This document shows, one piece after another, positions 1 through 64,000 of a DNA stretch of 64,000 nt (within the stretch, counting starts at the first letter, position 1; each line of letters starts with the position of its first letter). Made by a program: the position numbers and the translations under genes. The notes under the pieces are model-generated. The model ran no database searches. It was not told where the DNA came from and worked only from the letters and a program-made list of their open reading frames with translations. The DNA is from Branchiostoma floridae (lineage: Eukaryota; Chordata; Leptocardii; Amphioxiformes; Branchiostomatidae), in NCBI RefSeq assembly GCF_000003815.2, contig NC_049984.1, forward strand, positions 18,688,194 through 18,752,193, written 5' to 3'.

Positions 1-69
1 AAAAAAACCCTAGACATGGCAAGACAACTGCAAAATACAAGTAATAGACTCTTCTTTTAAAGAATGAAG

Positions 70-75
70 TTTATT
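70..75 (-). terminator. Possible poly(A) signal for the KIFC3-like gene
   Basis: TTTATT on the plus strand reads AATAAA on the minus strand, about 840 bases beyond the stop codon at 908. The intervening 3' region would contain a foldback element (140-303) and a MITE (340-681). Confidence 0.25.
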
Positions 76-139
76 TTCATAATGAAGATGAAATAATATG
101 AAGGCAATATTACAAAATAGCCATAACACATTCAAAGAG

Positions 140-303
140 ATTTATTGCTAATACGCCAAATAGCAATCACTCAAGCAACTGGATATGATTTTGGAAATGG
201 TCAGACCTTTCAGGCAGAATCCACTACCTTTCGTCACTGACACTGACAAAAGGTCTGACTGTTTCCAAAATCACTGATTACTATTTGGCATATCTTATTA
301 CCT
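140..303. repeat. Short foldback repeat
   Basis: Inverted arms: the stretch from about 148 to 220 (ACGCCAAATAGCAATCAC, then GATTTTGGAAATGGTCAGAC) pairs with 250-300 (GTCTGACTGTTTCCAAAATC, then TTTGGCATATCTTATTACC). A related sequence starts at about 43966 in a DNAJA2 intron (GGTAATAAGATACGC, then ATGGTTTTGGAAACAGTCAG). Confidence 0.6.
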
Positions 304-339
304 GGATGTCTAAAATTCATCAACATTCATTGCATATAG

Positions 340-681
340 CAGGGCTCGAAATTCATTTTGGGGATTAGGTGCACTGGTGCACCCAGCTTAAGAAATTGGG
401 TGCACCAAAAAATTTTTGGGTGCACCAAGTAATAACCTAGTAATAAAACTTAGTAACAAGCTATCAAATTCTTAAACAAGTACCATGATAGACATTTTTA
501 TTATCTTTCTAACACTTAGATGTCAAGAATATGATGTATACTAGTATACTTTGATATCTTTACATACACAAACCTTAGAAAATATTTGGGTGCACCCTGT
601 GCACCCACAGAAAAAGATTGGGTGCACATTTCCAATATTGGGTGCACCTGGGTGCACATGCACCCAGTATTTCGAGCCCTG
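340..681. mobile_element. MITE with CAGGGCTCGAAAT termini, copy 1
   Basis: Terminal inverted repeats CAGGGCTCGAAAT and ATTTCGAGCCCTG. The flanks share ATATAG (334-339 and 682-687), a likely decayed target duplication. The interior repeats GGTGCACC motifs. CAGGG ends suggest a hAT-type non-autonomous element. A second copy is at 5071-5425. Confidence 0.75.
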
Positions 682-910
682 ATATAGTTAATACAAAATC
701 AGCATTCCACAGTGCTACAAAACATTAATACCTTAGTCTCCGTCATGAGAGGCAGAGAAACAACAGACAAAGCAGATGGGATCTGAACATGACAAAATTG
801 CAGACCTTTCACTATACATCATCATCATATACATTTACTATACACGATAAGAAAATCCACAAGATATGCCTCTAGAAGAAGACGTGTAGGGCGTAGGGCG
901 TAGACAATCA

Positions 911-1069
911 GCTCAGGGCGCCAGGACTACAGCCTTCTCTTGGAGGTGGGTAACCGCGATGTCGTGCCGGTGGGTGTTCCGCGGGGTGTGCGCCCATTCC
1001 GTCCAGGAGACTGGAAATACGGCGAGGTGGGGTCCTGAGGCGGGGAGAAATAAAAGAGCTGACTGGGGA
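911..1069 (-). CDS. KIFC3: Candidate C-terminal tail exon of the KIFC3-like kinesin
   Basis: An open frame ends at TGA 910-908 and encodes a Pro/Arg/Ser-rich tail ([20 protein letters not shown], then a His/Pro/Arg-rich stretch ending PGALS). Tails of this composition follow the motor in KIFC3 proteins. An acceptor-like CCCCAG lies at about 1070. The phase does not match the exon ending at 1647, which closes on a whole codon, while this frame needs one carried base. Either the donor differs (a weaker GT lies about 50 bases further on), or a short exon lies between, or the reading here is wrong. Confidence 0.4.
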
Positions 1070-4000
1070 CGTAAAAGGACCTAGATGTACAGGATCCTCT
1101 GTTCTACTGGTCAAAAATTCTGTTCTGATTCTGTTAAATTTACCCTAGGCTACCTACAAAATGGCCATACCACTACTGAGAGTCACTAGATCAAGTTAGT
1201 ACAATATGCATATGAAATCCATTGCTTCTTTACTTTCTTGATGTTCCTATAATATGGCCAAATTTGGTACTTCATCCCATTGGAAAAGATGTACTGTAAA
1301 TGCAGAAACTGTCGCGGTGGTTTAATGTCTGTGGTGTTTTCATGTTTGACATTTTTCCATGGCAGTAAGAGACTACAGTGCATGGTGCTACCGCGAACTT
1401 AAAACCTCCGCAAAAATTTCTTTTTCCCGCTACCGTGAAATTAAATCCCTGCAAACCTAAATGCATTTACAGTATATTATCTTTGGCAGGCCTGACTGAG
1501 AATCTGTGCTTGCATATGTGTGCTGGTGTTTATGTGTTTGTGTGCACAGCTTAACAGCTACAAACAAAACACATAAAACAGTTATATTTCTCTTCAGATA
1601 GAAAGACACCTGAAGAGGCTCTGTTCCAGTCTTGTCTGCCTCTCACCTGTTCCAGCTGCCCGAGCCGCTCCTTCAGCTGGGCCATCTCAGCTGTCTCCGT
1701 TTTCTGCGTGGCCTGGCCGAGTTCTACGGTTCTCACGCGCTGCGCGAAGTTCAGACTGGCCAACGTTTCTGCGACATTCTTCTCGACTGGGGCAACCTGG
1801 ACAACCATAAGCGTCTTGCTGTCTCCACCTGTGTGTTTTAGAGAGAAACAAACATAGTTCATGCAGACATTCATTTTCAAAACATATGTGAAAATAAAGA
1901 TACATCGATTTAGTAAAACTTGTGTCCAGTCACATTTGTTGTATGATTATGATGGTTGGACAATTCCAATAGATTGTTCCAGACAGGAAGTGCTGATTGG
2001 ACAAGCACATTTGCTACCCCACTAGTAGTAGTGGTAGTGAGATTTTTCTATGAGTGCACCCCCCTCCCCACAAAAGTTCTCACTGATTGCATTGCACTGA
2101 TGTTTTTGTTGATGTTTTCCCCCGGTTCAGTGCCAATTACTGTAAATGCAGAAATGTTTGCAAGGGTTTAATGTTCGCGGTTGCCACTTCACTGGCAGTA
2201 CATATTAAGGAGACTACTGTAACAGTGCACGGTGCTTCTGCAAACTTACAACCACCGCAAAAGTCCTTTTCCACACTACCGCAAAATTAAAACCCCGCGA
2301 ACTTAAATGCATTTTTGTGCAGTACCCACCTAGTGACTCCTGTAGCAGGTAGGTGAGTTTGGAGTTCCTGTAGGGCACGTGAGGCTGTTTGCTGCGCAGG
2401 GAGTGGATGACGTCACCCAGGGCAGACAGCGACTTGTTGATGTTCTGTGCCTCCTTTAGACGGTCGCCTGCCGCCTGAGACTTGTGGACACGTTCTGAAC
2501 CAGCCAGATCCACCAGGTTCAGCTTACCTAAAAATTGAGCATTCAACATTGATTTTTTAATAAAAAAAACTTTCAGAAACCTCAGGCAGAACTTTTTAAC
2601 ATCAGAAATGCTGCAGATTTAGGTCCTTTGCTATGCCAAAAACAGCTGGAATCCATTGTACCTCTTATCAAATATTACAACTTACCATTTAGTTGAATAC
2701 TCAGGATTTCATTCCCTTTGCCAGAAGGTTATGTTTTGATTGAGAGATAATTCTGAACCAGAAGCTTGCTTTGGAAAATTGTCTGCACTTGTTTGATACA
2801 TGTTTTCCTTAGAAGTCAATACAACACAAAGATAGACAAGCAGGACATAAAGGCAGGATACACGAATGATTCAATAAGAATAATATGTTGTATATTGGGA
2901 GTGAGCTTAGCAATAACATGGCACACAACAAATGAAATGTAGTAAGAGAATGCCTGTACCAATTACTTTAGCTCAGCAAAAACATGGCACACAACAAATG
3001 AAATGCAGTAGAAGAATGCCCATACCAATGATTTTGGCCCCTGTAGTTATATTAGTGCCCTCCACTGTCACAATGAGCAGTGCGTGTGAGCGTGAGCTGT
3101 GTTCATTCATGTTGGTACAAGCCGTGGCCCTGTTGTTGATGGCCACCTGGAACACATCGTTTACATCATCCAGACAGTCCACCTGTGTGTAGGTCAGCCC
3201 GGGGACGTGCAGGCCACCCTCGTTGTGAAGCTTGATGTCCAGCTTTTCCGTGGGGTCACTTCCCAAAAGGTCCCTGGGAAATCAAAGGGCAAAGGACTCA
3301 AGTTTTCACAGGATGTGACATAGCCAAATGATCTGCTTTCAGAAAGAAACAACCACAGCAAACATACCGGACCATCTCATTGTTGATTCCAAGCATATAC
3401 AGATGAGAAACTTTCTCTGAAAGAATTTTCACTTCTGTTATCATAAATTTTAGTTTCTGGGATATATGACTTTGAAGATTTTGACATCAATGTCTTTTAA
3501 GACAAAGAGTAACCAACTATGTAGCTGTTACAGAAACAACTACAGCACACACATACCTGACACACATAAGATTTTGATGAGTTTGATTTTAAAGATTTTG
3601 AAGATCAATGTCTTTTAAGATACAAGGTGACCAACTACATAGCTGTTACAGAAACAACTACAGCACACATACCTGACCATCTCTTTGTAGATTCTAAACA
3701 TATACAGATGATAAAGAATATTCATTTCTGTCATAACATCTACAATTTCTGGGATATATGAATTTAAAGATTTTGACATCAATGTCTTTAAAGGCAAAGG
3801 GTGACCAACTATGTACTTGTTACAGAAACAACTACAGCCCACATACCTGACCATCTCGTTATAGATCTCAATAACATTGACAGTTATTGAGTAGCTCCAA
3901 TCCTTGTTGCCTTCCTCGACGATCTGGAAAAGCTCACCAAGGGCGCGCTGGTTGATACCACGGCTAGATGGTGGACCCTGTAATTAACAGCATTATTTTA

Positions 4001-7000
4001 GAGTGTTGTTCGCTGTACATGACATTTAAAATTAGAGTATGCATCAATGAGACATACATTGTGTAATGATGTATTCCAACCTCGTGTATACTTCTTTCTT
4101 GCTTTCACTTGGCATCTTGTCTGTCTCAAATCTTAGATCTTTACTCCCTCCCTTCCCCAATCTTACCTCCATAGTGTACGTCTTGCCAGAGCCCGTTTGC
4201 CCATAGGCAAAGATACAGATGTTGTACCCGTCCAGACAGGACACCACCAGCGATCGTACTTCCTCGAACACCTGAGAAAGAGAAGACATCATATATCATT
4301 TAACACTGACAAATGTTGATGAAGTCATCCCTTAGAACTAACTCTTCATGTAGCCTGACTAAATCAAGCTTATAGGAGCACTTTCACTAGTCAGGCCCCT
4401 GAAGGAGGCTCAATATGCCCCCTAACAACAAGGGATATTGCAACATAGGCTACGTTAATAAGAGGACATCTGTTTGTTCCTATCCTTTCTAAACTTCAGG
4501 CTTGGACAAGTCCATTAGACCAATTATCCCGGTCAAGTGAAAGTGACAATCGGGCAAGCGCATGTCCTATCCCACTTGTCCAATCGGGCAAGCAAGATTT
4601 TCCATGAGTGAGATTTTGATATACTTGTTAATTTTCATAGTCATGGCATCAAGCTTTGGTGAACACAAAAAATTTAGCCAATGATAAAAGACTTCCATTG
4701 CTTAAACTGAACATACATAGAAAAATGCCATTCAAAATTTAAATTTCGGGCAAATGAATAGTTGGTTTGGGCAAGTGAATTTCTATGTACTTGCCCAATA
4801 GGAAAAGTGAATTTTGAAAACTTGTCCAACCCTGTTGTGTGATATCTTTCCTGTGATCATACCTCTTCCTGTGTGGATTGCTGTGTGAAGACTCTGTCCA
4901 GTTCGAAGGTTTGCCAGCGGCCCTTGTGTAGGCAGTTCACAATGCCGTCATCCTCCTGGTCGAAGGTCACCACCTGTCGGGCCGATGGCCCCTCCCCATC
5001 CTCACGGATCACGGGCCGGACACGACACAACACACGGATATTTCCTGAGGAATTTTTCAGCAACACTGGTCAGGGCTCGAAATTCATTTTTGGGATTAGG
5101 CGCACTGGTGCACCCAAGCTAAAAAATTGGGCGCACCAAAACATTTCCGGATGCACCATATGAAATAAAGTAGAATGTCAGCGTGGAGTTTTGGGGTGTC
5201 AAAATTTTGATGAAGCTAAATTCCAGCATCAGATTCTTAAAGAAGTACTATGGCATTCTATTACCTTTCTAACACTTAGATGTAAAAAAAAGCTTATATC
5301 AGTATACTTTGATATCTTTACATAAATAAGCCTACAAAAATATTTTACACCCACAGAAAAATTGGGTGCACAGCTTAAATTTGGGGTACACCAAGATGCA
5401 CATGCAACCAGTATTTTCAGCCCTGTTGGTGTAATATTGGTTTTATGTTAAATTCAACAATCCAGCAAACAACCACCTACATAAGCTTATATCACCCATT
5501 TATGTCATTTATGTTAACCTTCCACATACAAAAGGTTCCTCACCTTTCAGTTCCACCAACTCATTGTGATACTTTTTCCGCAGCTTCATCTCATGTCTGT
5601 ATTTTCTCACAAGGTCCTGGTTGGTCTGTGAGATGTCGCTGATGGACTTACAGATCTGTCAAGAAATTTCAAGGACAAATACGTAAACACAGGGCCAGCT
5701 TTACAAACAGACTTCAAGCAGATGGATGAACTGTTGCTACTGTAATTCACTTTGTCTTCTCGGTACCAAACTTTCACGGTCTGAAAAAATTTAACTTGTT
5801 CTCAGAACTACATGTTCACTGTGGTGGCAGGTGGACATTAAAAAAGTTGCATGTATTATTTGTTATCAGTAGTGATAAGTTCATGTTACAGTCATCACCG
5901 TGAAAACCGTGAAAAATACATGTACATTGAAACGTTCAGGAATTACAGTATGCTGAAGTTAAATGTGAAACTTTTTTCTGTTTTCTACGAGTTTTTATCA
6001 TCTGATCCACACCCTGGCTTCCTAATGCATGCCAGCTTTCACTGGTTCTGCCGAGATAGGACACTTTACCCATAAACCTGGAACCATTACAACGGTTTGA
6101 GGGGTGTATATGACATGTACCCACCTCCCTCTGCACCTGTCGGACGGAAGCCTGTAGCTTCATGGGGAACATGTGTGCCTCCTTCTTCAGTGCTGAGTAG
6201 TCCTTCAGCAGTTCACTCACCAGAGGGCGCACCTGACACAGGGACTGCTGCATGGAGGTCACCTTGCCTGTCAGGGTCTGTAAAATGGGGAATAAAAGAG
6301 GTGTTTACAAAAATGTCATAGTGCAATGGCCGAGTGGGTAAAGTGTTCACCTTGCAGTTGCTGGGTCGTGAGTTGATCCCCGGCCGAGTCATACCCAACC
6401 AACCCAAGACTTTAAAAATGGTACATGCTACCTTCTCTGCTTAGCACCTAGCATTTAGAAGAGAGTATGGTAGTTGAATACACATCACTACCAGTGGACT
6501 AGTCCCCTGCTGTAGTGATTGCACAAATCTGTGTGGTCCAAGGTTACTGAAATGGAGATGGGGCAGTCGTATACACCATCTGGTGCGGGAAGGACTTAAC
6601 TTTTAAATCAACTTACAAAAATACATTGTAGTCAGAATATGTCCCAGATGCGTATTTGGGAGCCCACTGCTTTTGAAAAAGTTTAAGGAGAAAAAAAGGC
6701 ATGTGACCTTATGACCTGAAACTGACCTTTGTCTTGACCTCGACCTCCTTCTTTGCCTGCTGTACAGCGTTCTGATTGGCCCGTCTGAGCTGGCTGACCT
6801 CTGCTGTCAACTCTGACCTCACAACCTCCATCTCATCTTCATAGGAGTTCAGCTAGAAAACAACACACAACAAATGACTCTCCATTTCACCTTGGGTACA
6901 CAGCAGGCTACATTGCAATGGAAAGTAAAACTGGGGCTGGGTAGAGTAAGAAAGAATCGAAAGAAAGCAGCTTTCTGGACACACTGTCAGGGAATGGCAT

Positions 7001-10000
7001 ATTACAAAGGAAAAATTCAAAAACACTGATGGCCTCTTATGCCGGTAAAAAAATAAGACGGACATGCAATTATTAACCATTGGCTAATACAAAATGAAAG
7101 TCAAACTAGAAAGGCATCATTTAAAAAAAATGCAGAATGTTTTCCCTCTAGCCTTGTGTCAAGCTACTTGCATACAATACTATACCATTCGGCTCACCCC
7201 AAAGTAGTGTGTGTGAGTGAAAAAAGAATTGGAGTTATGACTGGGGGTATCTTAGTAGCATGTCATGATAGCCAGTATTGCTAGACAGCCCAGGTAACCA
7301 GGCCTGGTGCACAGCCTAGCCTTTTCCATAAACCTATTCTGCTAGGAGGAAGAAAGAAAAAGAATACAACAACCAAAACGATATGTTTTCTCCTTTGGGA
7401 AAACATAACAACTAATGTTCAGCTTGTGCTGTCTGTGCAGAGGAACAAACCTTTTCCATGGCAGCCTTCTCCGCCTCCCTACAGCTGCCAAGCTGCACCT
7501 GGAGGTTGCTGTTCTCACTCTTCTGTGTGTCGAGTTGTGCCTGCAGCTGTCGCAGCTGTCTGTTCAGCTGTTCCAGGTGCTGCTTGCTGTGTTGTGATTC
7601 AACTTCTACAGTCTGCTTCACGATCTGGGTGGGGAGGGGTGTAGTATTGGGTATCACAATGTACCAACATCTAGTAGTAATGGCAAAGTTTTGACTATTT
7701 TACAATGTGCGCAATTTACATGGAAATACTGACCTCTTGGAATGACTTCACATCCAATGGAGACAAACAAGAGCAGTGAACACAATCAATACAGAATGGT
7801 TTCCCTTATAGGCAGGGAAACACAGTAAAACATCAGGTTGGTATGTCACTGAATAAAGCGACTCTTTTTACACAACCATTGCTTTATTCTTACCAATATT
7901 TCGTGACCGTCTGTCACCTTCCTCGGGGCAATTCTGACTGGTTCACACTGTAAGCAGTGACACCTATTGTTGCGGTACAACGTGAACCATTCAGAATTGC
8001 CCTGAAGGTGACAGACAGTAACCGAAACGTTGATGAAAGTAAAGTTGTGGTTGTGTAAAAAGAGTCTCTTTATACAGTAAAACTAGTTCTCACCTGTGGA
8101 GGCTGGGCCTTCAGCTTATTGATCTCCAGAGTTTTCTCGCGGATCTGGCGCTCGAGCGTCTGAATCTCGCGGTCCTTCCCGCTCTGCTGGTGGTCTCGTG
8201 TCTCTGCCATTTTCTTGGCCTGGATGGCGAGCTCAGTCTCCAGGCGGAGTATCTTATTCTGCAGCTTGTCATTGGCTGTTTCTAGTTTCTGTAGGAACAT
8301 GAAAAGGGCAGATGTGGTCAGTAAGACATGATAAGGTTTAGTTTTAGACAATGAGTGATAATAATTTTAGTATAGTCAGTACACTTACATGCCTGAAACC
8401 ATAATATGATGGAATTTCAAGCAGGCTTTTAGCCAGGCATGTAACAATAATAAATAGGACGCAATAGACACCCTTACACTGGGGCACAGATGCTACGACA
8501 GGCATCAAAATTCTTATTGACCAGGGATGCTACTAGGTCACTTGTGGTCATAGTCTTCAACTGTGACCTCTCTCAGGATACCTTAGAATGCACCATCTTT
8601 ACTTAAAATTCTCTAAAACTCGGCACCATGCATGGAAGGTGTATACGCTTCGACAGTACCCGCACCTATATCACTTGCCATGACTCAAAGAAATTTGATC
8701 CCCTGTAATAAAATCCTACCTACAAGCCTGATTTCAAGACTGAAATCTAAACTTAAGTCAGACAAACTTTTCAAACTTGGATTGATTGACAAGACTTGCT
8801 GGTGCTTACAGTGAGCTCGCTCCTGTCCACCTTACTGGGAGACTTCTCCTCCAGACTCAGGTTGTGAACTCGACTCCTCAGGTCGTTCACCTCTCGCTGG
8901 AGCCTCTCGTTTGCGATCTCCAATTTCTGGACCTGTTTCTCGTGGTCTGTGGCACCCTGGGTAAACAAGAATTGACAACAAGAAATTGACAACTGAAGTT
9001 ACTGAATTACAGGTATCCAAGGAATGATTCGTTTCAATGACTTCTTAGGCTATAAAACAGAAGTTATGTCTGCTGTGTTGGTGAAGGCTGGAATATTGCC
9101 CCAAGATTCTGAGACTGAACTGTATTAGAGCAAACATTTAGATTCTCATCTCCCCTTTGGGGACAGTCATGATCGAAAGCAAGGTTGTCCCAACAAATAA
9201 TCTCCAGGCAGATCTACTGGTGGTATAAAGAGTTTAGCTGGCCAAGGAGGACTTCAATAATGTTGTGATTGCCAAGTAGGTGTTAATTGCCCTCTTTCCT
9301 GTTTGGCGGAAACATTCTACAGGGATGTACATGGGTCACTGAATTTGTCTCAATAAAAGACATAAATTGATCGTACAAGCATTAACACCACAAATCTTCT
9401 TCTTGTTGCTAGTATGGCCACAGGAGGAGCAGTAACACCATTACTGAATAGACGTGCTCCTCCCTGTTTCAGTGATGACAGATCCAGTGTGGCTCAGGCT
9501 CCTTGGCCAGCTGAACTACTTATGCCATGGGTAGATCTGCCTGGAGATTACCAACAAACAACTCGTACAAAATGTACCAAAAACAGCAAAAGTAACTGCA
9601 GGTTTAGAAGGTTCATGCTCACCTGTTCACTCCTCATCCTGATGAGATCATTCTCTGCCTGATGCCGTTTCTTCTCCTGGTCTTGTAGTTTCTCCTGCAG
9701 GAACTTCTGCCCCTCTGCAGCATCCAACTGAAGGAACATATGATACTGTTGAGTTCAAATCAGGACACTTTTTTTTTCTCCAGGCCTTCTTTTCATTATT
9801 CTCAATGTAAGATCTAGACATGTATACAGAAATACATGGTACGGAAAAAATTCACCCTCTATAAGCCTTACCTTAGCCTGCTCCAGGTTGAGCTGTGTAG
9901 TCAGTAGCTGCTCCTGTAGACTGCCCCTCTCCACCTGTAGCCTGTTTATCTGTTCCACAAGCTTTTGGATCCCTGAGGACGGCTTCTTAGTGCGAGTAAC

Positions 10001-12215
10001 GGTCTGACCTGAAAGTGTATAAAGATGTTTGAGTTCAACTTGAGGTGTTTAGAGTGGTTCAATTTATTACCCATAACATTTAGGATTCTGTGGTTGAAGC
10101 TGCAACGTCGTTCGAAAGGGACGTAATTCAGCCTAATTTGCAAACACAGCCAGGCCATCATCCCAAACCATGTTCAATTGATCAACAAACACCTACCTCT
10201 CTTTTCTGCCTCCATCTCGAAGATCCGTGTCTCCTGCTCATCAATGACATCTTGCAGATTGTTGATGAGGTTCTGTTTCTCCTGCAGATTGTGGTCGTGT
10301 GTCTTCCGCATGATCTTGATCTGCTGCTTCTTGTTCTCTTCCTCCTTGCCAAGACGGGACTTGTACTGTTTGTTCTTGTCTTGTAATGACTGTAGGGAGA
10401 AGAAATATATCTTCTTAAACCTAGTCTTCAAACATTGCCAATTAGGGGTGGGTACAAGTACAGGAAATTCTGGTACAGGTACAGTCCAAGTCCAGGTCTG
10501 GAAATGAACTTGGACCTAATTATCTGTGAACTTATTATACTCAAAACAATAGATGTCCATTTCACTAACAAAGGATTCTGTTAGGTGGACGTCTCTTGCA
10601 TCTTCATGTAATCAACACTGCGGCCTCTATTTTAGGCCCAGTTTGACTGTGGAAACTTTGTAAAAACAACTACTTGTTCATTTTCAAATCAGTCCAACAT
10701 CCGGTCCACTGATTTTTTGCAGGTCCCTTTTTTCAGACCGGTCCAAGATCAAACAGTGTCTGACTGACCTTGACTTTAAAGAGTAGGTCATCTCTCTGCT
10801 GGTTTCGCTCCGTGAGCTCCTTCTGTAGTGCCTGGTACTCCACCAGGGTACAGCTGCCCCCCTCCCCCGCCAACATACCCTCCTCGTCACTCGACAGGTG
10901 TCCATCCTCGTCTGACAGAGCTGCAATTTAAATCATATATATACCACGTGATTGTAATGATTGTAAATCAATGTAAGTTCAGACATTCACAAAACATTAA
11001 ATGGTGTGTGCAAGGTTAGGGAAAGGACTTTTGCATGAATTGTTGAGGCTCATACATTTCTTACTTCTCTGACATGTGAAAGTAATAATTTCTCAAAGAA
11101 AACAGATACAAGATAAAAACTTTGGCCTACCATACAGTAAATTCACTTGCTTCTTTCCTCATACGTTTTAATGTTTATGTTCCAACATTCTTACTGATAA
11201 CAGAAACTATCGGCATGGACTAAGTAAGGCCATGTTGATTTGATTATATCGATGACATCCGTGCGTGCATCAATTTTTGTCCGTTTCCAAAAATAAATAA
11301 AAAAGAGTTTTCCACCATGCTTTGAATCGTACAAACCAGCTGTCAAAGAAGCAAATACGTGCCATAGATTAAAAGAAAAATATATCGGGAAACATAAACT
11401 AATGTCAACGTCAATTCAAAGATCAAAGAAGAATACTGTGAAAACAAAAATTAATAATCTATTGTTGGGTATTCAATACTGTTTTTTTATTTGTTCAGCC
11501 TTCCAGACCACTTAGATTTTTTTGGCCAAACTTTACTATTTTTATTTGCACGCTCGCACCAATTTGGGGATTCCCCTACTATATTAGGATGTCATCCATA
11601 TAATCCAATCAACATGGACTAAGTAAAGAAAAGTCCATCAGGCCTCACCATCCAGCCCCAACTCCTGCTTCCAAAGCTCCTGGCGGGACGGGGTCGCCCT
11701 TTGACCCGTGTTCCGAGGGCTGAAAGTCATGGGGGTCTTGAAGACCGGCTCTTGTCGCTAGAAGGGAACAAAACAAAGTTCAACTCTACAGGTCTGGGGT
11801 AGGATTTCAACACAGGATTTCAACCTAGGTGCTCACAACTGGGAAAGAATTATTAAGTATTCTTAAAAACCTCCTAATCTGTACCAAATTTGTGAAAGAA
11901 AAAGATGTTAAATGACTGTCAGACATATCAGCAGTTTGGCAGGTAATATAACTAACATCTAACACTGTTACACACAGTTACAGAATGATATGAAACCAGT
12001 GGGCTAAAAATTTGAAAGATTGACTAACATCTTCACATTCACAGTCATAATCAACCCACAGGATCCAAAAGACGAGACAATGCTTTCATTTTCATTCAAC
12101 AAAGAAAAAAAGAGGACACTTTTTTGACATCAATCACAGCAAAATGATACATTCTCCATATTGCCTGATACAACTGTGAACATTCTACCTGCTTTGGTGG
12201 AGGTTTCTTGGCCAT
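911..12215 (-). CDS. KIFC3: Kinesin-14 family motor, KIFC3-like
   Basis: Minus-end-directed C-terminal kinesin. Coding exons in transcript order: 12215-12189, 11757-11649, 10920-10769, 10389-10197, 10008-9872, 9727-9623, 8956-8810, 8288-8094, 7624-7451, 6852-6727, 6277-6125, 5655-5544, 5044-4863, 4271-4167, 3977-3847, 3273-3026, 2527-2330, 1828-1647, then a tail exon near 1069-911. All junctions but the last fit GT-AG and phase. About 892 residues before the tail (human KIFC3 is about 830). Residues 100-540 are Glu/Gln/Lys-rich coiled coil. The motor follows the neck ([20 protein letters not shown]): P-loop GQTGSGKT near 628-635, switch I NEHSSRSH, switch II DLAGSER, then [13 protein letters not shown] at the end. 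The neck and motor order and the LRKK-NELV-LKGNIRV neck favour KIFC3 over KIFC1 or KIFC2. The start is the Kozak-like AAAATGG at 12215; an upstream coding exon cannot be excluded. KIFC3 family members carry cargo to microtubule minus ends and work at adherens junctions. Confidence 0.9.
1292..1474. mobile_element. MITE with TACTGTAAATGC termini, copy 1
   Basis: Ends TACTGTAAATGC and GCATTTACAGTA are inverted repeats around a self-complementary interior with GCGGTGG/CCGCGAA motifs. It lies in the last KIFC3 intron. Relatives are at 2138-2324, 43100-43311 and, decayed, 58330-58460. Confidence 0.75.
2138..2324. mobile_element. MITE with TACTGTAAATGC termini, copy 2, abutting a splice donor
   Basis: Same family as the element at 1292-1474. 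On the minus strand its end follows the KIFC3 donor (exon end 2330, donor GTGGGT) almost directly, so the element starts about six bases into the intron. Confidence 0.75.
3345..3860 (-). repeat. Tandem copies of an exon end with splice donor inside a KIFC3 intron
   Basis: The true exon end (GAGATGGTCAG|GTATGT at 3847) has downstream look-alikes at 3673 (GAGATGGTCAG|GTATGT) and 3368 (GAGATGGTCCG|GTATGT), plus an intron-only copy near 3557. Each is followed by related intron sequence with the plus-strand string ACAGAAACAACTACAGC. Spacing between copies is uneven, about 120 to 190 bases. Confidence 0.8.
4497..4834. mobile_element. MITE with CAGGGTTGGACAAGT-type termini, copy 1
   Basis: Ends resemble CAGG-TTGGACAAGTCCA and ACTTGTCCAACCCTG; the interior has repeated CGGGCAAGTG blocks. 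It lies in a KIFC3 intron. Other copies are at 26685-26959 (inverted), 28362-28695 and 30853-31154; a fragment is near 1955-2055. Confidence 0.7.
5071..5425. mobile_element. MITE with CAGGGCTCGAAAT termini, copy 2
   Basis: Second copy of the family at 340-681, diverged at its right end (TTTTCAGCCCTG). On the minus strand it ends about 27 bases before the acceptor of the first motor exon (starts 5044). Confidence 0.7.
5739..5950. mobile_element. MITE with TACTGTAATTCAC termini, copy 1
   Basis: Ends TACTGTAATTC and GAATTACAGTA are inverted. The interior has ACTTTCACGGTCTGA and ACCGTGAAAACCGTGAAA. A related, truncated copy is at 59881-60060 in the Death-domain kinase gene. Confidence 0.65.
6322..6605 (+). 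mobile_element. tRNA-derived SINE in a KIFC3 intron
   Basis: A tRNA-like head (AATGGCCGAGTGGGTAAAG as A box, GAGTTGATCCC as B box) is followed by an unrelated body. It is not flanked by the fold expected of a working tRNA, so a SINE is preferred. Confidence 0.65.
7849..8078. mobile_element. Foldback element in a KIFC3 intron
   Basis: Left arm (GAATAAAGCGACTCTTTTTA onward, through CTGTCACCTTC) is the inverted complement of the right arm (GAAGGTGACAGACAG, ending AAAAAGAGTCTCTTTATAC). The spacer is short. It ends about 15 bases from the donor of the exon at 8094. Confidence 0.7.
10441..10757. mobile_element. Truncated MITE of the ATTAGGGGTGGGTAC family
   Basis: The left end ATTAGGGGTGGGTAC and an interior of ACATCCGGTCCAC and GACCGGTCCAAGATC match, inverted, the complete element at 18181-18464. 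The right terminus is missing next to the KIFC3 exon at 10769. Confidence 0.6.
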
Positions 12216-12289
12216 TTTACCCTGCTGGTCACTCCCAGAAGTTGAACAACAACCACTGTCACCTGTACCCAGTCCAAATCTCACTTTAG

Positions 12290-15200
12290 CTGGCTACAAT
12301 AGCAAATTTGCAGTAGCCCTGGCACACCCGCCACTGAGCAAACATTCGGGACGGCTGACCTGCCGTGTGCTATTTCTGCCCATGATAGGTCATGTTCCCT
12401 CTTGTGTTATCTCACAGCATTTAATCTTACCTTGCAGCTAGTTCTCACGTGAGGCAACAGTGGTGTTAAACATCACATGTGAGGCATCAAACAACAACAT
12501 GCCTGACTACAGTTAAAACCAGCCAACCATGTTTTGTGTTATACTGTAGCTTGGTTGTATTCTATTTAGCGCGAGTACTCATCACTTTGTTGAATACATT
12601 ACTTTCTCTAAATTTTAACTGTCAACCTCCATTGTTCAATACATTCCTTTTTCAAGAAACTGAACTTAGTGACAATGGCCATACATACATTTCATAACAT
12701 TTACGGCACAAAAAGAAAAGTATCTCCAAGGCCAAACAAATATCTATACTCACATTGAATCTGATTGTCTCAATGGAAAAGTGGGTTTACCTTGTCATGC
12801 AATGTTGGCTGATACATTCTTCACAATCATTTTTTTCACCCTCTTGCATTCACCAAGGAGGTTTTGCATTCACTGATGATGTCATCTATAAAACTAACTT
12901 TGTAAATTGCCAAAGTGGTGCAAGCTGACACCAGAGAAGTGGTACTTACCAGGAAGGACATGTCCAGTCCAGGTACAGTTACAGGCTGGTGCATTAACAC
13001 TTCAGGTGACTACAGTACGTACTGTCACACAGTTTGCCACAAGTCAGTCTCCCCCACACACGCAGCTACTGCGTTGTGTCCTATTGGGTAAGAAGGGAGT
13101 TAAACACTAATTAGTTTGATTCTTTGAAGTAGGAAAGTCATGGTCAGTCATACATCAAAGGGTTAACCTTTAACTACTGTCTATGTACAGCACCGTTAAA
13201 TCCATCCTTCAAATCTATATATCTTAAAAATTACAAACTTTCAGAAAAAAAGACAAAATGTCTTGTGTTTCTCTTTTGATGGAAGGACACTTGCAGGGGT
13301 ATGGTCTGTCTTAAAACATTTGTACATGATGAAAAAACCTTGCCAACACAGAAAGAAACGGTGTTGTACAGGATGGATGAAGTCAGCTGACAGGAATGTT
13401 GCTGTTTGTTCTGTCATTCCTACCTGCACTTCACCCTACTACTACTAACAAGGTGACTCACTCTAGTGTGGGTGAAATACAGACTAAAAAGGACCTATGG
13501 GTACTGTGTACCTTTGTAAGACTGCATGTACATTCGTATCTAGACTTACCAGAAACCTTCAGAAGCCTAAAAACAGAATTTACTGTTACTAGTGCTAATG
13601 CGAAACATCAGATATTCATAACATGAGTCACTTTCAACGTGGGAGGACAATATGTTTTTGACACCTGCAAAAATTAATAATTATCATATCATAACATTGA
13701 TCCAGGATATAAGTTATTATACCAATACCATAACATATGGTAAAGTTACAAGTTACCAGCCACAGCTTTCATTAAAATTCAAAATGACAAACACGAAATA
13801 ATTAGAAAATTGCTACTTTGAAAATGTAGTCCTTTTGGCATATTTCAGATCTTGTAAACGTAACTAATTTATGAAGTCAGCAACAAACTGAGCACCGCTG
13901 TTAGTTTGGATTTCATAAAAAATGTAAACAAAAGCTTACAAACAATGCAAATAGACCAGCAAAGCAAACAAAAACCTGCATACCTGCCATACAATTGCCA
14001 CAGCCTATGTGATTGTACTTTGACCCCTTACAGAGCTGTTTGACAAAGGGCCAGCTGGGTAACAAAATCCGTAATGCTCATATCGCTTTCCGCAACAACC
14101 TTGTTTTATTTTTAAAGGGACCTCAAAACTGGACATAAAAACAACCATATTTATCATCAGGATTTACGAAAATAACTCTGGTAAAGTTTATGTTTAATAA
14201 ACAAAATAAAGCCAGATCAAGTCAGATTGTCAAGTTCAGGACAAAGTCAACAAGGAAATTATAGGTTGTGTATGTTGGAAAGTTGAAACAGGTAAGAAGT
14301 TTATATTGTTATTAGGTAGTGAGGAAAATTCACTTGTCACTAATAATGCCACTATTGGAACAATGTAAATGTTTATTTTATTACTGATGAGATATATGCT
14401 GACCTTGTCAACCAAACATGGACAGGACAAAGCATGATATTTTTTAGTAATAACTAAATAAGTAAATAAGTATTGTACTATAGACTTGCATACTGTGGTG
14501 TAATGAACTCATCACACCTTGACATGGGGAACGGGTTTTCTGCGCGTGGAGAATTTGCGCGTGCGCGTGAAAAATCTGCGCGTGAAAAAATAAAGTTCCT
14601 GAAATATGTCAGAAAATGTGTAGCAAGGCATAAAAATGTGAACCTAATATATAATTTCCCATCTGTTACCTGAATACTTGGTTTAAAGAAAACCTGATTT
14701 GTAGATCCCTTGGGAATAGGTTGATTTGCATATTTTGAACATTTCAAAATCAAGTAAATTTGACAGAAATACATGGAAAAATTACACATACTATACTATA
14801 TGTTTTATATTGTATGATGTCACAATTTGAGGCTTTTCTCCATTATAGAAGCTTAATTTCATCTTTTTTGAAGCAGATTGTTTCACGCGCAAATTTCAAA
14901 CTTTTTTGCGCGTGGAAACTTAACATTTAAAAATCACTTGAAAAGCACTCAGATCAAGATTCTGTACTCTAGAATGCAACAATACCATACTTGATTCCAT
15001 TTTGTGCCATCTTGTTTGAGCATTTAAGTATAAAACTGCAAAAACTTTTTGAATCCCTTGGGAATCAGCTAATTTGCATGTTTTCACGCGCAGATTTTTC
15101 ACGCGCAAGTATTCACGCGCAAGTTTTTCACGCGCACAAAACCCCAACCCTTGACATGTGCCAGATGTCTTCCATCGTTACTACTATTACTACAGTTAAC

Positions 15201-16103
15201 TCTTCATTTTCTGCCGCTTCAAGTCAAGTGCTGCAACCTTAGAGTCTGGCAACGGTTAGACTATAGAAATTTTAAAGTACATTTTTCAGGGGTGAGAACT
15301 TGCCATGAAAAACCTACTGTACAAGGTACACGACAGTGACCATAAAAAAAAAAATTTTCAAAACCACAACTACAAACCGGTTCCTTCAAACCTTACCCTT
15401 GTCACCAAAAACAATATAATCTCTACAATTATACTACCAATCTGTCTACACTAAACTCTTCTCACGTATGAATAAGACAACTTAAAAATTAGCCAAAGTA
15501 AGACGACTAGTCTGTCAGTTACATGGGAAACCGAATCTTCTCTAGGAGACACTCTAAATTACTGAGTCTAAATAGTCACTCTAAATGCGGTCATCAACTT
15601 CAAGGTTTGGACCAAACTCTTTACTTAGTATGTTACTTTACTCGTGTTAACTGCATGAAGTTTAAACCCAAAACAGGGATTAAATCTGCACAACAACCAG
15701 CCGAGAACATGGCGACGATAAGTGCTTTGTGTGGACGGAAAATTTGTTTACAAAAGTACAAAAGCACTCAGCTCGGTTCCCACGCCGCTTGCCACTGCCC
15801 CCCTCCCCCAATAAACTTTCGTCAAATTTGGTTGAAAAGAGAATTAACTGCTCTTTGAGAATTTAGCTCCTTATTCAGAATAACCTAAGCCACAGAAGTT
15901 TATCAAGACAGTCACTATTTCTGGCGTTTTATAGCGCAAAGGCAAGTCCAGACAAGAAGCGACGCCGATAACTAAATTATTTTGCAGGGTTTGAGTTGGA
16001 TATAAATGACGCCAAACACACCACAAAACTTCCAACAGAAGCATCAAGTTTCTTACACAAATGTCTATGAACATTCAAACCCAGTTACAAAGTTCAAACT
16101 TAC
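12290..16103 (-). other. First intron of the KIFC3-like gene
   Basis: Apart from the transposon at 14527-15149, this is AT-rich sequence in which I see no coding exon. A donor-like site at 12948 (minus strand, CCTG|GTAAGTACC) follows a short open frame starting with ATG (MHQPVTVPGLDMSFL), which could be an alternative first exon, but its phase does not fit the next exon. Confidence 0.5.
14527..15149. mobile_element. Non-autonomous transposon with GCGCGTGAA arrays
   Basis: Inverted ends (GGGTTTTCTGCGCGTG at left; CACGCGCACAAAACCCC at right) flank about 620 bases. Both ends carry clusters of the GCGCGTGAA motif. The flanks share CTTGACATG (14518-14526 and 15150-15158), a 9-base match that fits an 8-bp hAT-type target duplication. 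It sits in the first intron of the KIFC3-like gene. Confidence 0.7.
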
Positions 16104-16195
16104 CAGATAATTCTGTAAATTCTGCGCCCAGACAAACAAGAGAAGAGAGAGAAGAACTCGGACAGACGCGACGCTAGATTCAAATTCAAATTTTG
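16104..16195 (-). other. KIFC3: Probable 5' untranslated first exon of the KIFC3-like gene
   Basis: On the minus strand a clean donor (CTG|GTAAGTT) ends an exon at 16104, about 3.8 kb upstream of the first coding exon. A CRE palindrome lies about 15 bases outside its presumed start. It holds no long open frame. The transcription start is a guess. Confidence 0.45.
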
Positions 16196-16209
16196 TGCTC
16201 TGCTTGACA

Positions 16210-16217
16210 TGACGTCA
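16210..16217. promoter_or_regulatory. CRE palindrome TGACGTCA upstream of KIFC3
   Basis: Perfect CREB/ATF site TGACGTCA just outside the inferred first exon of the KIFC3-like gene. A second one sits at the same kind of position before DNAJA2 (40008-40015). Function is inferred from position only. Confidence 0.45.
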
Positions 16218-16551
16218 TTGATCATGTGGTCTAAAGTTTGGCCCGTTCCCAAGAGTCTCTGCGACTATGCAAACTGGGAAAAACTTCCAGACCGGACGAA
16301 ATTTCCAGAATTCTTATATTTTCTAGAATTCGAGTTTCGTTATTTCTGTAAGCATCATCGACACGTAGAAAGTTCTTTTTTTAAATATATATATGAATGA
16401 ATGAAGACCTTTATTGCACATTTTTGCCACACCGGGCTAAGTACAGGTCACAACAAGACATGTTGAAAAGATACAGTTTACAGATACAAAATGAGACTAT
16501 TGCTGGATAAATTCAAATTCTCCTCACTTTTCTGTTATAGTGGAGATAGGA

Positions 16552-17813
16552 TACCTTTATTCGCGAGGTATCCTATATCCGTCGTAAATATAAACAGCGT
16601 ATCTAGGGATTTCAAAAGACGATGGCACTGCAATATTTTGAAAATATTTGAGTCTGAAACCACTTTCTTTCCACTTGTTTTGTCTCTGCACACACAAATA
16701 TATGTCATAGTAGAGATCACGATCCAGTAGAATGGCCGATTCTCCTAGGAGAAACTCCGATCCAAACTCAAATGATGCTAAGATATAGGAAACAGACTGC
16801 GATCGGGATCTGTCCTAGGACAATCGGCGATTATACTAGTACAGATTGCGATCGGGATCTCTCCTAGGAGAAACTCCGATCCAGTCTCAAATGATATAGG
16901 AAACAGCAATAATCTTTTTGATAAACAATGATTTTATTTAATATTAATGCAAACCTACTTACTCATTACCAACTACACTCAAGCCTACTTGTGTCAATTC
17001 TACAATGTTAACTTCACCGAAGACTACCACACTTGAGTCACTTCTGCTACTGTATTTTGACAGCTGTTGATCACAATGCTTATTGTTCTTCTGTGAAATG
17101 ATTCAGTACAAGTCTGACTAGTGAAATGTACTCAATATGTGTGAAATTGTGAGTAATATCTTGAAACTCTGCTTGATCTTTTGACACCTGTATGACGACT
17201 TTACAGTTGTTACTGTTCTTCAAAAGCCATGAAATTTGCATACTGACACAGCCGACCGATGATGATGATGATAATGACATTGTTTGATGACGTGTTGGTG
17301 TCTTTCACAAATTATAAGATTTTTGCCACTACCTAATCTGAAATTACTTTATCAAAAATTACTTTATCAGAAAACATACATGAAATTTACCATGAATGAT
17401 GGTGATGCTATATACTATAGTGTACCTTGAGTTAAGTTGCAGAAGTGACTCAAGTGTGGTAGTCTTCGGTGAAGTCAACATTGTAGAAGTGACACAAGTA
17501 GGCTTGAGTGTAGTTGGTAATGAGTTAGTAGGTTTGCATTAATACTAAATAAAATCATTGTATATCAAAAAAATTATTGCTGTTTCCTACATCTTAGCAT
17601 CATTTGAGATTGGATTGGAGTTTCTCCTAGGAGAGATCCCGATTGCAATCTGTACTAGTAGAATCGGCGATTGTACTAGTACAGAGTGTGATCGAGATCT
17701 CTCCTAGGGGAAACTCCGATCGCGATCTCTCCTAGGAGAATCGGCGATTCTACTGGATCGTGATCTCTACTGTGACGTATACAACGGATATAGTATACCC
17801 GCGGATAAAGGTG
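16552..17813. mobile_element. 1.26 kb foldback transposon with long inverted arms
   Basis: Arms of about 400-500 bases are inverted copies: 16552 onward (ACCTTTATTCGCGAGGTATC) against the end at 17813 (GCGGATAAAGGT inverted). Inside, TCTCCTAGGAGAAACTCCGA blocks and CACTCAAGCCTACTTGTGTC are matched in inverse on the other side. The loop (about 17060-17410) has no recognisable gene. It lies outside the KIFC3 promoter. Confidence 0.8.
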
Positions 17814-18180
17814 AACTAGCGATATATTGCAGTGACTTTTAGCTCAGTTAAACTTAAAGTCACATCAAACATTCAAAGTACCACAAGAAAAGAGTCCATG
17901 TCATGAACTCATATTATACGCTACTGGAAGGAGTTACAACCATTTGAAATACAAACTCGGTAAGGCTGTTCCTAGCCAAGCTTTATAAAAGGGTTCCTGA
18001 AAATCAAGGGGTTGTTCTAACTTTGGTAGACTTGACTTAGACGAAAGGTTTTCATCAATTTATCCCATTTCTTTTGACTTCATCATACATTTTAGCAACA
18101 ACGGAATATCTAATAAAAATTTTCTTTTTCCTATGAATGTCCTAGCCAGAAGTCTTCGTTCTGCCAGTTCAGTATGTACA

Positions 18181-18464
18181 TTAGGGCTGGTTATCGGTAC
18201 AGCGTACCGGTACAAAACCGTTTTTTCTTGTTGGACCGGTCCAAAAAAAACGGACCTGAAAGAAATAGGTGGACCGGATGTTGGACCGATTAGAAAATTA
18301 ACAGATTATTTTATCAGAAATTCACACGTTTTGGCGCTTGCAGGTGGAAGATAATAACAAGAGTGAAGTAAAGTACAGTTTATAGTAATTTCTACCAAGT
18401 TTTACAGCCTTTGGACCTAAACCGGACCTGGACCTGAATTTTCTGTACCGGTACCTACCCCTAA
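18181..18464. mobile_element. MITE of the TTAGGG...CCCTAA family, complete copy
   Basis: Begins TTAGGGCTGGTTATCGGTAC and ends GTACCGGTACCTACCCCTAA, with many ACCGGTCC/GGACCGG motifs. The flanks share TGTACA, a probable target duplication. A truncated relative is at 10441-10757. Confidence 0.7.
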
Positions 18465-18724
18465 TGTACATCGTTGCCGAAGAAGAGTGACTTATGAAAG
18501 TCGATACGCCCGGAAGTACTGTCCTAAACGTATGCAGTCGTAGAGATGAGATAGCAAGAGAATATTTGCTAACAGTCAAGCCGATATCACTGGTGAGCAG
18601 TCGTGACATCGACAGTATCAAAATCCTAGTCTCTACAAGACTGACTACGTTTTGCCATGATGGGGAGAATAATTTGCCATTGGAGTTTTGCTACCAGAAG
18701 AATCGATCGGCCGCGAAGCGAAGG

Positions 18725-18950
18725 GGAAATATGAATCCCTTGGCTAATGTCCCTACTTTTTTTGCCGAATTTTACGACAAACGCACCCCGTACTAGGAGG
18801 GTCTGGTGGAGGCTACTACTTGGCCGGATTTTGATAGTGCTATATAGCCTCAACAGGCCCTCATACGGGGGTGCGGGGATCGTAGAATCCGGCAAAAAAT
18901 TGGGAAGTTAGCCAGGGGAGTCAGTCCATGCTTAGGTTCATATTTCCCTG
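18725..18950. mobile_element. Short foldback element
   Basis: GGGAAATATGAATCCCTTGG at left pairs with CATATTTCCCTGG at right; further in, CACCCCGTACTAGGAGG pairs with CCCTCATACGGGGGTG. Two arms of about 100 bases with a short loop. No coding content. Confidence 0.65.
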
Positions 18951-19846
18951 GCCAAGTGTCCCGGTGACGGTTCGATACTGCTTGGGTCTTACAAGTTATC
19001 CTATATTCTTTTACATTCTTTTTTCTTTTCATTTTAGAAATCTTGTAGAAACGTCAAAATTAACCTGCAAACAGTGAGGCTTTGTATCTGCATGCATATT
19101 GAGTAACGTGAATGACTATGCGCTCCAAGTTAGAGATTAGCACAAGCCTTGTCCACTACGCCCCATCACAACACTCTCACTCTGTAAGGAAATACACAAA
19201 ATCGATATCGTTTGCAGCTCTGCTTATTGGTTCTTAGCATTTCCAAGGAGCTTAAAAAAGACCTCCTTGGCATTTCAAAGTAGAGGCGTTCAGACAATAT
19301 CATAAAAACAGTACCGACGACGTCCGCTAGGCTTGATCTCCTGTGCATGCTAGTATCCCGAAACACACTCCTAGTAGGCTGGCTTCACTTCTTCTTCCTA
19401 CCCTCCGCCGTCACTTGATGTATGTGGATATCTGGATTCCTTTTGTTCTGTGACCCCCAGTATACAAGTGGTAGGCCTCATCTATTCCCCCTAACCTTTC
19501 TCACAATTTCTTGATGGGGTTTCCGAGTTGTTGCTGTTGTTTTTGTTTACACCAGTGCTTGGGCCATGGATTACTTGGTAAGAATGCATAGACATATGTA
19601 TAGCCTCTTTCACGGACTTCTTGGTGCTCCGGTATTTTATTTGGGATGGGAACTGTCACTTCGGGCATTTATAGTAGCAAACGCGATGCTGAATAACATA
19701 ACTGGTATCTTATTCTCCATTTTATCTTTGTCTTTCACGTAGCTATATTTCTGTATGTACGGTTGCATTTTATCTTTTTATTTATCTATTTTTCTTCTTT
19801 TTTTTCTTCTATTTGCTTTTGGGACAGACGAGGACAATGTGGCACT

Positions 19847-20095
19847 GCACTCAAGTTAGTAACTTATATCAACAGTGCCACATACATAGTACAGACAGAA
19901 GGTAAAGGTAGTCTTTTACCTCCCCGACCGAAGTCAGGTACCCATTTTTACATTTGGGTGAAGTGAGGGAGGTCGTGTAAAGTTTCTTTCCCAAGGGCAC
20001 AACGTCAAGGGGCAAGTTGGGTATCCGATAATCGAACTCAGGACCCGCTAGATTCCGAGCCGAACGCTCTACAGGTTGCGCCACACACGGCGCCA
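19847..20095 (-). mobile_element. tRNA-derived SINE upstream of the LIM gene
   Basis: Read on the minus strand it begins GGCGCCGTGTGTGGCGCAAC with an A box (GTGGCGCAACC) and a B-box-like TCCTGAGTTCGATTA, followed by a body ending near 19847. The T-loop and acceptor stem do not form a tRNA, so this is a SINE head. Confidence 0.7.
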
Positions 20096-20214
20096 CATTT
20101 TATTTCGGATGGAAACTATGAAAACAGATAAAAGACGAACGAGACCGAGTCGAAACGACACACGCCCTTTTAGACACCGCTGAGAGACCTGAAAGCAGAC
20201 GACAAAGTGTTTTG

Positions 20215-20660
20215 ATCAGAATTTTGGCACGTGCGCGCATTGCATGCCGGGTGTTTGATCCAAAACGCATGCGCCGGTGTGCATTCCGCGGGGTCTGTTC
20301 ACTGCTTTTCCGCTTCCGATATGTTTCCGCACATTCCAAGTTAGACCACGTAGTCCCCATCTATCACGTCCTGTCCCGGCGGCACCGTGGCCTGTCAACC
20401 CCTGTCCCGGGACCACACGTGCACAGTCCGCCCGCCCGCGTCCCGTACAACACGTCACATTCCAAACATTCGGCGGGGATGTGTGAAAAGCGGCTCCGGT
20501 TTGCATCATGTCGCTGGAATGCAGCCCAGATCCCTCCGCCGTAACCCGCCATTTTGGAGCAGGTCGTGAGATGGCGTTGTGAAAAGTTTCTGGGAAATTT
20601 CGGAGGAACTTTGAGTGACTTGCACCGGATTTTCTGGGATTGTCGCGAATTCCGATCATC
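20215..20660 (+). promoter_or_regulatory. CpG-rich promoter and 5' UTR of the LIM gene
   Basis: GC- and CpG-rich stretch unlike the AT-rich surroundings, with an NRF1-like GCATGCGCC (about 20268) and a TGCATGCCGGG-type initiator region. It leads into the start codon at 20661. No TATA box is visible. The exact start of transcription cannot be read. Confidence 0.5.
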
Positions 20661-23600
20661 ATGGAGGATTTTGACGAGGACCTCGGGAGGGAGACGGACA
20701 AAATTCTGGAGGAAATGAACCTGTTTGAGGAGCCCCGCGGGTACGGGATCGCTCGGCTTGCTAGCGACACGTCTGCGAGCGACTTGGCGTTCGAGCAAAA
20801 ACGTGAAATGTTTGATCCCAGTCTGAAGAGGCAACGGAAGCGAGATAGCCGCGACAGTCCCTCTCCTTCCTCTCCGTACAGTCCCGAGGGAAGGGGCAAA
20901 CCGTATGGCAGTTTCCCGGTACAAGTCGAGAGAGTGCTAGTCGTGGACCCGGACCAGGACTACCGCCAAGCCCCCCCTCCCGGCTCAGTCCCGTCGCCAG
21001 GAGCGGTGCCAAGTTACGCGTCGCTGAAATCCAACTACTCTGAGGAGGGCCTGTCAGACGCCGGTCAGAGGAGAGGGGGCCACCCTCAACAACAACAGCC
21101 ACACACACGTCAGTTTTCCCCTCACCAAGGGGGGAGGGCGAGCTACGAATCCAGTCCGCGCTCTAGTGCCAGTTTCGACTCTCACCATTCCAGCCCGAGA
21201 TCGAGTGTCAGCGGGCAGTCACCAGGTGTCATGCCGCAACAGTCGACGAGAAATTCTCTGCAAAATCACTCCCAAAGTCCGAGAAATGTCCAGCCGAACC
21301 ATTCACAACAACTTCTACAGGGGGACAGAAACTCTATACCGAACCACTCGTCGGCTGTGCACGATTCCCGGCTCTCCAGTCCCAGGTCTTCCTTGACGAG
21401 CTCTTCGCAGGACTCGCGACACTCAAGCCCGCGGTCCAGCTTCTCCAACCCGACCGTTGAGAAGTACCCTTCCCCTCGGTCCAGCCTGGTCAACCCACCC
21501 GCCGAGAGGTACCCCAGCCCTAGGACGAGCCTGTCGGGCTTCGAGCACCATTCCAGTCCGCGCTCGAGCGGCGCTAGCTCCGACAGCCAGCACTCGAGCC
21601 CGCGCTCCAGTCTAGCCTACCCCTCCCCTTACCCGGGCTCAAATTCCCGGGCGGGGCCCCCGACAGGGTATGACCCAGGCCCTGTCTACAAGCATACCGT
21701 CCCCGCCGGGTCAGGCCTGCTCAGCACGGGGCAGACCCTGGAACCCCCCTCCCCACGGACTTCATCCGTCACCTACGATAAACAAGGCAGGGGGTTCGCC
21801 ACGGCCCCCCGTCCCGCCGTCTCCACTACATCCACCGGCGGGTACGATGTCAAGCATGCGGGCCAAAATAGCGGGGGGCCGGCTGGATATAGCTCGGCCA
21901 GGCCATACGGCACGGACACCGTAGTGGCCACTTCCGGGCCCGGCCAGGTACAGTACTCCACCCCGTACGGGCAGCAACAGCGAGCCGTACCGGCCGGCAG
22001 TAGAGCCCAGACCGCCGCCAAGCCCAAGTTGCGGTACGAGGTGACGCCGCCGAGAGCATCAGGGCCCACATCCGCCGAGCTCAAACTGGAAGCGATGACC
22101 AGAGAACTTGAGGGTGAACTTGACGATCTTCCACAGGGAGAGTACTTTGGTAAGTGTTGACAAGGGAAATCCAGGTTGTCACACCAGCCTTGACCCTACC
22201 CTGACCTAACCATTTGTTGTCTAGTCCTTCGGCTTTGTTTTCCCTGTAAACAAGTTTAAAGGATGAACCCATCAAAAGGCGTCTGAATCACGTCTTTATG
22301 TGTTTTCTTTTTACTACAAATACACTGGTCACTTGAGATGTGGAAAGTCGTTTTCTAAATGCCAATCATACCACGCGTAGGGGAAAACTTAACTTCAAAT
22401 TCAGTCCAAAACTATATACAAAAAGACTGAGTTTCTGTGTCATAGCCTGATGATCTCGAGTCATGGCCAAGAGATTGTCCCTTTTTTTTAGTAGAATTTC
22501 TTATTGTGGTTTTCATTTTTCTTATGCACTGATTTTGTATTGCTACTGGCCAGTCAATACTAATGACACAATATCTGCTTGGAGTTGAAACATTTTGTAT
22601 TGCCAGGATTCTGTTGGGTTAGCATTTGTTCATTTAGGTATCTTAATTCTTAAAAGTAAGTAAGAGTAGAGTAGAGCAGAGCAGAGTTCTTGGGTTGGTT
22701 TGAAGTTGGAACTGGTTGTCCCCCAAACTTGGCCAAAGGAATATTTGCTGACCTGTCTTGCCGAGGACAGTTTTGTATTTACCAGAAATATTTGCTATTC
22801 CCCATCAGTGTCATGTACACTTGGTGTCCCTTGTCTATTTGTTATGGCTGCAATGTTAGCCTAGCTGCTGAGCTTCCTACTGTTTCTGTATCTGTTTCTC
22901 ACCTTGTGGCAGGATAAACTCATCCATTGTGTACCGTTTCCGCAAGCACTTCAATAAGGTTGACATGACTGTGTTCTTGTTTCCTTGCCTTAGTTTTGTT
23001 CACAAAGAGGATTTGGAAGAACCCAGTTAAGTTGACAAAAGAAGTCAGGAGTAGGTGATATTGGAGACTGTTGCCACTAGTATGCATGTGTACCATACCT
23101 TATCCCACAAACCCCTTTATTCAGACTGCACATCCAGATCTTGTATCAAGTCTACATATTTCCTGACATTGTCATGACTATGAGTCAATGTAGGCCAGAA
23201 ATAGAGCAAGTGATTGTCTTAGAAAGCATTTCTGTAGAATTGTTTTGTAAGGGGTTAGAAAATGTTCAGGCGTTTTACAAAAGGCAGTGAAATTCCTGCA
23301 GTGAAAGTGTTGGTTTTGATGGTCTGTTGACAAGGGACAACAAATTGCAGGAACTGCACAAACTGTTATTCTTGCCCAGATAAACACTCTCCTTTGTACA
23401 GGTCTTCTTGGTTTCATCTATGTCATCCTCATCTCAACAAGGCTGAACAAGCACTTGTACAGCAACTTGCTGCAAATATAGAAGTTTCACATGTATTATG
23501 ATAATTTTTTGATATACATTTTTCACTTAGTAATATATTCTCTTTGGTGTCAGGAATTCTATTTGAGGATTGATAGTTAAAATTAACTTTTGAGCAAGTA

Positions 23601-26600
23601 TCAGACAAGTCTAATTTTGAATTCTGCAGTAGTTGGAAAAATTACACAGGAAGAGGAGTGCCCATGTAATTTTTCCGACTACTGCTATATCTATGCAACT
23701 CAACCTCTGCTTGAAGAGTAGTAAAAGGCACACTTTTGATAAGATAAGATCTTCATTCCCACTTCCAAAATGACTGAAGGTTGCTTTCACAGCTAACAAA
23801 TCAAGATAACAAATCAAGAAACCAACAGGCCCCATTGAAAGTATAGTCTTTGGCAGGGGTACTAGTTAGGACTAAGGCACGATCTACACACAGTTTTTCC
23901 CGATATCGGCGAGCCTACAACCTCTCGCCGACAGCTTTTTTTCATCATCTTGATGGAACTACTATATCGCCATTACGATATCGGGAAAATTTCTCCTGAA
24001 AGGTCCGGACCATTCGTACGATACCTTACCGATAGCTTAGCAGGGGTCCCCGACAGCTTCGCGCGCGTGTAGATGCTTCACGACTTCGGGAAGGCTCATT
24101 AGCATATAACGCCATTTGGAAAATCGTGCTATATGTTTATGACTGCAAGCGCCATGGGTGTCCGGCCCCCTACGTTCTAGATCCCTCCCGACATCTCCAC
24201 AGATATCGGTAAAAACTGTGTGTAGATTGGGCCTAAGAAGGACATGTCACCCACTTATATCAGTAACATGTAGTAATGGTTTTACGAAGGACCATTGGGT
24301 CAAAACGTGTTTTAGCGAAGGGGCTGTGTGCTCACAGCTAAGGGGCTGCGTGCTCGGCGAACGAGCTGTGTGCTCACAGCGAATGGGCTGCGTGCTCGGC
24401 GAACGAGCTGTGTGCTCACAGCGAATGGGCTGCGTGCTCGGCGAACGAGCTGTGTGCTCACAGCGAATGGGCTGCGTGCTCGGCGAACGAGCTGTGTGCT
24501 CACAGCGAATGGGCTGCGTGCTCGGCGAACGAGCTGTGTGCTCACAGCGAAAGGGCTGTGTGCTCGGCAAAGTACATGTGTGCTCACAGCGAAAGAGCTG
24601 TGTGCTCACAGCAAAGGGGCTGCGTGCTCGGCGAAAGAGCTGTGCGCTCACAGCAAAGGGGCTACGTGCTCGGCGAAAGAGCTGTGTGCTCACAGCAAAG
24701 GGGCTGCATGCTCGGCGAAGGAGATTGTGAACCAGGCTGAAGTTGGCCGCTGATTGGTAGCCGCCGATCCAGCCGCCGATTCGTCATTAGACAAAACGTG
24801 GCATCATTCAGACGCCCATTCGAAGAAACTAAAAATTCCCAATATCCTTTAAAAGCTTGAATGGACATCAAGAACTGCTGGATATTGTCTATTACCACCC
24901 AATATATGTATGTATAAACATAAATGATAACAAAAAGTATTATATCAACGATTAAGGACAAATGATAGGTCCAATCGGTGGCCAACTTCAGCCTGGTCTA
25001 AGATCGGCTGCCATACGGTTTGTAGAGCAATCTGCTACTTATCTTAACGTGGCCCGTGAATTTTTAGACGAATTTAGATTGCGCAAACCCTGACGTATTC
25101 AAAACAAGTATCAAATCTTACGGGTCGGATTTGATTAATGAACTAGAGGGGAATTAACTAATAGGAAATACCCAAGCAAAGGGGGGCTAAAATCGGCTGC
25201 CAAATGCAAACAGCGCTAGCTTGTAGGGCAATCTACTACGTATCTAAACGTGACCCGTTAACATATTTAAGAGGCACTTAAACCGTATATACTACGTGAT
25301 GAACTAGAGCTCAGTGCCGATTTCTTATAGACCAAACTGCTTCAACTCAATTAGCTCCCTTCTAGTTCATCAATTAAATCCGGCCCGTAAGATTTGATAC
25401 TTGTATTGAAAACGTTGGGGTATAAGCTATCTAAATTCGTCTTGAAAGTCCACGAACCACGTTTATATATAGTAGCATCTTCTTCTTCTTTGCGGTAGGT
25501 GACCAACATCGACGAGCCGATGAATCTGTCACACTGTTGAGTTGAGTCAGGTCAGAGGTCAGGTCACTAGTAAATGCTTGAACATGTCGTAGTTTCATGG
25601 TGATCATAAGGTATGCTGAAGTAGTTAGTTTAGATGAGCCATCTTTTCCCTGAAGGCTGCTATTGACGGCACGGTTACTGTCTCTGCGGGTAATGAATTC
25701 CATTCCCTAATTGTCCTTGGGAAGAAACTCATTTGTCTGTATGTAGTTCTGCAAATTGCTCTTCAAGCCGTATGGCAGCGTATTTTAGCGCCCCCTTTCT
25801 TTATTAGTTAATACCCCTCTAGTTCATTAATTAAATTTGGCCCGTAAGATTTGATATTTGTTTTGAATACGTTAGGGTATGCGCTATCTAAATTCATCTT
25901 AACATCCACGGGCCACGATAAGTAGCAGATTGCTCTACAAGCCGTATTAAAGGCAGCCGATTTTAGACCAGGCTGAAGTTGGCCGCCCAATTGGGTCTAT
26001 TATTGGTGCTTAATCGTTGATATAATACTTTCTGTTATTATTTATGTTTATACATACATATATGGGTGGTCATAGAGTTCTTGATGTCCATTTAAGCTTT
26101 TAAAGGAAATTAGGAACTTTGAATGGGATGCTATATGTTTTGTGTAATGACGAATCGGCGACTGGATCGGCGGCTACCAATCGGCGGCCAGCTTCAGCCT
26201 GGTGTTACAGCCCCTTCGCTGTGAGCACACTGCGGAGCTCCTTCGCCGAGCACACAGCCCTTTCGCTGTGAGCACACAGCTCGTTCGCCGAGCACGCAGC
26301 CCATTCGCTGTGAGCACACAGCTCGTTCGCTAAAACACGTTTTGACCCAATGGTCCTTCGTATGGTTTAACCCTTGACATGATGTAAGACACCTGAACAC
26401 TTGTCTGACAAGCTTCCTCTCCTAGACTAGACTCTAAGACATGACCTCCAGTGTGTGACAGTGACATCATACATGTTTACAGTGTAGCCTTTAGGCATGT
26501 GGCAGAAGCTACAACTTCCTGAACTCTTGCATGTTTACTTTAGCCAGCTGTTGTACAGAAGTCAGAACCTCTCACAGAATAGGACTTCAAACACCCTTTC

Positions 26601-29600
26601 ACCTATACATGTACACACAAATTGAAAGTCACCAAACTTTGGAACATTGTTTAAAACTAAAGTCAACTATGCAGTCTTTAACAAGTTTAAAAAATTCACT
26701 TGTCCTATCAGGCAAGTACATACAAAATTTACTTACCCGAAGTAACATTTTACCTGTCCAAAATTTAAAAAAAAATTTCTTTGTATTATCACTTCCAGTA
26801 ATGGATTCTTTTACTAACCATTTTCTGTGAACAAAGCTTGATACCATGACTGCAGAAAATAACAAGTACATGTATTATATCACAATCTCCCTCATCAAAA
26901 AATCTTACTTGCCCTTCACTTGACCAGGACAATCGGACTAGTGGACTTGTCCAACCCTGCTAATGCTATGTCAGGAAAATATAACGAATGGGAAAGGATG
27001 CTTGTTTAAATAAGATATGAAAGTTAACTCTAGTCTACATGTATATCTCGTCAGGAGTGGGTACTTTGAAGTTTAGAAGATAGATTATGATTGAATATTG
27101 CAGGGGCGGGGAGTGTAAATCACCCAATTAGCAGCTGGTGGAGAAGTGAGGGTTAATATGGTCCCTGGGGCTTCATTATCAGTACAGCACTTTCCACACA
27201 AACCCTGCAGAACCAGATCTTCTGAGAGTACTCTAACAAGGACAAATGGGGTTAGAACACTGGTGACATTCAACAACTTCCATTTGGAGTCCCCGGAAAT
27301 CTGGAATATTTGTTCATGAGTTTTTAGCTGCATAGGAGGTTATGTAAAACTGCGTTTTACCTGAGTGCTACGGGAAATATCACCATAGTATTTCTTTAAT
27401 GTTGAGCACATTTATCCTATAATATAGTATGTCATGAAAAAAAAAATTGCCAATTACCAAATACCATACGTTTTTTACAGACTACAATTAGTCACTCCCT
27501 GCAAGTTGAAGAGGCACTTTTTTGCTGTTAGTGTACAACCGCACCACTCAGAACCCGGACTGTGCGGCTGCCAAACATTTCCTGCTAATTTCTTCATTTA
27601 AAAACTCTTATAGGGTGGCCAATTGGACCACTGTAATACATGAATGAGACCGTAACACATATCTATGCATATGTTGGGAAAGAAATATTGGAATGTAGAA
27701 GAAATCTTGCTTTCTCAAGAGGTATCTTGAGCATCTTGAAAGATGATGCTTTTGAAAGTCCGAAAACCTCCTTTCGAATAATAATGTACACTTTTAGAAA
27801 AGGGAGCACTGCTTTTTAATCTCAGGGAAGGACGAAAAGCTTGACTTGTTCCTGCTAGGTGTGCAATATCAGGTGCAAACCTGCTGGATGAAATATATCC
27901 CTTACCGCGCACAGGAAATACCTTTCAAACGCACAGTGGTTTCTCTTTCTACCCCACGTCTGATCTTACAAAACCGTCAGACTGCAGGAATGTCCTCAGA
28001 ACTACTTAGCTTTGTTGTGTTCACCAACAAAAAATACAGCTGTAGTCTTGAGCAAACCCTTTCCCATCAGTGTGTGCTGTAAAAGCAATGTGTGGTGTAG
28101 ACCCACTGGGACTATGTGTAATTTGTCATTTAAAAACAGGCAGTTGAAACACTGAGTATTATGGTTGTATCTGCTTTGTCTTGTTGATTGGCAATTTGTA
28201 AGTACGGTATAGGATGTTTCTCAAGTTTTGGTGGAAATACCTACTTTTATACTCAGTCAACTCAGACAATATTGTCAGGAAGGGTGCGGTCTCTGGTATT
28301 GGCTTATATTGTCAAAGTGCCATTTTGATGCAGGTTTAGAATTCCTCCTGTGCAGTGTAATCAGGGATAAACAAGTCCACTAGCCCTATAGTCCCGGGCA
28401 AGTGAAAATGCCAATCGGGCAAGTGCATGTCCTTCCCCACTTGCCCGATCGGACAAGTTAGCTTTTCTCCATTGAGTGAGATTTTGATGTACTTGCTACT
28501 TTTCAAAGTCATGACATCAAGCATTGATTAACACAGAAAATAGAGCCAATAACAAAAATTCCATTGAAGGCCATGAATATACATAGAAAAATGTCATTTA
28601 GATTTCGGGCAAGTGAAAAGTTGGTTCGGTCAAGTAAATTTTTTAAGTACCTGCCCGATAGGACAAGTCAATTTTAGAAAACTTGTCCAACCCTGGTAAT
28701 GATTGACAAGTTAAGGGGAAAGTTTACGGAAGGCCTGTTATTTTTGTGAAATTCTGGTTCCATAAATGGCCTTGACATCTTCATTTTATGAGTCTTTTTT
28801 GTTCCCAAGGACAACCAGAAATGACAAACATACCATATTTTATGTCAAGTATTATCTCAAACTTTTATTAGTGCTTAATATTATGTGTTGTGAACTCTGC
28901 TATATGATATAGGCTGCTCATGTTCATCTTTTATTGTTGTTGCATTTTATGGGAGTAGACTGAAATCTTGTAACTGATGTGTTTTTCTGGCACAGCAAAG
29001 AGGACCCCCGCTGAGTCCTGGAAGCTACAGAAGAAATACTGATAAATTTGTACTGTAACATATAGTATAGATTCATACAGCAGTCGGATGTTATTGACAT
29101 ACATTACACCCTACGTGTGGTTGTGTCAGCCGTGTGTCAGATGTCTGTAGATATCAGCCATAAATAGGTAGGATTTATGGTCTGGAATTCTCAGCCACCT
29201 CTGTACAGAGTAGGGGAATCCCTCCGTTTCAATCTGTCTACCGCTCTCAGAAATAGCCACACTTTTTTGGAGGAATAGTTTCGGAGATGGCCGCTTTGAT
29301 AACATGTTAAATGTTGCATACTTGTCATTTTTACTGACCTCTCAAAGAGTGTGGAATCCGTCAGAAAGGGCAGAATGGCCCAGCAGTTAATACGCTGAAA
29401 CAAGAGCCAGTTACAGATGTCAAACTCATAACAACGCTATTCTTGGACCAGGGCCCCATATATAGAGGTGGGTGAAAGGTACACAAAGTCCTGTGTTCAC
29501 AGAACACTCTAGGAAGAGTCGTGCGTGTACTCGTAGCCAAATCTTCCTGTAGAAACCAAAATGGGACGAGAAGAGTATCATGTATGAACTGGTGTGTCAT

Positions 29601-32600
29601 GTTGTTTTGCCCCTTGGGTTGGGTTGGTGCCTCCCATAGACTGTCAATTCACATGTCACATTCTCCTGGTTGCCAGGCAACCGGAACCTGTGGCAGCGGT
29701 GTCGAGTTACCATAACTGTGACATCAGAAGGTCAAAGTGAGCTCGCCCGACCCTATTTTGAGTGACGTGGCACATCGCTGTCACTATAACTTGGTTATAA
29801 AGTTATTTATAAAGTGGGTATATATTTGTGGATTGCGAGGTTAAGTTACAGGTACAGATGTTAGTTAGATTATGAGTGAGTTCAGCATGCCGTATAAGAC
29901 GTCTGCCAACACTCGCGATATGGATACAGATACGGCTTTTAAGGTCTGATTCTACAAATGTGTGAAATTCCACAAAATCGAATTGATGAATTACATTGGC
30001 AGATACAAGTGTTGTGTGCGGCTATAAGTTCAAAGACAAATTTGCTGAATGAATTATGATGATACAAACTTTTTTTCTTGTTTCAGGTGAGTGTCATGCG
30101 TGTGGAAAGGCAGTGAACGGTGCAGGACAGGCGTGCCAGGCCATGGGAAACCTCTACCATACACAGTGTTTCGCCTGCTGCTCATGTGGTCAGTTCTACA
30201 TCTTCTCATGCTAGTCAAAATTAAGGGCAGATTTACAAGAGGCAAAAAATTACTTGTCCACGACGTTCGACGCAGTGCCTCACTTTGGCACGGCGCAGCA
30301 CGTCTTTTTCGTTTTTACACAGGCAAAAAAGTGTTCTAGGACACGCGTCGCGTGTCGAACATTGTAGGATAAGGTTATTTTTTTGCCTCGTGTAAATCGG
30401 CCCTATTTAAAGATTTAGATGGTGTTCAAAGTTGCTTCTAACATAAAAGAAAGAAATATTTCAGTAATAAGTTCAATAGATTGCTGATAAAGGAGCAGGT
30501 CATACTAATGTGCTATTGAGATGTTACTGATAATGTTATTGATAATGTTATTGATGATTACAGTTTAACAGATCACATTACTGACAGTCTGTCTGTTGTT
30601 CTCTCCAGGGAGAACGTTACGTGGTAAAGCTTTCTACAACGTCAATGGGAAGGTGTACTGTGAAGAAGACTATCTGGTAAGGAACTACAGTCTAAGTAGG
30701 ACCAGACTAGGAAAGGGGAGGGACTGAAAGTAAAGAAAAACTTAATAGCATTATGTTATGATGGACATAAAAAGAATGAAGTTGCATACACTGGAGTTTC
30801 TAATGAAGTTTCATACTCTTGAACCTCTTCTCAAAGCTAAATCCATGACATCCAGGGTTGGACAAGTCCACTAGCCCTATTTCCGGGGCAAGTGAAAGTG
30901 CTGATCAGGCAAATGCATGTCCTACCCTACTTGCTCGATCATTAGTAAGATTTTTCCATGAGTGAGATTTTTTATAGCTATGACATCAAGCTATGATCAA
31001 CATAGAAAAATAGAGGCAATGATAAGAATTCCATTGCTGGAAGTGAAAATGCATATGAAAATGGCAATTAAATTTTGGCCAAGAGAAGAATTGGTTCAGG
31101 CAAGTAAATTTTTTATGTGCCTGCCCAAAATTTTAGAAAACTTGTCCAATTCTAACATCAAGTCTGTACTTCCTTATTTCTGCACAATAGTTCATACAAT
31201 TACACTGCTGTAGTTGATTGATTCACAACACAGTAGGCCAGACTTCTAGAAAAACCTTGTTTCAAAAGACACATTTGCTGTAGAACCTTAGCACACAGAG
31301 ATCATCTGTTCCACAGTTATATTGACTTGACTCTGTTTGCCTCCACAGTACTCTGGTTTCCAGCAAACAGCCGAGAAATGTGTAGTATGCGGGCACCTCA
31401 TCATGGAAATGGTACGTCCCGTATCTGTGTGTAATGTTTGGAAGGGCTAGTCCATTTGGAGGGCTTAGGGTTGGAACAAAGTTTGATGGGGATGAATTTC
31501 ATTATCAGACATATGCATTGGCCATTGAAATAAAGTGCTTTAAATGTAAGAGAGGACTGAAATACCAATATAACAATGAATGAGGGCAGCATTCTTCAAC
31601 AATAACAATAGTAGATGGCACAAATTATCAGAACACAAATGCTACTGAAAATGTAAGAAAGGAGTAGAAACAGAAAGAAACAACATAGCGACACCTGGTA
31701 TTGGAACCCAGCAGCACTAACCACTACGCTACAAAAGGTTGACCAACCGATTGGCATAGTTGTGCCTCTTAAACCCGCCACTTTTAACAAAATAGATGTA
31801 TCCAGAAACAAAAATTCAAATAACAGACTCAAGCAAGCTACAATGTTCAAAACAATACAGAAACCCCAAAAATTCAACACAAAAGGCTGCACTTAATTCT
31901 CTCTCTCTTCCAGCATGTTATTCTCTGCGATTGTTGAGATTCTCCAGTCTGGGTAGCTCTCAGTAATGACATACCTGTGGCCAGGTAATAACGGGCTGTG
32001 TTGTTAAGGGCCCGGTGATTGCTACTCTTTTATCAGCGAAACAAAGGAGGGTTCAGAGTAGATGAGCCCCTGTGGAATTCCACACATACCTGAACACACA
32101 AGCCTGTGTTGCACACAAGCTTTGGCATTACAGTATGGCCCCATTCTAGCAAATTGTAGTTAGTAGTAGACTGGCACTGGGGCAATGCTTCAAAATGTTA
32201 CATACACAATAAAAACCATCACACAGCTCTTTGGATTCTCCTCCTTGTTACTTAAGCTTTGCATCAAAAAGAAAGAGAATGATAGAAATGCCAGGCAATG
32301 CTGCTACCATAACAGTTGTTGGAATTATTGGAAGTTTGATGACTATCAATGAGTTAAACTGAAAGTGTGACGAGTTATCTATATGTTGGTAATGGTTTAG
32401 GCAGCTGAAAGGTGTGCAAAAATTGATTGGCTATACGAGTTAGACTTAGAGAGCCCCCTATCTTTACCAATCTACATAGCAGTTCTACCTTTTATATACT
32501 ATCTACTTCGTCCTTTCCTTCAATTCGTCCTGTCCTTCCTTTGCCTTAAATGAGTCCTAAACTTCACAAGTTATTTTTTGATAGATATTCATGATGAACG

Positions 32601-35600
32601 AAGTATGCGTATAGGAAATGCATGGGTAGCGTCTGCATGGGTACGGTGAGTTTAATTGACACACCTTGCATAATTCACCAGAAGTCTGAAATTTTTCAAA
32701 AAGGTTGCTGATTGTGAATTCATTGATACATGTACATAATCTGTTGGGAAATAGCACTCCCTTCTAGAGTTTAGTACCCCTTTAACTTTGTATGCAAAGG
32801 GGTGAGAAATAAGTAATGGACTTGACTTTGCCTAACCGTGATGTTTTCTGTCCCTTTATTGCAGATATTGCAGGCGATGGGGAAGTCATTTCACCCCGGC
32901 TGCTTCAGGTGTACAGTGTGTAACGAGTGTTTAGACGGCGTTCCCTTCACAATCGATGCAGACAACAGGATATACTGTGTCAAGGACTATCACAAGTAAG
33001 ACACCTTTTTTTCTTGAGAGGAGGGGTAACTTGGCCAATTTTGTTGTAAGTTTTCAAAGAGGATACCAAAAGAAACTTTGCTTGAGATTTCTTGACCATT
33101 ATTGAAGTAGACTGTCACAAGCATTGCATGAAGTTTTGTAGTTTTCTCTATGCAGGGGAATAGGAAAGAGTATTTTCCCTTTCTCTTATGGGAGGGAAAA
33201 GACCACCAGGTTTAATCTCCAAGCTGATCCTACAATGGCAAAGATAGTACCAAACTGACCAAAGAGCGTAGTTAGTCAAAAGGTGTCCATTTGGCCGGTA
33301 GCGAAAAAATACTCGTAAGCCGACTTCAGTCCTCTGCCAGCTTTTGATACTATCTTGTGCTACCATAGGATCTGTTTGGAGATTACTCCAGGTTGACATA
33401 TAACTTCTTCAATTGTTTTGTAACCTCTCACCACAACTGTCATTGATGTGTTTTCTGCTCTTGCTTTTTCTACAGGAAGTTTGCGCCAAAGTGTGCGAGA
33501 TGTCGTCTCCCCATTACTCCGGTAGAGGTATTCCACCACTTGGCTTCTGCTCTGCCCCTCGCTAGACCCCCTCCCCCCAGCTTCCAGTTCCTGACCCTAA
33601 AAACTAAAAAAAAAAATCAGTCCTTGTCACAGTTCCACTAGCCTCTGATATTCATGCCTACAACAACTTGAGAGACAGTATCTGATTGGCTGAAAACCAA
33701 ACTGCCATTGTTTGAAATGGGCCAATTGAGATCTAGTCGTCATGGCTAGTTTCAGGAACACAGGAATGGAAAACTGGTAAAGCTAGGGGAGGATACCCAA
33801 CCCTGTAGTGTTGCTATTTCTGCGTGCTCCGTAGTTAAAACTTCTCTAGTACAATCACAATATGAACTCAGCTCGCACAATATGCAACCATGTGATGAAG
33901 CATTTTTAATCATCATTTGTTACATGAATTCTTCAAGATATCCAAGAAGTAGGCACTATGTGTATGAGGAGACCTGTTGGAAAGACAAATTCATGAAAAC
34001 TGTACCTTTTTTCTTATACACACATTTCATACTAGTACCGGTAGGCTTTGAATATGTTGTAGAGTGCATAGTGCACAGGTATTTATAGTACATGCTGGTC
34101 AGAATCAAGTTGGATGAACTGGACAGAGCTTCAGAAGTATTTGTGCCACTGTGTGAAAGGTGACACATATTCAGAACTGACTTGTTACGCTGTGTTTACT
34201 TCTGTGTCTTTTTGTGGCCTTGGACAATTCACATTTGGCCAGACAGGCACTTTTAATTGAGGTCAAAGGATCATGGCATTTTTAACAATAAAACAAAATC
34301 AAAGACCATTGTATTATTGGAATTTAGGACAGGCCACTAAGTCCTTCCAGCCTGGGCCACTTTTTTGACCAGTAAGGGAGAATTTTTCTTCATTTTTTTT
34401 TTCTTCAGTTATCAGTCTTGGTCCAAGATTGATTCTTATCCTTTAAGATTGACAACTGATTTTCCAAATTTGTTGAGATTGCTCTTGCTTTGATACAACA
34501 CAACTTGACAGAAAACACGTTTTTGCTGACTGGATTTATAATGAAAACTTTCTTGCAGAAAGCTAGTGACTATCTTCTTCTCAGTGCCCCTCTGCTATAT
34601 TACTAGAGTTATCTACGTATGAACCAAACATCTAGCTTGTGTGTGCAGTACATACAAAGTTGTCTGTGCTGATATGTATGGAAAACCTGTGACAAAATTG
34701 ATCCTTAAAAGCCATTCAAGTGTCAAAATTCAGCCAACAACCAAAGATTCCATGTCTCAGTTACTCAACAATGTTTCTTCCCATAGGACGCAGAAGTGCC
34801 TCCCAACTTGAAGGAGATAATCGTCTCGGTAGATGTCAGCTCCTTATTTCTCTCCTCAGTTCTTGGCTTTCTCGCTGCGTTAAGGAAAACTGGCCTGCTG
34901 TTTGCGCCTCCTTCTTTATAAGCGTAAAAATCTTGAGGTGACATTTGAGTTAAAGGAGAAAAAGAAAGCTCTCTCAATGCTTTGGTTAAACTTCTTTCCA
35001 ACTTGATTTTGTGCCAAACTCTCTGCTTGCAAATGTGGGTAAAGGCAAGATAATCAGTGGCTTGCAAATTAAGCGTGCCCCATGTGTAAGCTTGCTGGTG
35101 TTCCTCTGTGTGCTTAGTGTTATAAATGCTGCAGATAACTTGTTACACTATGACACATGAAGTGCTAAAGATTAACGGAAGGGGATCAAGAAAAACACAC
35201 TTTCTAAACTGAACACATTTAAAGAAATGAATCTTCTATGTCATAATAGTCAAAGACCTGATCGGGAAGCCACACTGAACACCAGATGCAAAGTCTTGCT
35301 GATAAAACTTTCTACATTATTGCAGTAACTGCTTTAAAGGAATGTGAGATCGTGTGTGTTGTACAATTTTTGTGAGTCAACCTTGTTGTGTTCTCCTCTT
35401 CCAGGGTAAAGACGAGACGATACGAGTGGTGTCCATGGACAAAGATTATCATATAGAATGCTACAGATGTGAAGTAAGTCTTTCAACTTTCTTTTGTCAA
35501 CAGTGCCATTGGTAGTACCAGTAGACACATAGATAATTCTTTCATGAACAGGGCTCAAAATACCAATATGCATATGCAGGTTAGTGCAGGTAAAGTTGGA

Positions 35601-36540
35601 GTCGTGCAGGTATTTCTGGTGTCTAACTGCACCTAACCTGCACTGGACCATGTACTGGCTTTTAGACATAATTGTTCTATGATGTAGGTGTATATGCAAT
35701 GTTATTACCAGTAGCTGCATTGACTGTTAGTCTGTTACCATGAATTAAGTACAGGGCTTTAGCCAGCTCGAAATTTTTTTCCGTCAGCCAATTCCAATCG
35801 TCGCGAAAACCGCGAAAATTGATTAGAAGGACTGAACTGAGACCTTGAAAAACAGGTTTTAATGAGATTATCGAATGCGAAAGGGCGCCGACACACATTG
35901 TCAACAATCATAACAATAGCAAAACAAACAGTTTGTGGCTTTTACGGCCGTGGACAGCGTCCCCAAGCCGCCTCTACCTTCTAGTGAGTTCTACCAAAAA
36001 ATTCTTGTCTGTCAAGGTTGACGGATTGGTTTGAAAATTTTTCCGTCAGACACAGCAAATTTCCGTCAATTGACGGAAAAACGGACGCTGGCTAGAGCCC
36101 TGATTAAGTATATAAAAAAAAATTAGCAATGGTTCCTCAACAATTTTAGTATGATCCATACTTCCTAAATTCAGAGTGGTGCAGGTAAAATTTGTCTGAT
36201 GCAGGTAATTGTCAGTGTTACCTGCATCAGTGCAGGCACGCAGAAAAAAGTATTTCAAGTCCTGTAATGAACAAATCAGGCCAAAGATCTATGCATCAGT
36301 AGAGATCCCATTGTGAACTATCGTTTTCTGACACTACTGAAATTGTATGTCAAGGACATGTTGATGTTACCCGTGTACTGATTGATACATCTTAATGTTA
36401 CCCTGCAGGACTGTGCATTACCATTCAGTGATGAAGAAGGCAGGAGATGTTACCCCCTGGAAGGTCACCTGCTGTGCCACGACTGCCACCTGGTCAGGCT
36501 AGAGAGGATGAAGAGAAGACCACAAGTCACCGAGTTATGA
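20661..36540 (+). CDS. Ajuba/LIMD1/WTIP-family protein with three LIM domains
   Basis: Adaptor protein of the Ajuba group, which in animals acts at cell junctions, in Hippo signalling and in mRNA silencing. Exons: 20661-22149, 30087-30188, 30609-30676, 31349-31411, 32865-32995, 33476-33527, 35405-35473, 36409-36540; every junction keeps phase and uses GT-AG. 701 residues. The first exon gives a disordered Pro/Ser/Gln-rich region (1-496) with repeated SPRSS motifs and ends in the conserved [10 protein letters not shown] lead-in. LIM1 (about 498-553, [11 protein letters not shown]), LIM2 (about 564-617, [12 protein letters not shown] to IYCVKDYH) and LIM3 (about 622-690, [11 protein letters not shown] to LLCHDCH) keep the zinc-binding Cys/His/Asp ligands I can see. 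The fit to Ajuba, LIMD1 and WTIP is about equal, as expected for an invertebrate pre-duplication gene. The start at 20661 (ATGG) is the first in-frame ATG. Confidence 0.92.
23876..24233. mobile_element. Harbinger-like MITE with TAA target duplication
   Basis: Inverted ends GGCACGATCTACACACAG and CTGTGTGTAGATTGGGCC, flanked on both sides by TAA (23873-23875, 24234-24236). GG-CC ends with a 3-base TWA site fit the PIF/Harbinger group. It lies in LIM intron 1, just before the big foldback. Confidence 0.65.
24275..26375. mobile_element. 2.1 kb foldback element in intron 1 of the LIM gene
   Basis: The outer arms start CGAAGGACCATTGGGTCAAA at left (24286) and match the right end (26310-26365) in inverse. 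Next come satellite blocks, then paired arms (for example CAGGCTGAAGTTGGCC at 24733 and again near 25968, and ATTAATGAACTAGAGGGG paired with CCCCTCTAGTTCATTAAT). A second, inner pair of related arms lies at about 25150-25800. No transposase frame is visible. Confidence 0.8.
24317..24722. repeat. 21/42-bp minisatellite
   Basis: About ten units of a 42-bp dimer made of two related 21-bp halves (GCTGTGTGCTCACAGCGAA and GCTGCGTGCTCGGCGAACGA). The first half folds as GCTGTG-loop-CACAGC. The last third has diverged units and one lost half. The inverted right arm (26210-26330) holds only about three units. Because 21 is a multiple of three, several frames stay open; I do not regard them as genes. 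Confidence 0.9.
26685..26959. mobile_element. MITE with TTGGACAAGT termini, inverted and decayed copy
   Basis: Right end GGACTTGTCCAACCCTG at 26943-26959, left end TTCACTTGTCCTATCAGGCA near 26694. Same family as 4497-4834, in the opposite orientation. Confidence 0.6.
28362..28695. mobile_element. MITE with TTGGACAAGT termini, copy 3
   Basis: CAGGGATAAACAAGTCCAC to ACTTGTCCAACCCTG. The flanks share GTAAT. It is the best-preserved copy of the family in this window. Confidence 0.7.
30225..30403. mobile_element. MITE just downstream of LIM exon 2
   Basis: Inverted ends GGGCAGATTTACAAGAGGCA and TGCCTCGTGTAAATCGGCCC. It starts 36 bases after the donor of the exon ending at 30188. The interior holds a CGACGCAGTG/CACGCGTCGCG palindromic core. 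Confidence 0.7.
30853..31154. mobile_element. MITE with TTGGACAAGT termini, copy 4
   Basis: CAGGGTTGGACAAGTCCAC to AACTTGTCCAATTCTA, with ACATC on both flanks (30848-30852, 31155-31159). Confidence 0.65.
31685..31745 (-). mobile_element. tRNA-derived SINE fragment
   Basis: Minus strand reads TAGCGTAGTGGTTAGTGC (A-box-like) then GGGTTCCAATACC (B box). Too short and unpaired for a functional tRNA. Confidence 0.5.
35549..36264. mobile_element. MITE interrupted by a second MITE
   Basis: Left half CAGGGCTCAAAATACC and repeated TGCAGGTTAGTGCAGGTAA; right half GCAGGTAATTGTCAGTG to ATTTCAAGTCCTG. The two halves belong together once 35752-36102 is removed. It lies in the last LIM intron. Confidence 0.7.
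35752..36102. mobile_element. hAT-type MITE with perfect 8-bp target duplication
   Basis: Inverted ends CAGGGCTTTAGCCAGC and GCTGGCTAGAGCCCTG, flanked by ATTAAGTA on both sides (35744-35751, 36103-36110). An 8-bp duplication with CAGGG ends is the hAT signature. It is nested inside the MITE at 35549-36264. Confidence 0.85.
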
Positions 36541-38290
36541 AGGAGAACTGGAGAAAACAACCTGGCAGCTCATATATCGTAGTAGGCGAGCCTTCCAACG
36601 GACAGGAGAGAGTCGTTGCGGAAGGAACACTAGAAGTGCCTTTACCTGTGCCTTGCCTGAAATCCGGTGCCATGTGGAATGTTGTAATTGTTAACAGGTA
36701 CAAGTCAATCATGGGCCATGGTCAATTGAACAACAGAGGATGAACAACAATGATGAAGGAAGGATTTTTAACTCCTGATGCAGGGTCGTGGAGAATTGCC
36801 AATAGGAGACACTGCATGTAGCTCAGAACACTTGGCATAGGCTGTGCCTGTACTCCGACAGTCAACACAGAAATGGTTTGTCGCAGCACAGAAATGGTCC
36901 GTCCAAAAAGTGTTGCCAGGTCTGACGTTGTCATACAGGCAGAGACACTGGCGCTGTGGTTGTAGATGGTAGATAGGAAGAGCAGGTTGTTCAGGACATT
37001 GTGGTACACAAACCTGTGTACCTGTCATCTGGGGCGGACCTGGTGTTGGGCCATTGACACAGAAGTTTGTCTTTGTCACCCAGGCAACACCAAGAAATAA
37101 ACCAGTCCCCCCACTTAAAGTAGTTGGTAAGAAAAGTTAATGAATGGCTAGTTTACAGCAAAATGGGTAAATTTATAGTGTGTTTAATTTGGGTACAGCT
37201 CTGCATAAACTTGGGCCCACCCTGCAAGTGGATCGGGAGGCCTGTTGTGGACCAAATCTGCACATCATGTAAACGCTGCATTTTTGCCATGCCCGAACAC
37301 TCATGCCATTGCTGTCGTCAGTATTTGCATATATAAATATACATATATGATGCTGGTCACTTAGGATTTGGATTGATTATAGGAAGTCTGAAAAAGCTTG
37401 TGCAAACCAATCAAATTGCTTGATGCTTTGCACTGTTTTATTGTTCTAGCCTCTAGGATTGGTTAAAGCTGCAGGTGCTGCAAAAAAAAGTTGCATTGTA
37501 ATCAAAACAGGGTATGTCTTTTAAAGAAAGACAAGTTGCTTTGCTCCGATTTAAGTACTAGGAGGTACATTTATACCCATATCCACGTTTATATACTCGT
37601 TTGCGCTTTATTTCATACAGTAGCTGTATAGTTAGATATGCATTCAATGAATTGTCTAGTGCTTTTCATGTTTTATAACTCCTGTAACTTGTTTGTCTTT
37701 TCTGTTATGTGTTGCCAAGCTTTTTGTAATTGCAGACGAGGAAAGCAGAGAATTGCTGCTTTTATGTGTACGTGTAGAGCTGTATTATTTTTACAGAGTA
37801 TATTTTATGCTGGTCTGTACCATAGCAAAATGTGTGTACCGAAAAATTCTTTCAATTCTCTGAAGATGTCATTTGTATGTGAGGGAAGACAAAGTTCTCT
37901 ACACTTTTAGTGTTAGCTGTAAACATAAGAAGAAAGCTTGTGCATTTTTGTACAAAACTACAATATGCTACTTTGTTCTGTTGATAGCCCTGTACCCCCT
38001 GATAAATATGTACTAGTCCAAAATTATGAAAAAGACACTCATGAGTATTATATTCTGCATTTTAGTTAAGTTGTATTGATCCCTGACATCCTACTATTTT
38101 AGTTAGGTTCAAGAAGTATGCAAATTGTTGGACTGTACCACCCCATAGGGGTGCTCAGGATGATAGGTAAAAAGTGCTGTCTGTACACATGTGACAGCAA
38201 ATGCTGCAATTGTTGCATGTATGATAGGGCAAGCTAGATAGGAAGAGAGAGGTCAGAAAAAGAAATTAAACCATGAGAAGAAATTGCAGT
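36541..38290 (+). other. 3' UTR of the LIM gene
   Basis: Follows the TGA at 36538-36540. Candidate poly(A) signals are AATAAA at 37096-37101 and ATTAAA at 38265-38270, the latter followed by a GT-rich stretch. No further gene is visible. Confidence 0.55.
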
Positions 38291-40007
38291 GTGTTCTATT
38301 TTATTTATACAATTCTAATACAATTTACTCTTCTGCTGATTAAATTTAAACTGAAAACTGCTGATTGAATAAGTTTTACATAGAAAACGTTCCAGTTTCC
38401 CATGAAGCCCAAGACTTTGGTGATGGTATTTAACCAGGTCCCCCTAGCCCTACATAGAATGAACCGACTACAAACCAACACAACAATGGTAACAAACACA
38501 AAAGTAGTAAAATATTAAGAAAAAGTCTAGTTGTAGTGTGGTTCATACATATACATTACATCAGTTGTAACATAAGTTATAACCACCACATACTCCCTTT
38601 ATATTGCCGGCTGTCAAATATTTACATTTGCCTACATGGTGATTTGAAGCCCATGATTCTGGGGGAAATATACATTTTTTTTAGCGCAACGCATCTACCA
38701 TATTTTTCTGTCACTCATTCAAATCGAAAAGATTACTCCAAGGAGTAACTTTACAAACTTTTCAAAAGATACAGAGACGTTCCAGATACAGCAATTTCCC
38801 AAAGCCGGAATATTCATTATCATCAAGTAAACTTTTAAAGTTAGAAAAACATACATGTATAACGTTGTACAGCTTCAAATTTAAAGACAAGGACATATTC
38901 AAATGCACTTTTCCTTGCATTGAACAAAGTTATGGTTTGCAGATGTTATGGATAGACAGAATGGAGATGGGCCATTGTATAACTAGTTGAATAGGGCCAG
39001 GGTCACTAAGTTACTTTTAATCAAATACAGTCAAACCTGTATTAGGGGCCACCTCTACAGAGGGGCCACCTGTCCATAGTGGCCACTTTTTGTCGGTCCC
39101 TTGGGTATTTTATCTACAAGTTATCACCTCTATACAGAGGCCACCTGTCTATAGTGGCCACATTTGCCCGGTCCCTTGAGTGGCCACTATAGACAGGTTT
39201 GACTGTACAAGAATAAAAGTCTTGTTGGTTGTGACACCATTCTTGTCACAAGGTCTATGATCTTTAAAGTTGAAGATGTGGACCAAGCTGGTTGTAAAAT
39301 CTTTTAATATTACAGATTCAGTCTTTTTATTTTTATTTTTTTTTCTAATAAAAATAAAAACAGATTCAGTCTACAACTAAGGTATAGGAAAAAGTGGGAG
39401 GGGGCTGCCACAATTATGTTTCTATTACAAATAACCAAACTGCCATCAGAGAATTAAAACATCCAATCAAAACTGAAAATTGCAAAGACACACTGTAGGA
39501 TGTGGACGGTGTTCAGCACCAAGGACAGGTGTAGTTGCCATATGAAGACGCTTCATTCACTTAGCCGCGGCGACTAACTTTAGTGTAAGCAACTGCGCAA
39601 GAAAAGCCTGTCAACGCGGCTGTCTATTAAACATGGTTTGCAAGATTTGATGTTGCCTTTCCCCTACTCTCCAAGCAGAGCTCGAGGTTAGGCTCTGGCT
39701 GTATTTTAGCCAGTATCGGGCTTTCTATTTTGTCATTTTTCTTGAAGTACGCCAGCCAGCGAAACCCTTCATGTATCGATCCAATTCTAGCTCTGAAACG
39801 ATCAGAGGACCAAATCAGAGCTAGAATAGTGTCACTTGAAAAAACGTCAGCAAGAAAATGTTTCAAAAAAGCCATTTTCATGGCACAATCTTAGTTAAAT
39901 CGAGGAGGTCTTTTTATAACCCCCTTGGTTTAATTATTCGCGGTCTCACAGCGACTCCTAGTGATCAAAAAACAAATTGCAGTGACCTGTGCATGCCGGG
40001 AAGGCCG
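38291..40007. other. Intergenic region between the LIM gene and DNAJA2
   Basis: Holds the MITE at 39027-39207 and, around 39660-39680, a CTCTCCAAGCAGAG motif that recurs in the arms of the hairpin at 49940-50850. No gene recognised. Confidence 0.5.
39027..39207. mobile_element. MITE with ACAGTCAAACCTGT termini, copy 1
   Basis: Ends ACAGTCAAACCTGTATTAG and ACAGGTTTGACTGT are inverted; the interior repeats GGCCACCT and TAGTGGCCAC. Related copies are at 46352-46471, 51995-52114 and 63729-end. Confidence 0.75.
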
Positions 40008-40015
40008 TGACGTCA
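40008..40015. promoter_or_regulatory. CRE palindrome TGACGTCA before DNAJA2
   Basis: Perfect TGACGTCA 28 bases before the start codon, in a short GC-rich stretch with GCATGCCGGGAAGG. The position fits a core promoter element. Confidence 0.45.
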
Positions 40016-40042
40016 AGGGTGGGATTGCAGAGGCGAATCATC

Positions 40043-43000
40043 ATGGCGGACACCAGGCTGTACGATCTGCTCGGAGTTCCTGCGAACGCGTCGGACTCAC
40101 AGATCAAGAAGGCAAGTCCACGGTCTAGATAAAGTCCACTTTGTTGATAAACGTATCATGAATCGATTCAGTGGTTACAGTGCCGCACAGATCGCCTGTA
40201 GCTTGCGGGAAGCCGGTTACCGTGTGACACCGGCCGGCCTCCGCGTTTTTCTCTCCCCCCATTCTAGCAATTTCTGTGGAACATTTCCGGCGTACTTCTG
40301 GCATGTTTAACCCACATAGTGGCGTGATCTCGTGGGCGATTAGACAAAAAATCATTTTTAATGGTTATCTGGAACTGAAAGCCTGCAATATTGGGTCAAA
40401 CAGGTTTAAGGCTATTTCTACGTGTTGGAAAACTCTTGGTTTCTGTTTCACCCCAAGCCAAGTCTGTGTGAACTTGTCTGTGAACTAACTGATCCCTGTC
40501 CTCTCTTCGGACAGGCGGGCTTCTGTCCACTTTCCTCTGAATCTACAGCGTCGTCACATAGCCCCGTGATTGACAGACTTGTACTATGTTTCCTAGATAC
40601 CCTAGAAATGTTTTTAATTGCTTGAAAATATGGTAATTTTGAAATGCGGAGGGGTAACATAATTTTGGACTAGCCCTTTTCCTAAGTAACGACCACATGC
40701 CCTCCCCAGCCGGCGTGGGACAAAAGAGCGCACAGGGGCCCGTTAGTTTCAGTTGTAACGACTATCAAGTAGGGAGTTTTTCTTTTGTACTTCCAACTAC
40801 TGATTCATGTATCATGGTGCGTTATTGTTAGTGTAACAAATCATGCAAGGCTATTTTCTTGATTAAAGTTGAATCCTGCCCCCCTCCCCACCCATGCTCA
40901 TGACATGAGCCAGCCTCGGTCATGTGACATGTCATTTTTTTCACTTGAACAATTGAACAAAAGCATTTTTTTTTACAACCATGCTTTGAAACTACTTAGA
41001 TATATCTTCTACATTTAACATTGTCTCATATTTTTGGTTTATTTTTTCAGGCGTACCACAAACTGGCTAAGGAATATCATCCAGATAAGAACCCAGAACA
41101 CGGAGAGAAGGTAAATGTCATATATGAAACTCAGTGGCATCTCTTTTTTAGGTCAGTCGGTGTAACCACCTTTTTTTTGATAAGGACATAGAAAGTAAAT
41201 CCATGACATCCTCTGCAGACTGCAAAAATAGTGAAATAGGTAAAAAAAAATGATGGATAAGAAGTTTTGAAATAGACACCACAAACATTGTAAGAAGAAT
41301 TGAAATTGAAGTGACAAAACATGGTCCCAAAGTGGACCCAAACTAGATACGTTTTCTTTCCATCTTGGGCCTACTGCCCATCCTTGGGCATAGGCCTTGA
41401 ACTAGATCACTGTACACTAGATACGTCAGGGTTCTCCCCAGAATTTTTTAGTATAGTGGAGGGGCTGGCAAAAATAACCCGCACCAACGCGCTGCGCTTT
41501 CATGAAAATGGGTTCATTTTGCAATGACAGAGGGTGTCAAATGCTACAAGTATAATATATTGTTGTGATTCCTTTGTTGTGAAGTGGCAAAATGACTATT
41601 GTTTTGATCATTGCTCATTCACAAGTTTTTGCAGACAATGCTGACTGGAAAAGTGATGCCACTTGGCACAAAAATCTGTGAATTGTCATTAATTTTAGCA
41701 AAACTAACAAAGAAAATAGGGAAGAAACACACTAAATTTGAAAAATACATGTAGTATAGTGGAGCTGGCTGAGAGTATAGTGGAGGGCCTCTCTTATTCC
41801 ACCCTCTGGGGAGAACCCTGTACGTAGATAGCACTAAAACTTGTTGCCATAGATGTTTTCTTTTTCTATACACGATGTCATTGATGCCATCTATGGTTTT
41901 GGGTTGGGTTTTTACTTGCTAAGGTGACTGAAAAAGGCCATTAGACATCATTTTATTACAGGATTGAAATCACAGAATTGTTACAATTCTTGTTTCATTT
42001 TCAGTTTAAAGAGATCAGTTTTGCGTACGAAGTACTGTCCAATGCAGAGAAACGAGAGACGTACGATCGCTATGGACTGGATGGACTGAAGGAAGGGGCT
42101 GGCGGTGCAGGGGGAGGTATGTAATATATTATAAAAAACCAAGTCTGTTATTGTTGTTGTTTGTGTATTTTCTGAGTTTCACTTGATGGTGTACTTGAAA
42201 CCATTCATCAGTATAGCTGACCCATTTTTGTGTCTATCTAGATGGCTTATGTCTCTCTAATGTGGTGAAATTTATTTGTTATACTTTTGCAGCGGAAGAC
42301 CTGTTTTCACACATCTTCGGAGGGGGACTGTTCGGAATGGGGGGGTTCGGGGGCATGGGAGGGGGGCGTCGACGTGGTCCCAGAAGAGGAGAAGACATGA
42401 TTCACCCTCTAAGGTGAGCGTGTGTCTTATTTTTGTATTTTTGCTTACATTTTTGTGTGCGAAGAAACTGAAGAAAATATTCTGTTATTTTGTTTTATGC
42501 TATGTTGATGCCATGTAAAAGGTTTGCTTGAAAGTATCTCAACCATATTTCTTTCTTTATCTTGTCTTTCAGAGTTTCTTTAGAAGACCTGTACAATGGC
42601 AAGACAAGTAAATTACAACTCAGTAAAAACATCATCTGCAGTAGATGCCGGGGGTAAGTTTTGTCGTCATGGCTTATTTAGAAATCTGGGGTTCATTTTT
42701 CATCTACTTTCTTATGTAATACAAAGTGATAACAGTGGTAAGATTCTGCTAAAACACATGTCTAGGCAACAAGATACTATATTGTAACTGATAGTAAAAA
42801 ATACAGAAATACTCTTAGAGTTGTCATCTCATAAAATAATGTTGGTCAATGGAGGATGCCTGTAGATGTTTCTTATGTGCATAAGATGAAGTCCTCTAAC
42901 TAGCAACTATCTTCCAGACAAGGGGGCCGACCAGGTGCCGTCCAGCCCTGCCGCGTATGTCAAGGTCGCGGAGTCAAGGTCACCATCCGGCAGCTCGGAC

Positions 43001-46000
43001 CAGGCATGGTACAGCAGATGCAGTCAGTCTGCTCCGACTGTAACGGAGAAGGTGAGTTCCAGGATCGGCTCAGCAGATACATGTAGAATTGGAAGGAGAT
43101 ACTGTAAATGCATTTAAGTTCGCGGGGATTTAATTTCGCGGTAGTGGGGAAAATGACTTTTCGCGGTGGTTTTAATTTCACGGCAATAGCATAGACTGCA
43201 GTCTAATACCATAATAGAAAAATGTTTGCTGTGGTTTTAAGTTTGCGGTGAAGTGGTCACTGCGAAAACCGCGAACATTAATCCACCGCGAACATTTCTG
43301 CATTTACAGTAACAGAAAATGAGACAAGCTTATAGATACCGTGTGGTGAGCTATTGGATACTCAGTGGTCGAGCAGGTTTTAAAGAGGTTGGTGTTAATG
43401 GAGTTTAGGTTTGCAGTAAATGACATGTTTGAAGTCTTTACATATACAGTTACTGTGTGCTGAAGAAAGTGGGTGGCAGTGGCGATGATGATCATTTTTG
43501 TATGAAAATGATGAAAATATTGTCATTTTGGGAAAATCAGAGCCCCAGCTTTTTGTCACCTACAAGTTGGAAGTGCAGTCATTGATTTTGTCAGTTAAAA
43601 TTTAGAAAGCGGTTTTTGTGTTGCTACTGTGTCGTCTTGCTTTGTAGTTCTCAGTCAAGTTCCAGCTAACAATGTAGTAGTCACAAAGATTAGAAGTAAT
43701 GCACACTATCTCCACATGTTCTTCTATTAGTTTACAAATAGCAAATCTTGTTAGTGGCAAGTGTTTCATCTATTATTATACACATTATTACCTCCAGGAG
43801 AGATGATCAACGCTCGTGACCGCTGCACCGCCTGTCAGGGCAAGAAGGTTGTGAAAGAGAGCAAAATTCTGGAGGTCCACATCGACAAGGGCATGAAGAA
43901 CGGACAACGCATCACCTTCAGGGGGGAGGGCGACCAACAGGTGGGTCACGTCGATAAAGGGTATACATCCAGGTAATAAGATACGCAAAAAGTTACTCAA
44001 GCAACTGGATATGGTTTTGGAAACAGTCAGATGTTTCAGACAACCATCCGTTGTCTTTCGTCAGTGACACTGGAGAGATTTTGTTGGAGACATTTTTTAT
44101 ATCCTAGCTTTGAATTGACTTGCAAAAGAGATCTAGTTGGAGAACAGGTTTATCCTTACTATGAATTAATATGCAAAAAGGGGAGGAAGACAATATTTTA
44201 GTAGTCCAAAGGAAACAAGGGTAAGACAAGTCAAGACCGTGTTGATGCAAATGATTTAATAAGCTCCTGTTGTTTGAATTACAGGTGGGTTATACCACTG
44301 GGCACGGGAGGGGGACTAGCATGCTTTCCTTCACATTTTCTCATTATTCCTAATTCCTATACAAGAACATATAAAGATGTACTGATATTGAACCATATGC
44401 TTTTGTTCCCAAATTTTTAAGTGTGTTAAGATTTAGAATAACAAGTTTTTACTGTCCCCCCCAGCCTGGAGTGGAAGCCGGTGACATCATCTTGGTTTTA
44501 CAAGAGAAGGATCACGACAGATTCCGGCGTGATGGCCCCGACCTCTTCCTCACACACACGGTCGGGCTGACGGAGGCACTCTGTGGCTTCACGCTCAACG
44601 TTAAACACCTAGACGGGAGAAATTTGGCTATTAAATATCCCCCAGGATCTGTGATAGAACCAGGTAAGTGATCCTCAGACTGTACAGTTGTAAAGGATTA
44701 TGTTCTACTTCTGTAAAAATTTGGATGATCTTCACTTCCAACTGTACATGACCTTATGTACAATTCAAAATAAAGCACTTACCAACAAGCTTTCGATCAG
44801 CACTCTGATTCTTCTCAAGTTGAAATGACCCAAAGCCTAAGTCACGCATCCAGAACGGAAGTGTGACATCAGCAAGGGGTCAAAGGTGCTTGGAAGTCTG
44901 TTTCGGCCCTCGTCCCGGTGGAGGGAAGGTTGGTGGTCTCTGATGTAAATGACCTCTTTCACTCCCCTGTGAAAGTAATCCTGTTCGGAATCCAGTATTT
45001 TCACCTTGTATCCAATATCTTCCTTTGACCCTTTGCTGATGTCACACGTCCGGTCTGGATGTGAGACATTGCATTTTGGGTCATTTCAACTTGATAAGGA
45101 TTAGAGGACTGATAGAAAGCTTGTTGATAAGTGCTTTATTTTATGTACAGATATAAAGTTCCTCACACAAGTTTGTGTCCAATTGTTAACGTTTGTTGTG
45201 ATGTTGTTCCAGGTTGTATCCGGGGGGTCGTCGGCGAGGGAATGCCAATCTATAGGAACCCATTCGAGAAGGGAAACCTGTACATAAAGTTCGACATCAA
45301 ATTTCCAGAGAATAATTTTGTTGATGAAGCTAAAATGAAGGTAAGTGACCGTAGGCATTTAATGATGTACGTCCCCATTTCTCTGGGTTGGAGATAGCTG
45401 TCTACTATTCATACCATAAAAAATCAAGTTCTGAATTTGTCCAAGTTTTTTAATGGGATTGATTTCACCTTCATATTTGCAAGCTGAAGAGATTCTTCTG
45501 TAAGGTGTCCTTTTGAAGTTCATGATCCCAGCTACTTTAAAACAATGTCCTTTTCCATCTTCAAAATCTAGGGATCTATCATCTAGTTAGTGCACTACGC
45601 TAAAATTTGTGACCACCACGCTAAAAAGAGGACCACTACGCTAATTTTCAACTAGTGTTGAACAACTTCCATCAATCATACTTGTTGAACAATGTCTAAT
45701 CAAATACGAAAAATGATAATATGCCACTCAGAATATCACAAGTACATGTGATGTTAACAAAGTTAAATCCCCTCACGGGTACCTTAGTATCATGCCAAAT
45801 TTTTACTCTACATTTTCAAAATCTCACCAATGGAAGGGCCAAGACCCCCTTCCACACCATTGCCATTACGCTAAAATAAAATCCTGGCTAGAACCTTGAA
45901 ATCATTGTTGTCTTTCCCCCCAGACCCTGGAGGGGTTGCTGCCGCCCCGCCCCACCATGCCCCACCCCGCGGGGGATGTGGAGGAAGTAGATCTCATGGA

Positions 46001-46109
46001 GTACGAGTCCACCAGGGGAGCGCCCGGCGCCAACAGCCGGGAAGCCTACGATTCCTCGGACGATGAGGATGGACCGAGGGGCGCAAACGTTCAGTGTGCA
46101 CATCAGTAG
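40043..46109 (+). CDS. DNAJA2: DnaJ (Hsp40) co-chaperone, subfamily A member 2
   Basis: Type I J-protein that stimulates Hsp70 ATP hydrolysis and delivers clients. Exons: 40043-40111, 41051-41110, 42005-42116, 42293-42413, 42573-42653, 42918-43051, 43798-43940, 44465-44663, 45213-45340, 45924-46109; phases agree throughout. 410 residues against 412 in human DNAJA2. Order: J domain (1-70, HPDK at about 33), Gly/Phe region with [17 protein letters not shown], then a zinc region with four CxxCxG-type motifs ([32 protein letters not shown]), the substrate-binding domains and an acidic tail. The C-terminal CAHQ is a CaaX box for farnesylation, as in DNAJA1/A2. [20 protein letters not shown] and PPGSVIEPG point to A2 rather than A1 or A4. 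Intron 1 is GC-AG. A second copy of the last exon lies at 51567-51752. Confidence 0.95.
41427..41820. mobile_element. MITE with CAGGGTTCTCCCCAGA termini
   Basis: Inverted ends CAGGGTTCTCCCCAGA and TCTGGGGAGAACCCTG with TACGT on both flanks (41422-41426, 41821-41825). The interior repeats TATAGTGGAG. It lies in DNAJA2 intron 2 and is hAT-like by its ends. Confidence 0.8.
43100..43311. mobile_element. MITE with TACTGTAAATGC termini, copy 3
   Basis: TACTGTAAATGCATTTAAG to CTGCATTTACAGTA, with GCGGTGGTTTTAA and CCACCGCGAAC inside. It lies in the DNAJA2 intron after 43051. It is the cleanest copy in the window. Confidence 0.8.
44766..45145. mobile_element. Foldback element in a DNAJA2 intron
   Basis: Left arm AAAATAAAGCACTTACCAAC, then TTGAAATGACCCAAAG and GTGTGACATCAGCAAGGGTC pair with right-arm GACCCTTTGCTGATGTCACA, TTTTGGGTCATTTCAA and GATAAGTGCTTTATTTT. 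Loop near 44890-45000. Confidence 0.75.
45570..45900. repeat. Possible decayed repeat with ACGCTAAAA motifs
   Basis: CTACGCTAAAATTTG, CACGCTAAAAAGAGG, CTACGCTAATTTTC and, at the far end, TTACGCTAAAATAAAATCC. Termini are not clear, so the type is unknown. It ends right where the duplicated block begins (45904). Confidence 0.4.
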
Positions 46110-49100
46110 CAACGTTGTCATGGCAACACAGCTTCTGTACCAGCATGTACAATGTACTTATAGAGGCACACCCTGATGTTAGAAAAGTGGGGAGGGGGGC
46201 ATTGTTACTATTTAGGCCACATAAACCTGATTTTGTGGAGGATAGTCTGCACACATCAATTTTATCCCATTCCTTAAAAAAGAATTGTCCCTTTGACATA
46301 TGGGCAGTGAGCATGTTCAGAAGCCCTTCATGCAACAATCACAGTGAGAAACACAGTCAAACCTGTACCAGTGTCCAGTGACCACCTTTGCATAAGGATC
46401 AACTGTCTATTTTGGCTACTCTTTGGTGGTCCTTTAGAGTGGCCACAGGTTGCCACACAGATTTGACTATATTTGTTTATTGTCTTGAACTATCTAAGCA
46501 TATGTTAGACCTTAGAAAACACATTTCCCCCTACACAAATTTTATCCATAAAATCTATCTTATGAGGCCTAGGTAACACTAACAGTCCATGCTGCACATA
46601 CATGTACATGTACACATATGCTAGTCAGTCTGCATCATAGCTACAGTACAGTCATAATGACAGGTTTAGATAGCCAGGTATCCAGCAGTATCATAGCTCC
46701 AGAGTCTCTTCTGTCCTCTACGCAAATACGTAGAGGAAAGAAGAGACTAGGGAGCTATGATACGGCTGGATACCAGGCTAAGTTTTAGACCCTCACTTGG
46801 GAGATTACTACTAGTAAACTGAAAGCTGCTTATATAGTTCTGGGGTTGTAAATGCTGGCAATTAATCAGATGCATAGACTAGTATATTGTGGGTAAATAT
46901 TTCTGATTTGCCTAATGTATGAGTACACATTGACCATGTACAGTTGTTAAATGAGAAATACTAGTAGGTATCTGTGTAGAACAGCTCAGCAGGCAATGCA
47001 AAACACTTCAATGGAGCGAGTGAAATGTTCATGTTATTTTGTCTTGAAATAGTCCCATTTTCGTGTACAGTTCACCACAGTAGTCACACCATAGGCCACG
47101 CAAATACAACAACTCGGTCGTCAGCGGAGCTTTGTCACAAATTGGAACACATCAGGGATGATTTTAAGCCATGTTTAGTTGCCATGACAAATGGTGATTA
47201 AAGAAAACACTTATTTTTACCATGGTACGTCATCATAAACTAGTAATACACAAAATTAGCCACACAGCATTGCCTAGCTATATAGACCTTACAGACATTT
47301 AATATGTACCTGTGAAATTCAGTTTTATGTAGTTTGTCAAAGTTGAAGTGGCCTTATAGATTATGTTAATATGCCATGTCTTGACTTAATGTATGCATAT
47401 TTGGTGTGTTAGGCACAGTCTGCTTTCATAGACCATATATACATGTCCCATAAGAAATAGGTGTTTCATAACTTAACAAGAATATGTATGTAGTACATTG
47501 TGTTCCCATGGTAACCGTTCCCAAGGCGATGTGTTGCTATATGGAAACCAATGTGTTGCAATTACCCCACTGGATGGCTCATTTTTGAGGAGCATTATGC
47601 TTATATTATCTTCTTTTCTCTTGATTCTTTGCACTTATAGTTTGGATTTTTGTAAGTAGAAATTGATAAAGCATTATTGATATCACCACTGTTTCCTTCT
47701 TCTTTCATGCACACCAGTACTTTACATTATTAAGATGTATGAGAAAATTCCAGCTTGCAGTACATGTACCCGGATCTCATCATAAACTTTGTTCAAGTCA
47801 GTTGGGCTTCATGTTAATGCAAACAACGCTATTGCATTCAGTGTTTGTTTTCTGTGGCTGTGAGGACCAGGAACATGTAACAGTATTGGAGTGGCCCATG
47901 GACACTTCACTGCAGACATAGGAACATACATGTAATGTCTTATCAGTGTACAATGTATGAGTTAAGTAGTAGCATTGCATGATCTTATACTGATAATTCC
48001 AGGAGAAAGATATTACGTTGATGTTATTGTTTTTGTTATGATAGAGTGTAGATAAGTTTAACTTAACATCGTTGTTTTTCACAGAAAAATACAGAGGCAT
48101 TCAGCCCCTCTTGAAATGTACAAAATGAAAGCTCCATTACTTTTGTAGGTTTTAAAGTTGTTTCCTTTTTCCGTGGTAAACTAATGTCTTGGTGTATTGT
48201 CAGACTATTACACTTACAGTATGTATAATATGTACAATGGAACATTATAGTTGCTTCTTGTGGCTGCCACTAAAAGAATTCCCCCAAGAATGGACTTCAT
48301 CTCTGAATAAATAAAAGTTGTTTTACAACCGAAATAAAGCCTACAAATACCATAAGTCAAATTTTCAGATAGCTCACATGTTGAATCACGAAATACACTA
48401 ACTTGTTTGCAAACAGACTTACATACTTAAAGATTCATCTTTTGTGGTATCCCTTATTCTCAGTGTCTCAGGATATAATGTGACCAGTACAAGGTGCTGA
48501 AGCCATTTCCTTGAAAGTTCACAAGTATTAATTTGATTCAAAGTCATGATTCAAAATCTACCGATCTATGATGGTTATAAAGATGTTGGATTTAGAACAC
48601 CAGTTGGCTTCATGTATTAGGTACAGTAGGGTTGATGAAAAATACAAGAAGTCATAATGATACATATGAAAAAAAAACTTTGGTCCATGGTGACGAGATG
48701 TATGTGACATTGATCATACTTTTGCATAAGTCCATATCGACGTGTCAAATTATTATAATATATATATATATAGGGATCCTAACCAAAGCAAGAAGACCTG
48801 CAAATACCAAGGCCCTGCCCCTTGTCATTATTAAGACCATGTTTATTAAAAGTGAAATTATGGGCTCCTGTCTGGTTTGGGGAAGGTGGCTTGTACATAG
48901 CGAGTGCTTGATGTGTACATGTAGCATTTATGTGGGAAAATTGTTCAAAATGCTGGTAGAATTACAAGTGCTTTACACAGTTAACTGTAGTTCTGTTTTG
49001 ACTGTTCATGGATATGTATTGTTCTGTACCTGAGATTGTCCTGAAGGAAAGCTAATGCCAGAAATTCACATTTTGTTGCTTTCTGATGTTTTAGATCTAT

Positions 49101-49215
49101 TACATACAATAGCCCAGTATAAGAACATCTGTGTCTAAAATATTGGCTATATGTCCTCTGTTAGATTTATGGTTTATTGCTATGAAATAAACTTTGAACA
49201 GATAATTTTTGGGAT
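46110..49215 (+). other. DNAJA2 3' UTR and downstream sequence (first copy)
   Basis: Non-coding. Poly(A) signals AATAAA at 48306-48311 and 48310-48315, and at 49186-49191. Holds a decayed MITE (46352-46471) and an imperfect palindrome at 46674-46780 (ATCCAGCAGTATCATAGCTC paired with GAGCTATGATACGGCTGGAT). Repeated at 51753-54858. Confidence 0.6.
46352..46471. mobile_element. MITE with ACAGTCAAACCTGT termini, decayed copy
   Basis: Starts ACAGTCAAACCTGTACCAG and ends AGATTTGACTAT, with GGTCCTTTAGAGTGGCCAC inside. It lies in the DNAJA2 3' UTR. The duplicated block carries the same copy at 51995-52114. Confidence 0.6.
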
Positions 49216-49939
49216 TTTTGTATCAAGTTTGTGTAAAGAATCAACATTCATATTTATATTACCAGAGGCACAAGTTTAGCTGATGGCTAGAAGATTATTG
49301 GTGTAAAAAACTTTTTTTTTATTTCCTTATTATTTGCCAAATAAACAATGCATTGATTCTCCCCTTTGTCATATGTGATACTATATGTGATTCCTATTGG
49401 ATTGAATTTTAAAAATGTACTGAAAAAGTTCAACCTTAACTGTATACTGGTCGAGCGTCGTGTAAATCACTTGTTTTGAGACTGACTCGTGACGTCATGT
49501 CGTGACATTACTACTCTGAACAAGACACCTGTTACTGTCGCGTGATACAAGTTTATACAACAAGCCTGTCCAGCTTTGGCTGCTGAGTCTGAGATCCGCT
49601 GCTGTTAAAAAAGTAGAATGCGCTTCATCTTTGTTTAGTATAATACAATATAGTGTGGGATAAATAGGTCTCAAATTGTCCTTACGCATTATGAACTTAC
49701 AGCCTGCCTGAGCAGTGCCTTACAAAATCGGAAAATACGCAAAAAGTTACTTTGGCAAAGCAACACGAGTTAACATTTAATCCATGGCGAAAACACCATT
49801 TTGCTGTTACACGTGCTTGCGTCATGCCGTGGTCTATTTTTAGCCCTCAACGTCATGCGTCAGGAGCGTATACTCTGCAGGCGTGCAGACGGCAGCATTT
49901 TGGTAGGGAGAATTTGACTGAGGACGTTCCCTGTACTGT

Positions 49940-50850
49940 GCACTACTCTCCAAGCAGAGGTTGGTGGGAAAAATCGTGACCTATTCCTATCATTTTTTTT
50001 TTCAGACCGCCTTCCGGTACTACCGCGTTAGACAAGCCGCGAAAAATTACCCCTGTCCATGCTGTGATGCAGATAAACGGGTCGGGAGGCTTTTCCGTGT
50101 GTAAGACTTGGCCCATAACGGCTAACAAGGGGGGGGGGTCGGGGGGGGCAGGGCGGGTTGCGGGGGGGGGGGGGGGGGGGGAATCCGGGAAAAAGGGAAG
50201 GGACACGAAAAGAAGGGAAAACAGGGGAAAAAGGAGAAAAGGAAGAAAACGGGGAAAAGGGGGACAGAAGGGAAAAAAAGGAAAAGGGGACGAAAAAGCC
50301 GTCAAAAAAAAAAAAAAAGCAAAAACATAAAATGGCAAGAAAAACTAAAAAAACAAGGTGAGAAAACTCAAAAAAAAAAAATAAAGCGCAAAAAAAGAAA
50401 CAAAACTCAAATAAACTAAAAAAAAAGCAAATGAAAAAAAACACACTGAGATTGCAAAATCTAAAAAAAAAAAAAAAAAAAACCCAAAATTAAAACGAAA
50501 AAAAATAAAGCGTAAAAGGAAAAAAAAGCAAAGGAATTAAAAAGACTAAAATGGAAACCAAAAAAAAAAAATAAAGCAAAAAAATCAGAGGAAATAACAA
50601 ATTAAAAACAAAAAGAGAAACAGAAGAAAAAAGAAAAAAAATAAAAAAAAACAAAAATTAAGACCAAATCAAAAGGAGACTAAATAAAAAAAAAAAAAAC
50701 AAAAAAAAAAAAAAAAAAAACCGATAAATAACATATATAAGACAACTTAATAGAAAGACCGGGTTGCCAACATAGTTATAAAAAAAAAACGACAGGAATA
50801 GCTCACGATTTTTCCCACCAACCTTCTGCTTGGAGAGTACTGTGCACTCC
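49940..50850. repeat. Hairpin with purine-rich low-complexity filling
   Basis: Arms of about 65 bases are inverted copies: CTCTCCAAGCAGAGGTTGG at 49946 and CCAACCTTCTGCTTGGAGAG near 50819, each with GGGAAAAATCGTGA. Between them, about 50125-50790 is runs of G, then GGGAAAA-type repeats, then A-runs with few T or C. This looks like a collapsed or mis-called tract. The second unit has the 100-N gap at the same place. Confidence 0.8.
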
Positions 50851-51006
50851 CACACAGCGTTCTCGCATATATGGGTGTCCTACCCAGCTTGCCCCGAAAG
50901 GGGAAATACAACTTTGATCGGAAGGCGGGAACTTAGAAGGTAAGTCTGGTAATGTCGGAACTTGTTGTCAGAAGGATTTACGGGTGGGGGATGAAGTCAG
51001 TTTTAA

Positions 51007-51534
51007 CCCTCAAACCACCGTATGGGGTCAAAACTGACCCCAGACGTATATTAATATGTGCCATTATGACATTTCTGGTTGAAGACAAATTTCCTTCTAT
51101 GAGTTTATTTGTATATAGGTCCTATAACTTCTCACACGTTTTTACCGAGATTAGCTTATTGTTGATTAAGTTATCATAGAAAGTTTATGTATGGTCCAGT
51201 GGGGTCAAAACTGACCCCATCATTTTTTTAAACAAACTTCTGGAACCCACGACTAAAGCAATTATCGCATGATCACGAAATTTTCAGAGAATGATGTTCA
51301 TGTGCAACGAAATTATGGTAACAACTTTTGTGTCATTATCATGTTATATGACGATGCCATGACGTAATTTAGCTTAAATTGGCCGCCATCTTGGAAATTT
51401 GACTGATGACGTCATCAAATTAGCATAAATTATGACTATTGAATCATGAAATTTACGTTAATTTCATAATATGTCATGAACAAGTGTTGATTGCCAAGAA
51501 AACCTTAAAACTTGAATGTTTAAGCCAAATTTAG
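51007..51534. mobile_element. piggyBac-like MITE, truncated by the duplication junction
   Basis: Left end TTAA-CCCTCAAACCACCGTA, as in the full copy at 55782-56743. The sequence stops after CCAAATTTAG, where unit 2 begins. Confidence 0.8.
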
Positions 51535-51566
51535 TTTTTTTTCAAAATTGTTGTCTTTCCCCCCAG

Positions 51567-51752
51567 ACCCTGGAGGGGTTGCTGCCGCCCCGCCCCACCA
51601 TGCCCCACCCCGCGGGGGATGTGGAGGAAGTAGATCTCATGGAGTACGAGTCCACCAGGGGAGCGCCCGGCGCCAACAGCCGGGAAGCCTACGATTCCTC
51701 GGACGATGAGGATGGACCGAGGGGCGCAAACGTTCAGTGTGCACATCAGTAG
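51567..51752 (+). pseudogene. DNAJA2: Second copy of the last DNAJA2 exon
   Basis: Encodes the same 61 residues as 45924-46109, [12 protein letters not shown] to the CAHQ end, with stop TAG, and keeps the CCCCCCAG acceptor. It lacks the other nine exons, so on its own it is not a gene. Since acceptor and phase are intact it could serve as an alternative last exon giving the same protein. If the duplication is an assembly artefact it does not exist. Confidence 0.85.
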
Positions 51753-54700
51753 CAACGTTGTCATGGCAACACAGCTTCTGTACCAGCATGTACAATGTAC
51801 TTATAGAGGCACACCCTGATGTTAGAAAAGTGGGGAGGGGGGCATTGTTACTATTTAGGCCACATAAACCTGATTTTGTGGAGGATAGTCTGCACACATC
51901 AATTTTATCCCATTCCTTAAAAAAGAATTGTCCCTTTGACATATGGGCAGTGAGCATGTTCAGAAGCCCTTCATGCAACAATCACAGTGAGAAACACAGT
52001 CAAACCTGTACCAGTGTCCAGTGACCACCTTTGCATAAGGATCAACTGTCTATTTTGGCTACTCTTTGGTGGTCCTTTAGAGTGGCCACAGGTTGCCACA
52101 CAGATTTGACTATATTTGTTTATTGTCTTGAACTATCTAAGCATATGTTAGACCTTAGAAAACACATTTCCCCCTACACAAATTTTATCCATAAAATCTA
52201 TCTTATGAGGCCTAGGTAACACTAACAGTCCATGCTGCACATACATGTACATGTACACATATGCTAGTCAGTCTGCATCATAGCTACAGTACAGTCATAA
52301 TGACAGGTTTAGATAGCCAGGTATCCAGCAGTATCATAGCTCCAGAGTCTCTTCTGTCCTCTACGCAAATACGTAGAGGAAAGAAGAGACTAGGGAGCTA
52401 TGATACGGCTGGATACCAGGCTAAGTTTTAGACCCTCACTTGGGAGATTACTACTAGTAAACTGAAAGCTGCTTATATAGTTCTGGGGTTGTAAATGCTG
52501 GCAATTAATCAGATGCATAGACTAGTATATTGTGGGTAAATATTTCTGATTTGCCTAATGTATGAGTACACATTGACCATGTACAGTTGTTAAATGAGAA
52601 ATACTAGTAGGTATCTGTGTAGAACAGCTCAGCAGGCAATGCAAAACACTTCAATGGAGCGAGTGAAATGTTCATGTTATTTTGTCTTGAAATAGTCCCA
52701 TTTTCGTGTACAGTTCACCACAGTAGTCACACCATAGGCCACGCAAATACAACAACTCGGTCGTCAGCGGAGCTTTGTCACAAATTGGAACACATCAGGG
52801 ATGATTTTAAGCCATGTTTAGTTGCCATGACAAATGGTGATTAAAGAAAACACTTATTTTTACCATGGTACGTCATCATAAACTAGTAATACACAAAATT
52901 AGCCACACAGCATTGCCTAGCTATATAGACCTTACAGACATTTAATATGTACCTGTGAAATTCAGTTTTATGTAGTTTGTCAAAGTTGAAGTGGCCTTAT
53001 AGATTATGTTAATATGCCATGTCTTGACTTAATGTATGCATATTTGGTGTGTTAGGCACAGTCTGCTTTCATAGACCATATATACATGTCCCATAAGAAA
53101 TAGGTGTTTCATAACTTAACAAGAATATGTATGTAGTACATTGTGTTCCCATGGTAACCGTTCCCAAGGCGATGTGTTGCTATATGGAAACCAATGTGTT
53201 GCAATTACCCCACTGGATGGCTCATTTTTGAGGAGCATTATGCTTATATTATCTTCTTTTCTCTTGATTCTTTGCACTTATAGTTTGGATTTTTGTAAGT
53301 AGAAATTGATAAAGCATTATTGATATCACCACTGTTTCCTTCTTCTTTCATGCACACCAGTACTTTACATTATTAAGATGTATGAGAAAATTCCAGCTTG
53401 CAGTACATGTACCCGGATCTCATCATAAACTTTGTTCAAGTCAGTTGGGCTTCATGTTAATGCAAACAACGCTATTGCATTCAGTGTTTGTTTTCTGTGG
53501 CTGTGAGGACCAGGAACATGTAACAGTATTGGAGTGGCCCATGGACACTTCACTGCAGACATAGGAACATACATGTAATGTCTTATCAGTGTACAATGTA
53601 TGAGTTAAGTAGTAGCATTGCATGATCTTATACTGATAATTCCAGGAGAAAGATATTACGTTGATGTTATTGTTTTTGTTATGATAGAGTGTAGATAAGT
53701 TTAACTTAACATCGTTGTTTTTCACAGAAAAATACAGAGGCATTCAGCCCCTCTTGAAATGTACAAAATGAAAGCTCCATTACTTTTGTAGGTTTTAAAG
53801 TTGTTTCCTTTTTCCGTGGTAAACTAATGTCTTGGTGTATTGTCAGACTATTACACTTACAGTATGTATAATATGTACAATGGAACATTATAGTTGCTTC
53901 TTGTGGCTGCCACTAAAAGAATTCCCCCAAGAATGGACTTCATCTCTGAATAAATAAAAGTTGTTTTACAACCGAAATAAAGCCTACAAATACCATAAGT
54001 CAAATTTTCAGATAGCTCACATGTTGAATCACGAAATACACTAACTTGTTTGCAAACAGACTTACATACTTAAAGATTCATCTTTTGTGGTATCCCTTAT
54101 TCTCAGTGTCTCAGGATATAATGTGACCAGTACAAGGTGCTGAAGCCATTTCCTTGAAAGTTCACAAGTATTAATTTGATTCAAAGTCATGATTCAAAAT
54201 CTACCGATCTATGATGGTTATAAAGATGTTGGATTTAGAACACCAGTTGGCTTCATGTATTAGGTACAGTAGGGTTGATGAAAAATACAAGAAGTCATAA
54301 TGATACATATGAAAAAAAAACTTTGGTCCATGGTGACGAGATGTATGTGACATTGATCATACTTTTGCATAAGTCCATATCGACGTGTCAAATTATTATA
54401 ATATATATATATATAGGGATCCTAACCAAAGCAAGAAGACCTGCAAATACCAAGGCCCTGCCCCTTGTCATTATTAAGACCATGTTTATTAAAAGTGAAA
54501 TTATGGGCTCCTGTCTGGTTTGGGGAAGGTGGCTTGTACATAGCGAGTGCTTGATGTGTACATGTAGCATTTATGTGGGAAAATTGTTCAAAATGCTGGT
54601 AGAATTACAAGTGCTTTACACAGTTAACTGTAGTTCTGTTTTGACTGTTCATGGATATGTATTGTTCTGTACCTGAGATTGTCCTGAAGGAAAGCTAATG

Positions 54701-54858
54701 CCAGAAATTCACATTTTGTTGCTTTCTGATGTTTTAGATCTATTACATACAATAGCCCAGTATAAGAACATCTGTGTCTAAAATATTGGCTATATGTCCT
54801 CTGTTAGATTTATGGTTTATTGCTATGAAATAAACTTTGAACAGATAATTTTTGGGAT
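51753..54858 (+). repeat. Second copy of the DNAJA2 3' UTR block
   Basis: Matches 46110-49215 at an offset of 5643, with the same poly(A) signals (for example AATAAA at 54829-54834). No additional gene. Confidence 0.85.
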
Positions 54859-55492
54859 TTTTGTATCAAGTTTGTGTAAAGAATCAACATTCATATTTAT
54901 ATTACCAGAGGCACAAGTTTAGCTGATGGCTAGAAGATTATTGGTGTAAAAAACTTTTTTTTTATTTCCTTATTATTTGCCAAATAAACAATGCATTGAT
55001 TCTCCCCTTTGTCATATGTGATACTATATGTGATTCCTATTGGATTGAATTTTAAAAATGTACTGAAAAAGTTCAACCTTAACTGTATACTGGTCGAGCG
55101 TCGTGTAAATCACTTGTTTTGAGACTGACTCGTGACGTCATGTCGTGACATTACTACTCTGAACAAGACACCTGTTACTGTCGCGTGATACAAGTTTATA
55201 CAACAAGCCTGTCCAGCTTTGGCTGCTGAGTCTGAGATCCGCTGCTGTTAAAAAAGTAGAATGCGCTTCATCTTTGTTTAGTATAATACAATATAGTGTG
55301 GGATAAATAGGTCTCAAATTGTCCTTGCGCATTATGAATTTACAGCCTGCCTGAGCAGTGCCTTACAAAATCGGAAAATACGCAAAAAGTTACTTTGGCA
55401 AAGCAACACGAGTTAACATTTAATCCATGGCGAAAACACCATTTTGCTGTTACACGTGCTTGCGTCATGCCGTGGTCTATTTTTAGCCCTCA

Positions 55493-55592
55493 NNNNNNNN
55501 NNNNNNNNNNNNNNNNNNNNNNNNNNNNNNNNNNNNNNNNNNNNNNNNNNNNNNNNNNNNNNNNNNNNNNNNNNNNNNNNNNNNNNNNNNNN
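55493..55592. other. Assembly gap (100 N)
   Basis: Exactly 100 N, a conventional placeholder. By comparison with unit 1, about 970 bases (49850-50817), including the hairpin filling, should be here. Translations through it are meaningless. Confidence 0.99.
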
Positions 55593-55781
55593 ACCAACCT
55601 CTGCTTGGAGAGTACTGTGCACTCCCACACAGCGTTCTCGCATATATGGGTGTCCTACCCAGCTTGCCCCGAAAGGGGAAATACAACTTTGATCGGAAGG
55701 CGGGAACTTAGAAGGTAAGTCTGGTAATGTCGGAACTTGTTGTCAGAAGGATTTACGGGTGGGGGATGAAGTCAGTTTTAA

Positions 55782-56743
55782 CCCTCAAACCACCGTATGG
55801 GGTCAAAACTGACCCCAGACGTATATTAATATGTGCCATTATGACATTTCTGGTTGAAGACAAATTTCCTTCTATGAGTTTATTTGTATATAGGTCCTAT
55901 AACTTCTCACACGTTTTTACCGAGATTAGCTTATTGTTGATTAAGTTATCATAGAAAGTTTATGTATGGTCCAGTGGGGTCAAAACTGACCCCATCATTT
56001 TTTTAAACAAACTTCTGGAACCCACGACTAAAGCAATTATCGCATGATCACGAAATTTTCAGAGAATGATGTTCATGTGCAACGAAATTATGGTAACAAC
56101 TTTTGTGTCATTATCATGTTATATGACGATGCCATGACGTAATTTAGCTTAAATTGGCCGCCATCTTGGAAATTTGACTGATGACGTCATCAAATTAGCA
56201 TAAATTATGACTATTGAATCATGAAATTTACGTTAATTTCATAATATGTCATGAACAAGTGTTGATTGCCAAGAAAACCTTAAAACTTGAATGTTTAAGC
56301 CAAATTTAGAAAATTGCGTAATAAATATGCCCGTCAGAATTCTGTTGCCATGGCAACATGAAAAATGATGAACTTTTTTATTCTCTTGAATTGCTTGCTA
56401 TTAACATTTTTTTTAAAAGGGACCAAGTTTGGTGGCCCTAGCATAAGCTATTCAGGGGCTAAGTGACTTTGAAGTTGGTGCGGGCATAGAAAAACCTTAC
56501 CCGGTCAGAATAGCGTTAGTGCAAAACGTGGTCCTCATGGTCTTTTGCATAAATTATGATAATGAGCTAGAATTATTCTCACCTAATCATGTCAAACTGT
56601 CCCACATAGATTTATGAAGCTATACATATATACAAATCACAAAAAGAGTCACCAAAAAAACTGTATTTGTACAAAACGTTATGGGGTCAGTTTTGACCCC
56701 ATACGGTAATCTACGTCACAAAAATGCTACGGTGGTTTGAGGG
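55782..56743. mobile_element. piggyBac-like MITE, complete copy
   Basis: CCCTCAAACCACCGTA and TACGGTGGTTTGAGGG as inverted ends, flanked by TTAA on both sides (55778-55781, 56744-56747), the piggyBac target. 962 bases with no transposase. Palindromes GGGGTCAAAACTGACCCC lie inside both ends and once in the interior. Confidence 0.85.
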
Positions 56744-56912
56744 TTAAAGGAGTTGCTTTTGGGTTTCACTTCCGCTTTCCAGTCTATAGTATAGTTTTAT
56801 GTGGTGCAAAACATCTCCGATGATGTTTATGAAGTTTCTACCGTAACCCCCATATAGGTCATATAGTATATCATGGATAAGTGTTATTGTGTGAGAAATT
56901 GTCCTGTACATA

Positions 56913-56916
<4 letters not shown>

Positions 56917-56944
<28 letters not shown>
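56917..56944. repeat. (TG)n microsatellite
   Basis: About 14 uninterrupted TG units. Confidence 0.95.
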
Positions 56945-56946
<2 letters not shown>

Positions 56947-57439
56947 GGGTACGAGAAAGGATGGTCGTCTTATGATTATGTACCCAGTATTTACCTTTAA
57001 GGCGAGGCCTGCCTCGTGTTTATATCTCTCTGCGCCTGACGTCGCAGTTTTTCTACCGACATCCGAGGGTGAACAAATATCGTACAAGGCAATGATTTAA
57101 CTTTGTTATCAAGTAGTTCTCACGTATTAGTTTGATTCAAAGTCACCATCCAAAGTCTATCCATATATGATGGTTATAGAGAGGACCGGGATTTAGAACT
57201 CCAGTTGGCTTCATGTTTTGAGTACGGTTACTTGTTGGAGGGTTCATGATACATAACGCTTTGTCAACCTGGCGTGGGGACAGCAAGGTATGTTTTTAAT
57301 AGAATCTGTATCATAGAACGCCCCTGATAAACATCATAGAGTTCCCACGTCCATGGTACTGTCAGTGGCCAAATTTAGATGTCATTGTCATCACTAAAGA
57401 AGTGTACACCTTGACGCACTGCGCAAGCGCGTCCGTCAC

Positions 57440-57561
57440 GAGACAGGTAGTTCAGTTCGCGGAAGTGCTCACACGGTGCGGTTGGCGGAAACAAGTTCCG
57501 CCAAATTTGTGCTAATTTCCCCGCAAAACAGGAAACATCGCTACTAGCGGGAATTTCGAAG
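57440..57561 (+). other. Candidate 5' UTR exon of the Death-domain kinase gene
   Basis: A GC-richer stretch ending in a donor (CGAAG|GTAAGATAAG at 57561), about 1.7 kb before the acceptor at 59300. No ATG-initiated frame continues through it. The promoter and start are inferred from base composition. Confidence 0.35.
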
Positions 57562-58194
57562 GTAAGATAAGATATCTGTCGGCCGAATATTAGGGTAGGA
57601 CGACCGTGTTTGTCCATTTTTGATCCATAATTGCTGGGCTTCGCCACGGATTTTGTCGTAAAAAGCTACTTTCACTTTCGATGTTCTTCGCGCCTTTCCA
57701 CAAGGATATTAAAGAATGCACAAATTTAAGGCAGGGTTTCTTTATAATTAACGTGTTGTATTATAGTAGCTGTATTACCAGAAAAGTACAGCATGTTATA
57801 AATTTGTTAGTCTGATCGCCGTTTGTGCGTACTAGGAAGTCACTTGCACGGTATTACACAATATGATGCAACCGTCTCCTGACTTGTCTTTTGCAGTAGA
57901 TTCAACAGGACACAACACTGTCTGGAGTTTATCAACTAAGTCCAAGAAGTTTCTAGTTCTACGTATATACGTAATTGCGATAAATGAGCCCGAGTTCACG
58001 TTTCCCCAGCCTCAATATTTCGAGGCTATAAACTGACCAAACCTTGGACTTTGATCATAACCTTTACCACAAACCCGTCTTGTTTTGAAACGGTTTCACT
58101 TTTAATCTACACAGTTAACACATTTAGTATTTTCATCTACCTGGGTTACTGTCATGTAGTAGTATTAAACTGGATGCTATCGCTCAGCAGGTAA

Positions 58195-58270
58195 AGACAA
58201 TGACTCATACCAACGGGGGTTCCCGAAAATTAGACAGTGACTCATACTAACGGGGGTTCCCGAAAATTTT
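58195..58270. repeat. Short tandem duplication
   Basis: ACTAACGGGGGTTCCCGAAAA-type unit of about 40 bases, present twice in a row (GACTCATAC-AACGGGGGTTCC). Confidence 0.8.
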
Positions 58271-58329
58271 TGAGCAAATATTGCCCCATGCACTAGAATA
58301 AAACGTCTTCCGTTACAAGTCTGTTACAA

Positions 58330-58460
58330 TGTAAAGTACGTACATGGACCGAGAAGGGAATGCCGCAGAAAATGTTCGCGGTGGTTTTCAGTTCGCGGTG
58401 AAGCGGCCACCGCGAAAATTGCGAACATAAAACCACCGCGAAAGTTTCGGCAATTACATT
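58330..58460. mobile_element. Decayed MITE of the TACTGTAAATGC group
   Basis: TGTTCGCGGTGGTTTTCAG and CATAAAACCACCGCGAAAG pair as arms around AAGCGGCC. The termini are degraded. Confidence 0.55.
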
Positions 58461-59308
58461 TGGATGGCAGATAGATTTGTGGCCCATTTGGATGTCAGCA
58501 CAAAGTGGTGCTGCCTAACATTTAATATTGGAACTGCAGGGGCATTTTGTCCAAATATTCATATAGTAAGACAATAACTGAAGAGAGGAACAAAGGATTT
58601 CCATCATTTGAGGCATGCAGGTAGCTACTAGTAATAAGCAGGAATGTACACATTTAGACAATCTTATTAACCATCTTCTACCATTATTTGTAACACTTTG
58701 TAAATGGGTCAGTGGGCTGGGGCTAAGAGTTTTGTAGGTTTGGGCCACCTAGTTTGAAACTTTGAAAGAGAATAACTAAAGAAAGGGTTCATGGATGTCA
58801 TAAAGTGGTAGATACAAGTAGTTGGGGTCATGATTTATTTACATCACAAACTTTCACAAGTAATCAGGAAACTTCATAGATCTTCTGCATTTCATGATAA
58901 GACTCTCAAATACCTGACTAGATCATGTAAAAGAAGGTATAATCTGCATTATCGACGAGACAATAATATAATTGCAAAGTGGTAAATGATGGGAATTTCA
59001 TTTTTGGAAGTGAAGTTAAGATGAACATCATTCGACATAAATCATTCAAATCAGGAACTCATTTGCATAATTGATAAGGAAATGCTACATTGAACAATAG
59101 TCTTCTTTGATAACATAATAAATAAATACTTTCATTCTTGTGTTTTTGGGGTAGAGAAGATGATCAACTGATAAAATCCACGTAAATAAAGACTTTTTGT
59201 TTTTGTGTTATAAATGAGAGAAATTTATCACTTGAAAAAGATCATTTGGCAAAAGTATGATGTCCTGGAACTCTAGTTCTTTATTGTCGTATGTCCACAG
59301 AAACAGCC

Positions 59309-62300
59309 ATGTTGTCGGATGTGTCCCTACGTCGGCTGGCAGGTGAGCTGGGGAATGAGTGGCGTAGTCTGGGTATCTTTCTGGGCCTGTCAAAGGCGCA
59401 GGTGGACCAATGTGACATCAACCATCCCAGGAACATAAAGGAAGCCATAGTCGACATGCTGGTCCTGTGGCAGCAGCTAACATCAGACAGAGGCCCAGAA
59501 GCACAGGTAAACAACATGACTGGTAATATAAAGTGAGAAATGTTTATATGGGGTGATCAATAAGTTTGCATCCTTGTACAGCAATAAGTTGTGCAACTCA
59601 AAGTTTGGGGCACAATTCAAATCATTGTCACATGTACTTAGCAGGCAGCATTCAGTAACATTTCAACTTCAAGTGAGAGAGAATGTCTTCATAGATCTCA
59701 CGGCATGTAGAACACGACCAACACAGCTCTGATCGCAGTTCACCCTTGTTTTGCTCCTCACGTACCTACTGATTTTCAAAATCATGTTGACTGGAAAGTT
59801 AATGCCGCAGTGATTTGAAATTTGATGGGTACTGATAAAAGACTTGACTTTAATGACACATATTGAGACCATGCCAAATTTACTGTAATTCACTTTGTCT
59901 TCTCGGTACCAAACTTTCACGGTCTGAGAAAATTTAACTTGTTCTTGGAACTAAATGTTCACTGTCGCAGCAAGTGCACATAAAAAAGTCTGTGAAAAAA
60001 TTATTTGTTATCAGTAATGATAAGTTCACGTTACAGTCGTCACCGGTGAAGATGTACATCTTAAATAACACCAAAAAAAAAAACAGCCTGAGGAGTTTAA
60101 TGGCACGTTTTATACAATGATTCCCTTCCTTTGACTTGTTACTAATTTTCTGAATAAAAGGCATTGTTTTAGACTGAGATCATGTGTAGTAAAATCTGTA
60201 TCATTTTTTTCTCGGGACTTAATATTTTTTTTTAAATGAAACAAAAAATGGACAGGCATAGCCAAGAAATTTGATAAAATTGGTGTGTCCTAATTATGCA
60301 CCAAATTTGAGTTGTTGACCTTATATCTGTGAGACAGCAATTGATCACCTCTCATATGGCAGGACATGATGCTTAGAGTCAAATTGAATATTTTCTCTAG
60401 GTGGCAGACTTGGTCAAGGCTTTGAGGGAAATCAGTCGTCTGGACCTGGCTGAGAAAGTTGAGGATGGAGACTTTATAGGTATGGCAAATACCACATCAC
60501 TTGGATTTTTTTTGCAACATTGATACCAATAGTCTACCGTTATCCTAACTTAGGAATTTGTCAGTAGCAAAATGTCACTAACATAACGATTGAATTTTGC
60601 AGAGTACACTGATCAGGCGGCCGGAAACAGCGAACGCCCTGATCAGGTGGCTGGAAACAGAGTAGTAGCCAGTGGCCGCAATAATGTCATCATTCAAGCA
60701 GGAAACAACGCAAAAATCAATGTCAACGTACCTGCACCTATCACAGGTATGCTTCCAAAATTACTCTTCTTTGCATACCCAATTTTGACAATTCAAGAGA
60801 CAGTTAGCAAATATCTGTATAGGCAGCAGGTTTAAAGTTCCTTCTTAGTTGTGTCGGATGGTGCCCAAGTTTTCATTATAAGCGTAAGTCCTTGTGGAAA
60901 ATTGAAACCTTCACACTCTGTGTAGGCACACATGTTCATACCGGTAGCTCAGTCAGTCATATAATTCATTACATGTAACGGTAATAATTGCTGAATGTAT
61001 ACTTAGAAGTGTTTTTCTTGTCAAGGTAAACAGCTGCTGTTTACAATGATTATTATGATATCTGTCATACTAATTGACTTTATTGACCAAATTGAATTTA
61101 TTCAGTACTTTTTAAGCCTAAAGCAAAGTTTAGAAAATGAAATGTTGTCCATAAAAGTAGTGCACCTTTCTGGTTCTGATGATTATGAATGCTGACCAGG
61201 TGCTTCAGAACCTGTGACCCCTGGTTACACCACCAGTACCCCTGGCTCTACCAGTCTTCCAGACTTGTCCAGAACACAACCACCACACCCCATACCACGC
61301 ACCATCTCTAAGGACAACTCACAACACAGGTGTGCTTATTTCCCATATCAAACCTGGTGTCAGGTACTACAACTTTGCATTTGTCAGCAATTATAATAAT
61401 CGTTCGTGGCATGAATTTAAGAAAAGGTGTGAGGTCGAAGCATCTTATGTTTAATGAGAAATTCTTATTCTCTGCCATAGCATGGAGGCTGTACTGAATG
61501 ACTGTATCAGACAACTAAAGCAAATGGGATTTTCTGATGAGGGGTCCTGCAGACGAGAAGTTCAAAATCTCATCTCAACTGGTAAGTACATCATGTATGC
61601 AATATTGGTAGTGTATACCATCATCTTATTATAGAACACAGAATATACTAGACAAGTCTATTCCTGTCTTCATGCTTATATGTAACTGGTGGATGTCCAT
61701 ACAAAGGTCAAGTAACATTTTCATGATACAGAGTATTCGTACTTGATAATTCATGTCTTGGAGCTTTCTTGGTATATCATACTCTTGTTCTGTTCAGTGC
61801 AACACATTAGAGCTGTCCTCATGCAGTTATACCTGTTATGCAGTTATAGCTGTTCATTTATGTTTCACATACATAAGGAGTTTCTTGCAAATAAGAACTA
61901 TAACTTATAAGATAGCGCTCCACAAAAGTTCAAGGCTAACGAATGTTCATTTCCCTTTATCTGTTGCTTAGGCTTAAGAACCACAGAAGACATAGTCGAG
62001 ACATTTGTGGAAAGGAATCAGGCACAACGTACCCCTGTAGAACAACCACAGGAGCAGTCAATGTCATCAGCTACCAGTAGTACATTTGATAGCCTTGATG
62101 GAAGAACCACTGGAGGAAGGGGAGAAACTCCAACACATGGTTCCCCTCCTCCTTCCACTGATGATGTAAGCCTGGGTTATGTGTCTTTACAACTGCAAAG
62201 TGGTGGCAACATACAGGACAATGAGGCATCGAACTGGCCTGAGACAGGACCAGCTGCAAGAGGGGAGCAAACCACTGGAAGGGAGTCTGCTGAAGAAACA

Positions 62301-63279
62301 GTGCCAAAAGCTCCACCTGAAGAGGCAAATGCAAACATCGAAGCTCAGCGGACACCAGATCGCCAGCGTCCCACAGAAACCCAGCAGCAAGTCAACGAGC
62401 CCGGTGCTGATGGGTATCAGCCAGTGTATGACAAGAAGCGGTGTCTGTACATCTTCAGCAGGGAAGATATTGAGAAGATGACCAATAATTTCACATCACC
62501 AAAGATAGCAGATGGGGCATTTGGACCAGTCTATTATCTAGGTAATAAATACCATACGGATATAGATAACTGTGCAATTTGCAGGTTGATGAAACTTTTT
62601 ACCACTAGTAATACAACTTGACAGTACAGTCCATTTTAAACTACGGCGTTGGAGTTCAATCTTAACTCCCCAAAATCTAAAGTGGTCAGCAGTGACGGAG
62701 ACTTTGTTTTTTTACTTGATGTTTATTACCTTGATGTGAGCCAGGTGTGCTGATATAGAGAACTGCTGCATGATTGTGAGCCTGGGACATGACATTTTGT
62801 CAGTGATGATTTCTTAATTCTATTGGTATTATGTCGCATTTTCCTACAGAGAAGTTTCCTTATGAAGGTCCCCTGAAAGGTCGACAAATGGCTGTGAAGG
62901 TGAACAATTCAGATGAGCAAGGAAGGAAGGAGTTCATGCAGGTAAGCTGCAAACACATAACATTTACCCTATATGTCACACTTAGGCCTGTTTGCAAACA
63001 TGGTTTTATGTTTTAAACTTAGTACATCTTAGGTTTGGCATGCACACTGTAAGTTTCAATGCACAAAGGGACTTCTTTTTCACTTTATAAAACAGTGAGG
63101 CTTATGAAGCAAAACTTTGTAATTTCTACATTGTACCACATTACAAGGTCAGGCAATTTATTATCTTGCATTTTATGGTTGCATTTCAAGGATAAATTGG
63201 ATAATTTTCAGGAGCTGGCAATGGCTGGATCCGGACATCCCCATCTCCTGCCTCTGTTTGGGATATGTGAAGATGAGAG
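59309..63279 (+). CDS. Death domain, RHIM-like motif, UBA-like, IRAK-like kinase (5' part)
   Basis: Exons: 59309-59506 (exon from 59301), 60401-60479, 60603-60746, 61200-61329, 61481-61581, 61972-62541, 62850-62941, 63212-63279; all GT-AG with matching phases, about 460 residues seen. Residues 1-90: Death domain (LSDVSLRRLAGELGNEWRSL, LGLSKAQVDQ). Residues 121-133: VIIQAGNNAKINV, RHIM-like. Residues 185-222: IRQLKQMGFS to STGLRTTEDIVETFVE, like the UBA of cIAP/XIAP. Residues 225-370: Pro/Ser/Thr/Gln-rich linker. From about 377: FSREDIEKMTNNF, the glycine loop DGAFGPVY (about 399-405), AVK with the ATP lysine near 424, and QELAMAGSGHPHLLPLFGIC with the helix-C Glu near 439. The N-lobe resembles IRAK/Pelle. 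The catalytic loop and DFG lie beyond the window. Likely an immune or death signalling kinase. ATG 59309 is preceded by GCC, a fair Kozak; an in-frame ATG at 59291 falls in the intron. Confidence 0.82.
59881..60060. mobile_element. MITE with TACTGTAATTCAC termini, truncated copy 2
   Basis: TACTGTAATTCACTTTGTCT at left, then ACTTTCACGGTCTGAGAAAA; matches 5739-5950 but lacks a clear right end. It lies in the first coding intron of the kinase gene. Confidence 0.6.
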
Positions 63280-63728
63280 GTAGGTGTCTTTCTCATTATT
63301 ATGGTTTTATTTGCAATATCAATTGAGGATGTCACCAACTTATTGACACAGATAGTTGTTAACCAAAAAAGTCATTGACGTTAGCCATGATAATACAAAT
63401 GTAACCTTAAGTCTTCCCTTATTTAACCCATACCCTAAGCATACCTTAACCATAGTAATGATAATAAAAGTTATGCTTAGTCACTAATAGAAGATAATGG
63501 ACGCAATCTGAAACTCTACTACTAGTAGTGAGAATTTATCCAGTTGGCAGATCAATTTTGTATTAATGCAAAACAATGTTTTACAGTAATGTTTCTTGGG
63601 AAAAAATACCTTCTACATCATATTGAACTTTGGCTTTATTGACTTCTTGCTCATTTCTCCTCTTCTTTTTTCCCTTGAAGAAACCTGAAAGGTAACAGTA
63701 CCAGGTGTTTTCTAAATGTTGTGAACTA
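63280..63728 (+). other. Intron of the kinase gene after the last visible exon
   Basis: Begins with donor GAG|GTAGGTG and holds no recognised feature. An 11-base stretch at 63681-63691 between AG and GT could be read as a micro-exon, but nothing supports it. Confidence 0.4.
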
Positions 63729-64000
63729 CAGTCAAACCTGTATTAGCGGCCACCTCTACATAGCAGCCACATGGCCTTTGCGTCCACTTGGCCTTTGCGT
63801 CCACATTTTTCCCAATGACCTAATCATTAAGAAATAATCTATAGCAGCCACCTGTCCAACATGGCCACGGCCACACGATTTCCGGTCCCACAGATCCAAA
63901 AACACTGCCTATTGCGAACATACAACAGCTGTATGTCACCCTGCGCCGAGTTTAAAATCGTAGTTTGCAGGAATTTGGAGTTCCCGACAGGGTCATTTTG
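63729..64000. mobile_element. MITE with ACAGTCAAACCTGT terminus, running to the window edge
   Basis: Starts ACAGTCAAACCTGTATTAGC with GGCCACCTC and AGCAGCCACCTGTCC. The right end is not within the window or is lost. It lies in an intron of the kinase gene. Confidence 0.55.

Follow-up and report, generated by a model that had tools for sequence, protein, structure and literature searches.

We analyzed a 64,000-nucleotide stretch of the Branchiostoma floridae genome (the window, C6:18688194-18752193) whose forward strand carries, near its end, the first part of a gene with a Death domain and a kinase. Splicing of the window sequence gave eight exons, starting at 59291 or 59309 and ending at 63279, that are bounded by GT-AG introns and join in phase into an open frame of 466 residues, in line with the phase-consistent exons described in an earlier reading of this DNA (the sequence-only reading). 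The start at 59309 given in that reading is probably true, as the CCACAG preceding this ATG is usable as an acceptor (candidate AG at 59299-59300) and the acceptor-ATG context is common to a paralogue on contig C15. The window ends within the kinase, and the 3′ part of the gene, which the same reading had called for, was obtained from 30 kb more of the same contig, where nine further exons continue in phase to a TGA at 69757-69759 (continued coordinates). The complete predicted product is thus encoded by 17 exons and has 1,014 residues (about 1,010). The features of the locus are collected in Table 1.

Table 1. Predicted features of the gene and other loci carrying its C-terminal module. Continued coordinates extend the numbering of the window beyond its end.
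Feature	Position	Strand	Basis
Possible 5′ untranslated exon, CpG-rich, ending at a GT donor	57400..57561 (left end undefined)	+	Sequence (inferred only)
Exon 1, N-terminal part of Death domain	59291..59506	+	Splicing, Pfam; coding possibly from ATG 59309
Exon 2, C-terminal part of Death domain	60401..60479	+	Splicing, Pfam
Exon 3, linker including the motif read as RHIM (RHIM not confirmed)	60603..60746	+	Splicing
Exon 4, Pro/Thr/Ser-rich linker	61200..61329	+	Splicing
Exon 5, first half of UBA-like segment	61481..61581	+	Splicing; sub-threshold profile match
Exon 6, second half of UBA-like segment, linker and kinase start in one open exon	61972..62541	+	Splicing, Pfam
Exon 7, kinase N-lobe including the conserved Lys	62850..62941	+	Splicing, PDB alignments
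Exon 8, kinase N-lobe	63212..63279	+	Splicing
Exons 9-17, remaining kinase, Cys-rich RING-like module, caspase domain, stop	64489..69759 (continued); G000:C6:18752682-18757952	+	Splicing, Pfam
Other zinc-caspase loci (at least four)	C5 25.762, 25.795 and 25.811 Mb; C6 0.405 Mb		Genome search

All 16 introns are of the GT-AG type with phase agreement at each junction, and the sole stop of the coding frame is the final one, the other two frames having 44 and 61. Moreover, the G+C content of the 17 exons (0.42-0.55) does not overlap with that of the 16 introns (0.31-0.38), and G+C played no part in picking the splice sites. None of 20,000 random draws from the GT and AG sites of the region scored as high as the mean donor and acceptor scores of the model, although this comparison is biased and supports the model weakly because the sites were chosen by us. 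A 100-N assembly gap in intron 10, inside the kinase, counts against the reading of an intact gene. Upstream, a CpG-rich stretch (57400-57600, where CpG o/e is 1.37 in the 150-base bin starting at 57400 and 1.52 in the one starting at 57550) may be the site of the 5′ exon. Domain novelties in lancelets have often turned out to be gene-prediction errors (PMC4967905), a caution that applies to the predicted fusion because its transcript was inferred from the genome alone.

The Death domain claimed in the sequence-only reading was readily recognized at residues 13-94, where the Pfam model matches above its cut-off both in the 466-residue window part (3.8e-14) and in the 1,014-residue product (8.3e-14). 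The closest solved structures in a PDB search are the Death domains of CRADD, RIPK1, PIDD and FADD. We then searched the genome (513,431,437 bases in 431 contigs) using the N-terminal 466 residues. With 81 of 81 candidates scored, this search returned 75 rows, 8 of them the gene itself, 66 covering the Death region or extending slightly past it, and one in the linker (E 8.8), so that it found no close relative of exons 3-8. The closest Death domain is on C15, adjoining canonical caspase exons, in what is apparently a Death-caspase gene, and it has an intron at the same residue as the split between exons 1 and 2. Genome-wide, at least 150 Death matches lie above cut-off (150 of 150 scored, from 588 candidates), and Death is the most over-represented domain among the dispensable genes of B. 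floridae (PMC12373286).

The kinase was only partly visible in the window, where the Pfam protein kinase model did not reach its cut-off (0.0023 for the 466-residue frame, 1.2e-4 for the isolated fragment). Once the 3′ part was added, the match rose above cut-off and spanned residues 402-683 (5.1e-26 for the domain, 9e-25 in the 1,014 residues). The best PDB matches listed are plant receptor-like kinases (8.7e-24) and human IRAK4 (6.2e-20); the 60 of 269 matches listed comprise plant kinases and IRAK4, with NEK kinases matching more weakly, and include no animal RIPK. The kinase is therefore of the IRAK/Pelle/plant receptor-kinase type as judged by sequence search and not by a tree, which agrees with the IRAK-like kinase proposed from the window. 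Within the genome, its relatives fill 46 rows with 22-34% identity (best E 4.6e-10), none of them close among the matches listed from the 70 of 144 candidates scored. Its HRD motif reads HCD, which places it among the non-RD kinases, a class tied to innate immunity across kingdoms (PMC8463890). The second departure from the usual motifs, DPG in place of DFG, could mark a weak or dead kinase and counts against the explanation that we favor below. The two altered motifs together would fit a scaffold with an inactive kinase, in which the protease described next is the sole enzyme. Nevertheless, the PDB alignments show that the ATP-binding Lys, the catalytic Asp, the Asn and the metal-binding Asp of DxG are all kept, and non-RD kinases can be active; we regard such a scaffold as unlikely.

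Beyond the kinase, the predicted product continues into a Cys-rich module followed by a protease domain. Peptidase_C14 matches residues 763-957 of the product above the Pfam cut-off (1.1e-8), and matches the caspase fragment with 2.7e-10, this fragment carrying nine extra residues read from intron 15. The His/Cys dyad is present as HSGHG and DSC. Animal caspases have the active site QACxG (PMC2575513), which is not found here: the site reads LDSCM, and in the at least four other copies of the module it is LDACH in three and LDACY in one. The bacterial caspase family NF047832 matches with 7.2e-18 and 64.8 bits, and since this score is below the curated cut-off of 140 bits, the protease is a relative and not a member of that family. 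Two paralogue proteases match the same family (1.8e-13 and 6.2e-14), and in three out of three cases it beats the Pfam caspase model (2.7e-10, 3.7e-9 and 1.4e-11). The canonical C15 caspase, a short control of 131 residues given that it consists of two exon pieces, reached 1.1e-24 with Pfam and had no NF047832 match. Searching the PDB with the protease, with the domain alone and a profile, we found no caspase up to E 10, and a GPI transamidase at 0.15.

Prokaryotic collections were also searched with the caspase domain. Three plasmid records were obtained, the best being an unannotated frame of Sinorhizobium meliloti GR4 (7e-10) whose alignment covers residues 6-247 of 264 and preserves SGHG and DxC; the match on a Rhizobium SL42 plasmid is annotated as a caspase family protein. 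Among GTDB genomes, 149 pattern stretches were found and none was confirmed, and in PADLOC a single model named caspase matched at E 0.012. Phages, searched with the whole window part of the protein, gave no match. EACC1-caspase systems have been described in multicellular bacteria (PMC7159879). Metacaspases, whose motif is DxCH, are considered absent from animals; the motif is no safe criterion, and the C14 proteases other than caspases that had been characterized up to 2017 prefer Arg or Lys (PMC5756287). As for the Cys-rich module, nine Cys/His positions are invariant in five of five copies. Its profile match is very weak (zf-C3HC4_3 at 0.4 in one of five members and 1.2 in the whole-protein scan), and the sole PDB matches up to E 10 were the RINGs of two TRIM proteins (4.6 and 4.8). 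The module is weakly RING-like, and it might have E3 activity.

To find out where else this C-terminal part occurs, we searched the genome with residues 386-1014. Of the 70 rows returned, 12 are the gene itself, 12 belong to four other loci and the rest are the relatives of the kinase; 70 of 144 candidates were scored, hence there are at least four other loci and possibly more copies. Caspase exon identity with these loci is 57-63%, and five of five copies retain the protease's His and Cys letters. Introns 14 and 15 occupy the same positions in all four other loci listed and intron 16 does in at least two of the four, the module having been assembled at two loci and judged at the remaining two from alignments and splice letters. 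The copy at C5 25.795 Mb has exons 16-17 in one frame and no intron 16. At C6 0.405 Mb the caspase exon begins with a frame shift, because of which this copy may be broken or misassembled. Upstream of the module at C5 25.762, the Pfam matches to CARD (3.3e-9) and Roc (2.5e-6) exceed their cut-offs and that to COR-B (1.2e-4) does not; at C5 25.811, COR-B (3.2e-6) passes its cut-off. The same COR/CARD-type sequence precedes the module at C5 25.795 and C6 0.405, as judged by eye. At every locus found, the module is the C-terminal end of a signalling sequence with which it shares an open exon, and this conserved arrangement is the main reason why we accept the fusion. Farther upstream, ankyrin-like frames were seen at two of the other loci.

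The point at which the fusion could fail is the junction after exon 13, where read-through of the donor meets a stop after five codons, so that a form without the protease is possible. The region could accordingly hold two adjacent genes, the first with the Death, UBA-like and kinase parts and ending soon after exon 13, the second a separate zinc-caspase gene downstream. Besides this stop, an AATAAA at 67811, in intron 14, and the wrong fusions common in lancelet gene models (PMC4967905) speak for such a division. However, the ten AATAAA of the region are scattered over several introns, as expected for AT-rich sequence, intron 13 is just 180 bases long, and exon 14 is in the correct phase with no Met ahead of the first zinc-type Cys. 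Not only do these details disagree with a gene border, but at the at least four other loci the module also lies behind other signalling sequence in one open exon, and we consider two genes improbable. The same in-frame stop right after the exon 13 donor could instead make intron 13 a switch between two isoforms, kinase-only and kinase-protease, and the donor is indeed moderate, with 6 of 9 consensus positions. All 16 donors of the gene score 6-8, though, and six of them score 6, which leaves the isoform switch just as improbable in our estimation. With the single fused gene retained, the kinase output foreseen in the sequence-only reading stands as far as the kinase goes and is incomplete by itself, the likely output being kinase plus protease, the latter encoded beyond the window.

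The middle part of the protein had been read as a RHIM followed by an IAP-type UBA. The motif in exon 3, VIIQAGNNAKI, is loosely like a RHIM core, and its tetrad IQAG falls outside the published consensus (V/I)-Q-(V/I/L/C)-G (PMC9444067). Pfam found no RHIM in the 466- or the 1,014-residue protein, and a genome-wide search with the RHIM profile gave seven places, two above cut-off, none of them at this gene. We also built a profile from six lancelet RHIM motifs at three loci (C135, C11 and C148), using five of the seven listed places, with C15:17085086 and C10:11276127 left out and the sixth motif picked by eye. This profile aligned elsewhere in exon 3, off the proposed tetrad, and 82 of 5,000 shuffled exons scored equally well. 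A relaxed pattern has one match in the six frames of 89 kb and occurs in 52 of 20,000 protein shuffles, a count that we do not use as support because the pattern was drawn up after seeing the motif. Given the Pfam scans, the genome-wide search and the lancelet profile, we reject a RHIM in exon 3, and the amyloid-type assembly proposed along with it loses its support. A RIPK1-like necrosis factor acting through a RHIM amyloid and ubiquitin sensing, for which the exon 3 motif and its post hoc pattern were the arguments, is very improbable in view of these results and of a kinase that is IRAK-type.

The UBA fared somewhat better. When the segment was scanned alone, UBA was its best match (E 0.093 and 0.061), covering profile positions 3-20 of 37 and reaching 13.1-13.6 bits against a cut-off of 22.4, with CPSase_L_D3 nearly equal (0.098 and 0.12). 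The domain was absent from the Pfam scans of 466 and 1,014 residues, and no UBA was found for the segment among solved structures in the PDB. The UBA claim therefore survives as the best match of an isolated segment and remains unproven, being below threshold and limited to half of the profile; the segment might bind ubiquitin. Its link to the kinase needs no splicing, because its second half and the start of the kinase lie within the unbroken exon 6. Of the four-module merger envisaged from the window, the Death domain and the IRAK-type kinase in one gene model are what we retain.

The order of these parts is as unusual as the sequence-only reading held, differing from that of IRAKs, RIPK1 and IAPs and having an odd middle part. 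With IRAK/Pelle the protein shares a Death domain at the N-terminus and, after it, an IRAK/RLK-type kinase, whose lead-in FSREDIEKMTNNF aligns to receptor-like kinases; it differs by a middle of about 300 residues with the UBA-like segment, by the HCD and DPG motifs and by the added RING-like module and protease at the C-terminus. RIPK1 likewise combines Death and kinase in one protein, and lancelets own a RIPK1 with the order kinase-RHIM-Death (PMC12119088), whereas here the order is reversed, the kinase is nearer to IRAK and the RHIM is not confirmed. UBA-like and then RING-like elements, both below threshold, recall cIAP and XIAP, yet no BIR domain, the mark of IAPs, was among the Pfam matches up to E 10 in the 1,014 residues. 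The type 1 paracaspase family (MALT1), with the layout Death, Ig domains and paracaspase (PMC5978004), also joins an N-terminal Death domain in one chain to a caspase-fold protease that lacks QACxG. The Pfam scan of the 1,014 residues found no Ig domain, the mark of MALT1, and our protein further differs from MALT1 in having a kinase and in the relationship of its protease to bacterial EACC1-type caspases. The C5 and C6 genes share the module itself with introns 14 and 15 co-located, but their upstream half is Roc-COR-CARD (recognized with Pfam at two loci and by eye at the others) where the present gene has Death-kinase.

In its domain shuffling, which would shorten a pathway, the gene resembles the hybrid immune genes of amphioxus, an animal with 45 caspases (PMC3196919). 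Hybrids already known include TNFR-caspase, Death-caspase and Death-NACHT (PMC2575513), as well as Death-kinase and LRR-Death-kinase (PMC9573974), and the table passages of the latter paper that we covered have no entry with the present layout. In the paper listings searched, a part of which concerned other combinations, we found no Death-kinase-caspase protein. We count the gene among the hybrid immune genes known from lancelets, to which it would add a Death-kinase-caspase combination.

Taken together, the explanation that we favor, and consider reasonably probable, is that the exons form a single intact lancelet gene, whose product would be a cytoplasmic "shortcut" protein of innate immunity leading from Death domain to protease. 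Against it, besides the assembly gap, the possible form lacking the protease and the DPG motif, stand the failure of the genome searches to find close relatives of exons 3-8 and of the kinase, the NF047832 score below its curated cut-off, the PDB searches that gave no caspase, the very weak RING match and the irregular copies at C6 0.405 and C5 25.795 Mb. With similar confidence, we propose a layout of Death domain, low-complexity linker with the UBA-like segment, non-RD IRAK/Pelle kinase, RING-like zinc module and protease, the last of these, as part of this explanation, having a caspase fold and probably belonging to a bacterial/metacaspase-like branch. A Death-domain platform (MyD88-, FADD- or TRADD-like) would gather several copies of the protein, and the gathered kinases would phosphorylate one another. 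The clustered protease domains might then be activated by proximity, and the active proteases would cleave their targets, with Arg or Lys instead of Asp as the probable site.

Finally, a more far-reaching reading is possible, to which we give tentative weight. The protein would be a single-chain signalosome that unites Death recruitment, a non-RD IRAK-type kinase, a RING-type module and an Arg/Lys-cutting metacaspase-like protease of bacterial ancestry; jointly with this, the protease module would have been traded between Roc-COR-CARD and Death-kinase backbones, and a metacaspase-like protease would be present in an animal, where metacaspases are held to be absent. If the gene is expressed as one transcript, one chain holds what vertebrate Toll/IL-1 and MALT1 signalling distributes over separate proteins, namely recruitment domain, kinase and protease, and the control of a caspase-fold protease by IRAK-type phosphorylation becomes directly testable. 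The protease module is one of few bacterial-looking C14 enzymes in an animal genome, and as such it bears on the origin of the animal cell-death machinery.

The zinc-caspase module that closes the predicted window gene (a Cys-rich, weakly RING-like module followed by a caspase-fold protease) is also found in at least four B. floridae genes in which it comes after Roc-COR-CARD-type sequence, the copy on contig C6 being frame-shifted. The Death domain closest to that of the window gene lies on contig C15, with identities of 58-60% and 74-77% in two exons, in what its sequence suggests is a Death-caspase gene. RHIM motifs were found elsewhere in the genome. When the genome was matched with residues 386-1014 of the window gene, at least 19 kinase-like matches, from the 70 of 144 candidates that were scored, were spread along a single contig, C231, with identities of 31-34%, and they look like a tandem kinase cluster.

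Features in the window and at other loci of the B. floridae genome
Feature	Location	Strand	Remark
Duplicated stretch, two copies	window 45904-51534 and 51547-56309		same order of pieces in both
Roc-COR-CARD-type sequence, then zinc-caspase module	C5 25.762, 25.795, 25.811 Mb; C6 0.405 Mb		
RHIM-bearing frames	C135:205710; C11:2599959; C148:162951		two motifs each (one at C135 assigned by eye)
Apparent Death-caspase gene	C15 4.617-4.622 Mb		QMCRG site
Tandem repeat, unit ~42 bases	window 24315-24729		long open frames, both strands
Ser/Pro-rich open frame	window 20619-22160	+	513 residues
Kinesin motor exons	window 2214-3281	-	
DnaJ C-terminal domain exon	window 44375-44671	+	

Within the window, the kinesin and DnaJ exons are ordinary neighbours, and the Ser/Pro-rich frame had no Pfam match at E 0.001. 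Upstream of the window gene, two pieces of 3,946 and 718 bases are each present twice with 99.9% identity, and in the second copy a gap of 100 Ns (55493-55592) stands in place of the inter-piece sequence; this stretch is probably an assembly (haplotype) duplication.
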